Positions 1 to 64,000 of a DNA stretch of 64,000 bases are shown here, piece after piece (the first letter of the stretch is position 1; the number at the start of each line of letters is the position of its first letter). Under the pieces are notes generated by a model that made no database searches, had not been told where the DNA came from, and worked only from the letters and a program-made list of their open reading frames with translations. A program made the position numbers and the translations under genes. The DNA is from Brachionus manjavacas (lineage: Eukaryota > Rotifera > Eurotatoria > Ploima > Brachionidae), in assembly GCA_019054805.1 (NCBI GenBank), contig JAHQIY010000013.1, positions 620,001 through 684,000 of the forward strand, read 5' to 3'.

Positions 1-3000
1 GTTGGTGCTCTCTTAATCTAATAAAAAATCTAAATTATTTGAAAATCAGAACAAAATTCATGATTTTGCATGACTCCATTATAGTAGACATAATAACTTG
101 ACTTGTAAATTTCAGAATGCCGGCGAAAAAAATAAATTGTTTTTGAATTAAAAAATTGACAAAGATCTAGCTTTTTCGGAAAAAAATTTTATAAATTTAT
201 AAAAGAATTGAACAGAATCAGAATTTTATTTTATTAATTTTAATGGAATGATCAGTTAGTGCTCTCTTAATCGAATAAAAAATCTAAATTATTTGAAAAT
301 CAGAACAAAATTCATGATTTTGCATGACTCCATTATAGTAGACATAATAACTTGACTTGTAAATTTCAGAATGCCGGCGAAAAAAATAAATTGTTTTTGA
401 ATTAAAAAATTGACATTGATCTAGCTTTTTCGGAAAAAAATTTTATAAATTTATAAAAGAATTGAACAGAATCAAAATTTTATTTAATTAATTTGTATGG
501 AATGATCAGTTGGTGCTCTCTTAATCGAATAAAAAATCTAAATTATTTGAAAATCAGAACAAAATTCATGATTTTGCATGACTCCATTATAGTAGACATA
601 ATAACTTGACTTGTAAATTTCAGAATGTCGGCGAAAAAAATAAATTGTTTTTGAATTAAAAAATTGACATTGATATAGCTTTTTCGGAAAAAATTTTTTT
701 AAATTTATAAAAGAATTGAACAGAATCAAAATTTTTTTTTATTAATTTGTATGGAATGATCAGTTGGTGCTCTCTTAATCTAATAAAAAATCTAAATTAT
801 TTGAAAATCAGAACAAAATTCATGATTTTGCATGACTCCATTATAGTAGACATAATAACTTGACTTGTAAATTTCAGAATGTCGGCGAAAAAAATAATTT
901 GTTTTTGAATTAAAAAATTGACATTGATCTAGCTTTTTCGGAAAAAAATTTTATAAATTTATAAAAGAATTGAACAGAATCAAAATTTTATTTTTTTAAT
1001 TTATATGGAATGATCAATTAATACTTATTTAATCTAATAAAAAATCTAAATTACTTGAAAATCAGAACAAAATTCATGATTTTGCATGACTCCATTATAG
1101 TAGACATAATAACTTGACAGGTAAATTTCAGAATGTCGGCGAAATAAATAAATAGTTTTTGAATTAAAAAATTGACAAGATCTAGCTTTTTCGGAAAAAA
1201 ATTTTATAAATTTATAAAAGAATTGAACAGAATCAGAATTTTATTTTATTAATTTGTATGGAATGATCAATTAATACTTATTTAATCGAATAAAAAATCT
1301 AAATTATTTGAAAATCAGAACAAAATTCATGATTTTGCATGACTCCATTTTAGTAGACATAATAACTAGACTTGTTAATTTCAGAATGTCGGCGAAAAAA
1401 ATAAATTGTTTTCGAATTAAAAAATTGACATTGATCTAGCTTTTTCGGAAAAAAATTTTATAAATTTATAAAAGAATTTAACAAATTAAAATTTTTTTTT
1501 ATTCATTAGAATGGAATGATCAATTAATACTTATTTAATCGAATAAAAAATATAAATTATTTGAAAATCAGAACAAAATTCATGATTTTGCATGACTCCA
1601 TTATAGTAGACATAATAACTTGACTTGTAAATTTCAGAATGTCGGCGAAATAAATAAATAGTTTTTGAATTAAAAAATTGACATTGATCTAGCTTTTTCG
1701 GAAAAAAATTTTTTTAATTTATAAAAGAATTTAATAAAATTAAAAATTTTTTTTATTCATTAGAATGGAATGATCAATTAATACTTATTTAATCGAAAAA
1801 AAAATCTAAATTATTTGAAAATCAGAACAAAATTCATGATTTTGCATGACTCCATTATAGTAGACATAATAACTTGACTTGTAAATTTCAGAATGCCGGC
1901 GAAAAAAATAAATAGTTTTTGAATTAAAAAATTGACATTGATCTAGCTTTTTCGGAAAAAAATTTTATAAATTAATAAAAGAATTGAACTGATTCACAAT
2001 TTTTATTTTTAATTTGTATGGAACGATCAATTAATACTTATTTAATCGAATAAAAAATTTCAATTATTTGAAAATCAGAACAAAATTCATGATTTTGCAT
2101 GACTCCATTATAGTAGACATAATAACTTGACTTGTAAATTTCAGAATGTCGGCGAAAAAAATAATTTGTTTTTGAATTAAAAAATTGACATCGATCTAGC
2201 TTTTTCGGAAAAAAATTTTATAAATTTATAAAAGAATTTAACAAATTAAAAATTTTTTTTATTCATTAGAATGGAATGATCAATTAATACTTATTTAATC
2301 AAATAAAAAATCTAAATTATTTGTAAATCAGAACAAAATTCATGATTTTGCATGACTCCATTTCAGAATGTCGGCGAAATAAATAAATAGTTTTCGAATT
2401 AAAAAATTGACATAGATCTAGCTTTTTCGGAAAAAAATTTTATAAATTTATAAAAGAATATAACAGATAAAAATTTTTTTTTTATTAATTAGAATGGAAT
2501 GATCAATTAATACTTATTTAATCGAATAAAAAATCTAAATTATTTGAAAATCAGAACAAAATTCATGATTTTGCATGACTCCATTATAGTAGACATAATA
2601 ACTTGACTTGTAAATTTCAGAATGTCGGCGAAAAAAATAAATAGTTTTTGAATTAAAAAATTGACATTGATCTAGCTTTTTCGGAAAAAAATTTTATAAA
2701 TTTATAAAAGAATTTAACAAATTAAAATTTTTTTTTATTCATTAGAATGGAATGATCAATTAATACTTATTTAATCGAATAAAAGTCTCAATTATTTGAA
2801 AATCAGAACAAAATTCATGATTTTGCATGACTCCATTATAGTAGACATAATAACTTGACTTGTAAATTTCAGAATGCCGGCGAAAAAAATAAATAGTTTT
2901 TGAATTAAAAAATTGACATTGATCTAGCTTTTTCGGAAAAAAATTTTATAAATTTATAAAAGTATTTAACAAATAAAAAACTTTTTTTTATTAATTAGAA

Positions 3001-3572
3001 TGGAATGATCAATTAATACTTATTTAATCGAATAAAAAATATAAATTATTTGAAAATCAGAACAAAATTCATGATTTTGCATGACTCCATTATAGTAGAC
3101 ATAATAACTTGACTTGTAAATTTCAGAATGTCGGCGAAAAAAATAATTTGTTTTTGAATTAAAAAATTGACATTGATCTAGCTTTTTCGGAAAAAAATTT
3201 TATAAATTTATAAAAGAATTGAACAGAATCAAAATTTTATTTAATTAATTTGTATGGAATGATCAATTACTACTTATTTAATCGAATAAAAAATCTAAAT
3301 TACTTGAAAATCAGAAACAAAATTCATGATTTTGCATGACTCCATTATAGTAGACATAATAACTTGACTTGTAAATTTCAGAATGTCGGCGAAAAAAAAA
3401 TTTGTTTTTGAAATAAAAAATTGACAAAGATCTAGCTTTTTCGGAAAAAAATTTTTTAAATTTATAAAAGAATTTAACAAATAAAATTTTTTTTTTATTA
3501 ATTTGTATGGAATGATCAATTAATACTTATTTAATCGAATAAAAAATCTAAATTTTTTGAAAATCAGATCAA
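1..3572. repeat. 254-bp tandem satellite array, 14 full copies plus a partial one
   Basis: Near-identical units begin at 1, 255, 509, 763, 1017, 1270, 1523, 1777, 2030, 2283, 2506, 2759, 3012, 3266 and 3519 (partial). The spacing is 253-254 bp except for the unit at 2283, which lacks about 31 bp after gcatgactccatt. Each unit carries a conserved core (catgattttgcatgactcc), a CG-containing patch (gaatgtcggcg) and an 18-bp palindrome, ttttataaatttataaaa. Units 1-4 share gtgctctctt at the start while later ones read atacttattt, so two subfamilies sit in blocks. The window opens inside the array, so its true length is unknown. Short ORFs inside it are by-products of the repeat and are not annotated. 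Confidence 0.95.
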
Positions 3573-3639
3573 AGAACATGCTTTTGCTTTTTTTTTAAGA
3601 ATACTGCAAAAGTTTATCTCCTGGAGTTATTGTTGATGT

Positions 3640-5300
3640 TAATTGGCTTGACTCAAGTGTACCTTTGATAATTAAAAAATATTAAGTGAGTTTCAAAGGT
3701 GATAGACAAAAGATCAAAATAGCAGCTTTATTTGATAGTGGAGCGACTAATTCCTTCGTTCAGTTTGATAGGCTAAGTCCAAAGTCACAATCCATCATAA
3801 ATAACATTAATAGACATAGGTTTGTCGGAAACGAGTACGGACTAATGAAAAATTACAATTAAGGCAGCCACAAATGATGTTTCGGAAAACTGTGTCACTG
3901 CACCAATGATAGTAATTATTGGAGACTGGTATGGTGTTCATGAGTTTTTAATTACGACCAGCTTGAAAGACAAAGAAGTTATTTAAAGGCGTGATTTTTT
4001 AAAAGCCCAAAATGTTAATATAGATCATGGGAATGATCAAATTTTAATCAATAAAAAGGAATATGGTTTTGATGATGATGAAGAACAGATACCGTGTATC
4101 TCAGTACACCGTGTTGAAGTTGAACCCAAGTCTGAAGCGTTGGTCAAGTGTAAAAACTTAATCAACCCGAAATCAGATGTTGTTTTCACTCTGAATGCAA
4201 GTGCAAATGGGTTATATTTTGGGCATTGTGTATGGTCAGTAGATGCAAATGGAGAAATGGCAGTGAGAGTTTTGATTTTTTTGAACGAGAAACTTGTAAT
4301 AGACATATATAAGTACGTTGGATACTCAACAAGTTCGTTTAGCTTTGTAGAATCAAACTGTTTCAAAAATGGCTCAAAAATCGTTCTTAATAATGTTGAA
4401 ATTGAAACGGATAAGCTAAACAAATTTTCACGTATAAAGTATGGTGATAAGTTGAACAAGTTGCAAAAAGATCGCTTTGAAGAGCTCCTGTCCGATAAGT
4501 TTAATGCATTTCAATGGTCTTCATCAGATGTTGGAAGAAAATCACTAATTGAGCATAAAATTGATACAGGAGAAAGTTCACCAGTGAAGTTGAAACAGTT
4601 CAATATACCCCAAGCAGTCCAAAGATAATTAGACAAACATTTAATTGAAATGTTAGAAAAAAACTTAATTCAGCCAGGTCATAGCCCAAAGTGTTCGCCA
4701 ATAATCCTAGTGAAACAAACTGCTCGTGATGCTAACAAAATACCGTTTTTTAGCAGATATGCGTGGTGTTAACAATGTTCCCAAAAAAGACTCTTTTCCA
4801 TTGCTAAGAATTGACCAAGCTTTAGACTCACTTGGTGGTGCGTGTTTGTTCTCAGTAATAGACATGGCAAGAGGTTATTTACAGGTGCCGTTGAGTGTAC
4901 AATACAAAGAAAAAACGGCCTTCAGGGCTAATAACAGATTGTACCAATGGACTGTTATGTCTTTAGGTTTGGCGAATGTACCGTCTACATTTTCACGATT
5001 AATGGATATGGTCCTGAATGGACTTACGTTTAAACATGTTTTAGTTTATTTAGATGATACGATTATCTACTCACGTAATTATTACGAACACTTGGAACAT
5101 TTAAAGGAAGTTTTGGACAGAGTTATAGCTGCTGGACTAAAACTAAAACCGGAAAAATCGGATGAAGATAGTTACTTGGGGTTTGTGGTCTCTTCTAAAG
5201 GTATTAAACCTGATAAGGATAAAGTTAAGGCTAAAGATGCTATATAATTTCCAAAAACACCAAACATATCGAGATTATTACATGTATTGTTGGCATTTTT
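3640..5300 (+). pseudogene. Ty3/gypsy-type retroelement pol remnant: protease and reverse transcriptase
   Basis: The conceptual product begins with a retropepsin-like aspartic protease: LFDSGATNSFV at about 3730-3765 contains the DSGA active-site motif. A linker (4140-4628) leads into a reverse transcriptase with the palm motif FSVIDMARGYLQVPL (about 4850-4890) and the catalytic YLDD at about 5050. The RT tail ends near 5250, and a further degenerate stretch to about 5300 resembles the usual post-RT region. It is broken: an in-frame stop at 4626-4628, a frame change near 4726-4760, and several stops between 3680 and 4140. No gag, RNase H or integrase core is visible here; an integrase tail lies at 7047-7234. 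Assignment to Ty3/gypsy rests on the protease-RT order and motif wording, not on a search. Confidence 0.85.
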
Positions 5301-5479
5301 GAATAAAATGTGAAATTTTTTGATTGGGTTTAAAAAAATGTTTTGATTGGGTAAAAAGAAATCATAATTTGAACAGAAAATTTTATTGATCATTAAAAAT
5401 TTAAGAATAAAAATTTAAAAAACAATTATTTTTATTATCGATAAAATTTAAAATTAATAAAAAAAATAGAAAAAAAATT

Positions 5480-5996
5480 TTAAACAGATTTCTTGCATTT
5501 TTTAATAACAAATCTAAAGCCGAGAGTTGCAGACGATTCTATGCTTTGCTCGTCTAATTTTTTGTCTAAAAATTTTAAGATCTTACCTTTTGAAATGTTC
5601 ATTTGCAAAGATTCTAAATTGATAATTGAATAATCGGTATTATTGAAATACCTTTCTGTTATAAAATTAAAGTCCTTAAAGAACGATCCTACAGTTTTGA
5701 ACCGCGAATTTAGATTATCCTTTTTTTTTAAAAAAAAAATACAATTTTTAACTTATTCTAACTTTAAATGTCTTTAATTGATTTGATTTTCTATGAGATT
5801 TTAACAACTTAGCGAAATTATAATTTATATCTGTAACAACTTGGTCAATTATGTTTGAGTTTTTTTTCGGAACTTTTGGTTTAGGCGGTCTTATTTGTTT
5901 CTTGGCTTGTTGGTGGTCTGTTTTTAATTTGCTCAGATTTGAATTTGTATAAAATCCAGTTTGATATAAACCTTTGTTTCTGGTTGCAATAGTCAT
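5480..5996 (-). CDS. unrecognised small two-exon gene, divergent from the next ORF
   Basis: Exon 1 runs 5996-5763 from ATG; exon 2 runs 5719-5480 to a TAA. The intron (5762-5720) is 43 bp, begins GT and ends AG, and joins two open frames in phase 0 to give about 157 aa. The first half is rich in Lys, Gln and Pro (a PPKPKVPKK stretch). The second half is hydrophilic with scattered aromatics (FKTVGSFFKDF) and a basic end. I do not recognise a domain. Its start lies only 14 bp from the start of the opposite-strand ORF at 6011, suggesting a shared bidirectional promoter or a two-gene mobile unit. It sits between the RT and the integrase tail of the Ty3/gypsy remnant, so it was probably inserted there. 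Expression is unproven. Confidence 0.5.
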
Positions 5997-6010
5997 CTAA
6001 AATTGAAAAA

Positions 6011-7005
6011 ATGATATTATCAATTTCTTCATTAGATTACATGCAATTAACGAATTCTATTCATTCGTTTAACGCACAATTAATCGCTGCCAAAAATAAA
6101 ATTCATTTAAAAAAAAAACAGATTGAACTTATGGAGAATAAATTAGCAGAACAAGATTTGATGATTCATTTATTAAATAAAGAAAAAAAAAATGTAGTTC
6201 TTGAAAACGAAATTTTAATTTCTGAACACCTAAAGTTAATAAATAAAAAAGATAATGAAATTTTAGAATTAAAATCTTACAGTTTAAGAGAGAATTCGTT
6301 TAAGTATAGAAATAGGAAAGGTTATTTCGAAGTAGGAAGAAGACAGGCTGATTATCTGAGAGATGATTTAAAATTAATTTTTGATAAAGTTATTTTCTTA
6401 TGTTTTGATATTGGCTTAAAAATTTCGAAAATTATCTTGTGTAAATCCGAAAATACATCAATTGTAAATGACTACAATTTAAGTATAAAAGAATATATCG
6501 AGAAATATAATTCTATTGAATTATTTTTACATATTAAAGATAAATTTCGCTTATCCGATCATATGTATCATTCTTTAAAAAAAAACTTCGATTTGGATGT
6601 TCCGTCGATTTATTAAGAAAAGAAGAAATGAAATGAATGAAAATTTTAATATTTTAGCTATTGATGAAGGATTTTATTTAGAACCTTTAACTGAGTTAAA
6701 AAATAAAATTATATATCTTATAAAAAAGGAAAAATAAAAGAAAATATAATAAAAATTAAATTATCCGCTGATGGTACAAATGTTGCTAGAAGCCTAAAAT
6801 TAATAAACTTTTGTTATTCAATATTGAATGAAGGTAAAGATGCTGCTGGTGTTAATGGCAACTATACATTTGGCATCTTCAAAGTAGATGAAGAAAATTA
6901 CGATTCTATAAAAAATTGGCTGACAAAAATCTGGAGTGAAATCAAATCATTCAATTCATTTCTTTATGAAGAAAAAGAATTTTTAATAGAATATCTGGCA
7001 TGAAA
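6011..7005 (+). pseudogene. uncharacterised invertebrate repeat-family protein, frameshifted
   Basis: The first 201 codons are open (6011-6616). A coiled coil rich in Lys/Glu (about residues 25-90) is followed by a block with NRKGYFEVGRRQADYLRDD and DHMYHSLKK. The reading then continues in other frames: RRNEMNENFNILAIDEGF (about 6620-6670), and from about 6750 LSADGTNVARSLKLINF and GNYTFGIFKVDEENYDS, ending at a TGA at 7003-7005. This order of motifs resembles a family of uncharacterised predicted proteins I remember from cnidarian, sponge and other invertebrate genomes, where the block after this one usually carries a metal-binding motif. That recollection was not searched. At least two frame changes make it a likely pseudogene. 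Function unknown; its multicopy distribution suggests a mobile-element protein. Confidence 0.5.
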
Positions 7006-7046
7006 CAAATTTAAGGATCGAAACGGTAAACGTTAAACGAAAAACA

Positions 7047-7234
7047 AATTACGATAAAAAGCGAAGTTTGGTCAATTTCTAGAAAAACGATCTGGTAAGA
7101 ATAAATTCTCCATCAATTAAGCAAGGTCTAACTCATAAGCTAAATAGAAAGAAATGGATAGGACCATTTAAAGTTAAAAGAATTATCAATGATGTGAAGG
7201 CCGATAGAACAAGAAAAAGGAAAAACCAAAACTA
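7047..7234 (+). pseudogene. Ty3/gypsy integrase C-terminal (GPY/F) remnant
   Basis: The reading frame beginning NYDKKRSLVNF, with one in-frame stop and then NDLVRINSPSIKQGL, ends in KWIGPFKVKRI. This matches the integrase tail of Ty3/gypsy elements: a Kx-GDLV-like segment followed by the GPY/F module (here GPF). It lies 1.7 kb beyond the RT fragment and in the same orientation. It is most simply the 3' part of the same retroelement, the RNase H and integrase core having been lost or replaced by the divergent ORF pair between. No LTR could be identified around it. Confidence 0.6.
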
Positions 7235-7262
7235 ATTATTTAAAGTTGATTGTTAAAACTTT

Positions 7263-7342
7263 ATTTATTTATTTAAATTTTTAAATTAAATAAATAAATA
7301 CGAGCCAGTTAACAAAGCATAATATATATTCTACTAACTGGC
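7263..7342. repeat. AT palindrome followed by a short GC-containing hairpin
   Basis: An imperfect TTTATTTATTTAA / TTAAATAAATAAA palindrome (about 7265-7299) is followed immediately by an 8-bp stem: gccagtta at 7304-7311 and taactggc at 7335-7342, with a 23-nt loop. The position just after the integrase remnant could mark the retroelement 3' end, but no matching partner was found upstream. Confidence 0.4.
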
Positions 7343-8707
7343 ATGTGAAATAAAACTTTCTTTTATTTATCCTTGCTTGTGTCATCCATTTATTGTCGTG
7401 AAAATGGTTTTTCAGAAATTGATTTTAAACAGGATTTCAAAGAAATAAATTTAAAATTTAAAAAAAGAGCTTTATCTAAAATTAGAATAAATTTTTTTAA
7501 AGTTATTTAAAAAAAAATAATAAGCAGAATTAAGCATTTTAAAATTAATTTTGCCTTTTTCCTTATCATTTTTTAAAAATGATATAATATTTAACAAAAA
7601 AAAAAAATTAAATATAAGTCAATTTAAAATTTATTCATTCATTACGATGATCGGTTTAATATTACGGTTAATGAAGATTGGTATTTTAAGATATCGAAAA
7701 CAAAAGTTTTTAAAGATATCAATATAAATATAAAATTCAATAAAAAGGGCTTAAGATTAAATTTATCCATTGAGTAATTTAAAAAAGAGACTGATTTTTT
7801 ACAAGAAAAAAACATTTAAAATATATTTTTGCATGATCAAATGATATCAATCCTAATACAGCTTAGAGTAGAAAAAAATCATTTTTTACTATGATGGGCC
7901 AAATATGACCCTGTGTAATTTTTAATCCAATAAAATAAACTCAATTTCCCAATAGAATTTTGGTCTTAATTTATTGGTAACTAACAATTTTGTTTTTTAA
8001 ATTATCATTTTTTATATTATTGTATATTTAATACTGTTTGGAGTAAAAGTAAATACAATCAATTAGCCAATAAAAGGGAAAAAATTATATTTTATTAGGA
8101 TACTGTAAAAAAACATAATAAACCTTATCTGCAATTTGTAAAAACAATTGTTTTAATTTTTTTAAACTTTTTCCTGCTCGCTGTGTACTAATGATATAAA
8201 ATTTGACAAAAAAAAGAAAATAAAATGAAAACATACTATATGGACGAGGGGTTTTGACGCACAAATAAAAAAATAAAGTATAAAAATTAAACCATAGCAT
8301 AAAGAATAAAATATTAAGTTTTTTTTTTTTTTCTCGCATTTATTTTTTTAACTAAAAAAATAATATTTTTAATATAAAAATATTTTTAATTTCAAGCATA
8401 AGTAATTCAAATAAAAGTTGACTTGTTTTATATTTTATTATGCCTCCAAAAAGTAAAATAAAATACGAATTGTCAAAATCAAAATATTTAACAATGATGT
8501 AGACCTCGAAACATTTTTCAGAAACATTGTTCATAGAAAAGTGTCTAAGAATGGTAGACAAACATTACGTTGCTGTGTATGTGGGCTTGCTCCTTAACAC
8601 AATATTGTTGTATCCTATCGCTCTGGTACGTTTTTGAAATGTCATACTTTTGTAGGTGAATAAAATAAAAATGTGTGAAAGCAAAAATGTAAATCATTTT
8701 TACGAAA
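7343..8707. other. AT-rich sequence without a supportable gene
   Basis: Homopolymer A/T runs dominate. The only open frames are low-complexity (a Lys-rich one on the minus strand at 8085-8339). Between about 8526 and 8655 the plus strand reads KNGRQTLRCCVCGL, with Cys spacing reminiscent of the Cys-rich tail of piggyBac transposases. It is too short and too soon interrupted to call. A sharp change at 8708 marks entry into the duplicated transposon block. Confidence 0.5.
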
Positions 8708-9477
8708 CTGAGCATTTATCATGGGCCGATAGTTTTCCTCCTGCTAATTTTAATAAAAAATTCGCTATTTTAGTAAAAAGAAATCTAATTTAATAAGCTT
8801 ACCTCTAATTTATTAAAAACTCATCTAAATAAATAGAAACTTATCTAAAATAATAAAAACAACATCTTTTATTATAAAAAATATTTTTTGAGTTGAATCT
8901 AGAACAAAAAAATATCTTCTTTTAGTCATTGATTGGCATGTTGCAAGTTGAGCACAATTTATTTTCTTCATTTTGAGTACCATTGTCCAGTTTTCTTTTT
9001 TTCGCATTTGCAGTGGCATTCATTCAATTTTTGTTTCAAGTGAATAACATTTTCGTTTTTTTGGGACAGGATTAGATAAATTTTCACTCATTTTAATAAA
9101 AAGAATAACAGATAAAATTTTTACCTGTAAATATATATTTTTTATTGAAAGAATATAGATAAAGTCAAATATAGAACAATTAAATTTTGGCTTTATTTCC
9201 AATTAGTTAATTAAATGTCAAGATTTTTTTTATAATATAAAGGTGCGAATTTTTTTTTTTTTTTTGATTTTTCGTTGTATGAAGTTTTATTTCCTAAGAA
9301 AAAGATTAATTGGTTCGTTAGAAGAATCTTGTTGTATCGGGTTTTCGTTGCATCGAAATTCGTTTTATAGAAGATAAAAAGTATTCATTTTCCATTGATC
9401 GAAATCGGTTCTGATAATCGAATTCGTTCTATTGGGTTTTTCGTTCTATGGGGTTTCGTTGTACGGAGGATTGACTG
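8708..9477 (-). mobile_element. 5' end fragment of a pogo/Jerky-like transposon
   Basis: On the minus strand the fragment starts at 9477 with CAGTCAATCCTCCG, directly after a TA (9478-9479), as expected for Tc1/mariner-pogo target sites. About 250 bp of irregularly repeated acgaa motifs follow (CAACGAAACC, TAGAACGAAA, and so on), typical of pogo/Jerky-type ends. An ATG at 9091 opens a short frame (to 9020) with PKKRKCYSLETKIE, which looks like the start of a CENP-B-type N-terminal helix-turn-helix before a stop. The rest of the transposase is absent. The insertion interrupts the MULE-1 transposase gene. The same fragment recurs at 27206-27975 (plus) and 32324-33087 (minus), and its tip closes units 1 and 2. 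Confidence 0.6.
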
Positions 9478-10528
9478 TAGATCTATTTGAAATAATACTT
9501 GTATTTTCAAAATATTGAAATATATTGTCTTTGTGTATTTTATTGTTCAATTTTAAAGCATGGTCAATGTTACGATTGACATTAGCCCAGCAATTGACTC
9601 TTGATTGAACTTTGAACACTTTTCCAAAACCATTTTTTATGACATCTGCGTTGTCTGCGATTAGCTTGTTTAGTTGAATATCTTGATTTAGACTTGCTGA
9701 AACTTCTTTGATTGCTCTAAAAAAGAAAGCGAAATCAATATCTGTTTCATTGCGACAAATTGATAATCCAAATGGGTGTAAGTGTTTTGCTCTGTCTGTT
9801 GTTCCGTAAGTTAACACTGGGAAATTTTGAAATTTCAACTTATAGGTCGCATCAGACATTACATGCACATTAATTGCAGCAAACGACATCTGGCGCTTTG
9901 TTGTTAAAAACACTCGAAATGTTTGAATCGGCAATGGTTCTATTTGATTTTCTCAACAAACACTTCGTCTTCTGAAATTCTGTTGAATTTTTCGCTCCAA
10001 ACTTTCAGATCATTTAACGTGGGCTGACTTGAAACTTGCTTTTCGGATCTTATTTTCTTCAGTACGCTATTGAGTTTTGATTTTTTTGGAGGATTGATAC
10101 CTAATAAGGTTTTGAAGGATAGCTTCTGGTTTCAAAAATAAGGCTTCAAATTTGATTATTTTGTCTAAAAACGTGTTGAGGAATTTTTTCAACTTTTTCT
10201 TGTTGATGGTGGTTTGTGTGTTCATTATCCGATACATAGATACGACCTGTGCTACCAATTCCAACTAAAGCATACATGGTTGTTTGGCAACCAGCAAAAT
10301 TAAATGCTTACATTCGTACCAATGTTTGAATCCTAATTCTGTTGGCTTTATACCTTTGTTTGACCATTTATTGGCCTGGATTTCTCCATTCTTGATACTT
10401 TTTTGGACTCTTTCAAAATCTTTAAAGTAACATAACGGATGATAAATTTTTCCTTTTCCTCTTGTTACAACAACAATTTCTTCATCAATATCATCAGCGT
10501 CCAATATTGACTCGTCAGGGTTATTCAA
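9478..10528 (-). pseudogene. MULE-1: Mutator-like transposase with zinc-finger N-terminus, the only copy with its N-terminus
   Basis: Reads from ATG at 10528. An acidic leader (ILDADDIDEEIVVVT) precedes a FLYWCH/WRKY-like zinc-finger region (WYECKH, GCQTTMYAL, RIYVSDNEHTNHH). A linker (LNDLKVWSEKFNRI) follows, then the MULE catalytic domain at 9934-9480: PVLTYGTTDRAKHLHPFGL carries the first Asp and the RxxHP-like motif, and LIADNADVIKNGFGKVF the second Asp. The frame changes inside the finger (about 10290) and again before the catalytic domain, and the gene is cut by the pogo-like insertion at 9477. In the intact family the protein would catalyse cut-and-paste transposition in the nucleus. 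All other copies in the window lack the segment upstream of 10407 because MULE-2 joins there. Confidence 0.75.
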
Positions 10529-11294
10529 GAGAATACTTTCACTTTGAAATTTTTGGAAATTTATGGCTTAATTAATTTTATTTTTTTAAAGTTTTTAATA
10601 GCTGTAAAAATTTTTTTCTTTTTATACAATAATTTAATAATTTAAAGTGTAGATATAGGTTTAAATCTTAATTAAGATATATTTTTAATTATATATCATG
10701 CCTTGGCTATGCAGAATTTGGCAATGTCCAGAGCCAATATGGCTCGTTTTCATCCAGCAGTGCGAGAGTGGCGCCAAGATTGAGCCCAGTCTTAGTGTTG
10801 AGTCCAAAAAAGAGAATTTAGCTGCTCTTGGAAGCAAGATCAAGTACAAATTTGAACCCGATAGTAAAATAGGTATTTTTGAAAGATTATTTTTTTTTGT
10901 ACTGAGACCTTTTTAGTTTTGTATACAAAAATTTAATTAAAAAATACAACCAATTTTGATTATTAAACAAAAAAATAAATTATTTCAATTGTTTTTTTTT
11001 AATTTAAATAAAAAACTTTTTTTTTCAAGTATTATTCTTTAAATTTCGGTTTCCTCTATTATTACTCATAACCAGAACTAAGAAAAAAGTATTGATCTGT
11101 AAAATTACAATAGCATGAACTGTTGATAGCAAATTAAACAGTTCATACTATTGTAAGTAATTAAAAATATTTTTTTTTAAATTTTAATGATTCATTTTAA
11201 AAAAAATTAAATTTTTAAATATTTTATTAAATATTTTAAAAAGGAACCGCATATTGCTAATTTTTACTCGCTTTGTTGCTGCTTTTCTTTTTCG
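10529..11294. other. Linker between MULE-1 and the EnSpm fragment, with a GC-richer host-like island
   Basis: Mostly AT-rich. Between about 10690 and 10876 composition shifts to GC-richer, codon-like sequence. The plus strand reads SRANMARFHPAVREWR and, in another frame, LAALGSKIKYKFEPDSKIG before a GT. The minus strand also has an open piece (NTKTGLNLGATLALL). I cannot decide the strand or family; it looks like a broken exon of a host gene. A hairpin follows at 11105-11156. From 11184 to 11294 the minus frame (RKRKAATKRVK) is joined to the EnSpm fragment but does not match the full EnSpm gene. Confidence 0.35.
11105..11156. repeat. 20-bp-stem hairpin
   Basis: Arms ttacaatagcatgaactgtt (11105-11124) and its near-complement (11137-11156) differ at one position and enclose a 12-nt loop. 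It is single copy in the window and not part of a recognised element; it could be a decayed foldback tip. Confidence 0.6.
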
Positions 11295-11785
11295 AAAGTC
11301 ATACGGTTGAACGTCAAACTGATTATTTTCATTTCTGTATAAGTAAAGGACAATTTTGTCAATACATGCAGGAATTTTTACATCTGATCTTAGAATTCCT
11401 ATTAGCTTAATGACTTCGTTAATGCAAGTTTTGGTCATTTTGTTTTTTATGAAGAGTTTGTAAATCGATAAGCAAATATGCAATTTCTGGTCTATATGCT
11501 CATTATGGAGTGTTTTGGCTCCGAAATCACTTCCCAGGTTGGTTGAACGAGTGGTGACTGACTCACATTATTATTTTTCTCGGATTCATTAAAATGAGCA
11601 TATTGCGTAAAAGACTGACATATTTCACTAATTTTATGACTTTCTACAACTTTTAGAAAATCCATGGGTTCTTTGATAGATGGAGATCCAAGTGCCGGGT
11701 TCAAGGTGAACAAATGTTGAGATTTTCTTGGAATCAGATCTGTGGAATTTAGACATAAATAATTTCGCCTAAATTTTTTAGCCAT
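11295..11785 (-). pseudogene. EnSpm/CACTA-like transposase, N-terminal fragment (copy 1)
   Basis: Begins MAKKFRRNYLCLNS at 11785 and, across a frame break near 11490, reaches FDVQPYDF at about 11297, where identity with the full gene at 38199 ends. It covers roughly the first 160 residues, upstream of the catalytic region. It is the only left-hand copy that keeps the segment beyond the unit junction (11295-11535), so the EnSpm gene once ran through here before the 5.4-kb units were made. Confidence 0.7.
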
Positions 11786-12562
11786 ATTGATAAATTATTT
11801 CTTAAAAAAATTAATTTTTTTATTCTTTCTGTTTAAAATAATTTTGATTTTATATGCATTAAAAGTATAATGCTCAGAATATTTTAGTTTAGGAAAATCT
11901 TACAATTAAGAAAAAAATAATATTTAATTTTTAAATTTCTGATGTGCATCAAGTCTTAGTTATTGAAAAAATTGATTTACTTTGAAAATTTTAGCTATGC
12001 ATAAACAATATTCAAATATGGCGGGTATTTCAAATTTGTCTAAAATAAAAGTTTCTGATTGGATATTTTTAAATATTAAAAAAATAGCTTGTTTTCAAAT
12101 TTGTCTTAAATATTACTCATAAAATATTTATTAATTGAAAAAAACAGAATTTTTATTTTATCTTAATAAAGGAAAATTTTTTTTAATTAAAATTAAACAT
12201 ATAAAATTAGTTTTTTTTGTAATTATTATAAGAATTAAGCAAGCCCAAAAAATTTTTTTACATCACATTATCTTTAAATAATTATTTAATATTCCGAGAT
12301 AAATTGTAGTTAAGTTATAATTGCTCCTTTTTAAATTTCCTAATTGAATTCAAATGATCTTTTTTTTATTATTCAAGCTTCATAAAAGAAATTAGACTTT
12401 TTAAATTTAATAATATAAAATATTCCAAAAGATTCATGATTTAAGAAGCTCAAGAATGGAATTAATTTTTTTTCATATTTCAAATTAAATTTTTTTTCTG
12501 TAAATTTTTTAAAAATCTAATTTTCCAATTTATTGTTATATAAAACAATAAATTCGAAAATT

Positions 12563-12664
12563 AAATTTTTTTAGCATAAAATTAGCATAATCATTCTTCC
12601 GTTGTTAATTAAGCTTAATTAACAACGGTAGAATGTTTATTCTAATTTTTATCATGATTTATTA
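12563..12664. repeat. Perfect 30-bp palindrome in a longer hairpin (also in units 2, 3 and the right arm)
   Basis: The 30-bp core at 12599-12628 (ccgttgttaattaag and its complement) is perfectly self-complementary. It extends to about 72 bp with a few mismatches (aaaattagcataatcattct on one side, agaatgtttattctaatttt on the other). Copies of the core lie at 17486-17515, 22915-22944 and 37353-37382. A second hairpin (about 19-bp arms around ttatataa) lies next to it, and a third, ctatcag/ctgatag, near 13010-13040. They may be the fused ends of a lost element. Confidence 0.75.
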
Positions 12665-13537
12665 TTTAGGGGAAAAACATTCACATTTTAAAGCTTTCAT
12701 TTAAAACTTGAACTACTTAAAACAAAGAATATTCGAAAATTAATGGAGTAATACATGCTCCTTTTTTTAATACTTGCGATTTTTTCTTTGATATAAAACA
12801 TTCTATTTTCAATAAATTAAGTGAATATGTATTAATGAAAGTTAAGGTTAATCATTAATTAAATTATTTGTCAGTTTTTCCCAAAAAATAAATCAATGTC
12901 ATATCAATGTACTTTCTTTATTATTTTACGCTTGTTTTTTTTATTTTTTTTGAAATTAAATTTACTAAGCATATAAATCAAGTCAAAAGTTTACTTTATT
13001 TTAATTCTATCAGTTTATTAGACAGATAATCTGATAGAATCATTAAAGTCTTCATTATTTCGAAAATTATTTAATAATTCAGAAAATTTTTAATTTAAAA
13101 TAATTAAAATTTTGGAAATTGTTTTGGAATTTTTTATTTTGATTAGGAAGCTATACGAAAATTTCGAATTTATTTCGAAAATTTTTCGAAAGGTATTTGC
13201 GTTTCAAAATAGAAAAGTTTTCTGAAATTGTTTTTCGAGAAAGTTTCATAGAATTTTCGTAGTGCATTTTTTTCATTTTTTTTTTCGAAAAAAATTCGAA
13301 AAATTTTCGTTATTTTGTGACTTTTCGAAATTTTTTCGGTAGATTTTCGAAAAGCAATTTGACTGGGCTTTTTCTCTTCTTGCAATGAAACAAAATATGC
13401 AATCAATTTAAAGATGCAATGAAAAAAACGTTCAATGAAATTATCTGCTACGAATCATAATTGATTTGCTATGAAAAATAATTTGCTACGAAACATTACA
13501 GACTCTAATAATTAAATACAAAATAACAAGCAGATTT

Positions 13538-15032
13538 TATATGTAGTTTTCTAAATATTTATATTCAGCTAAAAAATTTATCTGGAGTTTTTCCTTTCCA
13601 CCAATATAATAAAGTGAACCACTTGGATTTTCAAGAAAAATCCCTCCTTGTGGCCAAAGATAAACGTTTCTGCCACAACGACTACGGCTAATACAAATTC
13701 ACCAACCTTTGTTTTCTCTGATGTTCGCGTACAGAGAGGCTTTAAATTAATTTAAATTTTGAATTTTTCAATATTTTCATTTTATTTTTAAATTACTCTT
13801 GTCTCTTTTGTATCTCCATGGGGTAAAGTTTTCTCATCAAATCTTTCTTTTAAAATTTTTTGCTCATTTTCCTTCAATTTTAGTAAATTTTAACAAAGAT
13901 TTTACGTTGACATTTTTCGTCTTTAAATATTTTAATTAATTTTGAAATTAGAGCTTTAATTTGTCTAAATTTTATTAATAATGTCTTTAATCTTTTAAAT
14001 TAATTCAGAGAATTATGAAATCCCTTTGATATATAAAAAAATAAATAACAAAGCGATTTCAAAATAAGGATAAAAATTTGAAAGACGAAAAATTATAGGT
14101 TCAGAATTTTTTTTAATTTACCAATTGTTGAATTTTGGTTAAAGGATCATGGTAATGGTTTTCATTATTTTCTTTGACAAACTCTTTTTTATTATCATTC
14201 ATATTCTTCAAAAACAAAATGGTCTTGAAATTGTTTAAAAAAAATAGAATTACTTTTTAATTATCTGACTTTCGTTCATCAAAAAAATCGCTATTACCAA
14301 ATAAAAAGGAAAACGAATGACTCTTTTTTAAATCGTCCGGTTCAATTTAGTTGTTAAGATAATCATTTTCTGATTGGAGGTCTTATGTTTTTTCTTCAAA
14401 AGATCCTTGTATTTGATAATTTTAGCCATGACAGGATTTTTCGGACAATTAGCAAAACTTTAAATATAATGAAAACTTTGATAATTTAATAAAAATGAAA
14501 TAGTATCATACCAATACTGAGATTATGGCCAATCTCAGTTTTTACAGAACCATCGCAATTTTTTGAAGGACATTTTGATTGATTATTTGATATTATTGTA
14601 AAATCATTATGTTCTAGATCTTGATTTTTTATTAAAATATGAATAAAAAATTTATATAAACATTTATTTTGTAAAGTTAAATACCATAGACAGAAAATGA
14701 TAATTTGCTCACATAGCCCTTTTCAAAATCAGTTTTTCCAAAAGAATTTTGACTATTAACGTCTTGCAAAAGGAGCTTAAATTAGAAATTGAAAAAATTT
14801 AATGAACAAACAATATATTTTAAAAATTTACCTTGTTCATATTCATTGTATATTGATAAATTTTCTTTTTTTTTGAATTTGGTTAAATTGTTCTGATTCT
14901 AGAAATATATTTCAAAAAATTTATATAAACATATAAAATTTATAAATTTATATAAAAATTTATATTTTCACAAACTTTAATTTTACCTTTTGATAACAAA
15001 TCTTTTAATTTACACAATTGTTTAGTTTGCAT
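13538..15032 (-). pseudogene. Multi-exon C2HC-finger-like gene remnant, unit 1 copy
   Basis: Same structure as the right-arm copy at 34951-36444, where exons are described. It starts at ATG 15032 and ends at the TAA at 13540-13538. Its 5' end faces the truncated MULE-2 transposase 90 bp away. Confidence 0.4.
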
Positions 15033-15124
15033 GTTATTAAAAACGGTAAAAATTTGCCGCTTGTATATGGTTTATTTACTAACAAACAACAAACAACTTA
15101 TATTCGATTTTTTAAATTTCATAG

Positions 15125-15599
15125 CGAGAAAATAGCTTGTTGTCTAAAAGCGTGTCTTGTGATTTTGAAGCTGGCATCATAAATTCAATCGAAGACATTT
15201 TTCCTGAAGCTGATATAGCTGGTTGCTTTTTCATTTTAAAAAATCAATCTGGCGGATTATTCAAGATCGTGGTCTAGCTACTAAATATAATGATTTAAGC
15301 CTTGAAGAGAATTTATTACGCAAGTATAGTAAAATTTTAGCATGCTTAGCTTTTGTTCCAGTTGAACATGTAATTGACGGTTTTGTTTAATTGCAGGGAT
15401 TAACCCCAAATGATTTAAAATGTTTATTTACTTATTTGAAGAAAACTATATAGGGGCCAAAAAACGAACCAAAGTGCCGAGTTGAAAAGATCCGTGATTT
15501 GATCGTGAATTATGGAATTGTTATACCAGAACTTGTTTCAAGAACAAATAATAATCTAGAAGGCTGGCATAACGCACTCAAATCGTATCGTATCTATGT
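15125..15599 (+). pseudogene. MULE-2 transposase fragment, unit 1 (3' end deleted)
   Basis: Carries the central MULE transposase segment SVSCDFEAGIINSIEDIFPEA and the CFFHF-like block (one base short here, shifting the frame). It ends within NNLEGWHNALKS, where the deletion joins it to the MULE-1 finger (RIYVSDNEH). The C-terminus and 3' terminal repeats seen in units 2 and 3 are missing. Confidence 0.65.
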
Positions 15600-16355
15600 A
15601 TCGGATAATGAACACACAAACCACCATCAACAAGAAAAAGTTGAAAAAATTCCTCAACACGTTTTTAGACAAAATAATCAAATTTGAAGCCTTATTTTTG
15701 AAACCAGAAGCTATCCTTCAAAACCTTATTAGGTATCAATCCTCCAAAAAAATCAAAACTCAATAGCGTACTGAAGAAAATAAGATCCGAAAAGCAAGTT
15801 TCAAGTCAGCCCACGTTAAATGATCTGAAAGTTTGGAGCGAAAAATTCAACAGAATTTCAGAAGACGAAGTGTTTGTTGAGAAAATCAAATAGAACCATT
15901 GCCGATTCAAACATTTCGAGTGTTTTTAACAACAAAGCGCCAGATGTCGTTTGCTGCAATTAATGTGCATGTAATGTCTGATGCGACCTATAAGTTGAAA
16001 TTTCAAAATTTCCCAGTGTTAACTTACGGAACAACAGACAGAGCAAAACACTTACACCCATTTGGATTATCAATTTGTCGCAATGAAACAGATATTGATT
16101 TCGCTTTCTTTTTTAGAGCAATCAAAGAAGTTTCAGCAAGTCTAAATCAAGATATTCAACTAAACAAGCTAATCGCAGACAACGCAGATGTCATAAAAAA
16201 TGGTTTTGGAAAAGTGTTCAAAGTTCAATCAAGAGTCAATTGCTGGGCTAATGTCAATCGTAACATTGACCATGCTTTAAAATTGAACAATAAAATACAC
16301 AAAGACAATATATTACAATATTTTGAAAATACAAGTATTATTTCAAATAGATCTA
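15600..16355 (+). pseudogene. MULE-1 transposase fragment, unit 1
   Basis: Finger end, linker and full catalytic block (the open frame at 15899-16387 includes TTDRAKHLHPF and the IADNADV block). It is cut by the pogo tip at TA 16354-16355. It lacks residues upstream of RIYVSDNEH because of the unit 1 deletion. Confidence 0.7.
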
Positions 16356-16426
16356 CAGTCAATCCTCCGTACAACGAAACCCCATAGAACGAAAAACCCA
16401 ATAGAACGAATTCGATTATCAGAACC

Positions 16427-16676
16427 AGGTTGGTTGAACGAGTGGTGACTGACTCACATTATTATTTTTCTCGGATTCATTAAAATGAGCATATTGCGTA
16501 AAAGACTGACATATTTCACTAATTTTATGACTTTCTACAACTTTTAGAAAATCCATGGGTTCTTTGATAGATGGAGATCCAAGTGCCGGGTTCAAGGTGA
16601 ACAAATGTTGAGATTTTCTTGGAATCAGATCTGTGGAATTTAGACATAAATAATTTCGCCTAAATTTTTTAGCCAT
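16427..16676 (-). pseudogene. EnSpm-like transposase N-terminal fragment, unit 2
   Basis: About 83 residues from MAKKFRRNYL to SPLVQPTW, ending exactly at the unit 1/unit 2 junction, so the gene is cut by the tandem duplication. Confidence 0.7.
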
Positions 16677-18421
16677 ATTGATAAATTATTTCTTAAAAAA
16701 TTAATTTTTTTATTCTTTCTGTTTAAAATAATTTTGATTTTATATGCATTAAAAGTATAATGCTCAGAATATTTTAGTTTAGGAAAATCTTACAATTAAG
16801 AAAAATAATATTTAATTTTTAAATTTCTGATGTGCATCAAGTCTTAGTTATTGAAAAAAAATTGATTTACTTTGAAAATTTTAGCTATGCATAAACAATA
16901 TTCAAATATGGCGGGTATTTCAAATTTGTCTAAAATAAAAGTTTCTGATTGGATATTTTTAAATATTAAAAAAATAGCTTGTTTTCAAATTTGTCTTAAA
17001 TATTATTCATAAAATATTTATTAATTGAAAAAAACAGAATTTTTATTTTATCTTAATAAAGGAAAATTTTTTTTAATTAAAATTAAACATATAAAATTAG
17101 TTTTTTTTGTAATTATTATAAGAATTAAGCAAGCCCAAAAAATTTTTTTACATCACATTATCTTTAAATAATTATTTAATATTCCGAGATAAATTGTAGT
17201 TAAGTTATAATTGCTCCTTTTTAAATTTCCTAATTGAATTCAAATGATCTTTTTTTTTTATTATTCAAGCTTCATAAAAGAAATTAGACTTTTTAAATTT
17301 AATAATATAAAATATTCCAAAAGATTCATGATTTAAGAAGCTCAAGAATGGAATTAATTTTTTCATATTTCAAATTAAATTTTTTTCTGTAAATTTTTTA
17401 AAAATCTAATTTTCCAATTTATTGTTATATAAAACAATAAATTCGAAAATTAAATTTTTAGCATAAAATTAGCATAATCATTCTTCCGTTGTTAATTAAG
17501 CTTAATTAACAACGGTAGAATGTTTATTCTAATTTTTATCATGATTTATTATTTAGGGGAAAAACATTCACATTTTAAAGCTTTCATTTAAAACTTGAAC
17601 TACTTAAAACAAAGAATATTCGAAAATTAATGGAGTAATACATGCTCCTTTTTTTAATACTTGCGATTTTTTCTTTGATATAAAACATTCTATTTTCAAT
17701 AAATTAAGTGAATATGTATTAATGAAAGTTAAGGTTAATCATTAATTAAATTATTTGTCAGTTTTTCCCAAAAAATAAATCAATGTCATATCAATGTACT
17801 TTCTTTATTATTTTACGCTTGTTTTTTTTATTTTTTTTGAAATTAAATTTACTAAGCATATAAATCAAGTCAAAAGTTTACTTTATTTTAATTCTATCAG
17901 TTTATTAGACAGATAATCTGATAGAATCATTAAAGTCTTCATTATTTCGAAAATTATTTAATAATTCAGAAAATTTTTAATTTAAAATAATTAAAATTTT
18001 GGAAATTGTTTTGGAATTTTTTATTTTGATTAGGAAGCTATACGAAAATTTCGAATTTATTTCGAAAATTTTTCGAAAGGTATTTGCGTTTCAAAATAGA
18101 AAAGTTTTCTGAAATTGTTTTTCGAGAAAGTTTCATAGAATTTTCGTAGTGCTTTTTTTTCATTTTTTTTTCGAAAAAAATTCGAAAAATTTTCGTAATT
18201 GTGTGACTTTTCGAAATTTTTTCGGTAGATTTTCGAAAAGCAATTTGACTGGGCTTTTTCTCTTCTTGCAATGAAACAAAATATGCAATCAATTTAAAGA
18301 TGCAATGAAAAAACGTTCAATGAAATTATCTGCTACGAATCATAATTGATTTGCTATGAAAAATAATTTGCTACGAAACATTACAGACTCTAATAATTAA
18401 ATACAAAATAACAAGCAGATT

Positions 18422-19920
18422 TTATATGTAGTTTTCTAAATATTTATATTCAGCTAAAAAATTTATCTGGAGTTTTTCCTTTCCACCAATATAATAAAGT
18501 GAACCACTTGGATTTTCAAGAAAAATCCCTCCTTGTGGCCAAAGATAAACGTTTCTGCCACAACGACTACGGCTAATACAAATTCACCAACCTTTGTTTT
18601 CTCTGATGTTCGCGTACAGAGAGGCTTTAAATTAATTTAAATTTTGAATTTTTCAATATTTTCATTTTATTTTTAAATTACTCTTGTCTCTTTTGTATCT
18701 CCATGGGGTAAAGTTTTCTCATCAAATCTTTCTTTTAAAATTTTTTGCTCATTTTCCTTCAATTTTAGTAAATTTTAACAAAGATTTTACGTTGACATTT
18801 TTCGTCTTTAAATATTTTAATTAATTTTGAAATTAGAGCTTTAATTTGTCTAAATTTTATTAATAATGTCTTTAATCTTTTAAATTAATTCAGAGAATTA
18901 TGAAATCCCTTTGATATATAAAAAAATAAATAACAAAGCGATTTCAAAATAAGGATAAAAATTTGAAAGACGAAAAATTATAGGTTCAGAATTTTTTTTA
19001 ATTTACCAATTGTTGAATTTTGGTTAAAGGATCATGGTAATGGTTTTCATTATTTTCTTTGACAAACTCTTTTTTATTATCATTCATATTCTTCAAAAAC
19101 AAAATGGTCTTGAAATTGTTTAAAAAAAAAATAGAATTACTTTTTAATTATCTGACTTTCGTTCATCAAAAAAATCGCTATTACCAAATAAAAAGGAAAA
19201 CGAATGACTCTTTTTTAAATCGTCCGGTTCAATTTAGTTGTTAAGATAATCATTTTCTGATTGGAGGTCTTATGTTTTTTCTTCAAAAAGATCCTTGTAT
19301 TTGATAATTTTAGCCATGACAGGATTTTTCGGACAATTAGCAAAACTTTAAATATAATGAAAACTTTGATAATTTAATAAAAATGAAATAGTATCATACC
19401 AATACTGAGATTATGGCCAATCTCAGTTTTTACAGAACCATCGCAATTTTTTGAAGGACATTTTGATTGATTATTTGATATTATTGTAAAATCATTATGT
19501 TCTAGATCTTGATTTTTATTAAAATATGAATAAAAAATTTATATAAACATTTATTTTGTAAAGTTAAATACCATAGACAGAAAATGATAATTTGCTCACA
19601 TAGCCCTTTTCAAAATCAGTTTTTCCAAAAGAATTTTGACTATTAACGTCTTGCAAAAGGAGCTTAAATTAGAAATTGAAAAAATTTAATGAACAAACAA
19701 TATATTTTAAAAATTTACCTTGTTCATATTCATTGTATATTGATAAATTTTCTTTTTTTTTTGAATTTGGTTAAATTGTTCTGATTCTAGAAATATATTT
19801 CAAAAAATTTATATAAACATATAAAATTTATAAATTTATATAAAAATTTATATTTTCACAAACTTTAATTTTACCTTTTGATAACAAATCTTTTAATTTA
19901 CACAATTGTTTAGTTTGCAT
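18422..19920 (-). pseudogene. Multi-exon C2HC-finger-like gene remnant, unit 2 copy
   Basis: ATG at 19920, end at 18422; same exons and GT-AG boundaries as the right-arm copy, with small homopolymer differences. Confidence 0.4.
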
Positions 19921-20011
19921 GTTATTAAAAACGGTAAAAATTTGCCGCTTGTATATGGTTTATTTACTAACAAACAACAAACAACTTATATTCGATTTTT
20001 AAATTTCATAG

Positions 20012-20619
20012 CGAGAAAATAGCTTGTTGTCTAAAAGCGTGTCTTGTGATTTTGAAGCTGGCATCATAAATTCAATCGAAGACATTTTTCCTGAAGCTGA
20101 TATAGCTGGTTGCTTTTTCATTTTAAAAAATCAATCTGGCGGATTATTCAAGATCGTGGTCTAGCTACTAAATATAATGATTTAAGCCTTGAAGAGAATT
20201 TATTACGCAAGTATAGTAAAATTTTAGCATGCTTAGCTTTTGTTCCAGTTGAACATGTAATTGACGGTTTTGTTTAATTGCAGGGATTAACCCCAAATGA
20301 TTTAAAATGTTTATTTACTTATTTGAAGAAAACTATATAGGGGCCAAAAAACGAACCAAAGTGCCGAGTTGAAAAGATCCGTGATTTGATCGTGAATTAT
20401 GGAATTGTTATACCAGAACTTGTTTCAAGAACAAATAATAATCTAGAAGGCTGGCATAACGCACTCAAATCAACTATAAAATTATATCCGCATCTTTTGA
20501 GTTTATATACTAGTTTAAAATTATAACTATGAAACACTGAAAATGAATATGTTAAGTTGTGTACTGGTCAAGTGAACAAAAAAGCCGCTTTATATAAAAT
20601 TAGAAGATCAAATTTGTAA
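20012..20619 (+). pseudogene. MULE-2 transposase fragment, unit 2
   Basis: Starts after atag in the middle of the MULE domain (CDFEAGIINSIEDIFPEA), runs through GWHNALKSTIKLYPHLLSL and the C-terminal block ENEYVKLCTGQVNKKAALYK, and stops at 20617-20619. The N-terminus and first catalytic Asp are missing, and in-frame stops interrupt it (near 20275 and 20338). About 70-230 bp downstream (20690-20852) are repeated tgtcgaa/acttgtcg motifs, probably the MULE-2 terminal region. That region ends at 20852-20854, where it abuts MULE-1 coding sequence. Confidence 0.7.
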
Positions 20620-20689
20620 AATTGTATCGGATTTTTCATCAATGAAAATTATAGATTTTTTGTAAAATTTATCTTTATTAATTAAGTTT

Positions 20690-20854
20690 TAATTTGATTG
20701 TCGAATGATGTCGAATTTTTTTTGGTCTAATTAATCACTTGTCGAAATTTTACTTGTCTAAATAAAAACTTGTTTAAATTTACCTTTCTGAAATTTAATC
20801 GTCGAATTATAACCTTTCGAAAATTGTTTGTCGAGTTAATGTATTACTACATCC
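20690..20854 (+). repeat. MULE-2 3' terminal region with tgtcgaa motifs
   Basis: Short motifs (attgtcgaatgatgtcgaa, acttgtcgaa, cttgtctaaa, atcgtcgaat, tttgtcgagtt) recur at irregular spacing before the junction with MULE-1 at about 20855. Copies lie at 26117-26276 and, inverted, 34016-34175. The absence of a second, matching end leaves the element boundary and target duplication untested. Confidence 0.5.
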
Positions 20855-21781
20855 AAAAAAGTATCAAGAATGGAGAAATCCAGGCCAATAAATGGTCAAA
20901 CAAAGGTATAAAGCCAACAGAATTAGGATTCAAACATTGGTACGAATGTAAGCATTTAATTTTGCTGGTTGCCAAACAACCATGTATGCTTTAGTTGGAA
21001 TTGGTAGCACAGGTCGTATCTATGTATCGGATAATGAACACACAAACCACCATCAACAAGAAAAAGTTGAAAAAATTCCTCAACACGTTTTTAGACAAAA
21101 TAATCAAATTTGAAGCCTTATTTTTGAAACCAGAAGCTATCCTTCAAAACCTTATTAGGTATCAATCCTCCAAAAAAATCAAAACTCAATAGCGTACTGA
21201 AGAAAATAAGATCCGAAAAGCAAGTTTCAAGTCAGCCCACGTTAAATGATCTGAAAGTTTGGAGCGAAAAATTCAACAGAATTTCAGAAGACGAAGTGTT
21301 TGTTGAGAAAATCAAATAGAACCATTGCCGATTCAAACATTTCGAGTGTTTTTAACAACAAAGCGCCAGATGTCGTTTGCTGCAATTAATGTGCATGTAA
21401 TGTCTGATGCGACCTATAAGTTGAAATTTCAAAATTTCCCAGTGTTAACTTACGGAACAACAGACAGAGCAAAACACTTACACCCATTTGGATTATCAAT
21501 TTGTCGCAATGAAACAGATATTGATTTCGCTTTCTTTTTTAGAGCAATCAAAGAAGTTTCAGCAAGTCTAAATCAAGATATTCAACTAAACAAGCTAATC
21601 GCAGACAACGCAGATGTCATAAAAAATGGTTTTGGAAAAGTGTTCAAAGTTCAATCAAGAGTCAATTGCTGGGCTAATGTCAATCGTAACATTGACCATG
21701 CTTTAAAATTGAACAATAAAATACACAAAGACAATATATTACAATATTTTGAAAATACAAGTATTATTTCAAATAGATCTA
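20855..21781 (+). pseudogene. MULE-1 transposase fragment, unit 2
   Basis: Begins at SIKNGEIQANKWSNKGIK, continues through the finger (frameshifted after WYECKH), linker and catalytic block (open frame 21325-21813), and is cut by the pogo tip after TA 21780-21781. Confidence 0.72.
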
Positions 21782-21852
21782 CAGTCAATCCTCCGTACAA
21801 CGAAACCCCATAGAACGAAAAACCCAATAGAACGAATTCGATTATCAGAACC

Positions 21853-22102
21853 AGGTTGGTTGAACGAGTGGTGACTGACTCACATTATTATTTTTCTCGG
21901 ATTCATTAAAATGAGCATATTGCGTAAAAGACTGACATATTTCACTAATTTTATGACTTTCTACAACTTTTAGAAAATCCATGGGTTCTTTGATAGATGG
22001 AGATCCAAGTGCCGGGTTCAAGGTGAACAAATGTTGAGATTTTCTTGGAATCAGATCTGTGGAATTTAGACATAAATAATTTCGCCTAAATTTTTTAGCC
22101 AT
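21853..22102 (-). pseudogene. EnSpm-like transposase N-terminal fragment, unit 3
   Basis: Identical N-terminal 83 residues, truncated at the unit 2/3 junction. Its mirror in the right arm continues into the full gene. Confidence 0.7.
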
Positions 22103-23851
22103 ATTGATAAATTATTTCTTAAAAAAATTAATTTTTTTTATTCTTTCTGTTTAAAATAATTTTGATTTTATATGCATTAAAAGTATAATGCTCAGAATAT
22201 TTTAGTTTAGGAAAATCTTACAATTAAGAAAAAATAATATTTAATTTTTAAATTTCTGATGTGCATCAAGTCTTAGTTATTGAAAAAAAAATTGATTTAC
22301 TTTGAAAATTTTAGCTATGCATAAACAATATTCAAATATGGCGGGTATTTCAAATTTGTCTAAAATAAAAGTTTCTGATTGGATATTTTTAAATATTAAA
22401 AAAATAGCTTGTTTTCAAATTTGTCTTAAATATTATTCATAAAATATTTATTAATTGAAAAAAACAGAATTTTTATTTTATCTTAATAAAGGAAAATTTT
22501 TTTTAATTAAAATTAAACATATAAAATTAGTTTTTTTGTAATTATTATAAGAATTAAGCAAGCCCAAAAAATTTTTTTACATCACATTATCTTTAAATAA
22601 TTATTTAATATTCCGAGATAAATTGTAGTTAAGTTATAATTGCTCCTTTTTAAATTTCCTAATTGAATTCAAATGATCTTTTTTTTATTATTCAAGCTTC
22701 ATAAAAGAAATTAGACTTTTTAAATTTAATAATATAAAATATTCCAAAAGATTCATGATTTAAGAAGCTCAAGAATGGAATTAATTTTTTCATATTTCAA
22801 ATTAAATTTTTTTCTGTAAATTTTTTAAAAATCTAATTTTCCAATTTATTGTTATATAAAACAATAAATTCGAAAATTAAATTTTTTTAGCATAAAATTA
22901 GCATAATCATTCTTCCGTTGTTAATTAAGCTTAATTAACAACGGTAGAATGTTTATTCTAATTTTTATCATGATTTATTATTTAGGGGAAAAACATTCAC
23001 ATTTTAAAGCTTTCATTTAAAACTTGAACTACTTAAAACAAAGAATATTCGAAAATTAATGGAGTAATACATGCTCCTTTTTTTAATACTTGCGATTTTT
23101 TCTTTGATATAAAACATTCTATTTTCAATAAATTAAGTGAATATGTATTAATGAAAGTTAAGGTTAATCATTAATTAAATTATTTGTCAGTTTTTCCCAA
23201 AAAATAAATCAATGTCATATCAATGTACTTTCTTTATTATTTTACGCTTGTTTTTTTTATTTTTTTTGAAATTAAATTTACTAAGCATATAAATCAAGTC
23301 AAAAGTTTACTTTATTTTAATTCTATCAGTTTATTAGACAGATAATCTGATAGAATCATTAAAGTCTTCATTATTTCGAAAATTATTTAATAATTCAGAA
23401 AATTTTTAATTTAAAATAATTAAAATTTTGGAAATTGTTTTGGAATTTTTTATTTTGATTAGGAAGCTATACGAAAATTTCGAATTTATTTCGAAAATTT
23501 TTCGAAAGGTATTTGCGTTTCAAAATAGAAAAGTTTTCTGAAATTGTTTTTCGAGAAAGTTTCATAGAATTTTCGTAGTGCTTTTTTTTCATTTTTTTTT
23601 TCGAAAAAAATTCGAAAAATTTTCGTTATTTTGTGACTTTTCGAAATTTTTCGGTAGATTTTCGAAAAGCAATTTGACTGGGCTTTTTCTCTTCTTGCAA
23701 TGAAACAAAATATGCAATCAATTTAAAGATGCAATGAAAAAAACGTTCAATGAAATTATCTGCTACGAATCATAATTGATTTGCTATGAAAAATAATTTG
23801 CTACGAAACATTACAGACTCTAATAATTAAATACAAAATAACAAGCAGATT

Positions 23852-25342
23852 TTATATGTAGTTTTCTAAATATTTATATTCAGCTAAAAAATTTATCTGG
23901 AGTTTTTCCTTTCCACCAATATAATAAAGTGAACCACTTGGATTTTCAAGAAAAATCCCTCCTTGTGGCCAAAGATAAACGTTTCTGCCACAACGACTAC
24001 GGCTAATACAAATTCACCAACCTTTGTTTTCTCTGATGTTCGCGTACAGAGAGGCTTTAAATTAATTTAAATTTTGAATTTTTCAATATTTTCATTTTAT
24101 TTTTAAATTACTCTTGTCTCTTTTGTATCTCCATGGGGTAAAGTTTTCTCATCAAATCTTTCTTTTAAAATTTTTTGCTCATTTTCCTTCAATTTTAGTA
24201 AATTTTAACAAAGATTTTACGTTGACATTTTTCGTCTTTAAATATTTTAATTAATTTTGAAATTAGAGCTTTAATTTGTCTAAATTTTATTAATAATGTC
24301 TTTAATCTTTTAAATTAATTCAGAGAATTATGAAATCCCTTTGATATATAAAAAAATAAATAACAAAGCGATTTCAAAATAAGGATAAAAATTTGAAAGA
24401 CGAAAAATTATAGGTTCAGAATTTTTTTAATTTACCAATTGTTGAATTTTGGTTAAAGGATCATGGTAATGGTTTTCATTATTTTCTTTGACAAACTCTT
24501 TTTATTATCATTCATATTCTTCAAAAACAAAATGGTCTTGAAATTGTTTAAAAAAAATAGAATTACTTTTTAATTATCTGACTTTCGTTCATCAAAAAAA
24601 TCGCTATTACCAAATAAAAAGGAAAACGAATGACTCTTTTTAAATCGTCCGGTTCAATTTAGTTGTTAAGATAATCATTTTCTGATTGGAGGTCTTATGT
24701 TTTTTCTTCAAAAGATCCTTGTATTTGATAATTTTAGCCATGACAGGATTTTTCGGACAATTAGCAAAACTTTAAATATAATGAAAACTTTGATAATTTA
24801 ATAAAAATGAAATAGTATCATACCAATACTGAGATTATGGCCAATCTCAGTTTTTACAGAACCATCGCAATTTTTTGAAGGACATTTTGATTGATTATTT
24901 GATATTATTGTAAAATCATTATGTTCTAGATCTTGATTTTTATTAAAATATGAATAAAAAATTTATATAAACATTTATTTTGTAAAGTTAAATACCATAG
25001 ACAGAAAATGATAATTTGCTCACATAGCCCTTTTCAAAATCAGTTTTTCCAAAAGAATTTTGACTATTAACGTCTTGCAAAAGGAGCTTAAATTAGAAAT
25101 TGAAAAAATTTAATGAACAAACAATATATTTTAAAAATTTACCTTGTTCATATTCATTGTATATTGATAAATTTTCTTTTTTTTGAATTTGGTTAAATTG
25201 TTCTGATTCTAGAAATATATTTCAAAAAATTTATATAAACATATAAAATTTATAAATTTATATAAAAATTTATATTTTCACAAACTTTAATTTTACCTTT
25301 TGATAACAAATCTTTTAATTTACACAATTGTTTAGTTTGCAT
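23852..25342 (-). pseudogene. Multi-exon C2HC-finger-like gene remnant, unit 3 copy
   Basis: ATG at 25342, end at 23852; mirror image of the right-arm copy. Confidence 0.4.
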
Positions 25343-25434
25343 GTTATTAAAAACGGTAAAAATTTGCCGCTTGTATATGGTTTATTTACTAACAAACAAC
25401 AAACAACTTATATTCGATTTTTTAAATTTCATAG

Positions 25435-26043
25435 CGAGAAAATAGCTTGTTGTCTAAAAGCGTGTCTTGTGATTTTGAAGCTGGCATCATAAATTCAATC
25501 GAAGACATTTTTCCTGAAGCTGATATAGCTGGTTGCTTTTTCATTTTAAAAAATCAATCTGGCGGATTATTCAAGATCGTGGTCTAGCTACTAAATATAA
25601 TGATTTAAGCCTTGAAGAGAATTTATTACGCAAGTATAGTAAAATTTTAGCATGCTTAGCTTTTGTTCCAGTTGAACATGTAATTGACGGTTTTGTTTAA
25701 TTGCAGGGATTAACCCCAAATGATTTAAAATGTTTATTTACTTATTTGAAGAAAACTATATAGGGGCCAAAAAACGAACCAAAGTGCCGAGTTGAAAAGA
25801 TCCGTGATTTGATCGTGAATTATGGAATTGTTATACCAGAACTTGTTTCAAGAACAAATAATAATCTAGAAGGCTGGCATAACGCACTCAAATCAACTAT
25901 AAAATTATATCCGCATCTTTTGAGTTTATATACTAGTTTAAAATTATAACTATGAAACACTGAAAATGAATATGTTAAGTTGTGTACTGGTCAAGTGAAC
26001 AAAAAAAGCCGCTTTATATAAAATTAGAAGATCAAATTTGTAA
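25435..26043 (+). pseudogene. MULE-2 transposase fragment, unit 3
   Basis: As unit 2, but one extra A in the run after GTGAAC shifts the last C-terminal block; stop near 26041. Confidence 0.68.
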
Positions 26044-26276
26044 AATTGTATCGGATTTTTCATCAATGAAAATTATAGATTTTTTGTAAAATTTATCTTT
26101 ATTAATTAAGTTTTAATTTGATTGTCGAATGATGTCGAATTTTTTTTGGTCTAATTAATCACTTGTCGAAATTTTACTTGTCTAAATAAAAACTTGTTTA
26201 AATTTACCTTTCTGAAATTTAATCGTCGAATTATAACCTTTCGAAAATTGTTTGTCGAGTTAATGTATTACTACAT

Positions 26277-27205
26277 CCAAAAAGAATCAAGAATGGAGAA
26301 ATCCAGGCCAATAAATGGTCAAACAAAGGTATAAAGCCAACAGAATTAGGATTCAAACATTGGTACGAATGTAAGCATTTAATTTTGCTGGTTGCCAAAC
26401 AACCATGTATGCTTTAGTTGGAATTGGTAGCACAGGTCGTATCTATGTATCGGATAATGAACACACAAACCACCATCAACAAGAAAAAGTTGAAAAAATT
26501 CCTCAACACGTTTTTAGACAAAATAATCAAATTTGAAGCCTTATTTTTGAAACCAGAAGCTATCCTTCAAAACCTTATTAGGTATCAATCCTCCAAAAAA
26601 AATCAAAACTCAATAGCGTACTGAAGAAAATAAGATCCGAAAAGCAAGTTTCAAGTCAGCCCACGTTAAATGATCTGAAAGTTTGGAGCGAAAAATTCAA
26701 CAGAATTTCAGAAGACGAAGTGTTTGTTGAGAAAATCAAATAGAACCATTGCCGATTCAAACATTTCGAGTGTTTTTAACAACAAAGCGCCAGATGTCGT
26801 TTGCTGCAATTAATGTGCATGTAATGTCTGATGCGACCTATAAGTTGAAATTTCAAAATTTCCCAGTGTTAACTTACGGAACAACAGACAGAGCAAAACA
26901 CTTACACCCATTTGGATTATCAATTTGTCGCAATGAAACAGATATTGATTTCGCTTTCTTTTTTAGAGCAATCAAAGAAGTTTCAGCAAGTCTAAATCAA
27001 GATATTCAACTAAACAAGCTAATCGCAGACAACGCAGATGTCATAAAAAATGGTTTTGGAAAAGTGTTCAAAGTTCAATCAAGAGTCAATTGCTGGGCTA
27101 ATGTCAATCGTAACATTGACCATGCTTTAAAATTGAACAATAAAATACACAAAGACAATATATTACAATATTTTGAAAATACAAGTATTATTTCAAATAG
27201 ATCTA
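26277..27205 (+). pseudogene. MULE-1 transposase fragment, unit 3
   Basis: Finger, linker and catalytic block (open 26749-27237). A two-base change at the very start (ccaaaaagaatc) and an extra A near 26590 separate it from unit 2. Interrupted by the pogo-like end at 27206 after TA. Confidence 0.72.
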
Positions 27206-27975
27206 CAGTCAATCCTCCGTACAACGAAACCCCATAGAACGAAAAACCCAATAGAACGAATTCGATTATCAGAACCGATTTCGATCAATGGAAAATGAAT
27301 ACTTTTTATCTTCTATAAAACGAATTTCGATGCAACGAAAACCCGATACAACAAGATTCTTCTAACGAACCAATTAATCTTTTTCTTAGGAAATAAAACT
27401 TCATACAACGAAAAATCAAAAAAAAAAAAAAAATTCGCACCTTTATATTATAAAAAAAATCTTGACATTTAATTAACTAATTGGAAATAAAGCCAAAATT
27501 TAATTGTTCTATATTTGACTTTATCTATATTCTTTCAATAAAAAATATATATTTACAGGTAAAAATTTTATCTGTTATTCTTTTTATTAAAATGAGTGAA
27601 AATTTATCTAATCCTGTCCCAAAAAAACGAAAATGTTATTCACTTGAAACAAAAATTGAATGAATGCCACTGCAAATGCGAAAAAAAGAAAACTGGACAA
27701 TGGTACTCAAAATGAAGAAAATAAATTGTGCTCAACTTGCAACATGCCAATCAATGACTAAAAGAAGATATTTTTTTGTTCTAGATTCAACTCAAAAAAT
27801 ATTTTTTATAATAAAAGATGTTGTTTTTATTATTTTAGATAAGTTTCTATTTATTTAGATGAGTTTTTAATAAATTAGAGGTAAGCTTATTAAATTAGAT
27901 TTCTTTTTACTAAAATAGCGAATTTTTTATTAAAATTAGCAGGAGGAAAACTATCGGCCCATGATAAATGCTCAG
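27206..27975 (+). mobile_element. pogo/Jerky-like 5' fragment, left-arm copy
   Basis: Begins CAGTCAATCC after TA, passes through the acgaa-motif region (to about 27440) and the short ATG frame at 27592-27663 with PKKRKCYSLETKIE. It ends at 27975, where host-like GC-rich sequence starts; in the copy at 8708 the same point borders different DNA. Confidence 0.6.
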
Positions 27976-28500
27976 CTTGGTGGAGTCGTGACTCGGCGCC
28001 AATTTCAAGCCAAACTTGGATTCAAAGCCCATTCTTTAGTCATTAAACACCTAATAATTCCCTAAACCCCCTCCGGCGATTCGTGGTCGCCCGACGCGCT
28101 CAGCATCGACTGCACCAGACCACTCATACATAGCTCGTACGAAGATAGGCCTTTGTCGGTCTCGCCCACTACTTCTTTCAATTGAACGAGTGTCGACCGA
28201 AATTTTGTCTCACGCAATGACATCACGTCTTCGATTTGCTCGACCACTCGTTTCAGTGTGATGAAGAGGAGACGCGGCGGCTATTGCTGAAAATAGTCGA
28301 AATGGAGTCTATTGGCCAACGTGACACATTGACGTTTTAATTGTCTTTGTTTGAATTTGGTTGAGTTTTGGTTGGCAGCGGACAGGTATTGCTCGAAAGC
28401 GTTCAATTTTGACAAGTTGGTAGACAGTAAGTGTTTGGGCACGGCGATTGAGTCGCCGAGTGTGTGCGTGCCGCAATCCAAGCTGTGCTTATGATCTGAA
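27976..28500 (-). pseudogene. Captured host exon fragment, HECT E3 ligase-like (left arm)
   Basis: GC content and codon use differ sharply from the surroundings. Minus-strand frame 28481-28062 reads through one in-frame TAG: NLSKLNAFEQYLSAANQNS, NRLHFDYFQQ, then VVEQIEDVMSLRETKFRSTL and SSYELCMSGLVQSML. The SSYE..SGLV..LL pattern recalls the region before the HECT domain in TRIP12/HECTD1-class ubiquitin ligases; this is from memory and tentative. No HECT domain, start or splice frame is present, so it is a fragment carried in the rearranged block. Its mirror copy is 31799-32323. Confidence 0.4.
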
Positions 28501-29353
28501 TGGCAAACTGCTCATATATCAGAATCCAGTCAAAATTTGAGCTTATTTTTTGATTTTTTGAATATTGAATAGTTTTTTAAAAGATCTATTTAATTTGCAA
28601 AAATATCTGCATTTGATTTAATTTTGTCTTCATGATTTTAATTTTTTTTTTCAAAAAGACACCTGAACGACTAATTAAAAAAAAAAATTTAAATTTAAAT
28701 TTTTAATAAAGCAAATTTGCTTTATTTTTGAGCAAAAAAAATTAAGAAAAAAGCTTATTCCTCAAAAAAGTTATTCAAGTTTAGCTGAATTGAAACGAAT
28801 TTCACAACCACAATAAATTTTAATAAGTTATATCTTACAGGGATTGTGAAGTTCGTTTCAATTCGATCTTTTCAATTCAGAAAAATTTGAAAGCTTTTTA
28901 ACTGAAAGAGATAATTTAGTTCTGCAAAAATTTTAAGGAAATTTGCTTAATACAGTAAATAAGTGTGAAAAAGGTATTTTTAGAAGTTCATTAACAGAAA
29001 TGAAGCTGTTCAAATATATTGTTACATTTTTCTTGCTCTCTGTGTTAGAATGTGATTTAATTAGACAAAAAAAAAGATTACAGAAGAAGAAAATGTAAAA
29101 TGAATCCATTCGTTTTGATCTAATTTAATAATTTATTAGTCAATGAAGATTGGTATGTTCAGAAATTGCATTTGATCGAGTATTTAACCTTTATCCGTCG
29201 AAAAAGCATTTTCTATTTGAAAGATATTTTATTATATTTAGTCTTGAATTACAGCGCTCTTTCATTTCATCCACCATTGGACAATTAGTTTTGAGTCTAA
29301 CGGGATCCCTTAAATTTTCACTTTTCCTCGTTATTTTAGTGGATGTCATTAAT
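28501..29353. other. AT-rich palindrome-arm sequence without a supportable gene
   Basis: Contains an internal inverted repeat: gaatt..gaaacgaatttcacaa (about 28785-28810) and ttgtgaagttcgtttcaattc (about 28845-28865). Otherwise long A/T runs. Mirrored at 30946-31798. Confidence 0.5.
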
Positions 29354-30150
29354 TTAAAGGTCAAGAGTAATTTTTACTTTAGTTTTTTTCTCAAAGATCA
29401 TGTAACATGACTTTTCAGGAGAAATTTTCATTTTCCATTTGGAAAGGCGCCTTTCAACTTCTTTAAAGTACTTATTAATCATTTTTTCAAGATTTGTCTT
29501 TTTAAAAATAAAAAAAGTAGCCAAATCATCTGCAAAAGGAAGAAAGTATTGGCAATTTGTTTTGTTTCTTTTTGGTATGTCATTTATAAAAATGCTAAAA
29601 AGAAGTGGATTTATTACCCACCCTTGTGGAACTCTTTTATTGGGTATTGATCCTTTAATGATCATTTACTTTTATCTAAAGGATCTTAAATGCAAAAACG
29701 AACTTATCCAATGAATAAGATAAGGAGGTAGATTTATTTTAATTATCTTTACAATTAGTCCATCATGCCAAACTCGATCAAAAGCTTTAGAAATGTCAAA
29801 TTATTGACAGCAGACTTATTTCTTTCTATTATAAGACTCTACGACTTTTTGAATGAGAAATAAAGATTATCTGCAGTGCGTCTGTGTTTTCTGAATCCTG
29901 ATAGCTCATTTATAAGTAATTTATTGTTCTCAAGAAAAATATATATATACTGGTGTAAATAATACGTTCAAGGTTTTTTGAGAGAAAATGAGAATGGTCT
30001 TATCTTAGAGAAAATTATTAACAGGCCCAATCTCTCAGTAATTAACGATAAGACACCAACATAAAATAGATTTAAGACGGAATATTTTGAAGTCCTTGAT
30101 ATTTTTTTGATACAGTCTTCACCCTCAGATAGAGTTCACGACTTCAAGGT
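29354..30150 (-). pseudogene. Non-LTR retrotransposon reverse transcriptase fragment (left arm plus spacer)
   Basis: Read on the minus strand from the spacer: a broken stretch with LSKNLERIIY (about 29960), GFRKHRRTADNLYFSFKKS, FDISKAFDRVWHDGLI (about 29795-29750), VPQGWVINPLLFSIFINDIP (29640-29580) and FADDLATFF (about 29530). It ends near 29354. The order LSKxxE, GFR, DxSKAFDxVxH, PQGS-like, FADD is that of Jockey/CR1-type RTs; YADD is replaced by FADD. The frame breaks upstream of 29665. Only this copy keeps the segment crossing into the spacer, so the original element lay in this orientation. Confidence 0.75.
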
Positions 30151-30356
30151 TCTTATAGATGATGTTGAGTGATCATTTTCCTTTTCAAGCATTCATTTCA
30201 GTAGAGCAAACTTTCACAGTTAATTGTTCGAATTCTAATTTTAATTTTAAAAAAGCGAATTGGGGACTCTACCAAGATCTACTAAAGTCTTCAAGTCTAC
30301 ACAATAATTTTACGGGAAATATTGACGAGCTAAATTAACACATCTCAAAATAAATC
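29943..30356. other. 414-bp unpaired spacer at the centre of the giant palindrome
   Basis: Neither half pairs with the other. The left part continues the minus-strand non-LTR RT. The rest, on the minus strand, reads as broken frames (for example DCIKKISRTSKYS) that may be further upstream RT sequence. Contains nothing identifiable as an origin or recombination site. Confidence 0.8.
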
Positions 30357-30945
30357 ATATTTTTCTTGAGAACAATAAATTACTTATAAATGAGCTATCA
30401 GGATTCAGAAAACACAGACGCACTGCAGATAATCTTTATTTCTCATTCAAAAAGTCGTAGAGTCTTATAATAGAAAGAAATAAGTCTGCTGTCAATAATT
30501 TGACATTTCTAAAGCTTTTGATCGAGTTTGGCATGATGGACTAATTGTAAAGATAATTAAAATAAATCTACCTCCTTATCTTATTCATTGGATAAGTTCG
30601 TTTTTGCATTTAAGATCCTTTAGATAAAAGTAAATGATCATTAAAGGATCAATACCCAATAAAAGAGTTCCACAAGGGTGGGTAATAAATCCACTTCTTT
30701 TTAGCATTTTTATAAATGACATACCAAAAAGAAACAAAACAAATTGCCAATACTTTCTTCCTTTTGCAGATGATTTGGCTACTTTTTTTATTTTTAAAAA
30801 GACAAATCTTGAAAAAATGATTAATAAGTACTTTAAAGAAGTTGAAAGGCGCCTTTCCAAATGGAAAATGAAAATTTCTCCTGAAAAGTCATGTTACATG
30901 ATCTTTGAGAAAAAAACTAAAGTAAAAATTACTCTTGACCTTTAA
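30357..30945 (+). pseudogene. Non-LTR retrotransposon RT fragment (right arm)
   Basis: Mirror of the left fragment from GFRKHRRTADNL onward: AFDRVWHDGLI, the PQGW and FADD motifs, ending at 30945. It starts abruptly at the palindrome inner boundary, so the upstream RT half is absent. Confidence 0.75.
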
Positions 30946-31798
30946 ATTAATGACATCCACTAAAATAACGAGGAAAAGTGAAAATTTAAGGGATCCCGTT
31001 AGACTCAAAACTAATTGTCCAATGGTGGATGAAATGAAAGAGCGCTGTAATTCAAGACTAAATATAATAAAATATCTTTCAAATAGAAAATGCTTTTTCG
31101 ACGGATAAAGGTTAAATACTCGATCAAATGCAATTTCTGAACATACCAATCTTCATTGACTAATAAATTATTAAATTAGATCAAAACGAATGGATTCATT
31201 TTACATTTTCTTCTTCTGTAATCTTTTTTTTGTCTAATTAAATCACATTCTAACACAGAGAGCAAGAAAAATGTAACAATATATTTGAACAGCTTCATTT
31301 CTGTTAATGAACTTCTAAAAATACCTTTTTCACACTTATTTACTGTATTAAGCAAATTTCCTTAAAATTTTTGCAGAACTAAATTATCTCTTTCAGTTAA
31401 AAAGCTTTCAAATTTTTCTGAATTGAAAAGATCGAATTGAAACGAACTTCACAATCCCTGTAAGATATAACTTATTAAAATTTATTGTGGTTGTGAAATT
31501 CGTTTCAATTCAGCTAAACTTGAATAACTTTTTTGAGGAATAAGCTTTTTTCTTAATTTTTTTTGCTCAAAAATAAAGCAAATTTGCTTTATTAAAAATT
31601 TAAATTTAAATTTTTTTTTTTAATTAGTCGTTCAGGTGTCTTTTTGAAAAAAAAAATTAAAATCATGAAGACAAAATTAAATCAAATGCAGATATTTTTG
31701 CAAATTAAATAGATCTTTTTAAAAAACTATTCAATATTCAAAAAATCAAAAAATAAGCTCAAATTTTGACTGGATTCTGATATATGAGCAGTTTGCCA

Positions 31799-32323
31799 TT
31801 CAGATCATAAGCACAGCTTGGATTGCGGCACGCACACACTCGGCGACTCAATCGCCGTGCCCAAACACTTACTGTCTACCAACTTGTCAAAATTGAACGC
31901 TTTCGAGCAATACCTGTCCGCTGCCAACCAAAACTCAACCAAATTCAAACAAAGACAATTAAAACGTCAATGTGTCACGTTGGCCAATAGACTCCATTTC
32001 GACTATTTTCAGCAATAGCCGCCGCGTCTCCTCTTCATCACACTGAAACGAGTGGTCGAGCAAATCGAAGACGTGATGTCATTGCGTGAGACAAAATTTC
32101 GGTCGACACTCGTTCAATTGAAAGAAGTAGTGGGCGAGACCGACAAAGGCCTATCTTCGTACGAGCTATGTATGAGTGGTCTGGTGCAGTCGATGCTGAG
32201 CGCGTCGGGCGACCACGAATCGCCGGAGGGGGTTTAGGGAATTATTAGGTGTTTAATGACTAAAGAATGGGCTTTGAATCCAAGTTTGGCTTGAAATTGG
32301 CGCCGAGTCACGACTCCACCAAG
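31799..32323 (+). pseudogene. Captured host exon fragment, HECT E3 ligase-like (right arm)
   Basis: Plus-strand frame 31818-32237 with a single TAG at about 32016, then an open piece in another frame (FESKFGLKLAPSHDSTKL, 32270-32323) up to the border with the pogo fragment. Same tentative TRIP12/HECTD1-class resemblance as the left copy; both copies share the stop, so it predates the inversion or was copied with it. Confidence 0.4.
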
Positions 32324-33087
32324 CTGAGCATTTATCATGGGCCGATAGTTTTCCTCCTGCTAATTTTAATAAAAAATTCGCTATTTTAGTAAAAAGAAAT
32401 CTAATTTAATAAGCTTACCTCTAATTTATTAAAAACTCATCTAAATAAATAGAAACTTATCTAAAATAATAAAAACAACATCTTTTATTATAAAAAATAT
32501 TTTTTGAGTTGAATCTAGAACAAAAAAAATATCTTCTTTTAGTCATTGATTGGCATGTTGCAAGTTGAGCACAATTTATTTTCTTCATTTTGAGTACCAT
32601 TGTCCAGTTTTCTTTTTTTCGCATTTGCAGTGGCATTCATTCAATTTTTGTTTCAAGTGAATAACATTTTCGTTTTTTTGGGACAGGATTAGATAAATTT
32701 TCACTCATTTTAATAAAAAGAATAACAGATAAAATTTTTACCTGTAAATATATATTTTTTATTGAAAGAATATAGATAAAGTCAAATATAGAACAATTAA
32801 ATTTTGGCTTTATTTCCAATTAGTTAATTAAATGTCAAGATTTTTTATAATATAAAGGTGCGAATTTTTTTTTTTGATTTTTCGTTGTATGAAGTTTTAT
32901 TTCCTAAGAAAAAGATTAATTGGTTCGTTAGAAGAATCTTGTTGTATCGGGTTTTCGTTGCATCGAAATTCGTTTTATAGAAGATAAAAAGTATTCATTT
33001 TCCATTGATCGAAATCGGTTCTGATAATCGAATTCGTTCTATTGGGTTTTTCGTTCTATGGGGTTTCGTTGTACGGAGGATTGACTG
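32324..33087 (-). mobile_element. pogo/Jerky-like 5' fragment, right-arm copy
   Basis: Mirror of 27206-27975, terminus CAGTCAATCC at 33087 next to TA 33088-33089. Shorter poly-A/T run than the copy at 8708. Confidence 0.6.
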
Positions 33088-34015
33088 TAGATCTATTTGA
33101 AATAATACTTGTATTTTCAAAATATTGTAATATATTGTCTTTGTGTATTTTATTGTTCAATTTTAAAGCATGGTCAATGTTACGATTGACATTAGCCCAG
33201 CAATTGACTCTTGATTGAACTTTGAACACTTTTCCAAAACCATTTTTTATGACATCTGCGTTGTCTGCGATTAGCTTGTTTAGTTGAATATCTTGATTTA
33301 GACTTGCTGAAACTTCTTTGATTGCTCTAAAAAGAAAGCGAAATCAATATCTGTTTCATTGCGACAAATTGATAATCCAAATGGGTGTAAGTGTTTTGCT
33401 CTGTCTGTTGTTCCGTAAGTTAACACTGGGAAATTTTGAAATTTCAACTTATAGGTCGCATCAGACATTACATGCACATTAATTGCAGCAAACGACATCT
33501 GGCGCTTTGTTGTTAAAAACACTCGAAATGTTTGAATCGGCAATGGTTCTATTTGATTTTCTCAACAAACACTTCGTCTTCTGAAATTCTGTTGAATTTT
33601 TCGCTCCAAACTTTCAGATCATTTAACGTGGGCTGACTTGAAACTTGCTTTTCGGATCTTATTTTCTTCAGTACGCTATTGAGTTTTGATTTTTTTGGAG
33701 GATTGATACCTAATAAGGTTTTGAAGGATAGCTTCTGGTTTCAAAAATAAGGCTTCAAATTTGATTATTTTGTCTAAAAACGTGTTGAGGAATTTTTCAA
33801 CTTTTTCTTGTTGATGGTGGTTTGTGTGTTCATTATCCGATACATAGATACGACCTGTGCTACCAATTCCAACTAAAGCATACATGGTTGTTTGGCAACC
33901 AGCAAAATTAAATGCTTACATTCGTACCAATGTTTGAATCCTAATTCTGTTGGCTTTATACCTTTGTTTGACCATTTATTGGCCTGGATTTCTCCATTCT
34001 TGATACTTTTTTGGA
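33088..34015 (-). pseudogene. MULE-1 transposase fragment, right arm
   Basis: Same content as unit 3. Two homopolymer changes alter frames: one near 33330 cuts the catalytic frame at 81 residues, and another near 33797 fuses the finger frame to the downstream KFLNTFLDK frame. Joins MULE-2's end at 34015. Confidence 0.7.
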
Positions 34016-34247
34016 TGTAGTAATACATTAACTCGACAAACAATTTTCGAAAGGTTATAATTCGACGATTAAATTTCAGAAAGGTAAATTTAAACAAGTT
34101 TTTATTTAGACAAGTAAAATTTCGACAAGTGATTAATTAGACCAAAAAAAATTCGACATCATTCGACAATCAAATTAAAACTTAATTAATAAAGATAAAT
34201 TTTACAAAAAATCTATAATTTTCATTGATGAAAAATCCGATACAATT

Positions 34248-34858
34248 TTACAAATTTGATCTTCTAATTTTATATAAAGCGGCTTTTTTTTGTTCACTTG
34301 ACCAGTACACAACTTAACATATTCATTTTCAGTGTTTCATAGTTATAATTTTAAACTAGTATATAAACTCAAAAGATGCGGATATAATTTTATAGTTGAT
34401 TTGAGTGCGTTATGCCAGCCTTCTAGATTATTATTTGTTCTTGAAACAAGTTCTGGTATAACAATTCCATAATTCACGATCAAATCACGGATCTTTTCAA
34501 CTCGGCACTTTGGTTCGTTTTTTGGCCCCTATATAGTTTTCTTCAAATAAGTAAATAAACATTTTAAATCATTTGGGGTTAATCCCTGCAATTAAACAAA
34601 ACCGTCAATTACATGTTCAACTGGAACAAAAGCTAAGCATGCTAAAATTTTACTATACTTGCGTAATAAATTCTCTTCAAGGCTTAAATCATTATATTTA
34701 GTAGCTAGACCACGATCTTGAATAATCCGCCAGATTGATTTTTTAAAATGAAAAAAGCAACCAGCTATATCAGCTTCAGGAAAAATGTCTTCGATTGAAT
34801 TTATGATGCCAGCTTCAAAATCACAAGACACGCTTTTAGACAACAAGCTATTTTCTCG
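34248..34858 (-). pseudogene. MULE-2 transposase fragment, right arm
   Basis: The longest intact stretch of this domain (34846-34592): SCDFEAGIINSIEDIFPEA, AGCFFHFKKSIWRIIQDRGL, LACLAFVPVEHVIDGF. The other three copies lose one base in the CFFHF block. GWHNALKS and the C-terminal GQVNKKAALYK block follow after two stops. FE-x-FP...CFFHF...Y is typical of animal MULE transposases. The catalytic Asp of the first motif and the N-terminal finger are missing, so it cannot encode a complete enzyme. Confidence 0.75.
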
Positions 34859-34950
34859 CTATGAAATTTAAAAAATCGAATATAAGTTGTTTGTTGTTTG
34901 TTAGTAAATAAACCATATACAAGCGGCAAATTTTTACCGTTTTTAATAAC

Positions 34951-36444
34951 ATGCAAACTAAACAATTGTGTAAATTAAAAGATTTGTTATCAAAAGGTAA
35001 AATTAAAGTTTGTGAAAATATAAATTTTTATATAAATTTATAAATTTTATATGTTTATATAAATTTTTTGAAATATATTTCTAGAATCAGAACAATTTAA
35101 CCAAATTCAAAAAAAAGAAAATTTATCAATATACAATGAATATGAACAAGGTAAATTTTTAAAATATATTGTTTGTTCATTAAATTTTTTCAATTTCTAA
35201 TTTAAGCTCCTTTTGCAAGACGTTAATAGTCAAAATTCTTTTGGAAAAACTGATTTTGAAAAGGGCTATGTGAGCAAATTATCATTTTCTGTCTATGGTA
35301 TTTAACTTTACAAAATAAATGTTTATATAAATTTTTTATTCATATTTTAATAAAAATCAAGATCTAGAACATAATGATTTTACAATAATATCAAATAATC
35401 AATCAAAATGTCCTTCAAAAAATTGCGATGGTTCTGTAAAAACTGAGATTGGCCATAATCTCAGTATTGGTATGATACTATTTCATTTTTATTAAATTAT
35501 CAAAGTTTTCATTATATTTAAAGTTTTGCTAATTGTCCGAAAAATCCTGTCATGGCTAAAATTATCAAATACAAGGATCTTTTTGAAGAAAAAACATAAG
35601 ACCTTCAATCAGAAAATGATTATCTTAACAACTAAATTGAACCGGACGATTTAAAAAAGAGTCATTCGTTTTCCTTTTTATTTGGTAATAGCGATTTTTT
35701 TGATGAACGAAAGTCAGATAATTAAAAAGTAATTCTATTTTTTTAAACAATTTCAAGACCATTTTGTTTTTGAAGAATATGAATGATAATAAAAAAGAGT
35801 TTGTCAAAGAAAATAATGAAAACCATTACCATGATCCTTTAACCAAAATTCAACAATTGGTAAATTAAAAAAAATTCTGAACCTATAATTTTTCGTCTTT
35901 CAAATTTTTATCCTTATTTTGAAATCGCTTTGTTATTTATTTTTTTATATATCAAAGGGATTTCATAATTCTCTGAATTAATTTAAAAGATTAAAGACAT
36001 TATTAATAAAATTTAGACAAATTAAAGCTCTAATTTCAAAATTAATTAAAATATTTAAAGACGAAAAATGTCAACGTAAAATCTTTGTTAAAATTTACTA
36101 AAATTGAAGGAAAATGAGCAAAAAATTTTAAAAGAAAGATTTGATGAGAAAACTTTACCCCATGGAGATACAAAAGAGACAAGAGTAATTTAAAAATAAA
36201 ATGAAAATATTGAAAAATTCAAAATTTAAATTAATTTAAAGCCTCTCTGTACGCGAACATCAGAGAAAACAAAGGTTGGTGAATTTGTATTAGCCGTAGT
36301 CGTTGTGGCAGAAACGTTTATCTTTGGCCACAAGGAGGGATTTTTCTTGAAAATCCAAGTGGTTCACTTTATTATATTGGTGGAAAGGAAAAACTCCAGA
36401 TAAATTTTTTAGCTGAATATAAATATTTAGAAAACTACATATAA
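34951..36444 (+). pseudogene. Multi-exon gene remnant with a C2HC-finger-like motif, right-arm copy
   Basis: Four short exons splice in a consistent phase 1: 34951-34996, 35085-35150, 35220-35297 and 35362-35469, all with GT-AG introns of about 64-88 bp. They give MQTKQLCKLKDLLSK, then acidic/polar sequence, then KCPSKNCDGSVKTEIGHNLS. A later frame (from about 35524) has ANCPKNPVMAKIIKYKD. Together C-x4-C...H...CP resembles MYT1/KAT7-type C2HC fingers, but His spacing is short and the frame breaks at the fifth exon. Further coding-like pieces follow (FLKNMNDNKKEFVKENNENH at about 35770-35830, KERFDEKTLPHGDTKETRV at about 36140-36185, and YLWPQGGIFLENPSGSLYYI at about 36315-36375). Intron-bearing structure next to a truncated MULE suggests a captured host gene fragment; alternatively it is an unknown transposon gene. 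Confidence 0.4.
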
Positions 36445-36811
36445 AATCTGCTTGTTATTTTGTATTTAATTATTAGAGTCTGTAATGTTTCGTAGCAAAT
36501 TATTTTTCATAGCAAATCAATTATGATTCGTAGCAGATAATTTCATTGAACGTTTTTTTCATTGCATCTTTAAATTGATTGCATATTTTGTTTCATTGCA
36601 AGAAGAGAAAAAGCCCAGTCAAATTGCTTTTCGAAAATCTACCGAAAAAATTTCGAAAAGTCACAAAATAACGAAAATTTTTCGAATTTTTTTCGAAAAA
36701 AAAAATGAAAAAAAAGCACTACGAAAATTCTATGAAACTTTCTCGAAAAACAATTTCAGAAAACTTTTCTATTTTGAAACGCAAATACCTTTCGAAAAAT
36801 TTTCGAAATAA

Positions 36812-38198
36812 ATTCGAAATTTTCGTATAGCTTCCTAATCAAAATAAAAAATTCCAAAACAATTTCCAAAATTTTAATTATTTTAAATTAAAAATTTTCT
36901 GAATTATTAAATAATTTTCGAAATAATGAAGACTTTAATGATTCTATCAGATTATCTGTCTAATAAACTGATAGAATTAAAATAAAGTAAACTTTTGACT
37001 TGATTTATATGCTTAGTAAATTTAATTTCAAAAAAAATAAAAAAAACAAGCGTAAAATAATAAAGAAAGTACATTGATATGACATTGATTTATTTTTTGG
37101 GAAAAACTGACAAATAATTTAATTAATGATTAACCTTAACTTTCATTAATACATATTCACTTAATTTATTGAAAATAGAATGTTTTATATCAAAGAAAAA
37201 ATCGCAAGTATTAAAAAAAGGAGCATGTATTACTCCATTAATTTTCGAATATTCTTTGTTTTAAGTAGTTCAAGTTTTAAATGAAAGCTTTAAAATGTGA
37301 ATGTTTTTCCCCTAAATAATAAATCATGATAAAAATTAGAATAAACATTCTACCGTTGTTAATTAAGCTTAATTAACAACGGAAGAATGATTATGCTAAT
37401 TTTATGCTAAAAATTTAATTTTCGAATTTATTGTTTTATATAACAATAAATTGGAAAATTAGATTTTTAAAAAATTTACAGAAAAAAAATTTAATTTGAA
37501 ATATGAAAAAAAATTAATTCCATTCTTGAGCTTCTTAAATCATGAATCTTTTGGAATATTTTATATTATTAAATTTAAAAAGTCTAATTTCTTTTATGAA
37601 GCTTGAATAATAAAAAAAAAAGATCATTTGAATTCAATTAGGAAATTTAAAAAGGAGCAATTATAACTTAACTACAATTTATCTCGGAATATTAAATAAT
37701 TATTTAAAGATAATGTGATGTAAAAAAATTTTTTGGGCTTGCTTAATTCTTATAATAATTACAAAAAAACTAATTTTATATGTTTAATTTTAATTAAAAA
37801 AAATTTTCCTTTATTAAGATAAAATAAAAATTCTGTTTTTTTCAATTAATAAATATTTTATGAATAATATTTAAGACAAATTTGAAAACAAGCTATTTTT
37901 TTTAATATTTAAAAATATCCAATCAGAAACTTTTATTTTAGACAAATTTGAAATACCCGCCATATTTGAATATTGTTTATGCATAGCTAAAATTTTCAAA
38001 GTAAATCAATTTTTTTTTCAATAACTAAGACTTGATGCACATCAGAAATTTAAAAATTAAATATTATTTTTTCTTAATTGTAAGATTTTCCTAAACTAAA
38101 ATATTCTGAGCATTATACTTTTAATGCATATAAAATCAAAATTATTTTAAACAGAAAGAATAAAAAAAATTAATTTTTTTAAGAAATAATTTATCAAT
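36812..38198. other. AT-rich 5' part of the EnSpm-like element with hairpins
   Basis: No coding frame. Holds the 30-bp perfect palindrome (37353-37382) inside a longer hairpin, a neighbouring 19-bp hairpin (about 37418-37462), and an attctatcag/ctgatagaat hairpin (36941-36977). Probable untranslated and promoter region for the transposase gene. Confidence 0.5.
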
Positions 38199-40494
38199 AT
38201 GGCTAAAAAATTTAGGCGAAATTATTTATGTCTAAATTCCACAGATCTGATTCCAAGAAAATCTCAACATTTGTTCACCTTGAACCCGGCACTTGGATCT
38301 CCATCTATCAAAGAACCCATGGATTTTCTAAAAGTTGTAGAAAGTCATAAAATTAGTGAAATATGTCAGTCTTTTACGCAATATGCTCATTTTAATGAAT
38401 CCGAGAAAAATAATAATGTGAGTCAGTCACCACTCGTTCAACCAACCTGGGAAGTGATTTCGGAGCCAAAAACACTCCATAATGAGCATATAGACCAGAA
38501 ATTGCATATTTGCTTATCGATTTATAAACTCTTCATAAAAAACAAAATGACCAAAACTTGCATTAACGAAGTCATTAAGCTAATAGGAATTCTAAGATCA
38601 GATGTAAAAATTCCTGCATGTATTGACAAAATTGTCCTTTACTTATACAGAAATGAAAATAATCAGTTTGACGTTCAACCGTATGACTTTTGCAATTTGT
38701 GCCGAAAAACAAAAAAAACTTCAAACAACTCCACCCAAAAATGTGACAACTGTCCAAGTGATATGTCAAAATTTATCACATCAAAATTTTCGATCAGCTA
38801 AAAAATATTTTCGAATCTTCTGAGCATTTAATAAACAAATCAACCATCACTCATTCTGAGATATATTCAAGAATCAAACTTCAAGAAAAAGGTGAGTTTT
38901 ATACTTTTACTTTCAATACTGATGGCATTAGTCCTTTTAAATCATCTAAAACATGTATTTGGCCTTTTTATTTAGTAATAAATGAAATCGAGATTAAGTA
39001 TAGATTTAACTTTTCAAATATCATTTTAGCAGGTATTTTCGTAGGCCAAAATAAGCCCTGCTTTTTAAATTATCTAAAACTAATAATTAATGAAATTAAG
39101 AGCTTAGAAAAAGGCGAGGTAATAAAGATTAAAATGAATTCAGGCTTGTGAAATTTTTTTTAACTTATGCTGTAGTAGATAAGCCAGCTCGCGCATCGTT
39201 GCTTAATTTTGAACAATTTAATGGAAATTATGGCTGTACTAAATGTTATCAAAAAGGACAGAATTTATCTACTAAAAAAAAGGTACAGTCCATGTATATC
39301 CCTACCAAAATTATAATCATGAAGGACCACTACGTTCACAAAATTCTTACCATAAGGATCTAATACATGTAGTTACAAATAATCAAGCATTTCGTGGTGT
39401 TAAAGGTTCTAAAATATTTTTTGCCTATTGAATGTACGATGATAGACTATATGCATAGTATTTTAGAGGGTGTAATAAGAAAACTAATTGAATATTGGTT
39501 TTCACCTGGATTTTCCAAGCAACCATTCTCACTGAGACCACATTTAGAAAAAATTAATGAAAACTTTCTTAAAATAAGGAAACCAAAATATGTCCCAAGA
39601 ATACCTTGAGACTTAAATAGTATTAAATATTGGAAAGCAAGTGAATTTTTGTCATTCATTCTTTTTTACGCTTTACCAATATTTGGAGGAATAATGAATT
39701 TAGACCAGTTAAACCATTTAATAAATCTGGTCGTTGTCATAGAAAATTTATTATTGAAACAAGTAAATACAAGTTATTTAGATGATATTAATATTTTGTT
39801 AAGTGATTTTGTTAGGGATATGTCAAAATTCTACGGACCAAATTCAATGTTATCTGGTGTTCATGAACTTCTACATCTGGTTAGAGATATAAGAAACATA
39901 GGCAATCTAAACGAATTTAACTGTTTTCCATATGAAAAATTAAATAGAGAACTTCTACTTTTAGTCAAAGGCAAAAATTTAATTGAAATTGAAATAATTA
40001 ATTCATTTAAGGCTCTAAAAAATGTTGACTTAATTAAAAATATTAGTTCAGAAATTTTAAATGAAGAGATAGAGTTTAAATATTTATTTGGTAAGAAGAT
40101 TAATCGTCAGCTTACCGAAAAAGAACTTAAGTTCTTGAAAAATAATAATAATAGTTTCACAATTCATAGTTATTGTAAGTTTAATAATATTTTCTTTTCC
40201 TCTTTGTGTTACAAGAAAACTAAACGTCTTGACCACTGTGTAAAATATGATAAAAAATTTGGTCTAATTAAGTTTTTCATCAAAACCTCAAAACAATCTT
40301 ATGCATTTTGTTATGTTCTGTCTGCTTTACATAATCCATTTTATAACCCTAAATTTCCTTTTTTAAAATCATCAACTACTATCTGCCATCAGACTGACAA
40401 TATTTTCCTTGCTCCTATAGATCAATTGCAAAAATGTGCACTAATAAATGCCAACGACGTTATTTGTGTTTGTGAAATGAATACATCTCACTAA
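38199..40494 (+). pseudogene. EnSpm/CACTA-like transposase, near full length but broken
   Basis: Starts MAKKFRRNYL. An N-terminal region has a Cys cluster (FCNLCRKTKK...CDNC, about 38690-38755). The catalytic part follows: FNTDGISPFKSSKTCIWPFYL (about 38905-38970), IILAGIFVGQNKPCFL, VVDKPARASLLNFEQFNGNYGCTKCYQKG (39170-39260), CTMIDYMHSILEGVIRKL (about 39430-39485), WKASEFLSFILFYALPIFGG (39633-39690) and FYGPNSMLSGVHELLHLVRDI. This is the order seen in animal transposases of the Tnp2/Transposase_21 type. Breaks: frame changes near 38785, 39146 and 39410, and a TGA at 39607-39609. The 281-residue C-terminal frame from 39649 is intact. It is the complete parent of the fragments in units 1-3. 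Confidence 0.75.
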
Positions 40495-40938
40495 AATTAA
40501 ATAAATTTCTTTAATGGATAAAAAAATAAGCAATTTGATAGAAATTAATTTTTTTAAGCTTTCATTTTTTAATTTTGTCTAGAAAAAATTTTTTTAACTA
40601 ATTAATTTCTAGAAAGTAGGAAAATTTCTCATTTTAATTCAATTTTATTTGTCACTTAGGTCTAAAAATATAAAAAGTTGATAACTAACTGACTAATTAT
40701 ATCAAAAAAGCCTAAACATAAATTTTAATCCTTTTATGAACCTACAATCAATTTGTAAAGAAGGCTTCTTATTTTTTTTTCAAGTTAGCAACTTCCTTCC
40801 TTTCTTTTTCACATCATGAATTAGTATTGGGTATTGTGATACTTATAAAAAGAGAAACCAATCTTTAATTATTTTATTGTATAAAATTGTAAAATAAAAT
40901 AAGTAACTTTTTTTAAAATTCATCATTAATCTAAAAAA
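40495..40938. other. Intergenic AT-rich stretch between the two EnSpm genes
   Basis: No open frame of note; likely the 3' UTR of the transposase gene and promoter of the next gene. A short ctaattaatttctag-type repeat around 40560-40615 is the only pattern seen. Confidence 0.5.
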
Positions 40939-41960
40939 ATGGCAAATAGTATAGAAAAAACGCATGCGATTGTACAATATGAAGAAAATGGACAAAAATT
41001 TTTTTCTGTAATCATGATCAATGATATTTTTCTAAATGATGATGACGAAGAAATTTTGATTGAACAATCTTATTAGTTTAAGGTAAAAAAGAAGAAAGGC
41101 TCCGACGTAAGCTCAGGAATAGTTAAGTACTTAGGCCCTAAAAATATGTGTGAAATAAATTTAACTAAGATAAGTACTTATAAAAAATACAGTCCTCCAA
41201 AAAACATAAAAAATAGCACTTGTAAGAGCTCTATTAGTATAAGTAGGCAAAATATTAAAGCTTTGATGAAAATGAAGATGAAGTTGAGTTAGATCGTAAT
41301 TTAAAAAAAACATCAATACATAATGAATATGATAGGAAACTAAATGAAAGAGATGAATATATAAATGACTTAAAGAAAAAACTAGAAAACAAGGAAAGGG
41401 AAAACAAAGAATTGATAGAAAAAAATAGATACATATAAACAATTGACGGGTAAATTTAAAATTTTTCAAATTTTAATATTTTTTTATCACTTTCAAAATT
41501 TAAGATCCTTCATTCATACAAAATATTTTACCATTGTGCGTGCAAATATTAAAATATGTAGGTTCTGAAAAAAAGTTTGAAGAGATAAGGAAATTTGGTA
41601 CGAGCACTACAGAAATTCTTATTCACAATAGCTACGAAGGAATCAATATGCACAAAAACTTGTTTAATCGGAATAAAATAATGATTGAACAGAAACAAAG
41701 TGGCACATCAATATTTCGCGTAATGGCCAAAGCACTTATCCCTGATGCTGATTTTTGGGCTAAAAGTACAGGATCAAAAATGGACCAGAACACTCCAGCT
41801 CTAAGGGCTGCAAAAGGTAAGAATTTCAAAGTTTTTGTAACTAATTTTTTCATTGATCATATTTTTTTAAAATTTTTTGTTTGATCAGAACATTGGATTC
41901 AATGAATCAATGTACAAACTAGTTCTACGTGGGATTTGTTCGGAATGCAAGACTGAAACC
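40939..41960 (+). pseudogene. EnSpm accessory gene, coiled coil and possible BEN-like domain
   Basis: Begins MANSIEKTHAIVQYEENG at 40939. A TAG at 41074-41076 interrupts the frame, which then continues FKVKKKKGSDVSSG to about 41257. A frame change leads to an acidic then coiled-coil segment (LNERDEYINDLKKKLENKE, 41345-41400). From 41534 a further frame gives SEKKFEEIRKFGTSTTEILI, GTSIFRVMAKALIPDADFW and TPALRAAKG. A GT-AG interval at 41818-41887 precedes GFNESMYKLVLRGIC and a stop near 41970. The start and layout match the second gene that accompanies animal EnSpm transposases, often ending in a BEN domain. The BEN reading is a guess from the spacing of hydrophobic blocks. Not functional as read. 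Confidence 0.45.
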
Positions 41961-42302
41961 GAAAAGAAATAAACTGAATTTTTATTTTAATATTAGTATT
42001 TTTAAAAAAAAAAATTAAAAATTTTAAATTAATAATTTAAATTTTAATAATTTTTTTTTTTATAAATCATTCTAAAATTTATCAAATGATCAAAATAATT
42101 AAGTTAATAATGAAATTTTTAAGTTCCCCTACGAATCGATTTCGAATAATAATCATGAAAAATTTTCGAAAAACAATTGTGAAAAATTTTCGAAAAATAA
42201 AAGTGAAAAACTTTGGAAATTTTTGGCCATCTTTGATGTTTTTTTTTCGAAAATTAATTTCGAAAATTTTTCTTTTTTTTTTCAGTTATTTAGTTGACTG
42301 GG

Positions 42303-42332
42303 AGAACTAGCTTTTATAGTGACATTTTTTAA
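42303..42332 (+). repeat. 30-bp perfect inverted repeat, left copy
   Basis: agaactagcttttatagtg followed by acattttttaa, exactly complementary to 44973-45002. It spans the TAGTG terminus of the EnSpm-like element and 11 bp beyond it. With its partner it flanks 2.64 kb that contain the pogo-like transposase gene. Confidence 0.85.
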
Positions 42333-42770
42333 CCCAGTTATATAACATTCTATAATATTTTTTAATTATTTTAACATGTACTCATGGAACATTCTATTCT
42401 GTTTTTAATTATTTAAGATTTTAATTTTTTTCTGTTTTTCGTTATTTAATATTATTTATGAGTTTGTTTTATCTAGTACCTAACTTTTAATACTGCGTTT
42501 CTTACATATTAATAATGGAGAATTATTATAAATTATCGCTTCAATTTTTAGAGAGAAGCAAGGACAATTTAGATGTCCAATTTGAGTCGTTCTCTCAAAT
42601 CGGGCTTTCTTTATTTAAAAATTGAAATATTTAAAAAAACAATCAATATTTTATTAAAAATAAACCTTGTTCATTGTCATTGATTTGTGATAGACTTTCT
42701 TTTAAAACTTATTTAAAATGCTTTTTTTTTAAATAATACTTTAAAAATTAGGTTTCAACAACTTAAATTC
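42333..42770. other. AT-rich stretch 3' of the pogo-like gene
   Basis: No gene. A hairpin at about 42539-42626 pairs tcaattttta with taaaaattga around a GC-richer loop (aaggacaatttagatgtcc). No pogo-type terminus was found here to match the one at 44690. Confidence 0.45.
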
Positions 42771-44269
42771 TTACCTTAACGAATCTTTTAAATCAAAAAT
42801 TAACTCAGAATTACTTTTAACTTGAATTGTGAATTTTCTTGTTGAATATATGTCTTTTATTAAGTCCTTGTCACTTTCAGGATCAACATTACTAAAAAGG
42901 ACACTGCCAGGTCCGTCACCACTTTCATACTCATCAATACTAGAACAGTCTTCTAGATCACTTGAATCAGAATTTTGGTCTGATTCTTCGTCGACAACGC
43001 CGTCATCATCGGTCTCAGGATTTTGATTCAATCTACCTTCGACTCGAGTATAAATTTCTTCTAAGTCCCCTTGATCAAATCCATCTACATCAATTTCACC
43101 TTCATCGTTTTCGCTATAATCATCGATGAGAACTCGTTTCAAGATATGTTTTAAAGTTCGATGAAAATCGTCTTGGTTATTTGAAGTGATTCCACAGACG
43201 TTAAATGATGATTTAATAATCGATGAGTCGAATTCATCCCATATTTGTGATAGCCACTCAATTGCTCTCTTATAGCCTGGTGATTTTAAATTTCCATTTT
43301 TCGTTTAACGATTTAAAATGGTTTAAATACCAACTTGTCCATTTTTCAGTGTATGATTTTTTAAATGACTTTAACCAACAGACATCTTCAGGTTGAAGCA
43401 AACAAGTGAGTCTGGCCGGTATGAATGAATACGAAATATTTAAGTCTTGATGTGCCACTCGGCTTGTATACCACAACTACAATTGATGGAATTTGAAAAT
43501 CTTTGATCGGTGTTTTTCGTGGGACTAAAATTATTAATGGCAACTTGGTCCCGTCAGCACTTGCGCATAAACCGATTGACAATCTTGTTTTCTCACTTCC
43601 AGATGTATCTACTTTAACTCGTTATGCACCGCGCTGTTCGTAAGTATAGTTCTCAGTTGAGTCTAAGTATAACGTTGTCTCATCAAAATTTTTAATTTGG
43701 CTACGAGGTCTTTTTACACAGTCGTCATTGCATTTTTTAATAAATTGATTGATTGTCTCAACGCAATTACTTGGTAAAGTTCGTCCTTTTGATGTAATTC
43801 TTCTAAGAACGAGATTATTCCGGTCTAAAAAGCGACTCAACCAACCCTTGGAAGCTTTAAGGAAATCTATGCCAGATTGATCAGCTAAATTTAATGCCTT
43901 CAGTTGAATATTTTTACCGGAAACACATGCACCAGTATTTCGAGATCGATTGATCCAATTGAGCAGATCTGTTTCCAGATTTACAAACTTCAATTTTCGA
44001 TCATGTAATACATGAAATCTTCTTCTTTTTGATGAAAAACATCCCAACTTATCTTTTTGGCTAACCCACATACGAACGCTTTTACGATAAATTTTGAACA
44101 TTCTAGCAACTCGTGTATAGTTACGGATTGATTCAAACGCATTTATCACGCGCATCTTAAATAACAAATTGAAAACTCTTTTTCTTTTCTTTTCTACCAT
44201 TTTTGAAACGAGGATTTTAATGTGTTTGTGTAACACACTTCTTTTATACAACAAATTGAAAAAGTTCAA
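42771..44269 (-). pseudogene. pogo/Tigger-like transposase gene, internally damaged
   Basis: Likely start is the Met of MVEKKRKRVFN at 44200 rather than 44269. An N-terminal helix-turn-helix (AFESIRNYTRVARMFKIYRK) precedes a CENP-B-type domain (GIDFLKASKGWLSRFLDRNN) and the first DDE residue in IKNFDETTLYLDS. A lysine codon has become TAA at about 43621. The DDE domain continues (KTRLSIGLCASADGTKLPLI, 43590-43530) but an internal loss near 43490 removes the second Asp block, with a frame change into IPARLTCLLQPEDVCWLKSF (third acidic site). The C-terminal segment (43142-42771) is strongly acidic. DDE transposases of this type act in the nucleus on TA targets. This copy cannot be active. Confidence 0.75.
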
Positions 44270-44972
44270 GTTTATTTTTTTAAAATTTGAAATTTAAAAA
44301 GGACTAGCGATAGTAAGTAATATGTGTTCTTAAGAGATCTCTAATTTCATGTTGTTTTTGTAAGGTATCTTTTGATATTACAAAAAAAGTCAAAAAGAAT
44401 TTTCTTTGTGGCTTTTTCTATTTAATTTCTTAAGATTTATTGTTTATAAACCAAAAAAAATTCTTGACTACTTAAATAATGAACCAAAAAAAAGCTTCCG
44501 ATTTTTTTATGTAACAAATTTTAAAATGACCTCTTTTGTACCATGGTATAAATTCGGAATTGTAGCTGGTACAAAATGTTATGTGACGGTACAAAATACC
44601 ATCAAAAAGTGGCTACAAAACCAAATTTATACCATGGGACAAAACACACTTTTTCTGTTTTATACCGGGACAAAAAATGAGGGATTACGGTATTATTAAA
44701 ATTAAAGTTATTTTTTTTGCGCTTTTTTATATGAATAGAATTTTTTTTTGGCAATTAAGTCCAAAAACGAGTAGAGGCGTTACACAAAATATAGAAAAAA
44801 TGTAAACAAATAAAAGTGATTTCTTGTAAACGTATTTTTGAATTGTTAAATTCGATGCGCTATGATAAGGTGGCTTACTTTAGAAAACTAGATAAAATTA
44901 ACAATCCTCTTTTTTTAACGAACATTTACTTTTTCAAAAACCAATCAGCGAATTATTTAGCATGATCATTCA
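44270..44972. repeat. pogo-type 5' terminal region with inverted tacaaaa motifs
   Basis: At 44530-44645 ttttgtaccatggtataaat and its complement (ending 44645, two mismatches) form an inverted repeat, with more ggtacaaaat motifs between. Reading the minus strand from 44690, the sequence starts CCGTAATCCCTC after TA, a plausible pogo-type terminus resembling CAGTCAATCCTCC of the other family. From 44700 to 44972 it is AT-rich with nothing identified. Confidence 0.45.
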
Positions 44973-45002
44973 TTAAAAAATGTCACTATAAAAGCTAGTT
45001 CT
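44973..45002 (-). repeat. 30-bp perfect inverted repeat, right copy
   Basis: ttaaaaaatgtcactataaa and following gctagttct, complementary to 42303-42332. Includes CACTA at 44984-44988, so it could instead be the start of a second EnSpm-like terminus. Confidence 0.85.
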
Positions 45003-45529
45003 TTTTCTGTTTTAGTGCATTTTCGACTTTTAGTTTAGATTTTCATTATTGTTATATATAAATGATCGTATTATTTAGATTAATTTAATCAATTTTTAAA
45101 AGTGAAAAAGAACTTTATTTTTAGAATTTTGGAAGATTTGTATGAAAATTCACATTGCCCACTGTTTGTTCTACAAGATACTGGAATAATTTTATTTTAA
45201 ATTTATTTTGGAATTTCTTAATTTTAAAAATTTATTTTTGGCTGAGTTTAATTTTTTGAAAATGTATAGGTTAACTGAAATAAACTTAAATTCAAAAATT
45301 AAAAAAAAATTTATTTAAATTATTTTTTATCAATTAGACTAAATTGATCTAAAATAAATTGATCAACAAATATTATTTTTTAAAATAAGTTTAGTCCAAA
45401 AAAACACAAAATAAAACAAACACTGTTGAAAAATTGATTCAAATTGCAAATATCAAAAATAATATCAAATAATTTGACTAAAAATAACAATTTTTATTTC
45501 ATGATAATGTACACTGTGTTTTAACTCGT
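45003..45529. other. Intergenic, 3' flank of the potassium-channel gene
   Basis: AT-rich with no coding frame. The region next to the channel stop (45300-45525, several tttatt/aataaa-like runs on the minus strand) is the probable 3' UTR and polyadenylation zone. Confidence 0.5.
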
Positions 45530-48500
45530 TTAATTTTTTTCTAGTAGTTTTGCTTCTTCATTTTCTTCGTCGAATGCAGCACATTTTTCTTTCTTTTTGT
45601 CGAAGAAACGTCGAAATTGCATATCTTTGAGATTGTAGTCGGAGCTGGACGTGGTCAGGCGCTTTTTATCCATTTCAATTGGGATTAAATTAACGTTGTA
45701 GTTCGAATGACTTGACGCACTCAAAGTTGACGCTGAAAAAGGGTTTTTGGAATTGAAAATAGCCGTGGCACTTTCAACTGCTTGATTAACAACTGACGCA
45801 TTTGATCCAGCTAGGTCGGATTTTTTGGTCTTTGCTTGTGACTTTGAATGTTTGTTGGGAGGATTTGTTCTGGCAGTGAATTTCATTTTGCTATTCAACA
45901 TGCTCTCGTCGTCATTGATGAACTGGGACGTTTCGTTTTTATCTCTAGACTTTGCATTCAAACTATTTACTGCAACATTAGAACTGGATCTCAATGAGCC
46001 TTCATTGTCACAGTGCTCACCATACGAATTTTGCACTAAGTTGCTGTGCAAGGCCAAAGAAGAAAACGAAGAGTCCATACAGTTGGTTTTTGACTGCGGT
46101 TGAACTTGGAGAAATAGGTTGTTTTCTTTTTGCAAATTGTATTCGCTCCTTATTTGGTTTAAATCGGTGGCATTCGAAGGTGAGCCAGGAGTTGTGATCA
46201 AGTGCAACAAATCAGCTATTTTGGCATCAATTTTAGCCATACGGTTGTTGAGCGTTTCTACTTGATTTTTGAGCTCGTTTCGACGACAAATTAGCATTTT
46301 GAGCATTTGATAGGGGTTACGGTTTAGTCCGTCGTCTGGTGCGCCCGATTTGCCAGACAGCAGCTCGGCTTCTATATTTTCTAAATCAAGCAAAAAACCG
46401 CCGCTTTCTTCCAAATTTGAGCTCAATAAGTTGCCACTTTCAAATGCTTTCGATCTCAAGCTCAATAGCTCGGCGGCATCGGTGGATGTTGTTTTGTAAA
46501 TGGCGGGCATTTGTTGTCTAAAGTGGTGCGCGTTGTTTGCCTGCCTAGTCCTTTCATCGTCTAAATTTTCCATCGGCTCGGTTTCCTCAGGAGTAGAGCT
46601 CAAAAATGCCTTGGGTATATTTTCGACACCTCCCTTTGCTTTGCTCAATAAAATGTTCCATTTTTGTTTCACCGAAGTGGCTTCATTTAGCGGCGGAAAT
46701 ATTGGCAGCTTTTTTGATGCAGCATTGTTTTTGGCTGGCGAATTTGGTTGGGAATTTTTTTTGCTCGAATGCTCACTGCGCTCACTGATTGTGATCAGTC
46801 TCTGGCCCGACACGCTACTTGGAAGAGCCAAATTGCTTCCGCTCGTTGACTTGTTCGACGAGTTGTCTGATTTTGAATTGAAGCCGTAAGTTGCCAGATT
46901 AATGGCTGGAGCAGACACTAACGACAGAGCGCTTATCGACTGTTGATTCAATGGATTTGCATTCGAAACACTGTCAATTGAATGGAATGGGTCTGCTTCT
47001 GTTCTCGAATCAATGCTTCTCTTTCGTAGTTTGTTTATTAGCTTTTTAATTGCATTGTTGCTGGTTGTAGTTTCACCTGAATCTATAGCTTCCATTTTAC
47101 TTTTATCAGCAAGTTCTTGTTCACGTTTGAGGTCCGATAGCTTTCGGAAAATAATCTTGCATGAGAGAAAAAAAAACAAGAAAAAAAATTAAATATTTTG
47201 CTTTAAAAAAAATAAGACATCAAAACCGACCCTTTGACGTAAGTTGTATGTAAGTACCATATTTCTGGCAAACGAATTGGCAAAAGCTTGATAAAACGAT
47301 AGAACTTCAATTAAGCGCTCTCGTTTAATTGTATGCAGATCGCAATAGGTCAAAGCTCGAACATTGGCAGCTGACTGTCCTATTGATTTGTCTCTCCAGA
47401 AAACATCGCCAAACACATCTCCTTTTGCTTTGAAAGAAAGCGTTGTTAAAATATTCAAATTATTCTAGCCAACATATTTAGTTAATATTACTCAGTATTG
47501 CAACAACTTCGTCATCTTGCACCACTTCTAGTGACCCACTAGCTATGAAGCAAAGAAAGTCTAAACTTTCACCGCAATGATAAATAATGTCGCCAGGTGC
47601 ACTATGATTTGTGGAAAAGTGCATTGCCAAAGCCCTGAGACAACCATCGCTGGCCAACCTGAAAGCCGGATGCTCGTCAAAAACTTTTCTATTCAAATGA
47701 ACGCAAATGTCGGCTTTCATGTCTTTGGGACAGTAATTCAAAACTTTGGAGGTGTCAATTCCTTTTGTAATTGCCCAAGTGGAAACAACATAGTCCATGA
47801 CCCGCTCTTGCAATTGCTTGGGCATGTCATGTAACTTCATGAACTCACGGATATTGTTCAGCATTTCGTGATAGCGAGCCGTAGCCGAATACATTTGTGT
47901 AAAAATTGTGGTAACATTGCCAAATATGCTGGCATACAACAAGGCTAAATACATTAAAGAAATTAATTCATGTTTATTTAGATGATTTATAAACGTTACA
48001 TCCGACCAACATCATTACTGTGGTGAATATTTTTTCAAGATCTGTGTTGGCAGCAACATTTCCAAAGCCGATGCTGGTTAAGGATGTCATTGTATAGTAC
48101 AGAGCAGTAATGTAAGCTGACTTGCGACACGTTGATGACATGTCGGTGATGTTTCGAGATGAATAGATGCAATTTTTTCCACTCAATCGGTCTAAATGAG
48201 TTAACCAGCCATATTCAACCTAAAGTAAAAAACGCAAAGATAAAATTATTTGCTACTTTTTAATAGAACAACAATGTTTTTAAAAACCAATATAAAATAG
48301 TTTTAAAATAGTATTTTTAAAATAGTACTCAATTTAAAGATCTTTTTAAATTCTCGGTAAATATTTGAAAATCAAAATGCATGAAACCACCTTTGCCAAT
48401 ATTAGAACAACAACAAAGAAACTAGAAATCTTTTTTTATCATGAGTCTCAATTCGGTTATGTAAATTGTATTAAATAACACATTTAATGTACCTCAAAAA

Positions 48501-51500
48501 TCAAGCTTTTGTAAATAATCTACAATTTCAAAATGCATATGATGGTAAAATTTGGAACAATAATAAAAAAAAAATAATTTTCCCAAATTTCATATAAATT
48601 TGAATTTTTTTATAAACTAGATTGTAAAATGGAACTTTATCGATTTTGGGAAGTTAAGCACAAAAGAACAGAAAAAAGTGTAAAAAAATTGAATAACTTT
48701 TTTTCTAAACGCTAAAACTTAGTTCTGTAAATGCAACATAGTGCAACATTCAAAGTTGCACCAACTGTAAAAGTCTTCTAAAATGCACTTCGCTTGATTG
48801 TATTGAAATTCAATTTCTGTTTAACTCTGCAAATTTATCAGACCTAGAAATTTGATGCTACTTTGAATGTTGCACTATGTTGCATTTACAGAACTAAGTT
48901 TTAGCGATTAGAAAAAAAGTTATTCAATTTTTTTACATTTTTTTTTGTTTTTTTTTACAATTAGTACTGAATTTCACAAGACCACTTTATCGAAATCAAA
49001 AATACTAAGACAGTTAATGATAAAAAAACCGTAAAAAATATTAAAATATTTTAATTATGAATTATGAATTATTTTGCTTTCTTTTTTTTATTTGAATAAT
49101 GATTTTACAATTTTTTACTGAATTATATAGCAATGTAAAAGCTTTCTTTAAAATATAAAAAAATTAAAAATTAAGCAAAATGGGATTTTATTTAAATGAA
49201 GATGAATATAAAGGCTTTTAAACAATCTTAAATAGTCAAAATACGCAAATATACAAAAAGTTATTTAACGTCGTTATTGCACTAGTGGTTTGATCCACCA
49301 TCATCTCTTTCAATTACAATCTTGATTACTTATTTTCAGACTTGTTTTTAAGTCACAAGTCTTAAGTAATTTTTTTTTTGTCAAGTCAATGACTTAAATT
49401 TTTTTTTTTTTAGTGAAGTTTAGTCAAGTGAACTAATTTTCTGATTTTTAAACTAAAAAATAAATATGATTTTTTATTTTAATCCAAAAAAAGTTTAGTT
49501 TTAAAATCAGAAAATTAGTTCACTTGACTAAACTTTACTAAAAAAAAAATTTTTCTGACTTAGACTTAAAACTGTGACTTAAAAACAAGTCTGCTTATTT
49601 TAATAAATTATTAAGTAGTTTTCAAACAATTTTTTTTGATGATATTACTATTTTTAAGAGAAAGATAATATTTGAACATTTTTGCGAAATGAATGACATA
49701 TGATATTCTGAAGCCGTTTGTTTTTTTTACTAATTCAATTTTTTGGTTTCTTTTCCTGATAAATTTTTTTAATTCGTAAAACTCATTATAAACTTGATAT
49801 TTGAAACTTATTTTTCTATAATTTTAGTACAAATAAACAATTATCAAAAATATTTACAGAATGTGGATTTGGGCAACCATTAAGTTTTCTGTCTGGAATA
49901 ATTTGTGGAAAAAAATTTAGACTCTAAAAAAGAAGTTGCTTGATTGCTGTTGTGTTTTTAAGTTCACACTATAATAAAACTGATAAATTAATGAAAACAT
50001 CTATAAGAATAATTATTAATCCTTAGATATAGGAATTATACTGGCACATAACTATAATCAAATTTGATTATCATAAAAAGTTTTAAATAATTTTAAAATA
50101 AAATCTAATGGGTTTTGTGAAATTTGTACCAACAAAAGAAAACAATCGGAAATCATCTAGCTTTTATTTTTTGATATTGAGTTGAAAATAAGCTTATTGA
50201 CTGCTTTCAAAGTTGATTTTCAAAGCTGGCTAAATGTCTAAAATTCCAAAAAATAAAATAAAATACTTCTATTAACAAATACCCACTTATTATTTCAAAA
50301 ATAAAAATAGAAAAATCATGCATTAGAAATTTTCAAATACCTGGTCTAGTCAATTTTTTTTATTTCTATTCTAATTTTATAGAAAAAAAAAAATAATTAC
50401 CCTGCTAGCCAAAGGCCCTTTTATCTCATGATAACCGATCGTGTACCAGATACATGCAAACCCTTAATAAAGACTTGTAAATAGAAAAAAAATAAAATTT
50501 TATTTATAATCAATAGTACAGTGTGCTATTAGAACAAATACACATATTAACAGAATCAGAACAGCGGCACCATATTCAAGATAATTGTCAAGCTTGCGCA
50601 CTACTCGACCTAATCTTAAAAGTCTGACAACCTTTAAAGCGCTAAAAATGCTTCCATATCTCTTAAAAAAAAGTAAAAAATTAAATCCATCATTTTTGAT
50701 AGTATCCATTATTATCTTACATCTTCGGCATCTTGAAATGCATTAAATATATCGTAAGGTAAACATGATAAAAGATCGATTATAAACCAGCTTTTCAAAT
50801 AGTTCAATCGAATAAGCCTTGGGTCAGAGATAACTTCGCCTGTTTGGCTTACGTATGTCGTGTGAAAATTCAATACTATATCAAGAAAAAAAACCACATC
50901 AACGATGCTGTCAACCACCAGTAGTGGAACATCGTCCATTGTCTTTGATTTAAAAGCAACATTAAATGGAACGAAAACTGATGTGTAAAAAGTGAGTGAA
51001 AGAATAATCCAGTCCCAAATTGTTTTGAAAGTGCAATAATGGAGTATAATATGCGGAGGTGTTTTGGGCGTTTCTTGTCTATATTGAGGTAAAAATTCTG
51101 CATTGAAATTCAGAGTCTTAAATTGCTTAATGTAAAAACAAAAAGTGAATCTAGTTTTGTGAAATTTACGTGAAAAAATTGTGACGTTTTGGAAGCATCA
51201 AGTTTACTGGTTTTTATGCTACTGTTATTGTTAAAATTGACCAAAAGTGACTTGTTCCGAGTGACAGATTTAGCCAAACGAGCAAATTTACTCAAGCCTT
51301 TTGAAGAGTCATCTTCAATTGGTTGCTTGAACGCAGTAATGTCCATAAAAGTGCATAAAAAGAGAACGACCACATCTTTCTCGTTGGTTATCGGTGCTAT
51401 GTGCATAGATATCCATATGGGAGTTTCTTAGATTAGCAAAATTTCAATAAATTACACACTTGTTCAGGGACGTAGCTAGACATTTTTTAATAGGGAGACT

Positions 51501-52980
51501 CGAGTTTAAAAATTTTTTTAAATTTTAATTTATTAACTTAGAGTTCTAAAAAATAAACAAAAAAATCAAAGAAATCTTAACTTTTCAATTCAATCTAATT
51601 CGCTTCTTCCGGCTCTGTATTTAATAAAATAATAAGAATTATAATTGTAGCTTTTCAGACTTGTTTTTAAGCCACAAGTCTTAAGTCAAGTCAATGACTT
51701 AAAATTTTTTTTTAGTGAAGTTTAGTCAAGTGAACTAATTATCTGATTTTTAAACTAAAAAATAAATATCATTTTTTATTTTAATCCAAAAAAAGTTTAG
51801 TTTTAAAATCAGAAAATTAGTTGACTCGACTAAACTTCACTAATAAAATGAAAAAAAAATTTAAGTCATGACTAAGACTTAAAACTGTGACTTAAAAACA
51901 AGTCTGTAGCTTTTCTATCCTAGCGGATAATAGGTGAGGTGCTCATTTCCTTTTCCAGTACCTTTTTAACCTGACACAGAGGTAACTGCATCGATAATAC
52001 ATTTAAAAGAGCAATATTATTTAATCTTTCATGTCCTATCGAAATCCTTAACCTGTTTTTTAGAGTAACAAAGACACGATTGCAATCATTTCCTTTAAAT
52101 GTATCTTTAACAAAAGATTTTTTTAACTGGGCAATTTTTGCTCTTCTTTTATTGTTTTGCAATTAAAATTTAATGTTTTTTGAAATTACACCGTAAATCT
52201 AGTTCAGTAAGTAAATTTTTTCGTAGTTGAAAAAATTCAAAAAATTCCTAAACTATCAGCCATCACTGTAAGATCTAACTTATAGTCACCTGTTATCAAA
52301 AAAGATAAATTTTTAATTAAATCAATGCAAGAATCATCAAATAGATCAATAGTGTGACAAGAAACTTTAAAAAATGATTCTTTTCCTCAATTTCTATTCT
52401 TTTCAGATTCATTCATTTTAATGACATCAAAAGAAAATATACAAATTGACTTAAAATAATGAAAATTTTTGATAAAAAAGAAGTCTAGAATAGAGAGGCT
52501 CAGTCCTTTTTAATTTTTGAATCGAGGGACTTGAGCACCCCTGGTCGCTTGCTGGCTGCGCCGCTGCACTTGTTGGAAATTAGGAAAAAATCTATTTGAA
52601 AAAAGGCATTACTATTCTTTTTATAAATAAGAACTTCAATATTTTCAGCATGATTGTTCTTGAATGCTTGGTCGACTTTTTTTTTTGTCTCTTCATCTGT
52701 CAGATCACCCCACATGAATGAACAAGTGCTGCTTTTTTGCATTATCTCCGTTTTGTTGTATCCAGATAGTCGAGTAAAACCTTCATTGCAGTAGACAACA
52801 GGATAATCGATTATCTGGGCATTGGCTAGCAAAAAAGCGTTATCTAAATAAAAAAATGAGCAAAAATGTCCTAGTGATTATTTCAATCGAATTGTTGTTA
52901 CGTGATCCATTGCATCGGCGTACAATATTTTCAAGAAACGTATTCTGAGGCGCTACCAGTCCGCGTCGAGTACCTGGCAT
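45530..52980 (-). CDS. eag: Eag-type voltage-gated potassium channel (KCNH family), 10 exons
   Basis: Exons: 52980-52902, 52843-52613, 51426-51170, 51116-50721, 50661-50520, 50462-50401, 48219-48000, 47944-47492, 47427-47231, 47155-45530. All have GT-AG junctions with matching phases, giving 1220 aa. N-terminus [20 protein letters not shown] and a PAS domain ([18 protein letters not shown]...[13 protein letters not shown]) are followed by [21 protein letters not shown]1-S3 include [21 protein letters not shown]4 is [19 protein letters not shown]. The pore filter SIGFGN is in exon 7 and the S6 end is [13 protein letters not shown]-linker and cyclic-nucleotide-binding homology domain follow ([26 protein letters not shown]). 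The last exon is a long Ser/Asn-rich tail with a short coiled coil ([20 protein letters not shown]), probably the tetramerising segment. Motifs match KCNH1/5 (Eag) better than Erg or Elk. Plasma-membrane K+ channel. The tail has no stops, so the gene looks functional. Confidence 0.93.
48681..48947. mobile_element. Foldback/MITE in intron 6 of the channel gene
   Basis: Arms of about 77 bp (48681-48757 and 48871-48947), containing tagttctgtaaatgcaacat and its complement, differ at one or two positions. They enclose 113 bp of unrelated sequence. The structure is that of a non-autonomous DNA element; its family is not recognised and target duplications are obscured by flanking T runs. Confidence 0.7.
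49337..49593. mobile_element. hAT-type MITE, copy 1 (257 bp)
   Basis: Ends cagacttgtttttaagtc and its complement, flanked by the perfect 8-bp duplication cttatttt (49329-49336 and 49594-49601). Almost the whole element folds back on itself: agtttagtcaagtgaactaa near 49425 pairs with its complement near 49520. 8-bp duplications and CAG... ends indicate hAT. Lies in intron 6 of the channel gene. Confidence 0.9.
51465..52566 (-). mobile_element. Degenerate hAT element in intron 2 of the channel gene
   Basis: Bounded by the perfect 8-bp duplication cacttgtt (51457-51464 and 52567-52574). Left end CAGGGACGTAGCTAGA and, on the other strand, right end CAGCGGCGCAGCCAGC are related imperfect termini. 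At 52162-51920 (minus) a frame reads [20 protein letters not shown], resembling the C-terminal dimerisation region of hAT/ZMYM-like transposases. The rest of the transposase is gone. It makes up most of the 1.19-kb intron and is itself interrupted by MITE copy 2. Confidence 0.75.
51656..51906. mobile_element. hAT-type MITE, copy 2 (251 bp), nested
   Basis: Same ends and foldback interior as copy 1, flanked by the 8-bp duplication tagctttt (51648-51655 and 51907-51914). Sits inside the older hAT element. Confidence 0.9.
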
Positions 52981-55500
52981 TTTTCAATGCAAAAACTCAA
53001 GGTTTAAGTCAAATCAATAATTTTGCATAATAATGAAATTGATTTCAAAATATTTGAACTTTGATTCCATCACAAAAGCTTAATTTAAGTTAATTTCATT
53101 ATTTTTAAATTAAGCAACAAAAAAAATGAGTTAAAGCTCTATGTGGAAAAATTGATAAATTATTTTTTTTAGTTTAGTTTGAAAATGTTGATTTTGTAAA
53201 AGTAAAAATTAAGAAGTGATTTTTGAAAATGAAAATGGAGAGCAAATCACATTTGTTCCTGAGAATATCTCCTAGTAACGAATTTGTCACAAAATCGAGC
53301 TAACATAATTCCTGTTCTTTCTATGGAACATTGCAAATGCTTATCACCAATTGCTAATAAATATTAAAATAAGAGCTAAGAGAATATCTCAGTCTTTGTT
53401 ACCAAGTCGGAAATTGAATAAACAAAATTTTTGAAATCATTTTTTTAATTGCTGCTTAATTGTTTGATTTTAACAAAAGCAATTAAACTTTTCTTCAAAA
53501 CAAAATTTCTTAATTCATTCTGATTTCTTTTTCAGGTTTTATTGATTTTGCATTTTCATAAAACAAAGCTCAATACATGGCTTTCTTTTGCTAAATGCTA
53601 TGGAAAAAAAAACATTCTTTTTCAATCTGATGAATTTTTTCGACCACAAGCTAGCAACACAAATCGAATCTGTCTAAATTTTTCTGCTAAATAAAGCTAG
53701 CTTAAATGAAATAATATCTGGTTCTAAAAATACTGTTCATTATTTAATTATGAGAGAGCAATTCTGCTTGCATGCAAAGGGATATTAAGCACGAAAAAAG
53801 TGAACTTAAAGCTTTTTTAGAGACTCAAGGCGAGCTTGATAACACTCTCAATAAAATTTGAAAAATCAATTTACACAAAATCTTTGAACAAAAATAAACG
53901 AATTTTTGCAAATCTAATTCCTTAGTCAAAAGTTTGGCTTATATCATGACAGAAACAAATGCAATTCCATCGAGAAATTTGAATTTATTCAATTAGACTT
54001 TTGAGTTCATTTGAAAGATTAATCAAATCCTTTTTGCTTTATTTTTATGTTTTTGATCAAGTTTGTGAGAAACTTTTTTTTGTTTCAAATAAAAAGTAGA
54101 AGCTAATAATTTTAATTTCGTTTAATCGATACAAGACTTCCTTATCGATATATTCTCTAAATAAAAACATTTCTTAAGGGAAGATATGCTTAAGATTAAG
54201 CATGTGCTTTGAGCTATTTGAAATGCAATACCAAAACGTTAAATCTTGGCAGCGGAAAATACAAAAATTCATACATCAGCCATAGAAAATAATTTCATTG
54301 TCCCAAAAAATCATAATTTATACTAGAAATTGTTGTGGTTTAAAAAATTCGAATCAGGTTGTCTTGACAAATTATTGAAATTGGCCAAAAAAGATTAAAA
54401 AATAAACTTTGCAAAAGGGAGAAATCCTAATATTATTCAATGAATTAACACGATGATTTGAAAAAATTTGCATTCTCTTTTAATATTTATATTTATCATC
54501 ATGTTTTCTTTTAACAATAACAGAAAATTTTTTTAGACTATATCTAAATTTCTTATCAGTTCAATTCTTTCCATAAAATTATCTAAAAGAAATTTTCGTA
54601 AATTGAACAGAAATATTTCCGAGTTGGTTCTGTTACCCCAGGCCATTTATAACATATGTAGATTAGCAAAAAGTGTTTGGGTAAAATTGAATAGTCTTGG
54701 TCAAAAAACAATAAATTCAAAATTGAAAAACCTTTTTTTAATTAAGTCAAAAAAAAAGCTTAAAAAATTTTTCAAAAATTTAATTTTTTCAACTCAAATT
54801 TCTTCGAAAATTTTTGATACTTTCTTTTAGTCACTCTATTTATATCGAACACATAATCCTAATGATTTTTAAGCTGTTTTGTTAAGAAGCTTAGTAAAAA
54901 TACCAAATTAAATACCATTTAATTTATCTGTTTGTTTAAATAATATTATAAATGCGTTGTAAACAATTTCTAAATTCTTAAAGCTATTTAGGAAAGAGAT
55001 AAAGTGTTGGCACTATCTGAGAGTAAAAATTAATTAAAATTGGTGCCCAAAATTGTTATTTTAACTGAAAACGAACTGATTAGAATCTAATTTTGAATTG
55101 AATTATTGGACAGCTGTACTCGACAGGTCCAACAAACAATCGATAACTAATATCGATTGTTCCGAGTAATTAAACACATAGCATTTTGTTCTGGAACTCT
55201 ATGTGTTTGGATAAATTTTAAAACGTGTTTTATTATATTTAAATATTTAATTAAATCTGAACCGGATTAGACTGAGACTATTGTTGATTTCAGGTAATCG
55301 AATCGAAAGGAAAAAGAGATTTTAATTTTTTCAAGTCTAGTCCACTTGCCGCTGACTTTCCTCCACTTGAATTAATTTTAATTAAACATTCTAACGAGCC
55401 AAATCTCATGGCTAAAATTCCTAGACTTGTTTCTAAATAGACTTGTCAATAAGTCAATAGCATTTTCAAATTTTTTAGCAAATTGAATGAATAATAATAA
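52981..55500. other. Upstream region of the channel gene, no gene seen
   Basis: AT-rich; the first kilobase is the likely promoter and 5' UTR of the channel gene. Short open frames (for example 54603-54830 plus) are Lys-rich by-products of A-runs. A pair of hairpins lies at 55135-55208. No transposon terminus was identified. Confidence 0.5.
55135..55208. repeat. Two adjacent perfect 10-bp-stem hairpins
   Basis: aacaatcgat (55135-55144) pairs with atcgattgtt (55152-55161) over a 7-nt loop. aaacacatag (55172-55181) pairs with ctatgtgttt (55199-55208) over a 17-nt loop. Two tight stems 10 bp apart in otherwise featureless DNA could be a structured RNA or protein-binding sites. Confidence 0.5.
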
Positions 55501-56178
55501 AAGCAATCGATGCAATCATTAATTGCATTTCGTCAAATTATTTTAAAATTCCATTCGGCAAGAGAATTCAATTTTGCTTGTTAAGAATATTCGCAATTTG
55601 TGTTCAAGTTTTTTTTTATTTTCAATAATAAACAATTTAATTTTTAATTCTCATGATTTATTGGCTTCAAAATTGAAAAATCGATTTCGAATCCCAAATG
55701 TTTTTATTTTTGTAACTTTTACTTTTGCCAGCACCTTTTTAATTCTTAGTTGCTGATTTAGTCGTATTATCACACAAAAATAGACTTTCAATAAACTCTT
55801 GTTACTTTTATTAATTTATTTTATTTACTCATTTATCTGGAACAATACTTTTAGGTGATAAATATAAAAATTTGAAATTTGGTTAATTTGAACAAAAATT
55901 ACAATTGCTTTTGATGTGATCTTTAATAAAAAATGTTTGAACAAGACTCCGAAAGTAATTGCCTATATCTATCTAATTAAAAAAAAATTCAAATAATTCT
56001 GCCAAAGGCAGTGACTTATTAAATACCGTAAAATATGGGGATTACAGTTGAAAACTATCAATTCAAAACAAATCTCCAAAATTGACCAAAACAAAAAAAT
56101 TAAAAGATTTAAGTGGGATCCTCTTTTTTAAAATCAACAGAATTTTATAAATGTCACTCATAAGATCATTGTCAGACT
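55501..56178. other. AT-rich stretch without a gene
   Basis: Only short hydrophobic frames, such as 55574-55756, which lack family features. ataccgtaaaatatggggat near 56022 looks vaguely like a pogo-type end but has no partner. Confidence 0.45.
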
Positions 56179-56186
56179 GCTGTTTT

Positions 56187-56578
56187 CAGACTTGTTTTTA
56201 AGTCACAAGTCTTAAGCCAAGTCAAGTCAATGACTTAAATTTTTTTTTTAAATGTGACAATTGTTGCTGATCGATTTTTTTATATACTTTTTCCAAACAA
56301 ATACAAAATAAATAGAAAAAAATTTTTTTTAACTCTTTTATTCATTTTATTTTTAATAGTGTTGATAAATTCACCAAATTTTTGGTTTTATTTTATCGAA
56401 ATAAAAAGCATTTCATCGTTTTCAAATGAAACGATTTCAACCAGATTTTGTAGAGCACCAACAGTGATATTTCTAGTTCGCGATATACTAGCAGTTAAAA
56501 AAAAAAAAAAAATAAGTCATGACTTTGACTTAAATTTTTGTGACTTAGACTTAAAACTGTGACTTAAAAACAAGTCTG
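56187..56578 (+). mobile_element. hAT-type MITE, copy 3 (392 bp), carrying a GPCR gene fragment
   Basis: Flanked by the 8-bp duplication gctgtttt (56179-56186 and 56579-56586), with the same CAGACTTG termini as copies 1 and 2 and the gacttaaaactgtgacttaa right end. The foldback middle of the other copies is replaced by about 254 bp of coding-like sequence (56254-56500). Its open frame reads ADRFFYILFPNKY, then a hydrophobic span (FFLTLLFILFLIVLIN), SPNFWFYF, TRFCRAP and VIFLVRDILAV. This corresponds to the end of TM3, the DRY-like loop, TM4, the second extracellular loop with its Cys, and the start of TM5 of a rhodopsin-class receptor. No start codon, so not a gene in itself. Confidence 0.8.
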
Positions 56579-56586
56579 GCTGTTTT

Positions 56587-57715
56587 ATAATACTTCAATC
56601 AGGTACTCAAAAGATAATAGCTGAAATAAAAAAAAATCGAGTCTTGAGAATCATAAAATATTTTGCGCTAAGGACAAGGATCAAAACAATCCACAAAGAG
56701 CTAAGAATCGGCTTGATCGATGACAGAGCAAACAAGCTTTTTTCAAAATTTATAACCACCAGGCAAAGCATGAAATAAAAGCTCACGAGATCCAGGACTT
56801 TCTGCTTCAAAGCTTCTCGAGAAAAAATTTAAAATACAAAAGCCCCTTTATTCAATCCTTAACACAACAAACTCTTCTTTGAACACATATATTTAATGAA
56901 TTTTTTAATCATATTGCATCCATGAGTGCTGAAATAAAGGCGCCGCAATTCCGAACTGCCCTCGAAAAGCTTTTACTAAATTATTTTTTAAATAAATAAA
57001 TAAAATAAAATAAAATATGAAAATGCAAATAAATTTTCTAATTCAAATAACTGAAAATAAAAATATTTTTGTTTATTGGAGAAAAAAAAGGCATTATTAA
57101 AAAATGAGTAGCTGATCTCATTGTTTCTTAGCTGATATCTCTTTTTTTAGTTCTGGGTTACCATGGTTATCTGAATAATCTGTTTGTAAAGCTGTCATGC
57201 TTGTGCCCGGTTGACTTACTGTTTCATGTCAATAATTAATTTTTTCTGCATTTTTACATTTGAAACACTGTGGTCTTTAAATAGCTTTTTTCGTTTTCTT
57301 TGATGTTCGTTATATTTACCGATTGATCTGTCTTACGATTGCTTAAAGGCACAAAGCAGCTTAATTTTTTCACTAGAACGCCCGCGAGTTTGTTTTTTTC
57401 TTTTTTTGAGCCTCTTTTTTTTGCAAAATAAGAATAAAAACTAAAAAAACATAATTTTAGAGTTTTTTTTTAATTTAAATTCAATTTTGGATTTGATTTC
57501 AATTTCTTAATGTAAAAATTATACTTACTGTAAGAATTATTATTTAAATCTCTTGATATATTTTTTTACACTTTTTTCTGTTCGTTGGCACTGAACAAAA
57601 ATTTAAAGAAATTCGAAGATGGTTTTCTAAAACCGACTTTGAGCTTTAATGGTATAAAACAATCAGACTTTCTAGTGTTAAAAACTAAATTCAATTTAGA
57701 GATTTTTTTCTTTAA
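56587..57715. other. Intergenic with unassigned coding-like islands
   Basis: Plus strand 56619-56770 reads KNRVLRIIKYFALRTRIKTI and IGLIDDRANKLFSKFITTRQ before a stop. 56931-56999 has ATG and APQFRTALEKLLLNYF. On the minus strand 57370-57220 gives SIGKYNEHQRKRKKLFKDHS ending at a perfect GTAAGT donor, and 57230-57100 gives GTSMTALQTDYSDNHGNPEL. These pieces are GC-richer than the surroundings, but none could be assigned or joined. Confidence 0.3.
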
Positions 57716-58755
57716 CTCTTATCCGTCCAAAATAGAAAAAATAACGTTATCGGCCAAAATGGGTCATTTTTGACCTAATTAAAAAAGAAATATTTTTTTT
57801 TTGAAAGTTTATTAGAAAATAAAAGCTTTAATCATTTAAAAATACACGGAATTAGCAGAAAAAAAATCAAAATACTTAAAAAGTTAATTAACAAAACAAA
57901 AGAAAAAAATTAATTAAGAAAACACTTTTTACAAATTACAGTGTTAATTTTTTCGAAGTGTTCTTTACAGACAAAACTCTCGCATTGAGAACAAACGATT
58001 GAATTCTTATTATCACGCTTTTATTTATCAGTTGCTTCTTGGCACATTCCACATCGTCCTCTAGTACTTTTTTTTGAAGCTGGTGTGGGACTTTCATCTA
58101 AACATCTTTTGGAATAAATTTTTGTTCCAGTCCTTCTAAAAGAATCTACGATATCAGCGCTGAAACCACGAAAATCGTTGTTTGATGCTCTGGCTGCTCT
58201 TTCTTCGATACACGGCTTCAAAATTTCAGATAAAATTTGTTCAACACATGTTCGTCTAAAACGGTCGTCTTTAGTCTTTTCTGTAGCTTCATGTTTTAGC
58301 CCAAATAAACTAAAAGAATTGTTAACTGCAATATCGAGTAAGTACATAAATGTATTCATAGTCCATCTTTTCGTTCTTCGTCTACATGTAATCTTTTCAA
58401 CCATTTGATCTAAAACATCCACTCCACACTTGTTTGATTCAACTTAGCGAAGTTAAAAATAAGATCATTTATCGGTATTTTCTCATTTTTTAAAAAGTTA
58501 CACTGAATAAAACAATTAAAGTAATATCAGTTTTCGGTATTTTTAATTCTTTCTAAACAATGGTGTTGAATAAAAAAATAAGATCAGTTTTCGGTGTTTT
58601 TATTTTTAAAGGGAAAGAAAATCAATTAAGTTGAATGAAAAGTTTTTTTATTTATAGAAAAAATTCAATGTAATTTTGCATGGGTAATTTTTGACCCATT
58701 TTGGCCGATAACCGAATATTGGGTCATTTTTGACCCAATTTTGGACGGATAAGAG
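57716..58755 (-). mobile_element. Internally deleted piggyBac element with TTAA target sites
   Basis: Flanked by TTAA at 57712-57715 and 58756-58759. Termini ctcttatccgtccaaaat match in inverted orientation, with a second inner block (ttatcggccaaaatgggtca) repeated on both sides. Length 1040 bp against about 2.5 kb for typical autonomous piggyBacs. Only the transposase C-terminus remains inside. Confidence 0.9.
57907..58422 (-). pseudogene. piggyBac transposase C-terminal fragment
   Basis: MDVLDQMVEKITCRRRTKRW at the start and FMYLLDIAVNNSFSLF match the end of the piggyBac catalytic domain (the last conserved Asp lies in VDVLD-type motifs). A Cys-rich tail follows: GRCGMCQEATDK, an in-frame TAA at 58020, then VCSQCESFVCKEHF and VICKKCFLN to the TAA at 57909-57907. 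The upstream catalytic part is absent. Confidence 0.8.
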
Positions 58756-58759
58756 TTAA

Positions 58760-59496
58760 ATATTTACACTTGCAATAATTTTGCATGGCTGCATCTCCAG
58801 TCTACTTTTAATTTTCCAAAAGAGCTTGAGATTTCTTTTTTTAATAACCGAAATCTTTCCATGCTAAATTTTATTTGAATTTAAACATTTCAAACTTTTA
58901 ACAAGAATTTGAGTATTTCAAGCTGGAATTTTTTTATACCTAAATTCAGCCACTGCTAAAACTCAAAAACATAAAGAAAATGAATGGTTTTTTTGGATGT
59001 AATATTAATATTTAAATTTTTTTTCAGCTTTTTCTCTTGATTTTGCATCTTGAGAATCAATTTTATTGCCATTTTCAAAATTATCCTGCTCCTTAGCTTC
59101 ATTTTAGGTCAATTGGATTTTTAAGTGTCGCTTAATAACATTATTATCTTGTTTCATTTTATTAGAAATGAAATGAAAGTTAAAAAAAATTGTTTTATTT
59201 TAAGTCAATTAAAGAGATGAGCTATAAAGCTAGAGTATCAATAAAAATATTCTAGCTAACTTGGAATTTTAAATGATATATTCAAATTGAAAATTTCTGA
59301 TCAACTTTATTTAAAGAATTAAAATTAAACCAAAGACCTAAAAAAATTTTACTGCTTTAAAAAGAATAAAATGCAAAATTCAAATTTAATTAAAGCTTAA
59401 TTTAATTTTAAAACTTATTAAATTATTTCATTCTACTATTTAAAAAAAGTTTGTTTGATACTCTTGAAATTTTGAAATTATTTCTAAAATATTTAA
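58760..59496. other. Upstream region of the secreted-protein gene with a duplicated gene tail
   Basis: Between about 59107 and 59200 the sequence (tcaattggatttttaagtg, cttgtttcattttattagaa) is a diverged copy of 60638-60735, which spans the stop codon and 3' UTR of the following gene. It probably marks a decayed upstream paralogue. A few minus-strand residues at 58990-59100 (NFENGNKIDSQDAKSREK) look coding-like. No other feature seen; the last 200 bp before 59497 are the presumed promoter. Confidence 0.4.
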
Positions 59497-60665
59497 ATGA
59501 ATTCTGAATTTTTACGACCATTTTTTCTTGTACTAGTTTCGGTTTTTTTCTTAGTCAATGCGAGAATAATTCAAAATGGCAAAAGCAACTTAGATGCGGC
59601 GTCCCCAGGAACTTTTGATGACGATGCTCTGAGAAAAAACGATGATTCACATTTGCGTCTTTTCTACAAGTCAAACAGTCCCGATCGATCCATAAGCCAT
59701 GAAATGGAACACAGACTACTGAAGAATCCAAATATTCAGTATATGAACCGAATTCATCCAGAATCTAGCTTTCAACCAAAATTTCAGACTCAGTTTTCCA
59801 TGAATTATTTAGATCCACGCACTCAGATTTTTTCAGCTTTTAAGCCAAACAATGATTTGTTTCAGGCAGCGAACAGAAACAAGCAGACACTTCTAAATCT
59901 ACATTATCACGGAAACTCAATTCCAGGGCTTGATTCAACACTAAATCAGATCTCGAATCGTCAAAATCTACAAGAAGCTGAATTGCAGCGTAAACTCCAA
60001 TCGGCCAACTTGTTAAGGATGCTTCTTATGAACTTCGCTCCCGCTCAGCAAATGTTTGCTTTACCAAAAAATGTTCATCAATCCAGATACCAGTCAAGTC
60101 CATCAAAAAATGATTACCAGTACAAGGTTCTCAATTTGAAATTGAAAATCCAACCTGAACAAGGAAGTAATTCTTTAAGAAAATAAAAACATTCTTTTTT
60201 TAAAAACATATTTTAGGGATTTTCGGTCATGGATTCATCCAAACTGATAATGAACCTGCAAGTTTAAACACTAAGGTTTCAAAGTTTCCTCGAGAATTAC
60301 AAGAAATAATTAGAAGACTAGTTTCTAATTCACAGTTGTTAAGTAGTCAAAATAGTGAAATGGAAAGAACTAGTTTTTTAAGGAAAAGAAATGATGATGA
60401 TTTAAAATCAAAATTCAGCGATGATTCTAGTTATGAAAAAAGAGATAATTACGAAAAAAATTCATACAAACCAAGCGAAAAAGGCAATAACAAAAAAGAA
60501 ACAGATTTTGCGATGAATGATGAAGAAGCAGTAAATGAAAATGAGTTTAATGAATCGTTTAAGAGTCTGCAGCGACGTGATAATTCAGATTATGCTTCAT
60601 ATGAAGATGAAAATTATAAAAAAGACGAAACAAATGATTCAATAGATTCTTTAAATGATGCCTAA
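59497..60665 (+). CDS. Secreted protein of unknown function, two exons
   Basis: Exons 59497-60166 and 60217-60665, joined by a 50-bp GT-AG intron in matching phase, give 372 aa. Start ATG begins MNSEFLRPFFLVLVSVFFLV, a clear signal peptide with probable cleavage after VNA. No transmembrane segment or known domain follows. The middle is Gln/Asn/Ser-rich (SSFQPKFQTQFSMNYLD). The second exon begins FGHGFIQTDNEP and ends in a charged acidic tail rich in Asp, Glu, Lys and Tyr with several dibasic sites (KR, RR). The tail could be cleaved by proprotein convertases as in a neuropeptide or matrix-protein precursor, but no amidation GKR motif is seen. Polyadenylation-like aataaa follows at about 60699. 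Alternatively a lineage-specific extracellular-matrix or secretory-granule protein. Confidence 0.75.
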
Positions 60666-61835
60666 TACCCTTATTAGCTTGTTTCATTTCATTAGAAATA
60701 AAAGTTAATAAAAAAAATTTCTATTTTATTCAAATAATTATTATTCACAAATATATATATATATAGATATAACAATTAGACTGATATTAATTTAACTGTT
60801 AACTATTAAATGGTACTAAATTAAATTAAAAACTTAGTTTCTCCATTCTCTCGTAATCTCAAATTTATTCGTATTTTAATTTTAATTTAATTGATCTTTT
60901 TTTATCTTGTTAAAAAAAAACTTAAAAAAAATTTAATTATAAAATAAACTTTAATAAAAAATAGAGAAAAAAGGCTTTTTTTCGGAGCAACCTTGGAAGC
61001 TAATCTCTTCGAAGAAGTCATTGGTGTAGTAAAATAAAAAAAAATAGCAAAAAGAAAAAAATGAAGAAATATTCTTATATTAAAGAATAATAATAATTAT
61101 AATAAATTTAAAATTCCCAAGCACTAAAAAATTCACTTTTTAGTAAACCTCCAAAAAAAAATAAATATATTCAGAACAAAAAAAAAAACAATTTAGATTA
61201 TTTTCAACTTTAATCTCAAATAGTAAAAATCTAACAACAGACACATAAAAAAGTTCTTTGGCGATCTTCGGACTACATTGTGTATATATTTTCTTAAAAT
61301 TTTTTCTTTTTCCCTGAATCGATATTTGAGCAAGTTTAACCTGTCACTCGGTATTTAAAAATTTTTGTTTTTTTTTTATTTTATTTAGCTTTATTTTAGT
61401 TTTAGATTTTGATTAAAAATTTTATCTTAAATTATTTGCAATAGTTGAATAATGACTGTTATTATTTAGCTTTTAAAATTAAATTAATAATTCACATTCT
61501 TTAAATTTTGACCAAACATGAAGAAACACCTTTTCCAAAAAAAATTTTTTTAAAAAATTCTTAAAAGGTTCTAGTAATTTGGTTCTGTACGAATAAGGAA
61601 AGTTGGCTAAGTAAAATATCGAATAAGATTTTCTAAGAGCGTACTTAAAAAACATTTTATAATTAACAAAAATAATTCTCAATTTTTAAAAGAAAATGTT
61701 GAATATTTTTTGAGAAATTAAAGACAATTTTTGTTTCTTGATTTAAAATATTAAAATTAATATTTTAAATTGATCCACGTCAAATTTAATTCTTTTCTAA
61801 TTGAAAAAAATAATAAGTGCAAAATTCTATTAAAT
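60666..61835. other. Intergenic between the secreted-protein and UFSP2 genes
   Basis: AT-rich, with an AT dinucleotide run (atatatatatata near 60752) and no supportable coding region; the minus-strand frame at 61479-61682 has no recognisable features. The final few hundred bases probably hold the UFSP2 promoter. Confidence 0.5.
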
Positions 61836-63880
61836 ATGTCGAACATAGTCCAACACAATCTGCCGATTACCTTTAGCAAATTTGATGAACCAAATGACAA
61901 TATTTGCTTTAGAATTAAGGGAACTTTGAACTGCCAAAGTATCATAGATTATTTTTCTATTCATTTTCTAAAAAAAATTCTTTCAGCTGATTTGATTCGG
62001 AAAGAGGCTTTAAACGACCTATTCGATCGAATACTTAAAAATTTGGGTGACTTTAAGTTTGTCATTAAGAATTTGAATTTAGTTTTATCAAGTGAAAAGT
62101 CTAAATATTTAAATTGTCTTCAAATGTTCCGAGAATACGTAAAATGCGAAGAAATCGAAATGGACAACACTCTTGCTGATAGTCTCATGGTAAAAATTGG
62201 TTTGTTGCAGTTTTTTGTGACTAAATTTTTGGGCATAGAATTGTATAATGGTTGATTTGTTCGAATCAAAGTCAATTTCGGGAAAAGAAAATAACTATTC
62301 ACCTTATTTCATTAACCACAAGGGAGTTTGCTCCTTTCGAATCTTTAATATACCAATAGATTGCATAGTTTTTGCCAAAAAGGAAGCGAGCATCAAATCT
62401 TTGGAGAATATCATTTACGAAGGACTACGACAGCAAATAATTGCAATCCAAAATTGCTACAAGAAATTTTTTCAAGTATTATCATCACTGAAAGAAATTT
62501 TCTCCCAGTTTTTATAAATAGTTAGTTATTTAATTGAATTAACCTCCATTGGGGAGATGTAAATGTAAAAAAGACAGAAAGAAAAATAAAAGAAATATAA
62601 AAGACAATTAAAGAATTAATAGAGGAGCCTAGACCAAAGTGAAAGGTTTCATCAATTCTTTGATAATTCATTTTAAATATTTCTTTAGCGCTAAGATTAT
62701 TTATTCTATTTAGATAAAGTGTTTTTAGATCTAAACATAGTCTAAATTCGGAAAATTTTGATTTTTTGTCAATTTTTTGGTACTAATTTGTACTTTTTAA
62801 TTTAGAACGAAAATAACTTTATTGCTCAAACATTTCATTATCTAATAAGCAATCAAAATTTGTTTCTAACATGCATTTATCCCAGTACAGTCACGGAAGA
62901 CTCATTAGGTTTTTTTAAACTTGAATCTTGTTTTTTTTTCTAACTTCTGGATCAAATCTTAAGCTGTTTTAAGAAATGAAATCCATTGTCTTTTGGACCT
63001 GTCCTTAAATCAACCCATTGTTCGTCGAGAAAATGCGTTAGTGTTTAATCAAAAAAATAAAGAAATAAAATATTCAAAATACTTAAAAAACGCTCATTTG
63101 AGCGCAAAAATGTCAACAGGTAATTTTTTAAATTGTATCAAACGAATTGATGTTTTCATTTTTTTTAGTAAAAAATGGAAAAATTTCTTTAGTTCAAGGA
63201 GATTATCTTTATTTTCATTACTTGCAGGATAATATGAATGACAATGGCTGGGGCTGTGCCTATAGATCCTTTCAGACCATATTCTCTTGGTTTAAATTTC
63301 AGTCATACACCCAAAAGCCGATACCAACTCACTATGAGATCCAAAAAGTATTCCTTTTTGATTAACAAAAGAAAATTTTTTTTTAAATTAGATAATTTCT
63401 TATTCTAAATAAAAATAAAGTCTCTAGTCGATTTAGGAGACAAGCCTAAAGACTTTGTTGGCTCGTCTAAATGGATCGGTAGTATGGAGATAAGTTTTTG
63501 TTTAAGTAAAATGATAAACGTAGACAGCAAGATTATATCAATTACAAAAGGAAGCGAACTTGCTCAAAAAGCTAGGGAACTGCAATATCATTTTGAAACC
63601 GAAGGTACTCCAGTTATGATCGGAGGAGGTGTGTTGGCACACACTATTATCGGTGTCAACTTTGACGAAATGACTGGCTCAGTTCAATATCTTATTTTAG
63701 ATCCACATTATATTGGTGCAGAAGACATTAAAACGATTGCTGAAAAGGTAATTTGTTTTGATTCAAATATCTTGGTCAATTTTGAAATTTCAGGGATGGA
63801 TCGGATGGAAAGACGTAAAATTTTGGAAAGAAGATTCATTTTATAATTTATGTTGCCCCATGCGACCTAAAGGCTATTGA
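61836..63880 (+). CDS. UFSP2: UFM1-specific protease 2, seven exons
   Basis: Exons 61836-62189, 62239-62475, 62806-62908, 62964-63119, 63169-63347, 63421-63747 and 63794-63880 join in phase with GT-AG introns (46-330 bp) to give 480 aa, close to the human protein. The start is ATG 61836 ([11 protein letters not shown]). The N-terminal half is poorly conserved. [14 protein letters not shown] leads into the C78 peptidase domain: [20 protein letters not shown] with catalytic Cys, [56 protein letters not shown] with catalytic Asp and His, and a C-terminus [17 protein letters not shown]. The enzyme matures UFM1 and removes it from substrates, notably at the endoplasmic reticulum. All catalytic residues are present and no frame is broken, so it appears functional. 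Confidence 0.93.
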
Positions 63881-64000
63881 ATTGGATTTTTTTAACTTTT
63901 GAAAATAATTGATAAATTATTAGTCACTTTGTTTATCTCATGAATTGATTTGATTAAAAAAACTAAATTAAAAATACCAAAGTTCAAAATATTTTAATTA

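What the first reader, a model, noticed from the sequence alone, without database searches (positions are those of the whole stretch)
21851..38450. Giant palindrome with 8.1-kb arms and a 414-bp asymmetric spacer
Arms 21851-29942 and 30357-38450 are reverse complements at near identity, with coordinates summing to about 60300 throughout. The spacer belongs to the RT fragment of the left arm only, and the right arm's outer flank is the intact EnSpm gene. This suggests the right side is ancestral and the left arm arose by fold-back or template-switch copying. Near identity means it is very young or maintained by gene conversion. Large palindromes are known in some asexual rotifer genomes and on sex chromosomes; whether that applies here is inference.
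Basis: partly seen in the sequence, partly recalled or inferred. Interest (0 to 1): 0.82.

Follow-up and report, generated by a model that had tools for sequence, protein, structure and literature searches.

The report
Young fold-back palindrome in rotifer genome
A stretch of a rotifer chromosome rich in mobile elements appears to have been copied back onto itself as a near-perfect mirror image, and a second mirror-image block built partly from the same pieces lies roughly 300,000 bases away on the same contig; this looks like a recent broken-chromosome repair scar rather than a functional element.

Summary
The palindrome is in the assembled sequence as stated: 21851-29942 and 30357-38450, 99.6% identical, with 1 plain substitution, 1 small complex change and 21 homopolymer indels. 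The left side (11295-29942) is an inverted copy of 30357-38690 in which a 5.4-kb unit is tandemly triplicated. It breaks off inside an open frame that runs on unbroken on the right, so the right side is ancestral. Most of the spacer is not left-arm sequence but LINE-like DNA in right-arm orientation. Other LINE copies indicate a fold-back with a loop of about 1.1 kb, then a ~785-bp central deletion.

A second palindrome (B; arms 7.5 kb, 99.67%, spacer 2.83 kb) at C13:328697-346506 shares the inner segment. The junctions scored have 1-3 bp of overlap or 2-3-bp insertions, so long homology was not used. The host is a rotifer near Brachionus (one protein), so bdelloid and sex-chromosome parallels do not fit. 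Best explanation: fold-back repair of a break with template switching or end joining. Arm-to-arm gene conversion is possible, not proven. An assembly artefact is unlikely but not excluded without reads.

The parts
6975..8710 (+). Outermost patch of the rearranged left side: pieces 6975-7232, 7233-7895 and 8143-8710 match the right flank of palindrome B (C13:346494-348933)
   Evidence: 97.7, 99.85 and 96.3% by BLAST; 7233-7895 has 0 substitutions in 663 bases
8702..11292 (-). Displaced MULE-containing copy, inverted relative to the left arm, of B type (contains 885 bp of the 985-bp stretch that the A arms lack); joined to 6975-8710 through a 3-bp overlap (CTG)
   Evidence: 1 substitution in 2582 bases against B's left arm, 0 in 1711 against B's right arm
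11295..11534 (-). True outer end of the left arm: inverted copy of 38450-38690; joined to the 8702-11292 piece with a 2-bp insertion
   Evidence: (239 identical of 241 columns)
11534..16425 (+). Unit U1, first tandem copy, with a ~540-bp internal deletion at 15584/15588 carrying a 3-bp insertion
16426..21851 (+). Unit U2, second tandem copy; both tandem junctions have the same 2-bp (CC) overlap
21852..27276 (+).
27277..29942 (+). Inner part Y of the left arm, ending in the inverted 3' part of a LINE-like element (RVT_1 at 29357-29665, minus strand)
29943..29977 (+). Last ~35 bp of the left-arm element, missing from the right arm; fold-back junction at about 29971-29977
29971..30358 (+). Main part of the spacer: 5'-ward segment of the LINE-like element in right-arm orientation (fold-back loop remnant)
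   Evidence: 82-92% to six genomic copies; five of the six also match the 3' part, in the same relative orientation
30357..33016 (-). Inner part Y' of the right arm (element's 3' part forward); starts at the junction of a ~785-bp central deletion
   Evidence: 0 substitutions in 2645 sites against the left arm
33017..38450 (-). Unit U4, the single right-hand (ancestral) copy; MULE remnant and further repeats
   Evidence: MULE domain found in the copy at 9449-9952
38451..38690 (-). Outermost right-arm segment shared with the left side
38190..38801 (+).

Best explanation
A chromosome broke inside a LINE-like element near satellite DNA. The resected end folded back on itself about 1.1 kb inwards and primed synthesis that copied the right-hand sequence outwards as an inverted left arm of at least 8.3 kb. 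Synthesis or joining then moved to other templates of the same neighbourhood (breakpoints 38690/11295, then 8702), reconnecting to the satellite side. Later or concurrent steps: a tandem duplication of the 5.4-kb unit in the left arm with expansion to three copies, a ~540-bp deletion in one of them, and a ~785-bp deletion at the palindrome centre that left the present 414-bp asymmetric spacer. It is a repair scar with no evidence of function. Shown: structure, polarity, junction sequences, segment order in other copies of the element. Inferred: the break, fold-back synthesis, template switching or end joining, and the order of events.
For: Right side continuous across the outer breakpoint, left broken. 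In copies L003, L004, L005 and L007 (4 of 6 examined) the spacer segment and the arm segment are in one orientation, 1099-1135 bp between segment starts, with 775-787 bp missing in the window between 30358 and about 30357: as expected if the spacer is the loop on the ancestral right side. Spacer lengths (1.1 kb reconstructed, 2.83 kb in B) lie in the 766-70,466 bp range of 21 sequenced human fold-back junctions (PMC3907307, passages read). Junctions: 2-bp overlap twice, 3-bp, 1-bp, or 2-3-bp insertions, so no long homology. Second palindrome on the contig from partly the same segment.
Against: 1-3 bp overlaps are not above chance here (random mean 0.9 bp), so they exclude long homology but do not prove microhomology priming. 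At the fold-back junction the parent sequence is known only from copies 82-92% alike, so its overlap is uncertain (about 1 bp by eye; 2-8 bp in 13 of 21 human junctions). No DNA copy of the flank spans 38690; continuity there rests on the protein match. No unrearranged allele or relative was available, and no reads. The left outer flank C13:610001-620000 reads N.
Confidence: 0.6

Rival explanations
1. One ancestral palindrome was copied to both loci; B then lost its centre (equivalent of window 29929-33191), and within each locus the arms were kept alike by gene conversion, so looking young does not mean being young.
For: B's inner part equals A's inner part minus one asymmetric central block. 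B's inner end (29928) lies 49 bp from A's fold-back junction. A and B differ at 6 of ~1187 sites in 34016-35206 with 0 within-A and 0 within-B substitutions, but at 0 of ~980 in X and at 1 site plus one 5-bp shift of ~2650 in Y (Fisher P 0.001, or 0.012 counting clustered changes as events). In B's arms 8 of 9 substitutions fall in 430 bp (5 of 200000 random draws after merging neighbours), a patchwork expected of conversion tracts.
Against: The 985-bp loss and the different sequence beyond 35206 are present in both arms of A or of B, so each would have to have spread to the second arm. Folsomia palindromes were judged not to be explained by concerted evolution (PMC5490193, passages). An AT-rich (TA)n stretch near 29942 could be a recurrent break site.
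Confidence: 0.22
2. A single catastrophic replication event (chromoanasynthesis-like) made A, B and the 8702-11292 patch together by serial template switching between two loci.
For: X-Y divergence between A and B (1 substitution plus one 5-bp shift in about 3,630 sites) is of the same order as among A's own copies; patch 8702-11292 is nearly identical to both B arms (1 in 2582 and 0 in 1711); the joins scored lack long homology.
Against: A-B divergence of 0.5% in 34016-35206 and 8 clustered differences in B's arms are too many for one event without conversion; separate young events explain the rest.
Confidence: 0.1
3. Assembly or library artefact (fold-back chimeric reads, wrong graph path).
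For: A's arms differ almost only in homopolymers (21 of 22 indels), which is what consensus error looks like; no reads available; repeats and satellite adjoin.
Against: Copy number of the unit differs (3 vs 1), with a private ~540-bp deletion and private substitutions; B's arms carry 9 substitutions; C2 holds a large inverted duplication at 96.4-99.0% in its three longest matches, too diverged for an artefact; polarity makes biological sense.
Confidence: 0.08

Closest known systems
Fold-back inverted duplications with single-copy spacer (Hermetz et al. 2014, PMC3907307; passages read, abstract among them; author name recalled)
   Same: Inverted copies separated by a short non-duplicated spacer that reads on from the ancestral side; spacer length range; outer end of the copy joined to other sequence
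   Different: Arms of 8 kb rather than Mb; interstitial, not shown to sit beside a terminal deletion; followed by a central deletion and a tandem triplication; 2-bp inverted microhomology not shown
Foldback inversions with secondary rearrangements in yeast (PMC7467729; passages read)
   Same: Hairpin-primed inversion stabilised by further rearrangements, sometimes with three to six copies
   Different: Yeast secondary events were mostly mediated by homologous recombination; the joins scored here lack long homology
Ampliconic palindromes of mammalian sex chromosomes (PMC3723533, PMC8981503; starts of abstracts in a search listing only)
   Same: Near-identical arms, short spacer, possible arm-to-arm conversion
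   Different: No host gene found in the arm frames tested, no sex chromosome (recalled for monogononts), far smaller arms (recalled)
Gene palindromes of Adineta vaga (2013 assembly) and Folsomia candida (PMC5916493, PMC7749112, PMC5490193; passages read)
   Same: Intra-scaffold inverted blocks in animals with parthenogenesis
   Different: Those are collinear gene blocks; this one is mobile-element DNA. The A. vaga ones were found again in the same 2013 assembly (23 palindromes), but only one in another A. vaga assembly (whose low N50 its authors note) and none in A. ricciae

Membership tests
Fold-back inverted duplication | Inverted copies with a single-copy spacer between them | tested here: met
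   spacer 414 bp in A, 2.83 kb in B (B's spacer is single within B; a related copy lies in A)
Fold-back inverted duplication | Spacer continuous with the ancestral copy in the unrearranged sequence | tested here: met
   on other copies of the element, not on an unrearranged allele: five of six hold both segments in one orientation; four of six at 1099-1135 bp
Fold-back inverted duplication | Spacer length in the known range (766-70,466 bp, median 3,428) | tested here: met
   Reconstructed 1.1 kb (A), 2.83 kb (B); the present 414 bp of A lies below the range and fits only with the inferred deletion
Fold-back inverted duplication | Inverted microhomology of 2 bp or more at the spacer boundary | tested here: inconclusive
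   A: about 1 bp by eye, parent sequence only known from copies 82-92% alike; B centre: 1 bp
Fold-back inverted duplication | Loss of the sequence distal to the break | not testable with these tools
   No unrearranged allele or related genome held
Sex-chromosome ampliconic palindrome | Located on a sex chromosome, arms carry expressed genes | tested here: not met
   Of 12 frames of 100 aa or more overlapping 8702-38801, 6 were scanned: MULE in one, RVT_1 in one, nothing in four; 5 others are copies of scanned ones, 1 (11492-11794) was not scanned. Absence of sex chromosomes in monogononts is recalled; expression not testable
Sex-chromosome ampliconic palindrome | Arm-to-arm gene conversion | tested here: inconclusive
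   Within-locus homogeneity and clustered differences fit conversion and also recent origin
Ameiotic gene palindrome (A. vaga type) | Collinear homologous genes in mirror order | tested here: not met
   Arms consist of repeats with copies elsewhere; no gene block found

The most novel reading that the evidence does not exclude
Palindromes A and B bound a block of about 280 kb that holds satellite arrays where it was sampled. They descend from one fold-back palindrome that was copied, lost its centre in one locus, and has since been homogenised arm-to-arm within each locus: a natural record of how a palindrome is born, trimmed at its centre and kept alike in a cyclically parthenogenetic animal.
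Probability: 0.2. Interest if true: 0.6.

Novelty: new member of a known kind. Interest (0 to 1): 0.42.

Why it matters
Fold-back inversions are best known from human disease, tumours and yeast selection systems (partly recalled). Here two of them stand in an animal genome assembly, with polarity, loop, central deletion and outer joins readable to the base or nearly so, beside satellite arrays. If confirmed with reads, rotifer strains could show how often such palindromes arise, lose their centres and undergo arm-to-arm conversion. It also warns against reading every palindrome in a rotifer assembly as evidence of ameiotic evolution.

Tried and rejected
Terminal inverted repeats of one large transposon: rejected, since the arms contain fragments of several elements whose other copies lie scattered, and the outer end is broken inside an open frame on one side only.

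Twin priming of a LINE as the source of the inversion: rejected, because the inverted copy runs about 8 kb beyond the element.

A 985-bp transposon insertion at 34012 in B: rejected in favour of a loss in A. There is no target-site duplication beyond about 1 bp, and among the matches listed none outside C13 runs across the site (they begin at about 34026 or end at about 34010). The complex change at 26284 first looked like an excision footprint; left unexplained.

Alternate haplotype copies: every listed match of 99% or more is on C13. These searches score only the best candidates, and one search did not list the unit copies of the left side, so such lists are lower bounds.

Genome-wide frequency of palindromes: could not be measured. 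Outside the window and locus B, 80 kb was read (C13:395001-415000, C23:685001-705000, C13:684001-694000, and three 10-kb pieces of C2). The first three showed no inverted repeat longer than 703 columns (listing limited to 300 bases or more). C2 did, but C2 was chosen because hinted at an inverted pair there, so it is no unbiased sample.

Species name: placed by one protein only. A COX1 search found only one gene, bacterial-looking. Rfam at gathering thresholds and tRNA searches of the window gave nothing. Papers on rotifer palindromes or inverted duplications: searches listed none about palindromes in monogononts (open-licence library only); one search listed the bdelloid ones.
Full report
OBSERVATION. 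Self-BLAST of the window shows 30357-38450 against 29942-21851 at 99.605% over 8108 columns. Base-level alignment gives one plain substitution (24689/35605), one complex change (26284-26286) and 21 indels in homopolymer runs. The palindrome is real in the assembly and far beyond chance.

The left side is larger and more complex. Three direct copies of a 5.4-kb unit lie at 11534-16425, 16426-21851 and 21852-27276, one inverted copy at 33017-38450, and 11295-11534 is the inverted copy of 38450-38690. So 11295-29942 is the inverted counterpart of 30357-38690, with the unit present three times instead of once. U1 lacks about 540 bp. Both tandem junctions are the same (2-bp overlap CC), as expected if one duplication expanded by unequal exchange; that step is inference. 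Further out, 8702-11292 is a displaced copy of the MULE part in the other orientation, and 6975-8710 matches the right flank of palindrome B in three pieces. The 254-bp satellite ends at 3587.

POLARITY. The frame 38190-38798 crosses 38690. Three distant relatives in the genome (C11, C1, C3) align over residues 1-196 at 39%, across the breakpoint at residue ~167, and two more (C27 at 35%, residues 4-196; C4 at 40%, residues 70-196) also cross it, whereas the left copy departs there at the DNA level. Close DNA copies of the flank do not help: none listed spans 38690.

THE CENTRE. Six genomic copies of the element were compared. In L003, L004, L005 and L007 the segment 29971-30358 and the segment from 30357 (30361 in L007) onwards lie in the same orientation, with 775-787 bp between them that the window lacks, while 29977 leftwards matches the same region in reverse, starting 1099-1135 bp from the start of the spacer segment. 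L002 agrees in orientation with other spacing; L006 matches the spacer alone. Hence the spacer belongs with the right side: it is the remnant of a fold-back loop of about 1.1 kb, and a deletion of about 785 bp later removed most of the loop and 35 bp of the right arm. The order of these two steps is inferred. I call the element LINE-like: RVT_1 was found, and L004 just upstream of the spacer segment reads, by eye, GGDLNAK, which recalls the endonuclease of non-LTR elements (motif recalled, not tested).

SECOND PALINDROME. At C13:328697-336182 / 339013-346506 lies palindrome B, 99.67% over 7498 columns, spacer 2.83 kb. Its inner part equals the window's: 335361-339013 = 26279-29928, and 339013-339839 = 33192-34015. 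B's inner part therefore equals A's without 29929-33191. Outside 35206 the two loci share no long match. A lacks 985 bp that B holds and of which 8702-11292 holds 885 bp. B's right flank passes into a satellite array at 349.35 kb related to the window's (about 65%).

DIVERGENCE. In 34016-35206 A and B differ at 6 of ~1187 sites (5 of 808 for U1, which covers only that part), with no substitution among A's four copies or between B's arms; in X (33017-34000) at 0 of ~980, though the displaced copy at 8702-11292 has 1 private change; in Y at 1 site plus a 5-bp shift of ~2650. The contrast is significant (P 0.001; 0.012 when clustered changes are merged). B's arms hold 9 substitutions (7 further mismatch columns come from one misaligned indel), 8 of them within 430 bp (0 of 200000 random draws, 5 of 200000 after merging neighbours). 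Outgroup copies suggest that 5 of these 8 changed in B's right arm; of the other 3, one differs from the outgroups in both arms and two point to the left arm. This patchwork suggests exchange between copies, but does not say whether arm-to-arm conversion or exchange with a third copy.

JUNCTIONS. U tandem 2 bp (twice); 8702 3 bp; B centre 1 bp; 11292/11295 a 2-bp insertion; U1 deletion a 3-bp insertion; the 985-bp loss reads as a 2-bp insertion against B's left arm and about 1 bp of overlap against B's right arm, whose poly-A length matches (by eye). The 785-bp deletion could not be anchored by script; by eye about 2 bp. A first script misregistered several joins and was replaced; its random control stands: 0.9 bp on average. 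So the data exclude long-homology recombination at these joins but do not prove microhomology use.

HOST. The host is thus a rotifer near Brachionus on the strength of one protein. Monogonont biology (cyclic parthenogenesis, haploid males) is recalled.

MECHANISM. Fold-back repair after a break in the element explains the loop position, the polarity and the open outer end of the copy. The spacers (1.1 kb reconstructed, 2.83 kb) match the human range of 766-70,466 bp, and yeast fold-back inversions are likewise stabilised by secondary rearrangements, some with three to six copies. Outer joins to other neighbourhood copies suggest template switching or end joining. Whether B arose on its own or shares A's origin is open. 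B's inner end is 49 bp from A's fold-back junction, which favours shared origin; the 985-bp loss and the 35206 boundary, present in both arms, favour independent origin.

ARTEFACT. Near-exclusive homopolymer differences and missing reads are a reason for caution. Against an artefact speak the 3-to-1 copy number, private deletion and substitutions, B's diverged arms, and a large inverted duplication on C2 (9135001-9144063 vs 9233768-9224001, limits set by what was fetched; the three longest matches 96.4-99.0%).

KNOWN OR NEW. Literature seen: passages of PMC3907307, PMC7467729, PMC5916493, PMC7749112 and PMC5490193; others in search listings only. Three searches listed no description of such palindromes in monogononts. 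I file it as a new member of a known kind.

Noticed in passing
L019/L020/L023/L024 (C13:328697-346506): Second palindrome with 7.5-kb arms; 8 of its 9 arm substitutions lie within 430 bp (329801-330230).
   Followed up: partly
L051/L052 (C2:9135001-9144063 and 9224001-9233768): Large inverted duplication about 80 kb apart, 96.4-99.0% in its three longest matches, limits set by the fetched ends, with a tandem repeat inside; older than palindrome A.
   Followed up: partly
L039 (C13:395001-402894): Direct duplication of about 3.2 kb at 99.3% ending beside a satellite patch of the same type as B's flank.
   Followed up: no
C33:222312, 235719, 249117: Copies of an arm repeat (window 35385-36475) spaced about 13.4 kb apart: probable large tandem array.
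   Followed up: no
window 1-3587: 254-bp satellite array; diverged relatives on C13, C23, C34, C32 and other contigs, on several of which copies of the arm repeats also lie.
   Followed up: partly
window 26284-26286: Small complex change in U3 a few bases from the 985-bp loss junction, absent from U2 and U4.
   Followed up: no
window 43625-44293 (-): Tc5-type transposase DNA-binding domain (HTH_Tnp_Tc5, E 3.8e-13).
   Followed up: no
window 48662-48954, 49333-49593, 51652-51906: Short self-complementary repeats (MITE-like by appearance) near the ion-channel frames.
   Followed up: no
G000:C21:120555-121901: COX1 family gene open for 667 aa in the standard code: C21 may be a bacterial contig in the assembly.
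   Followed up: no
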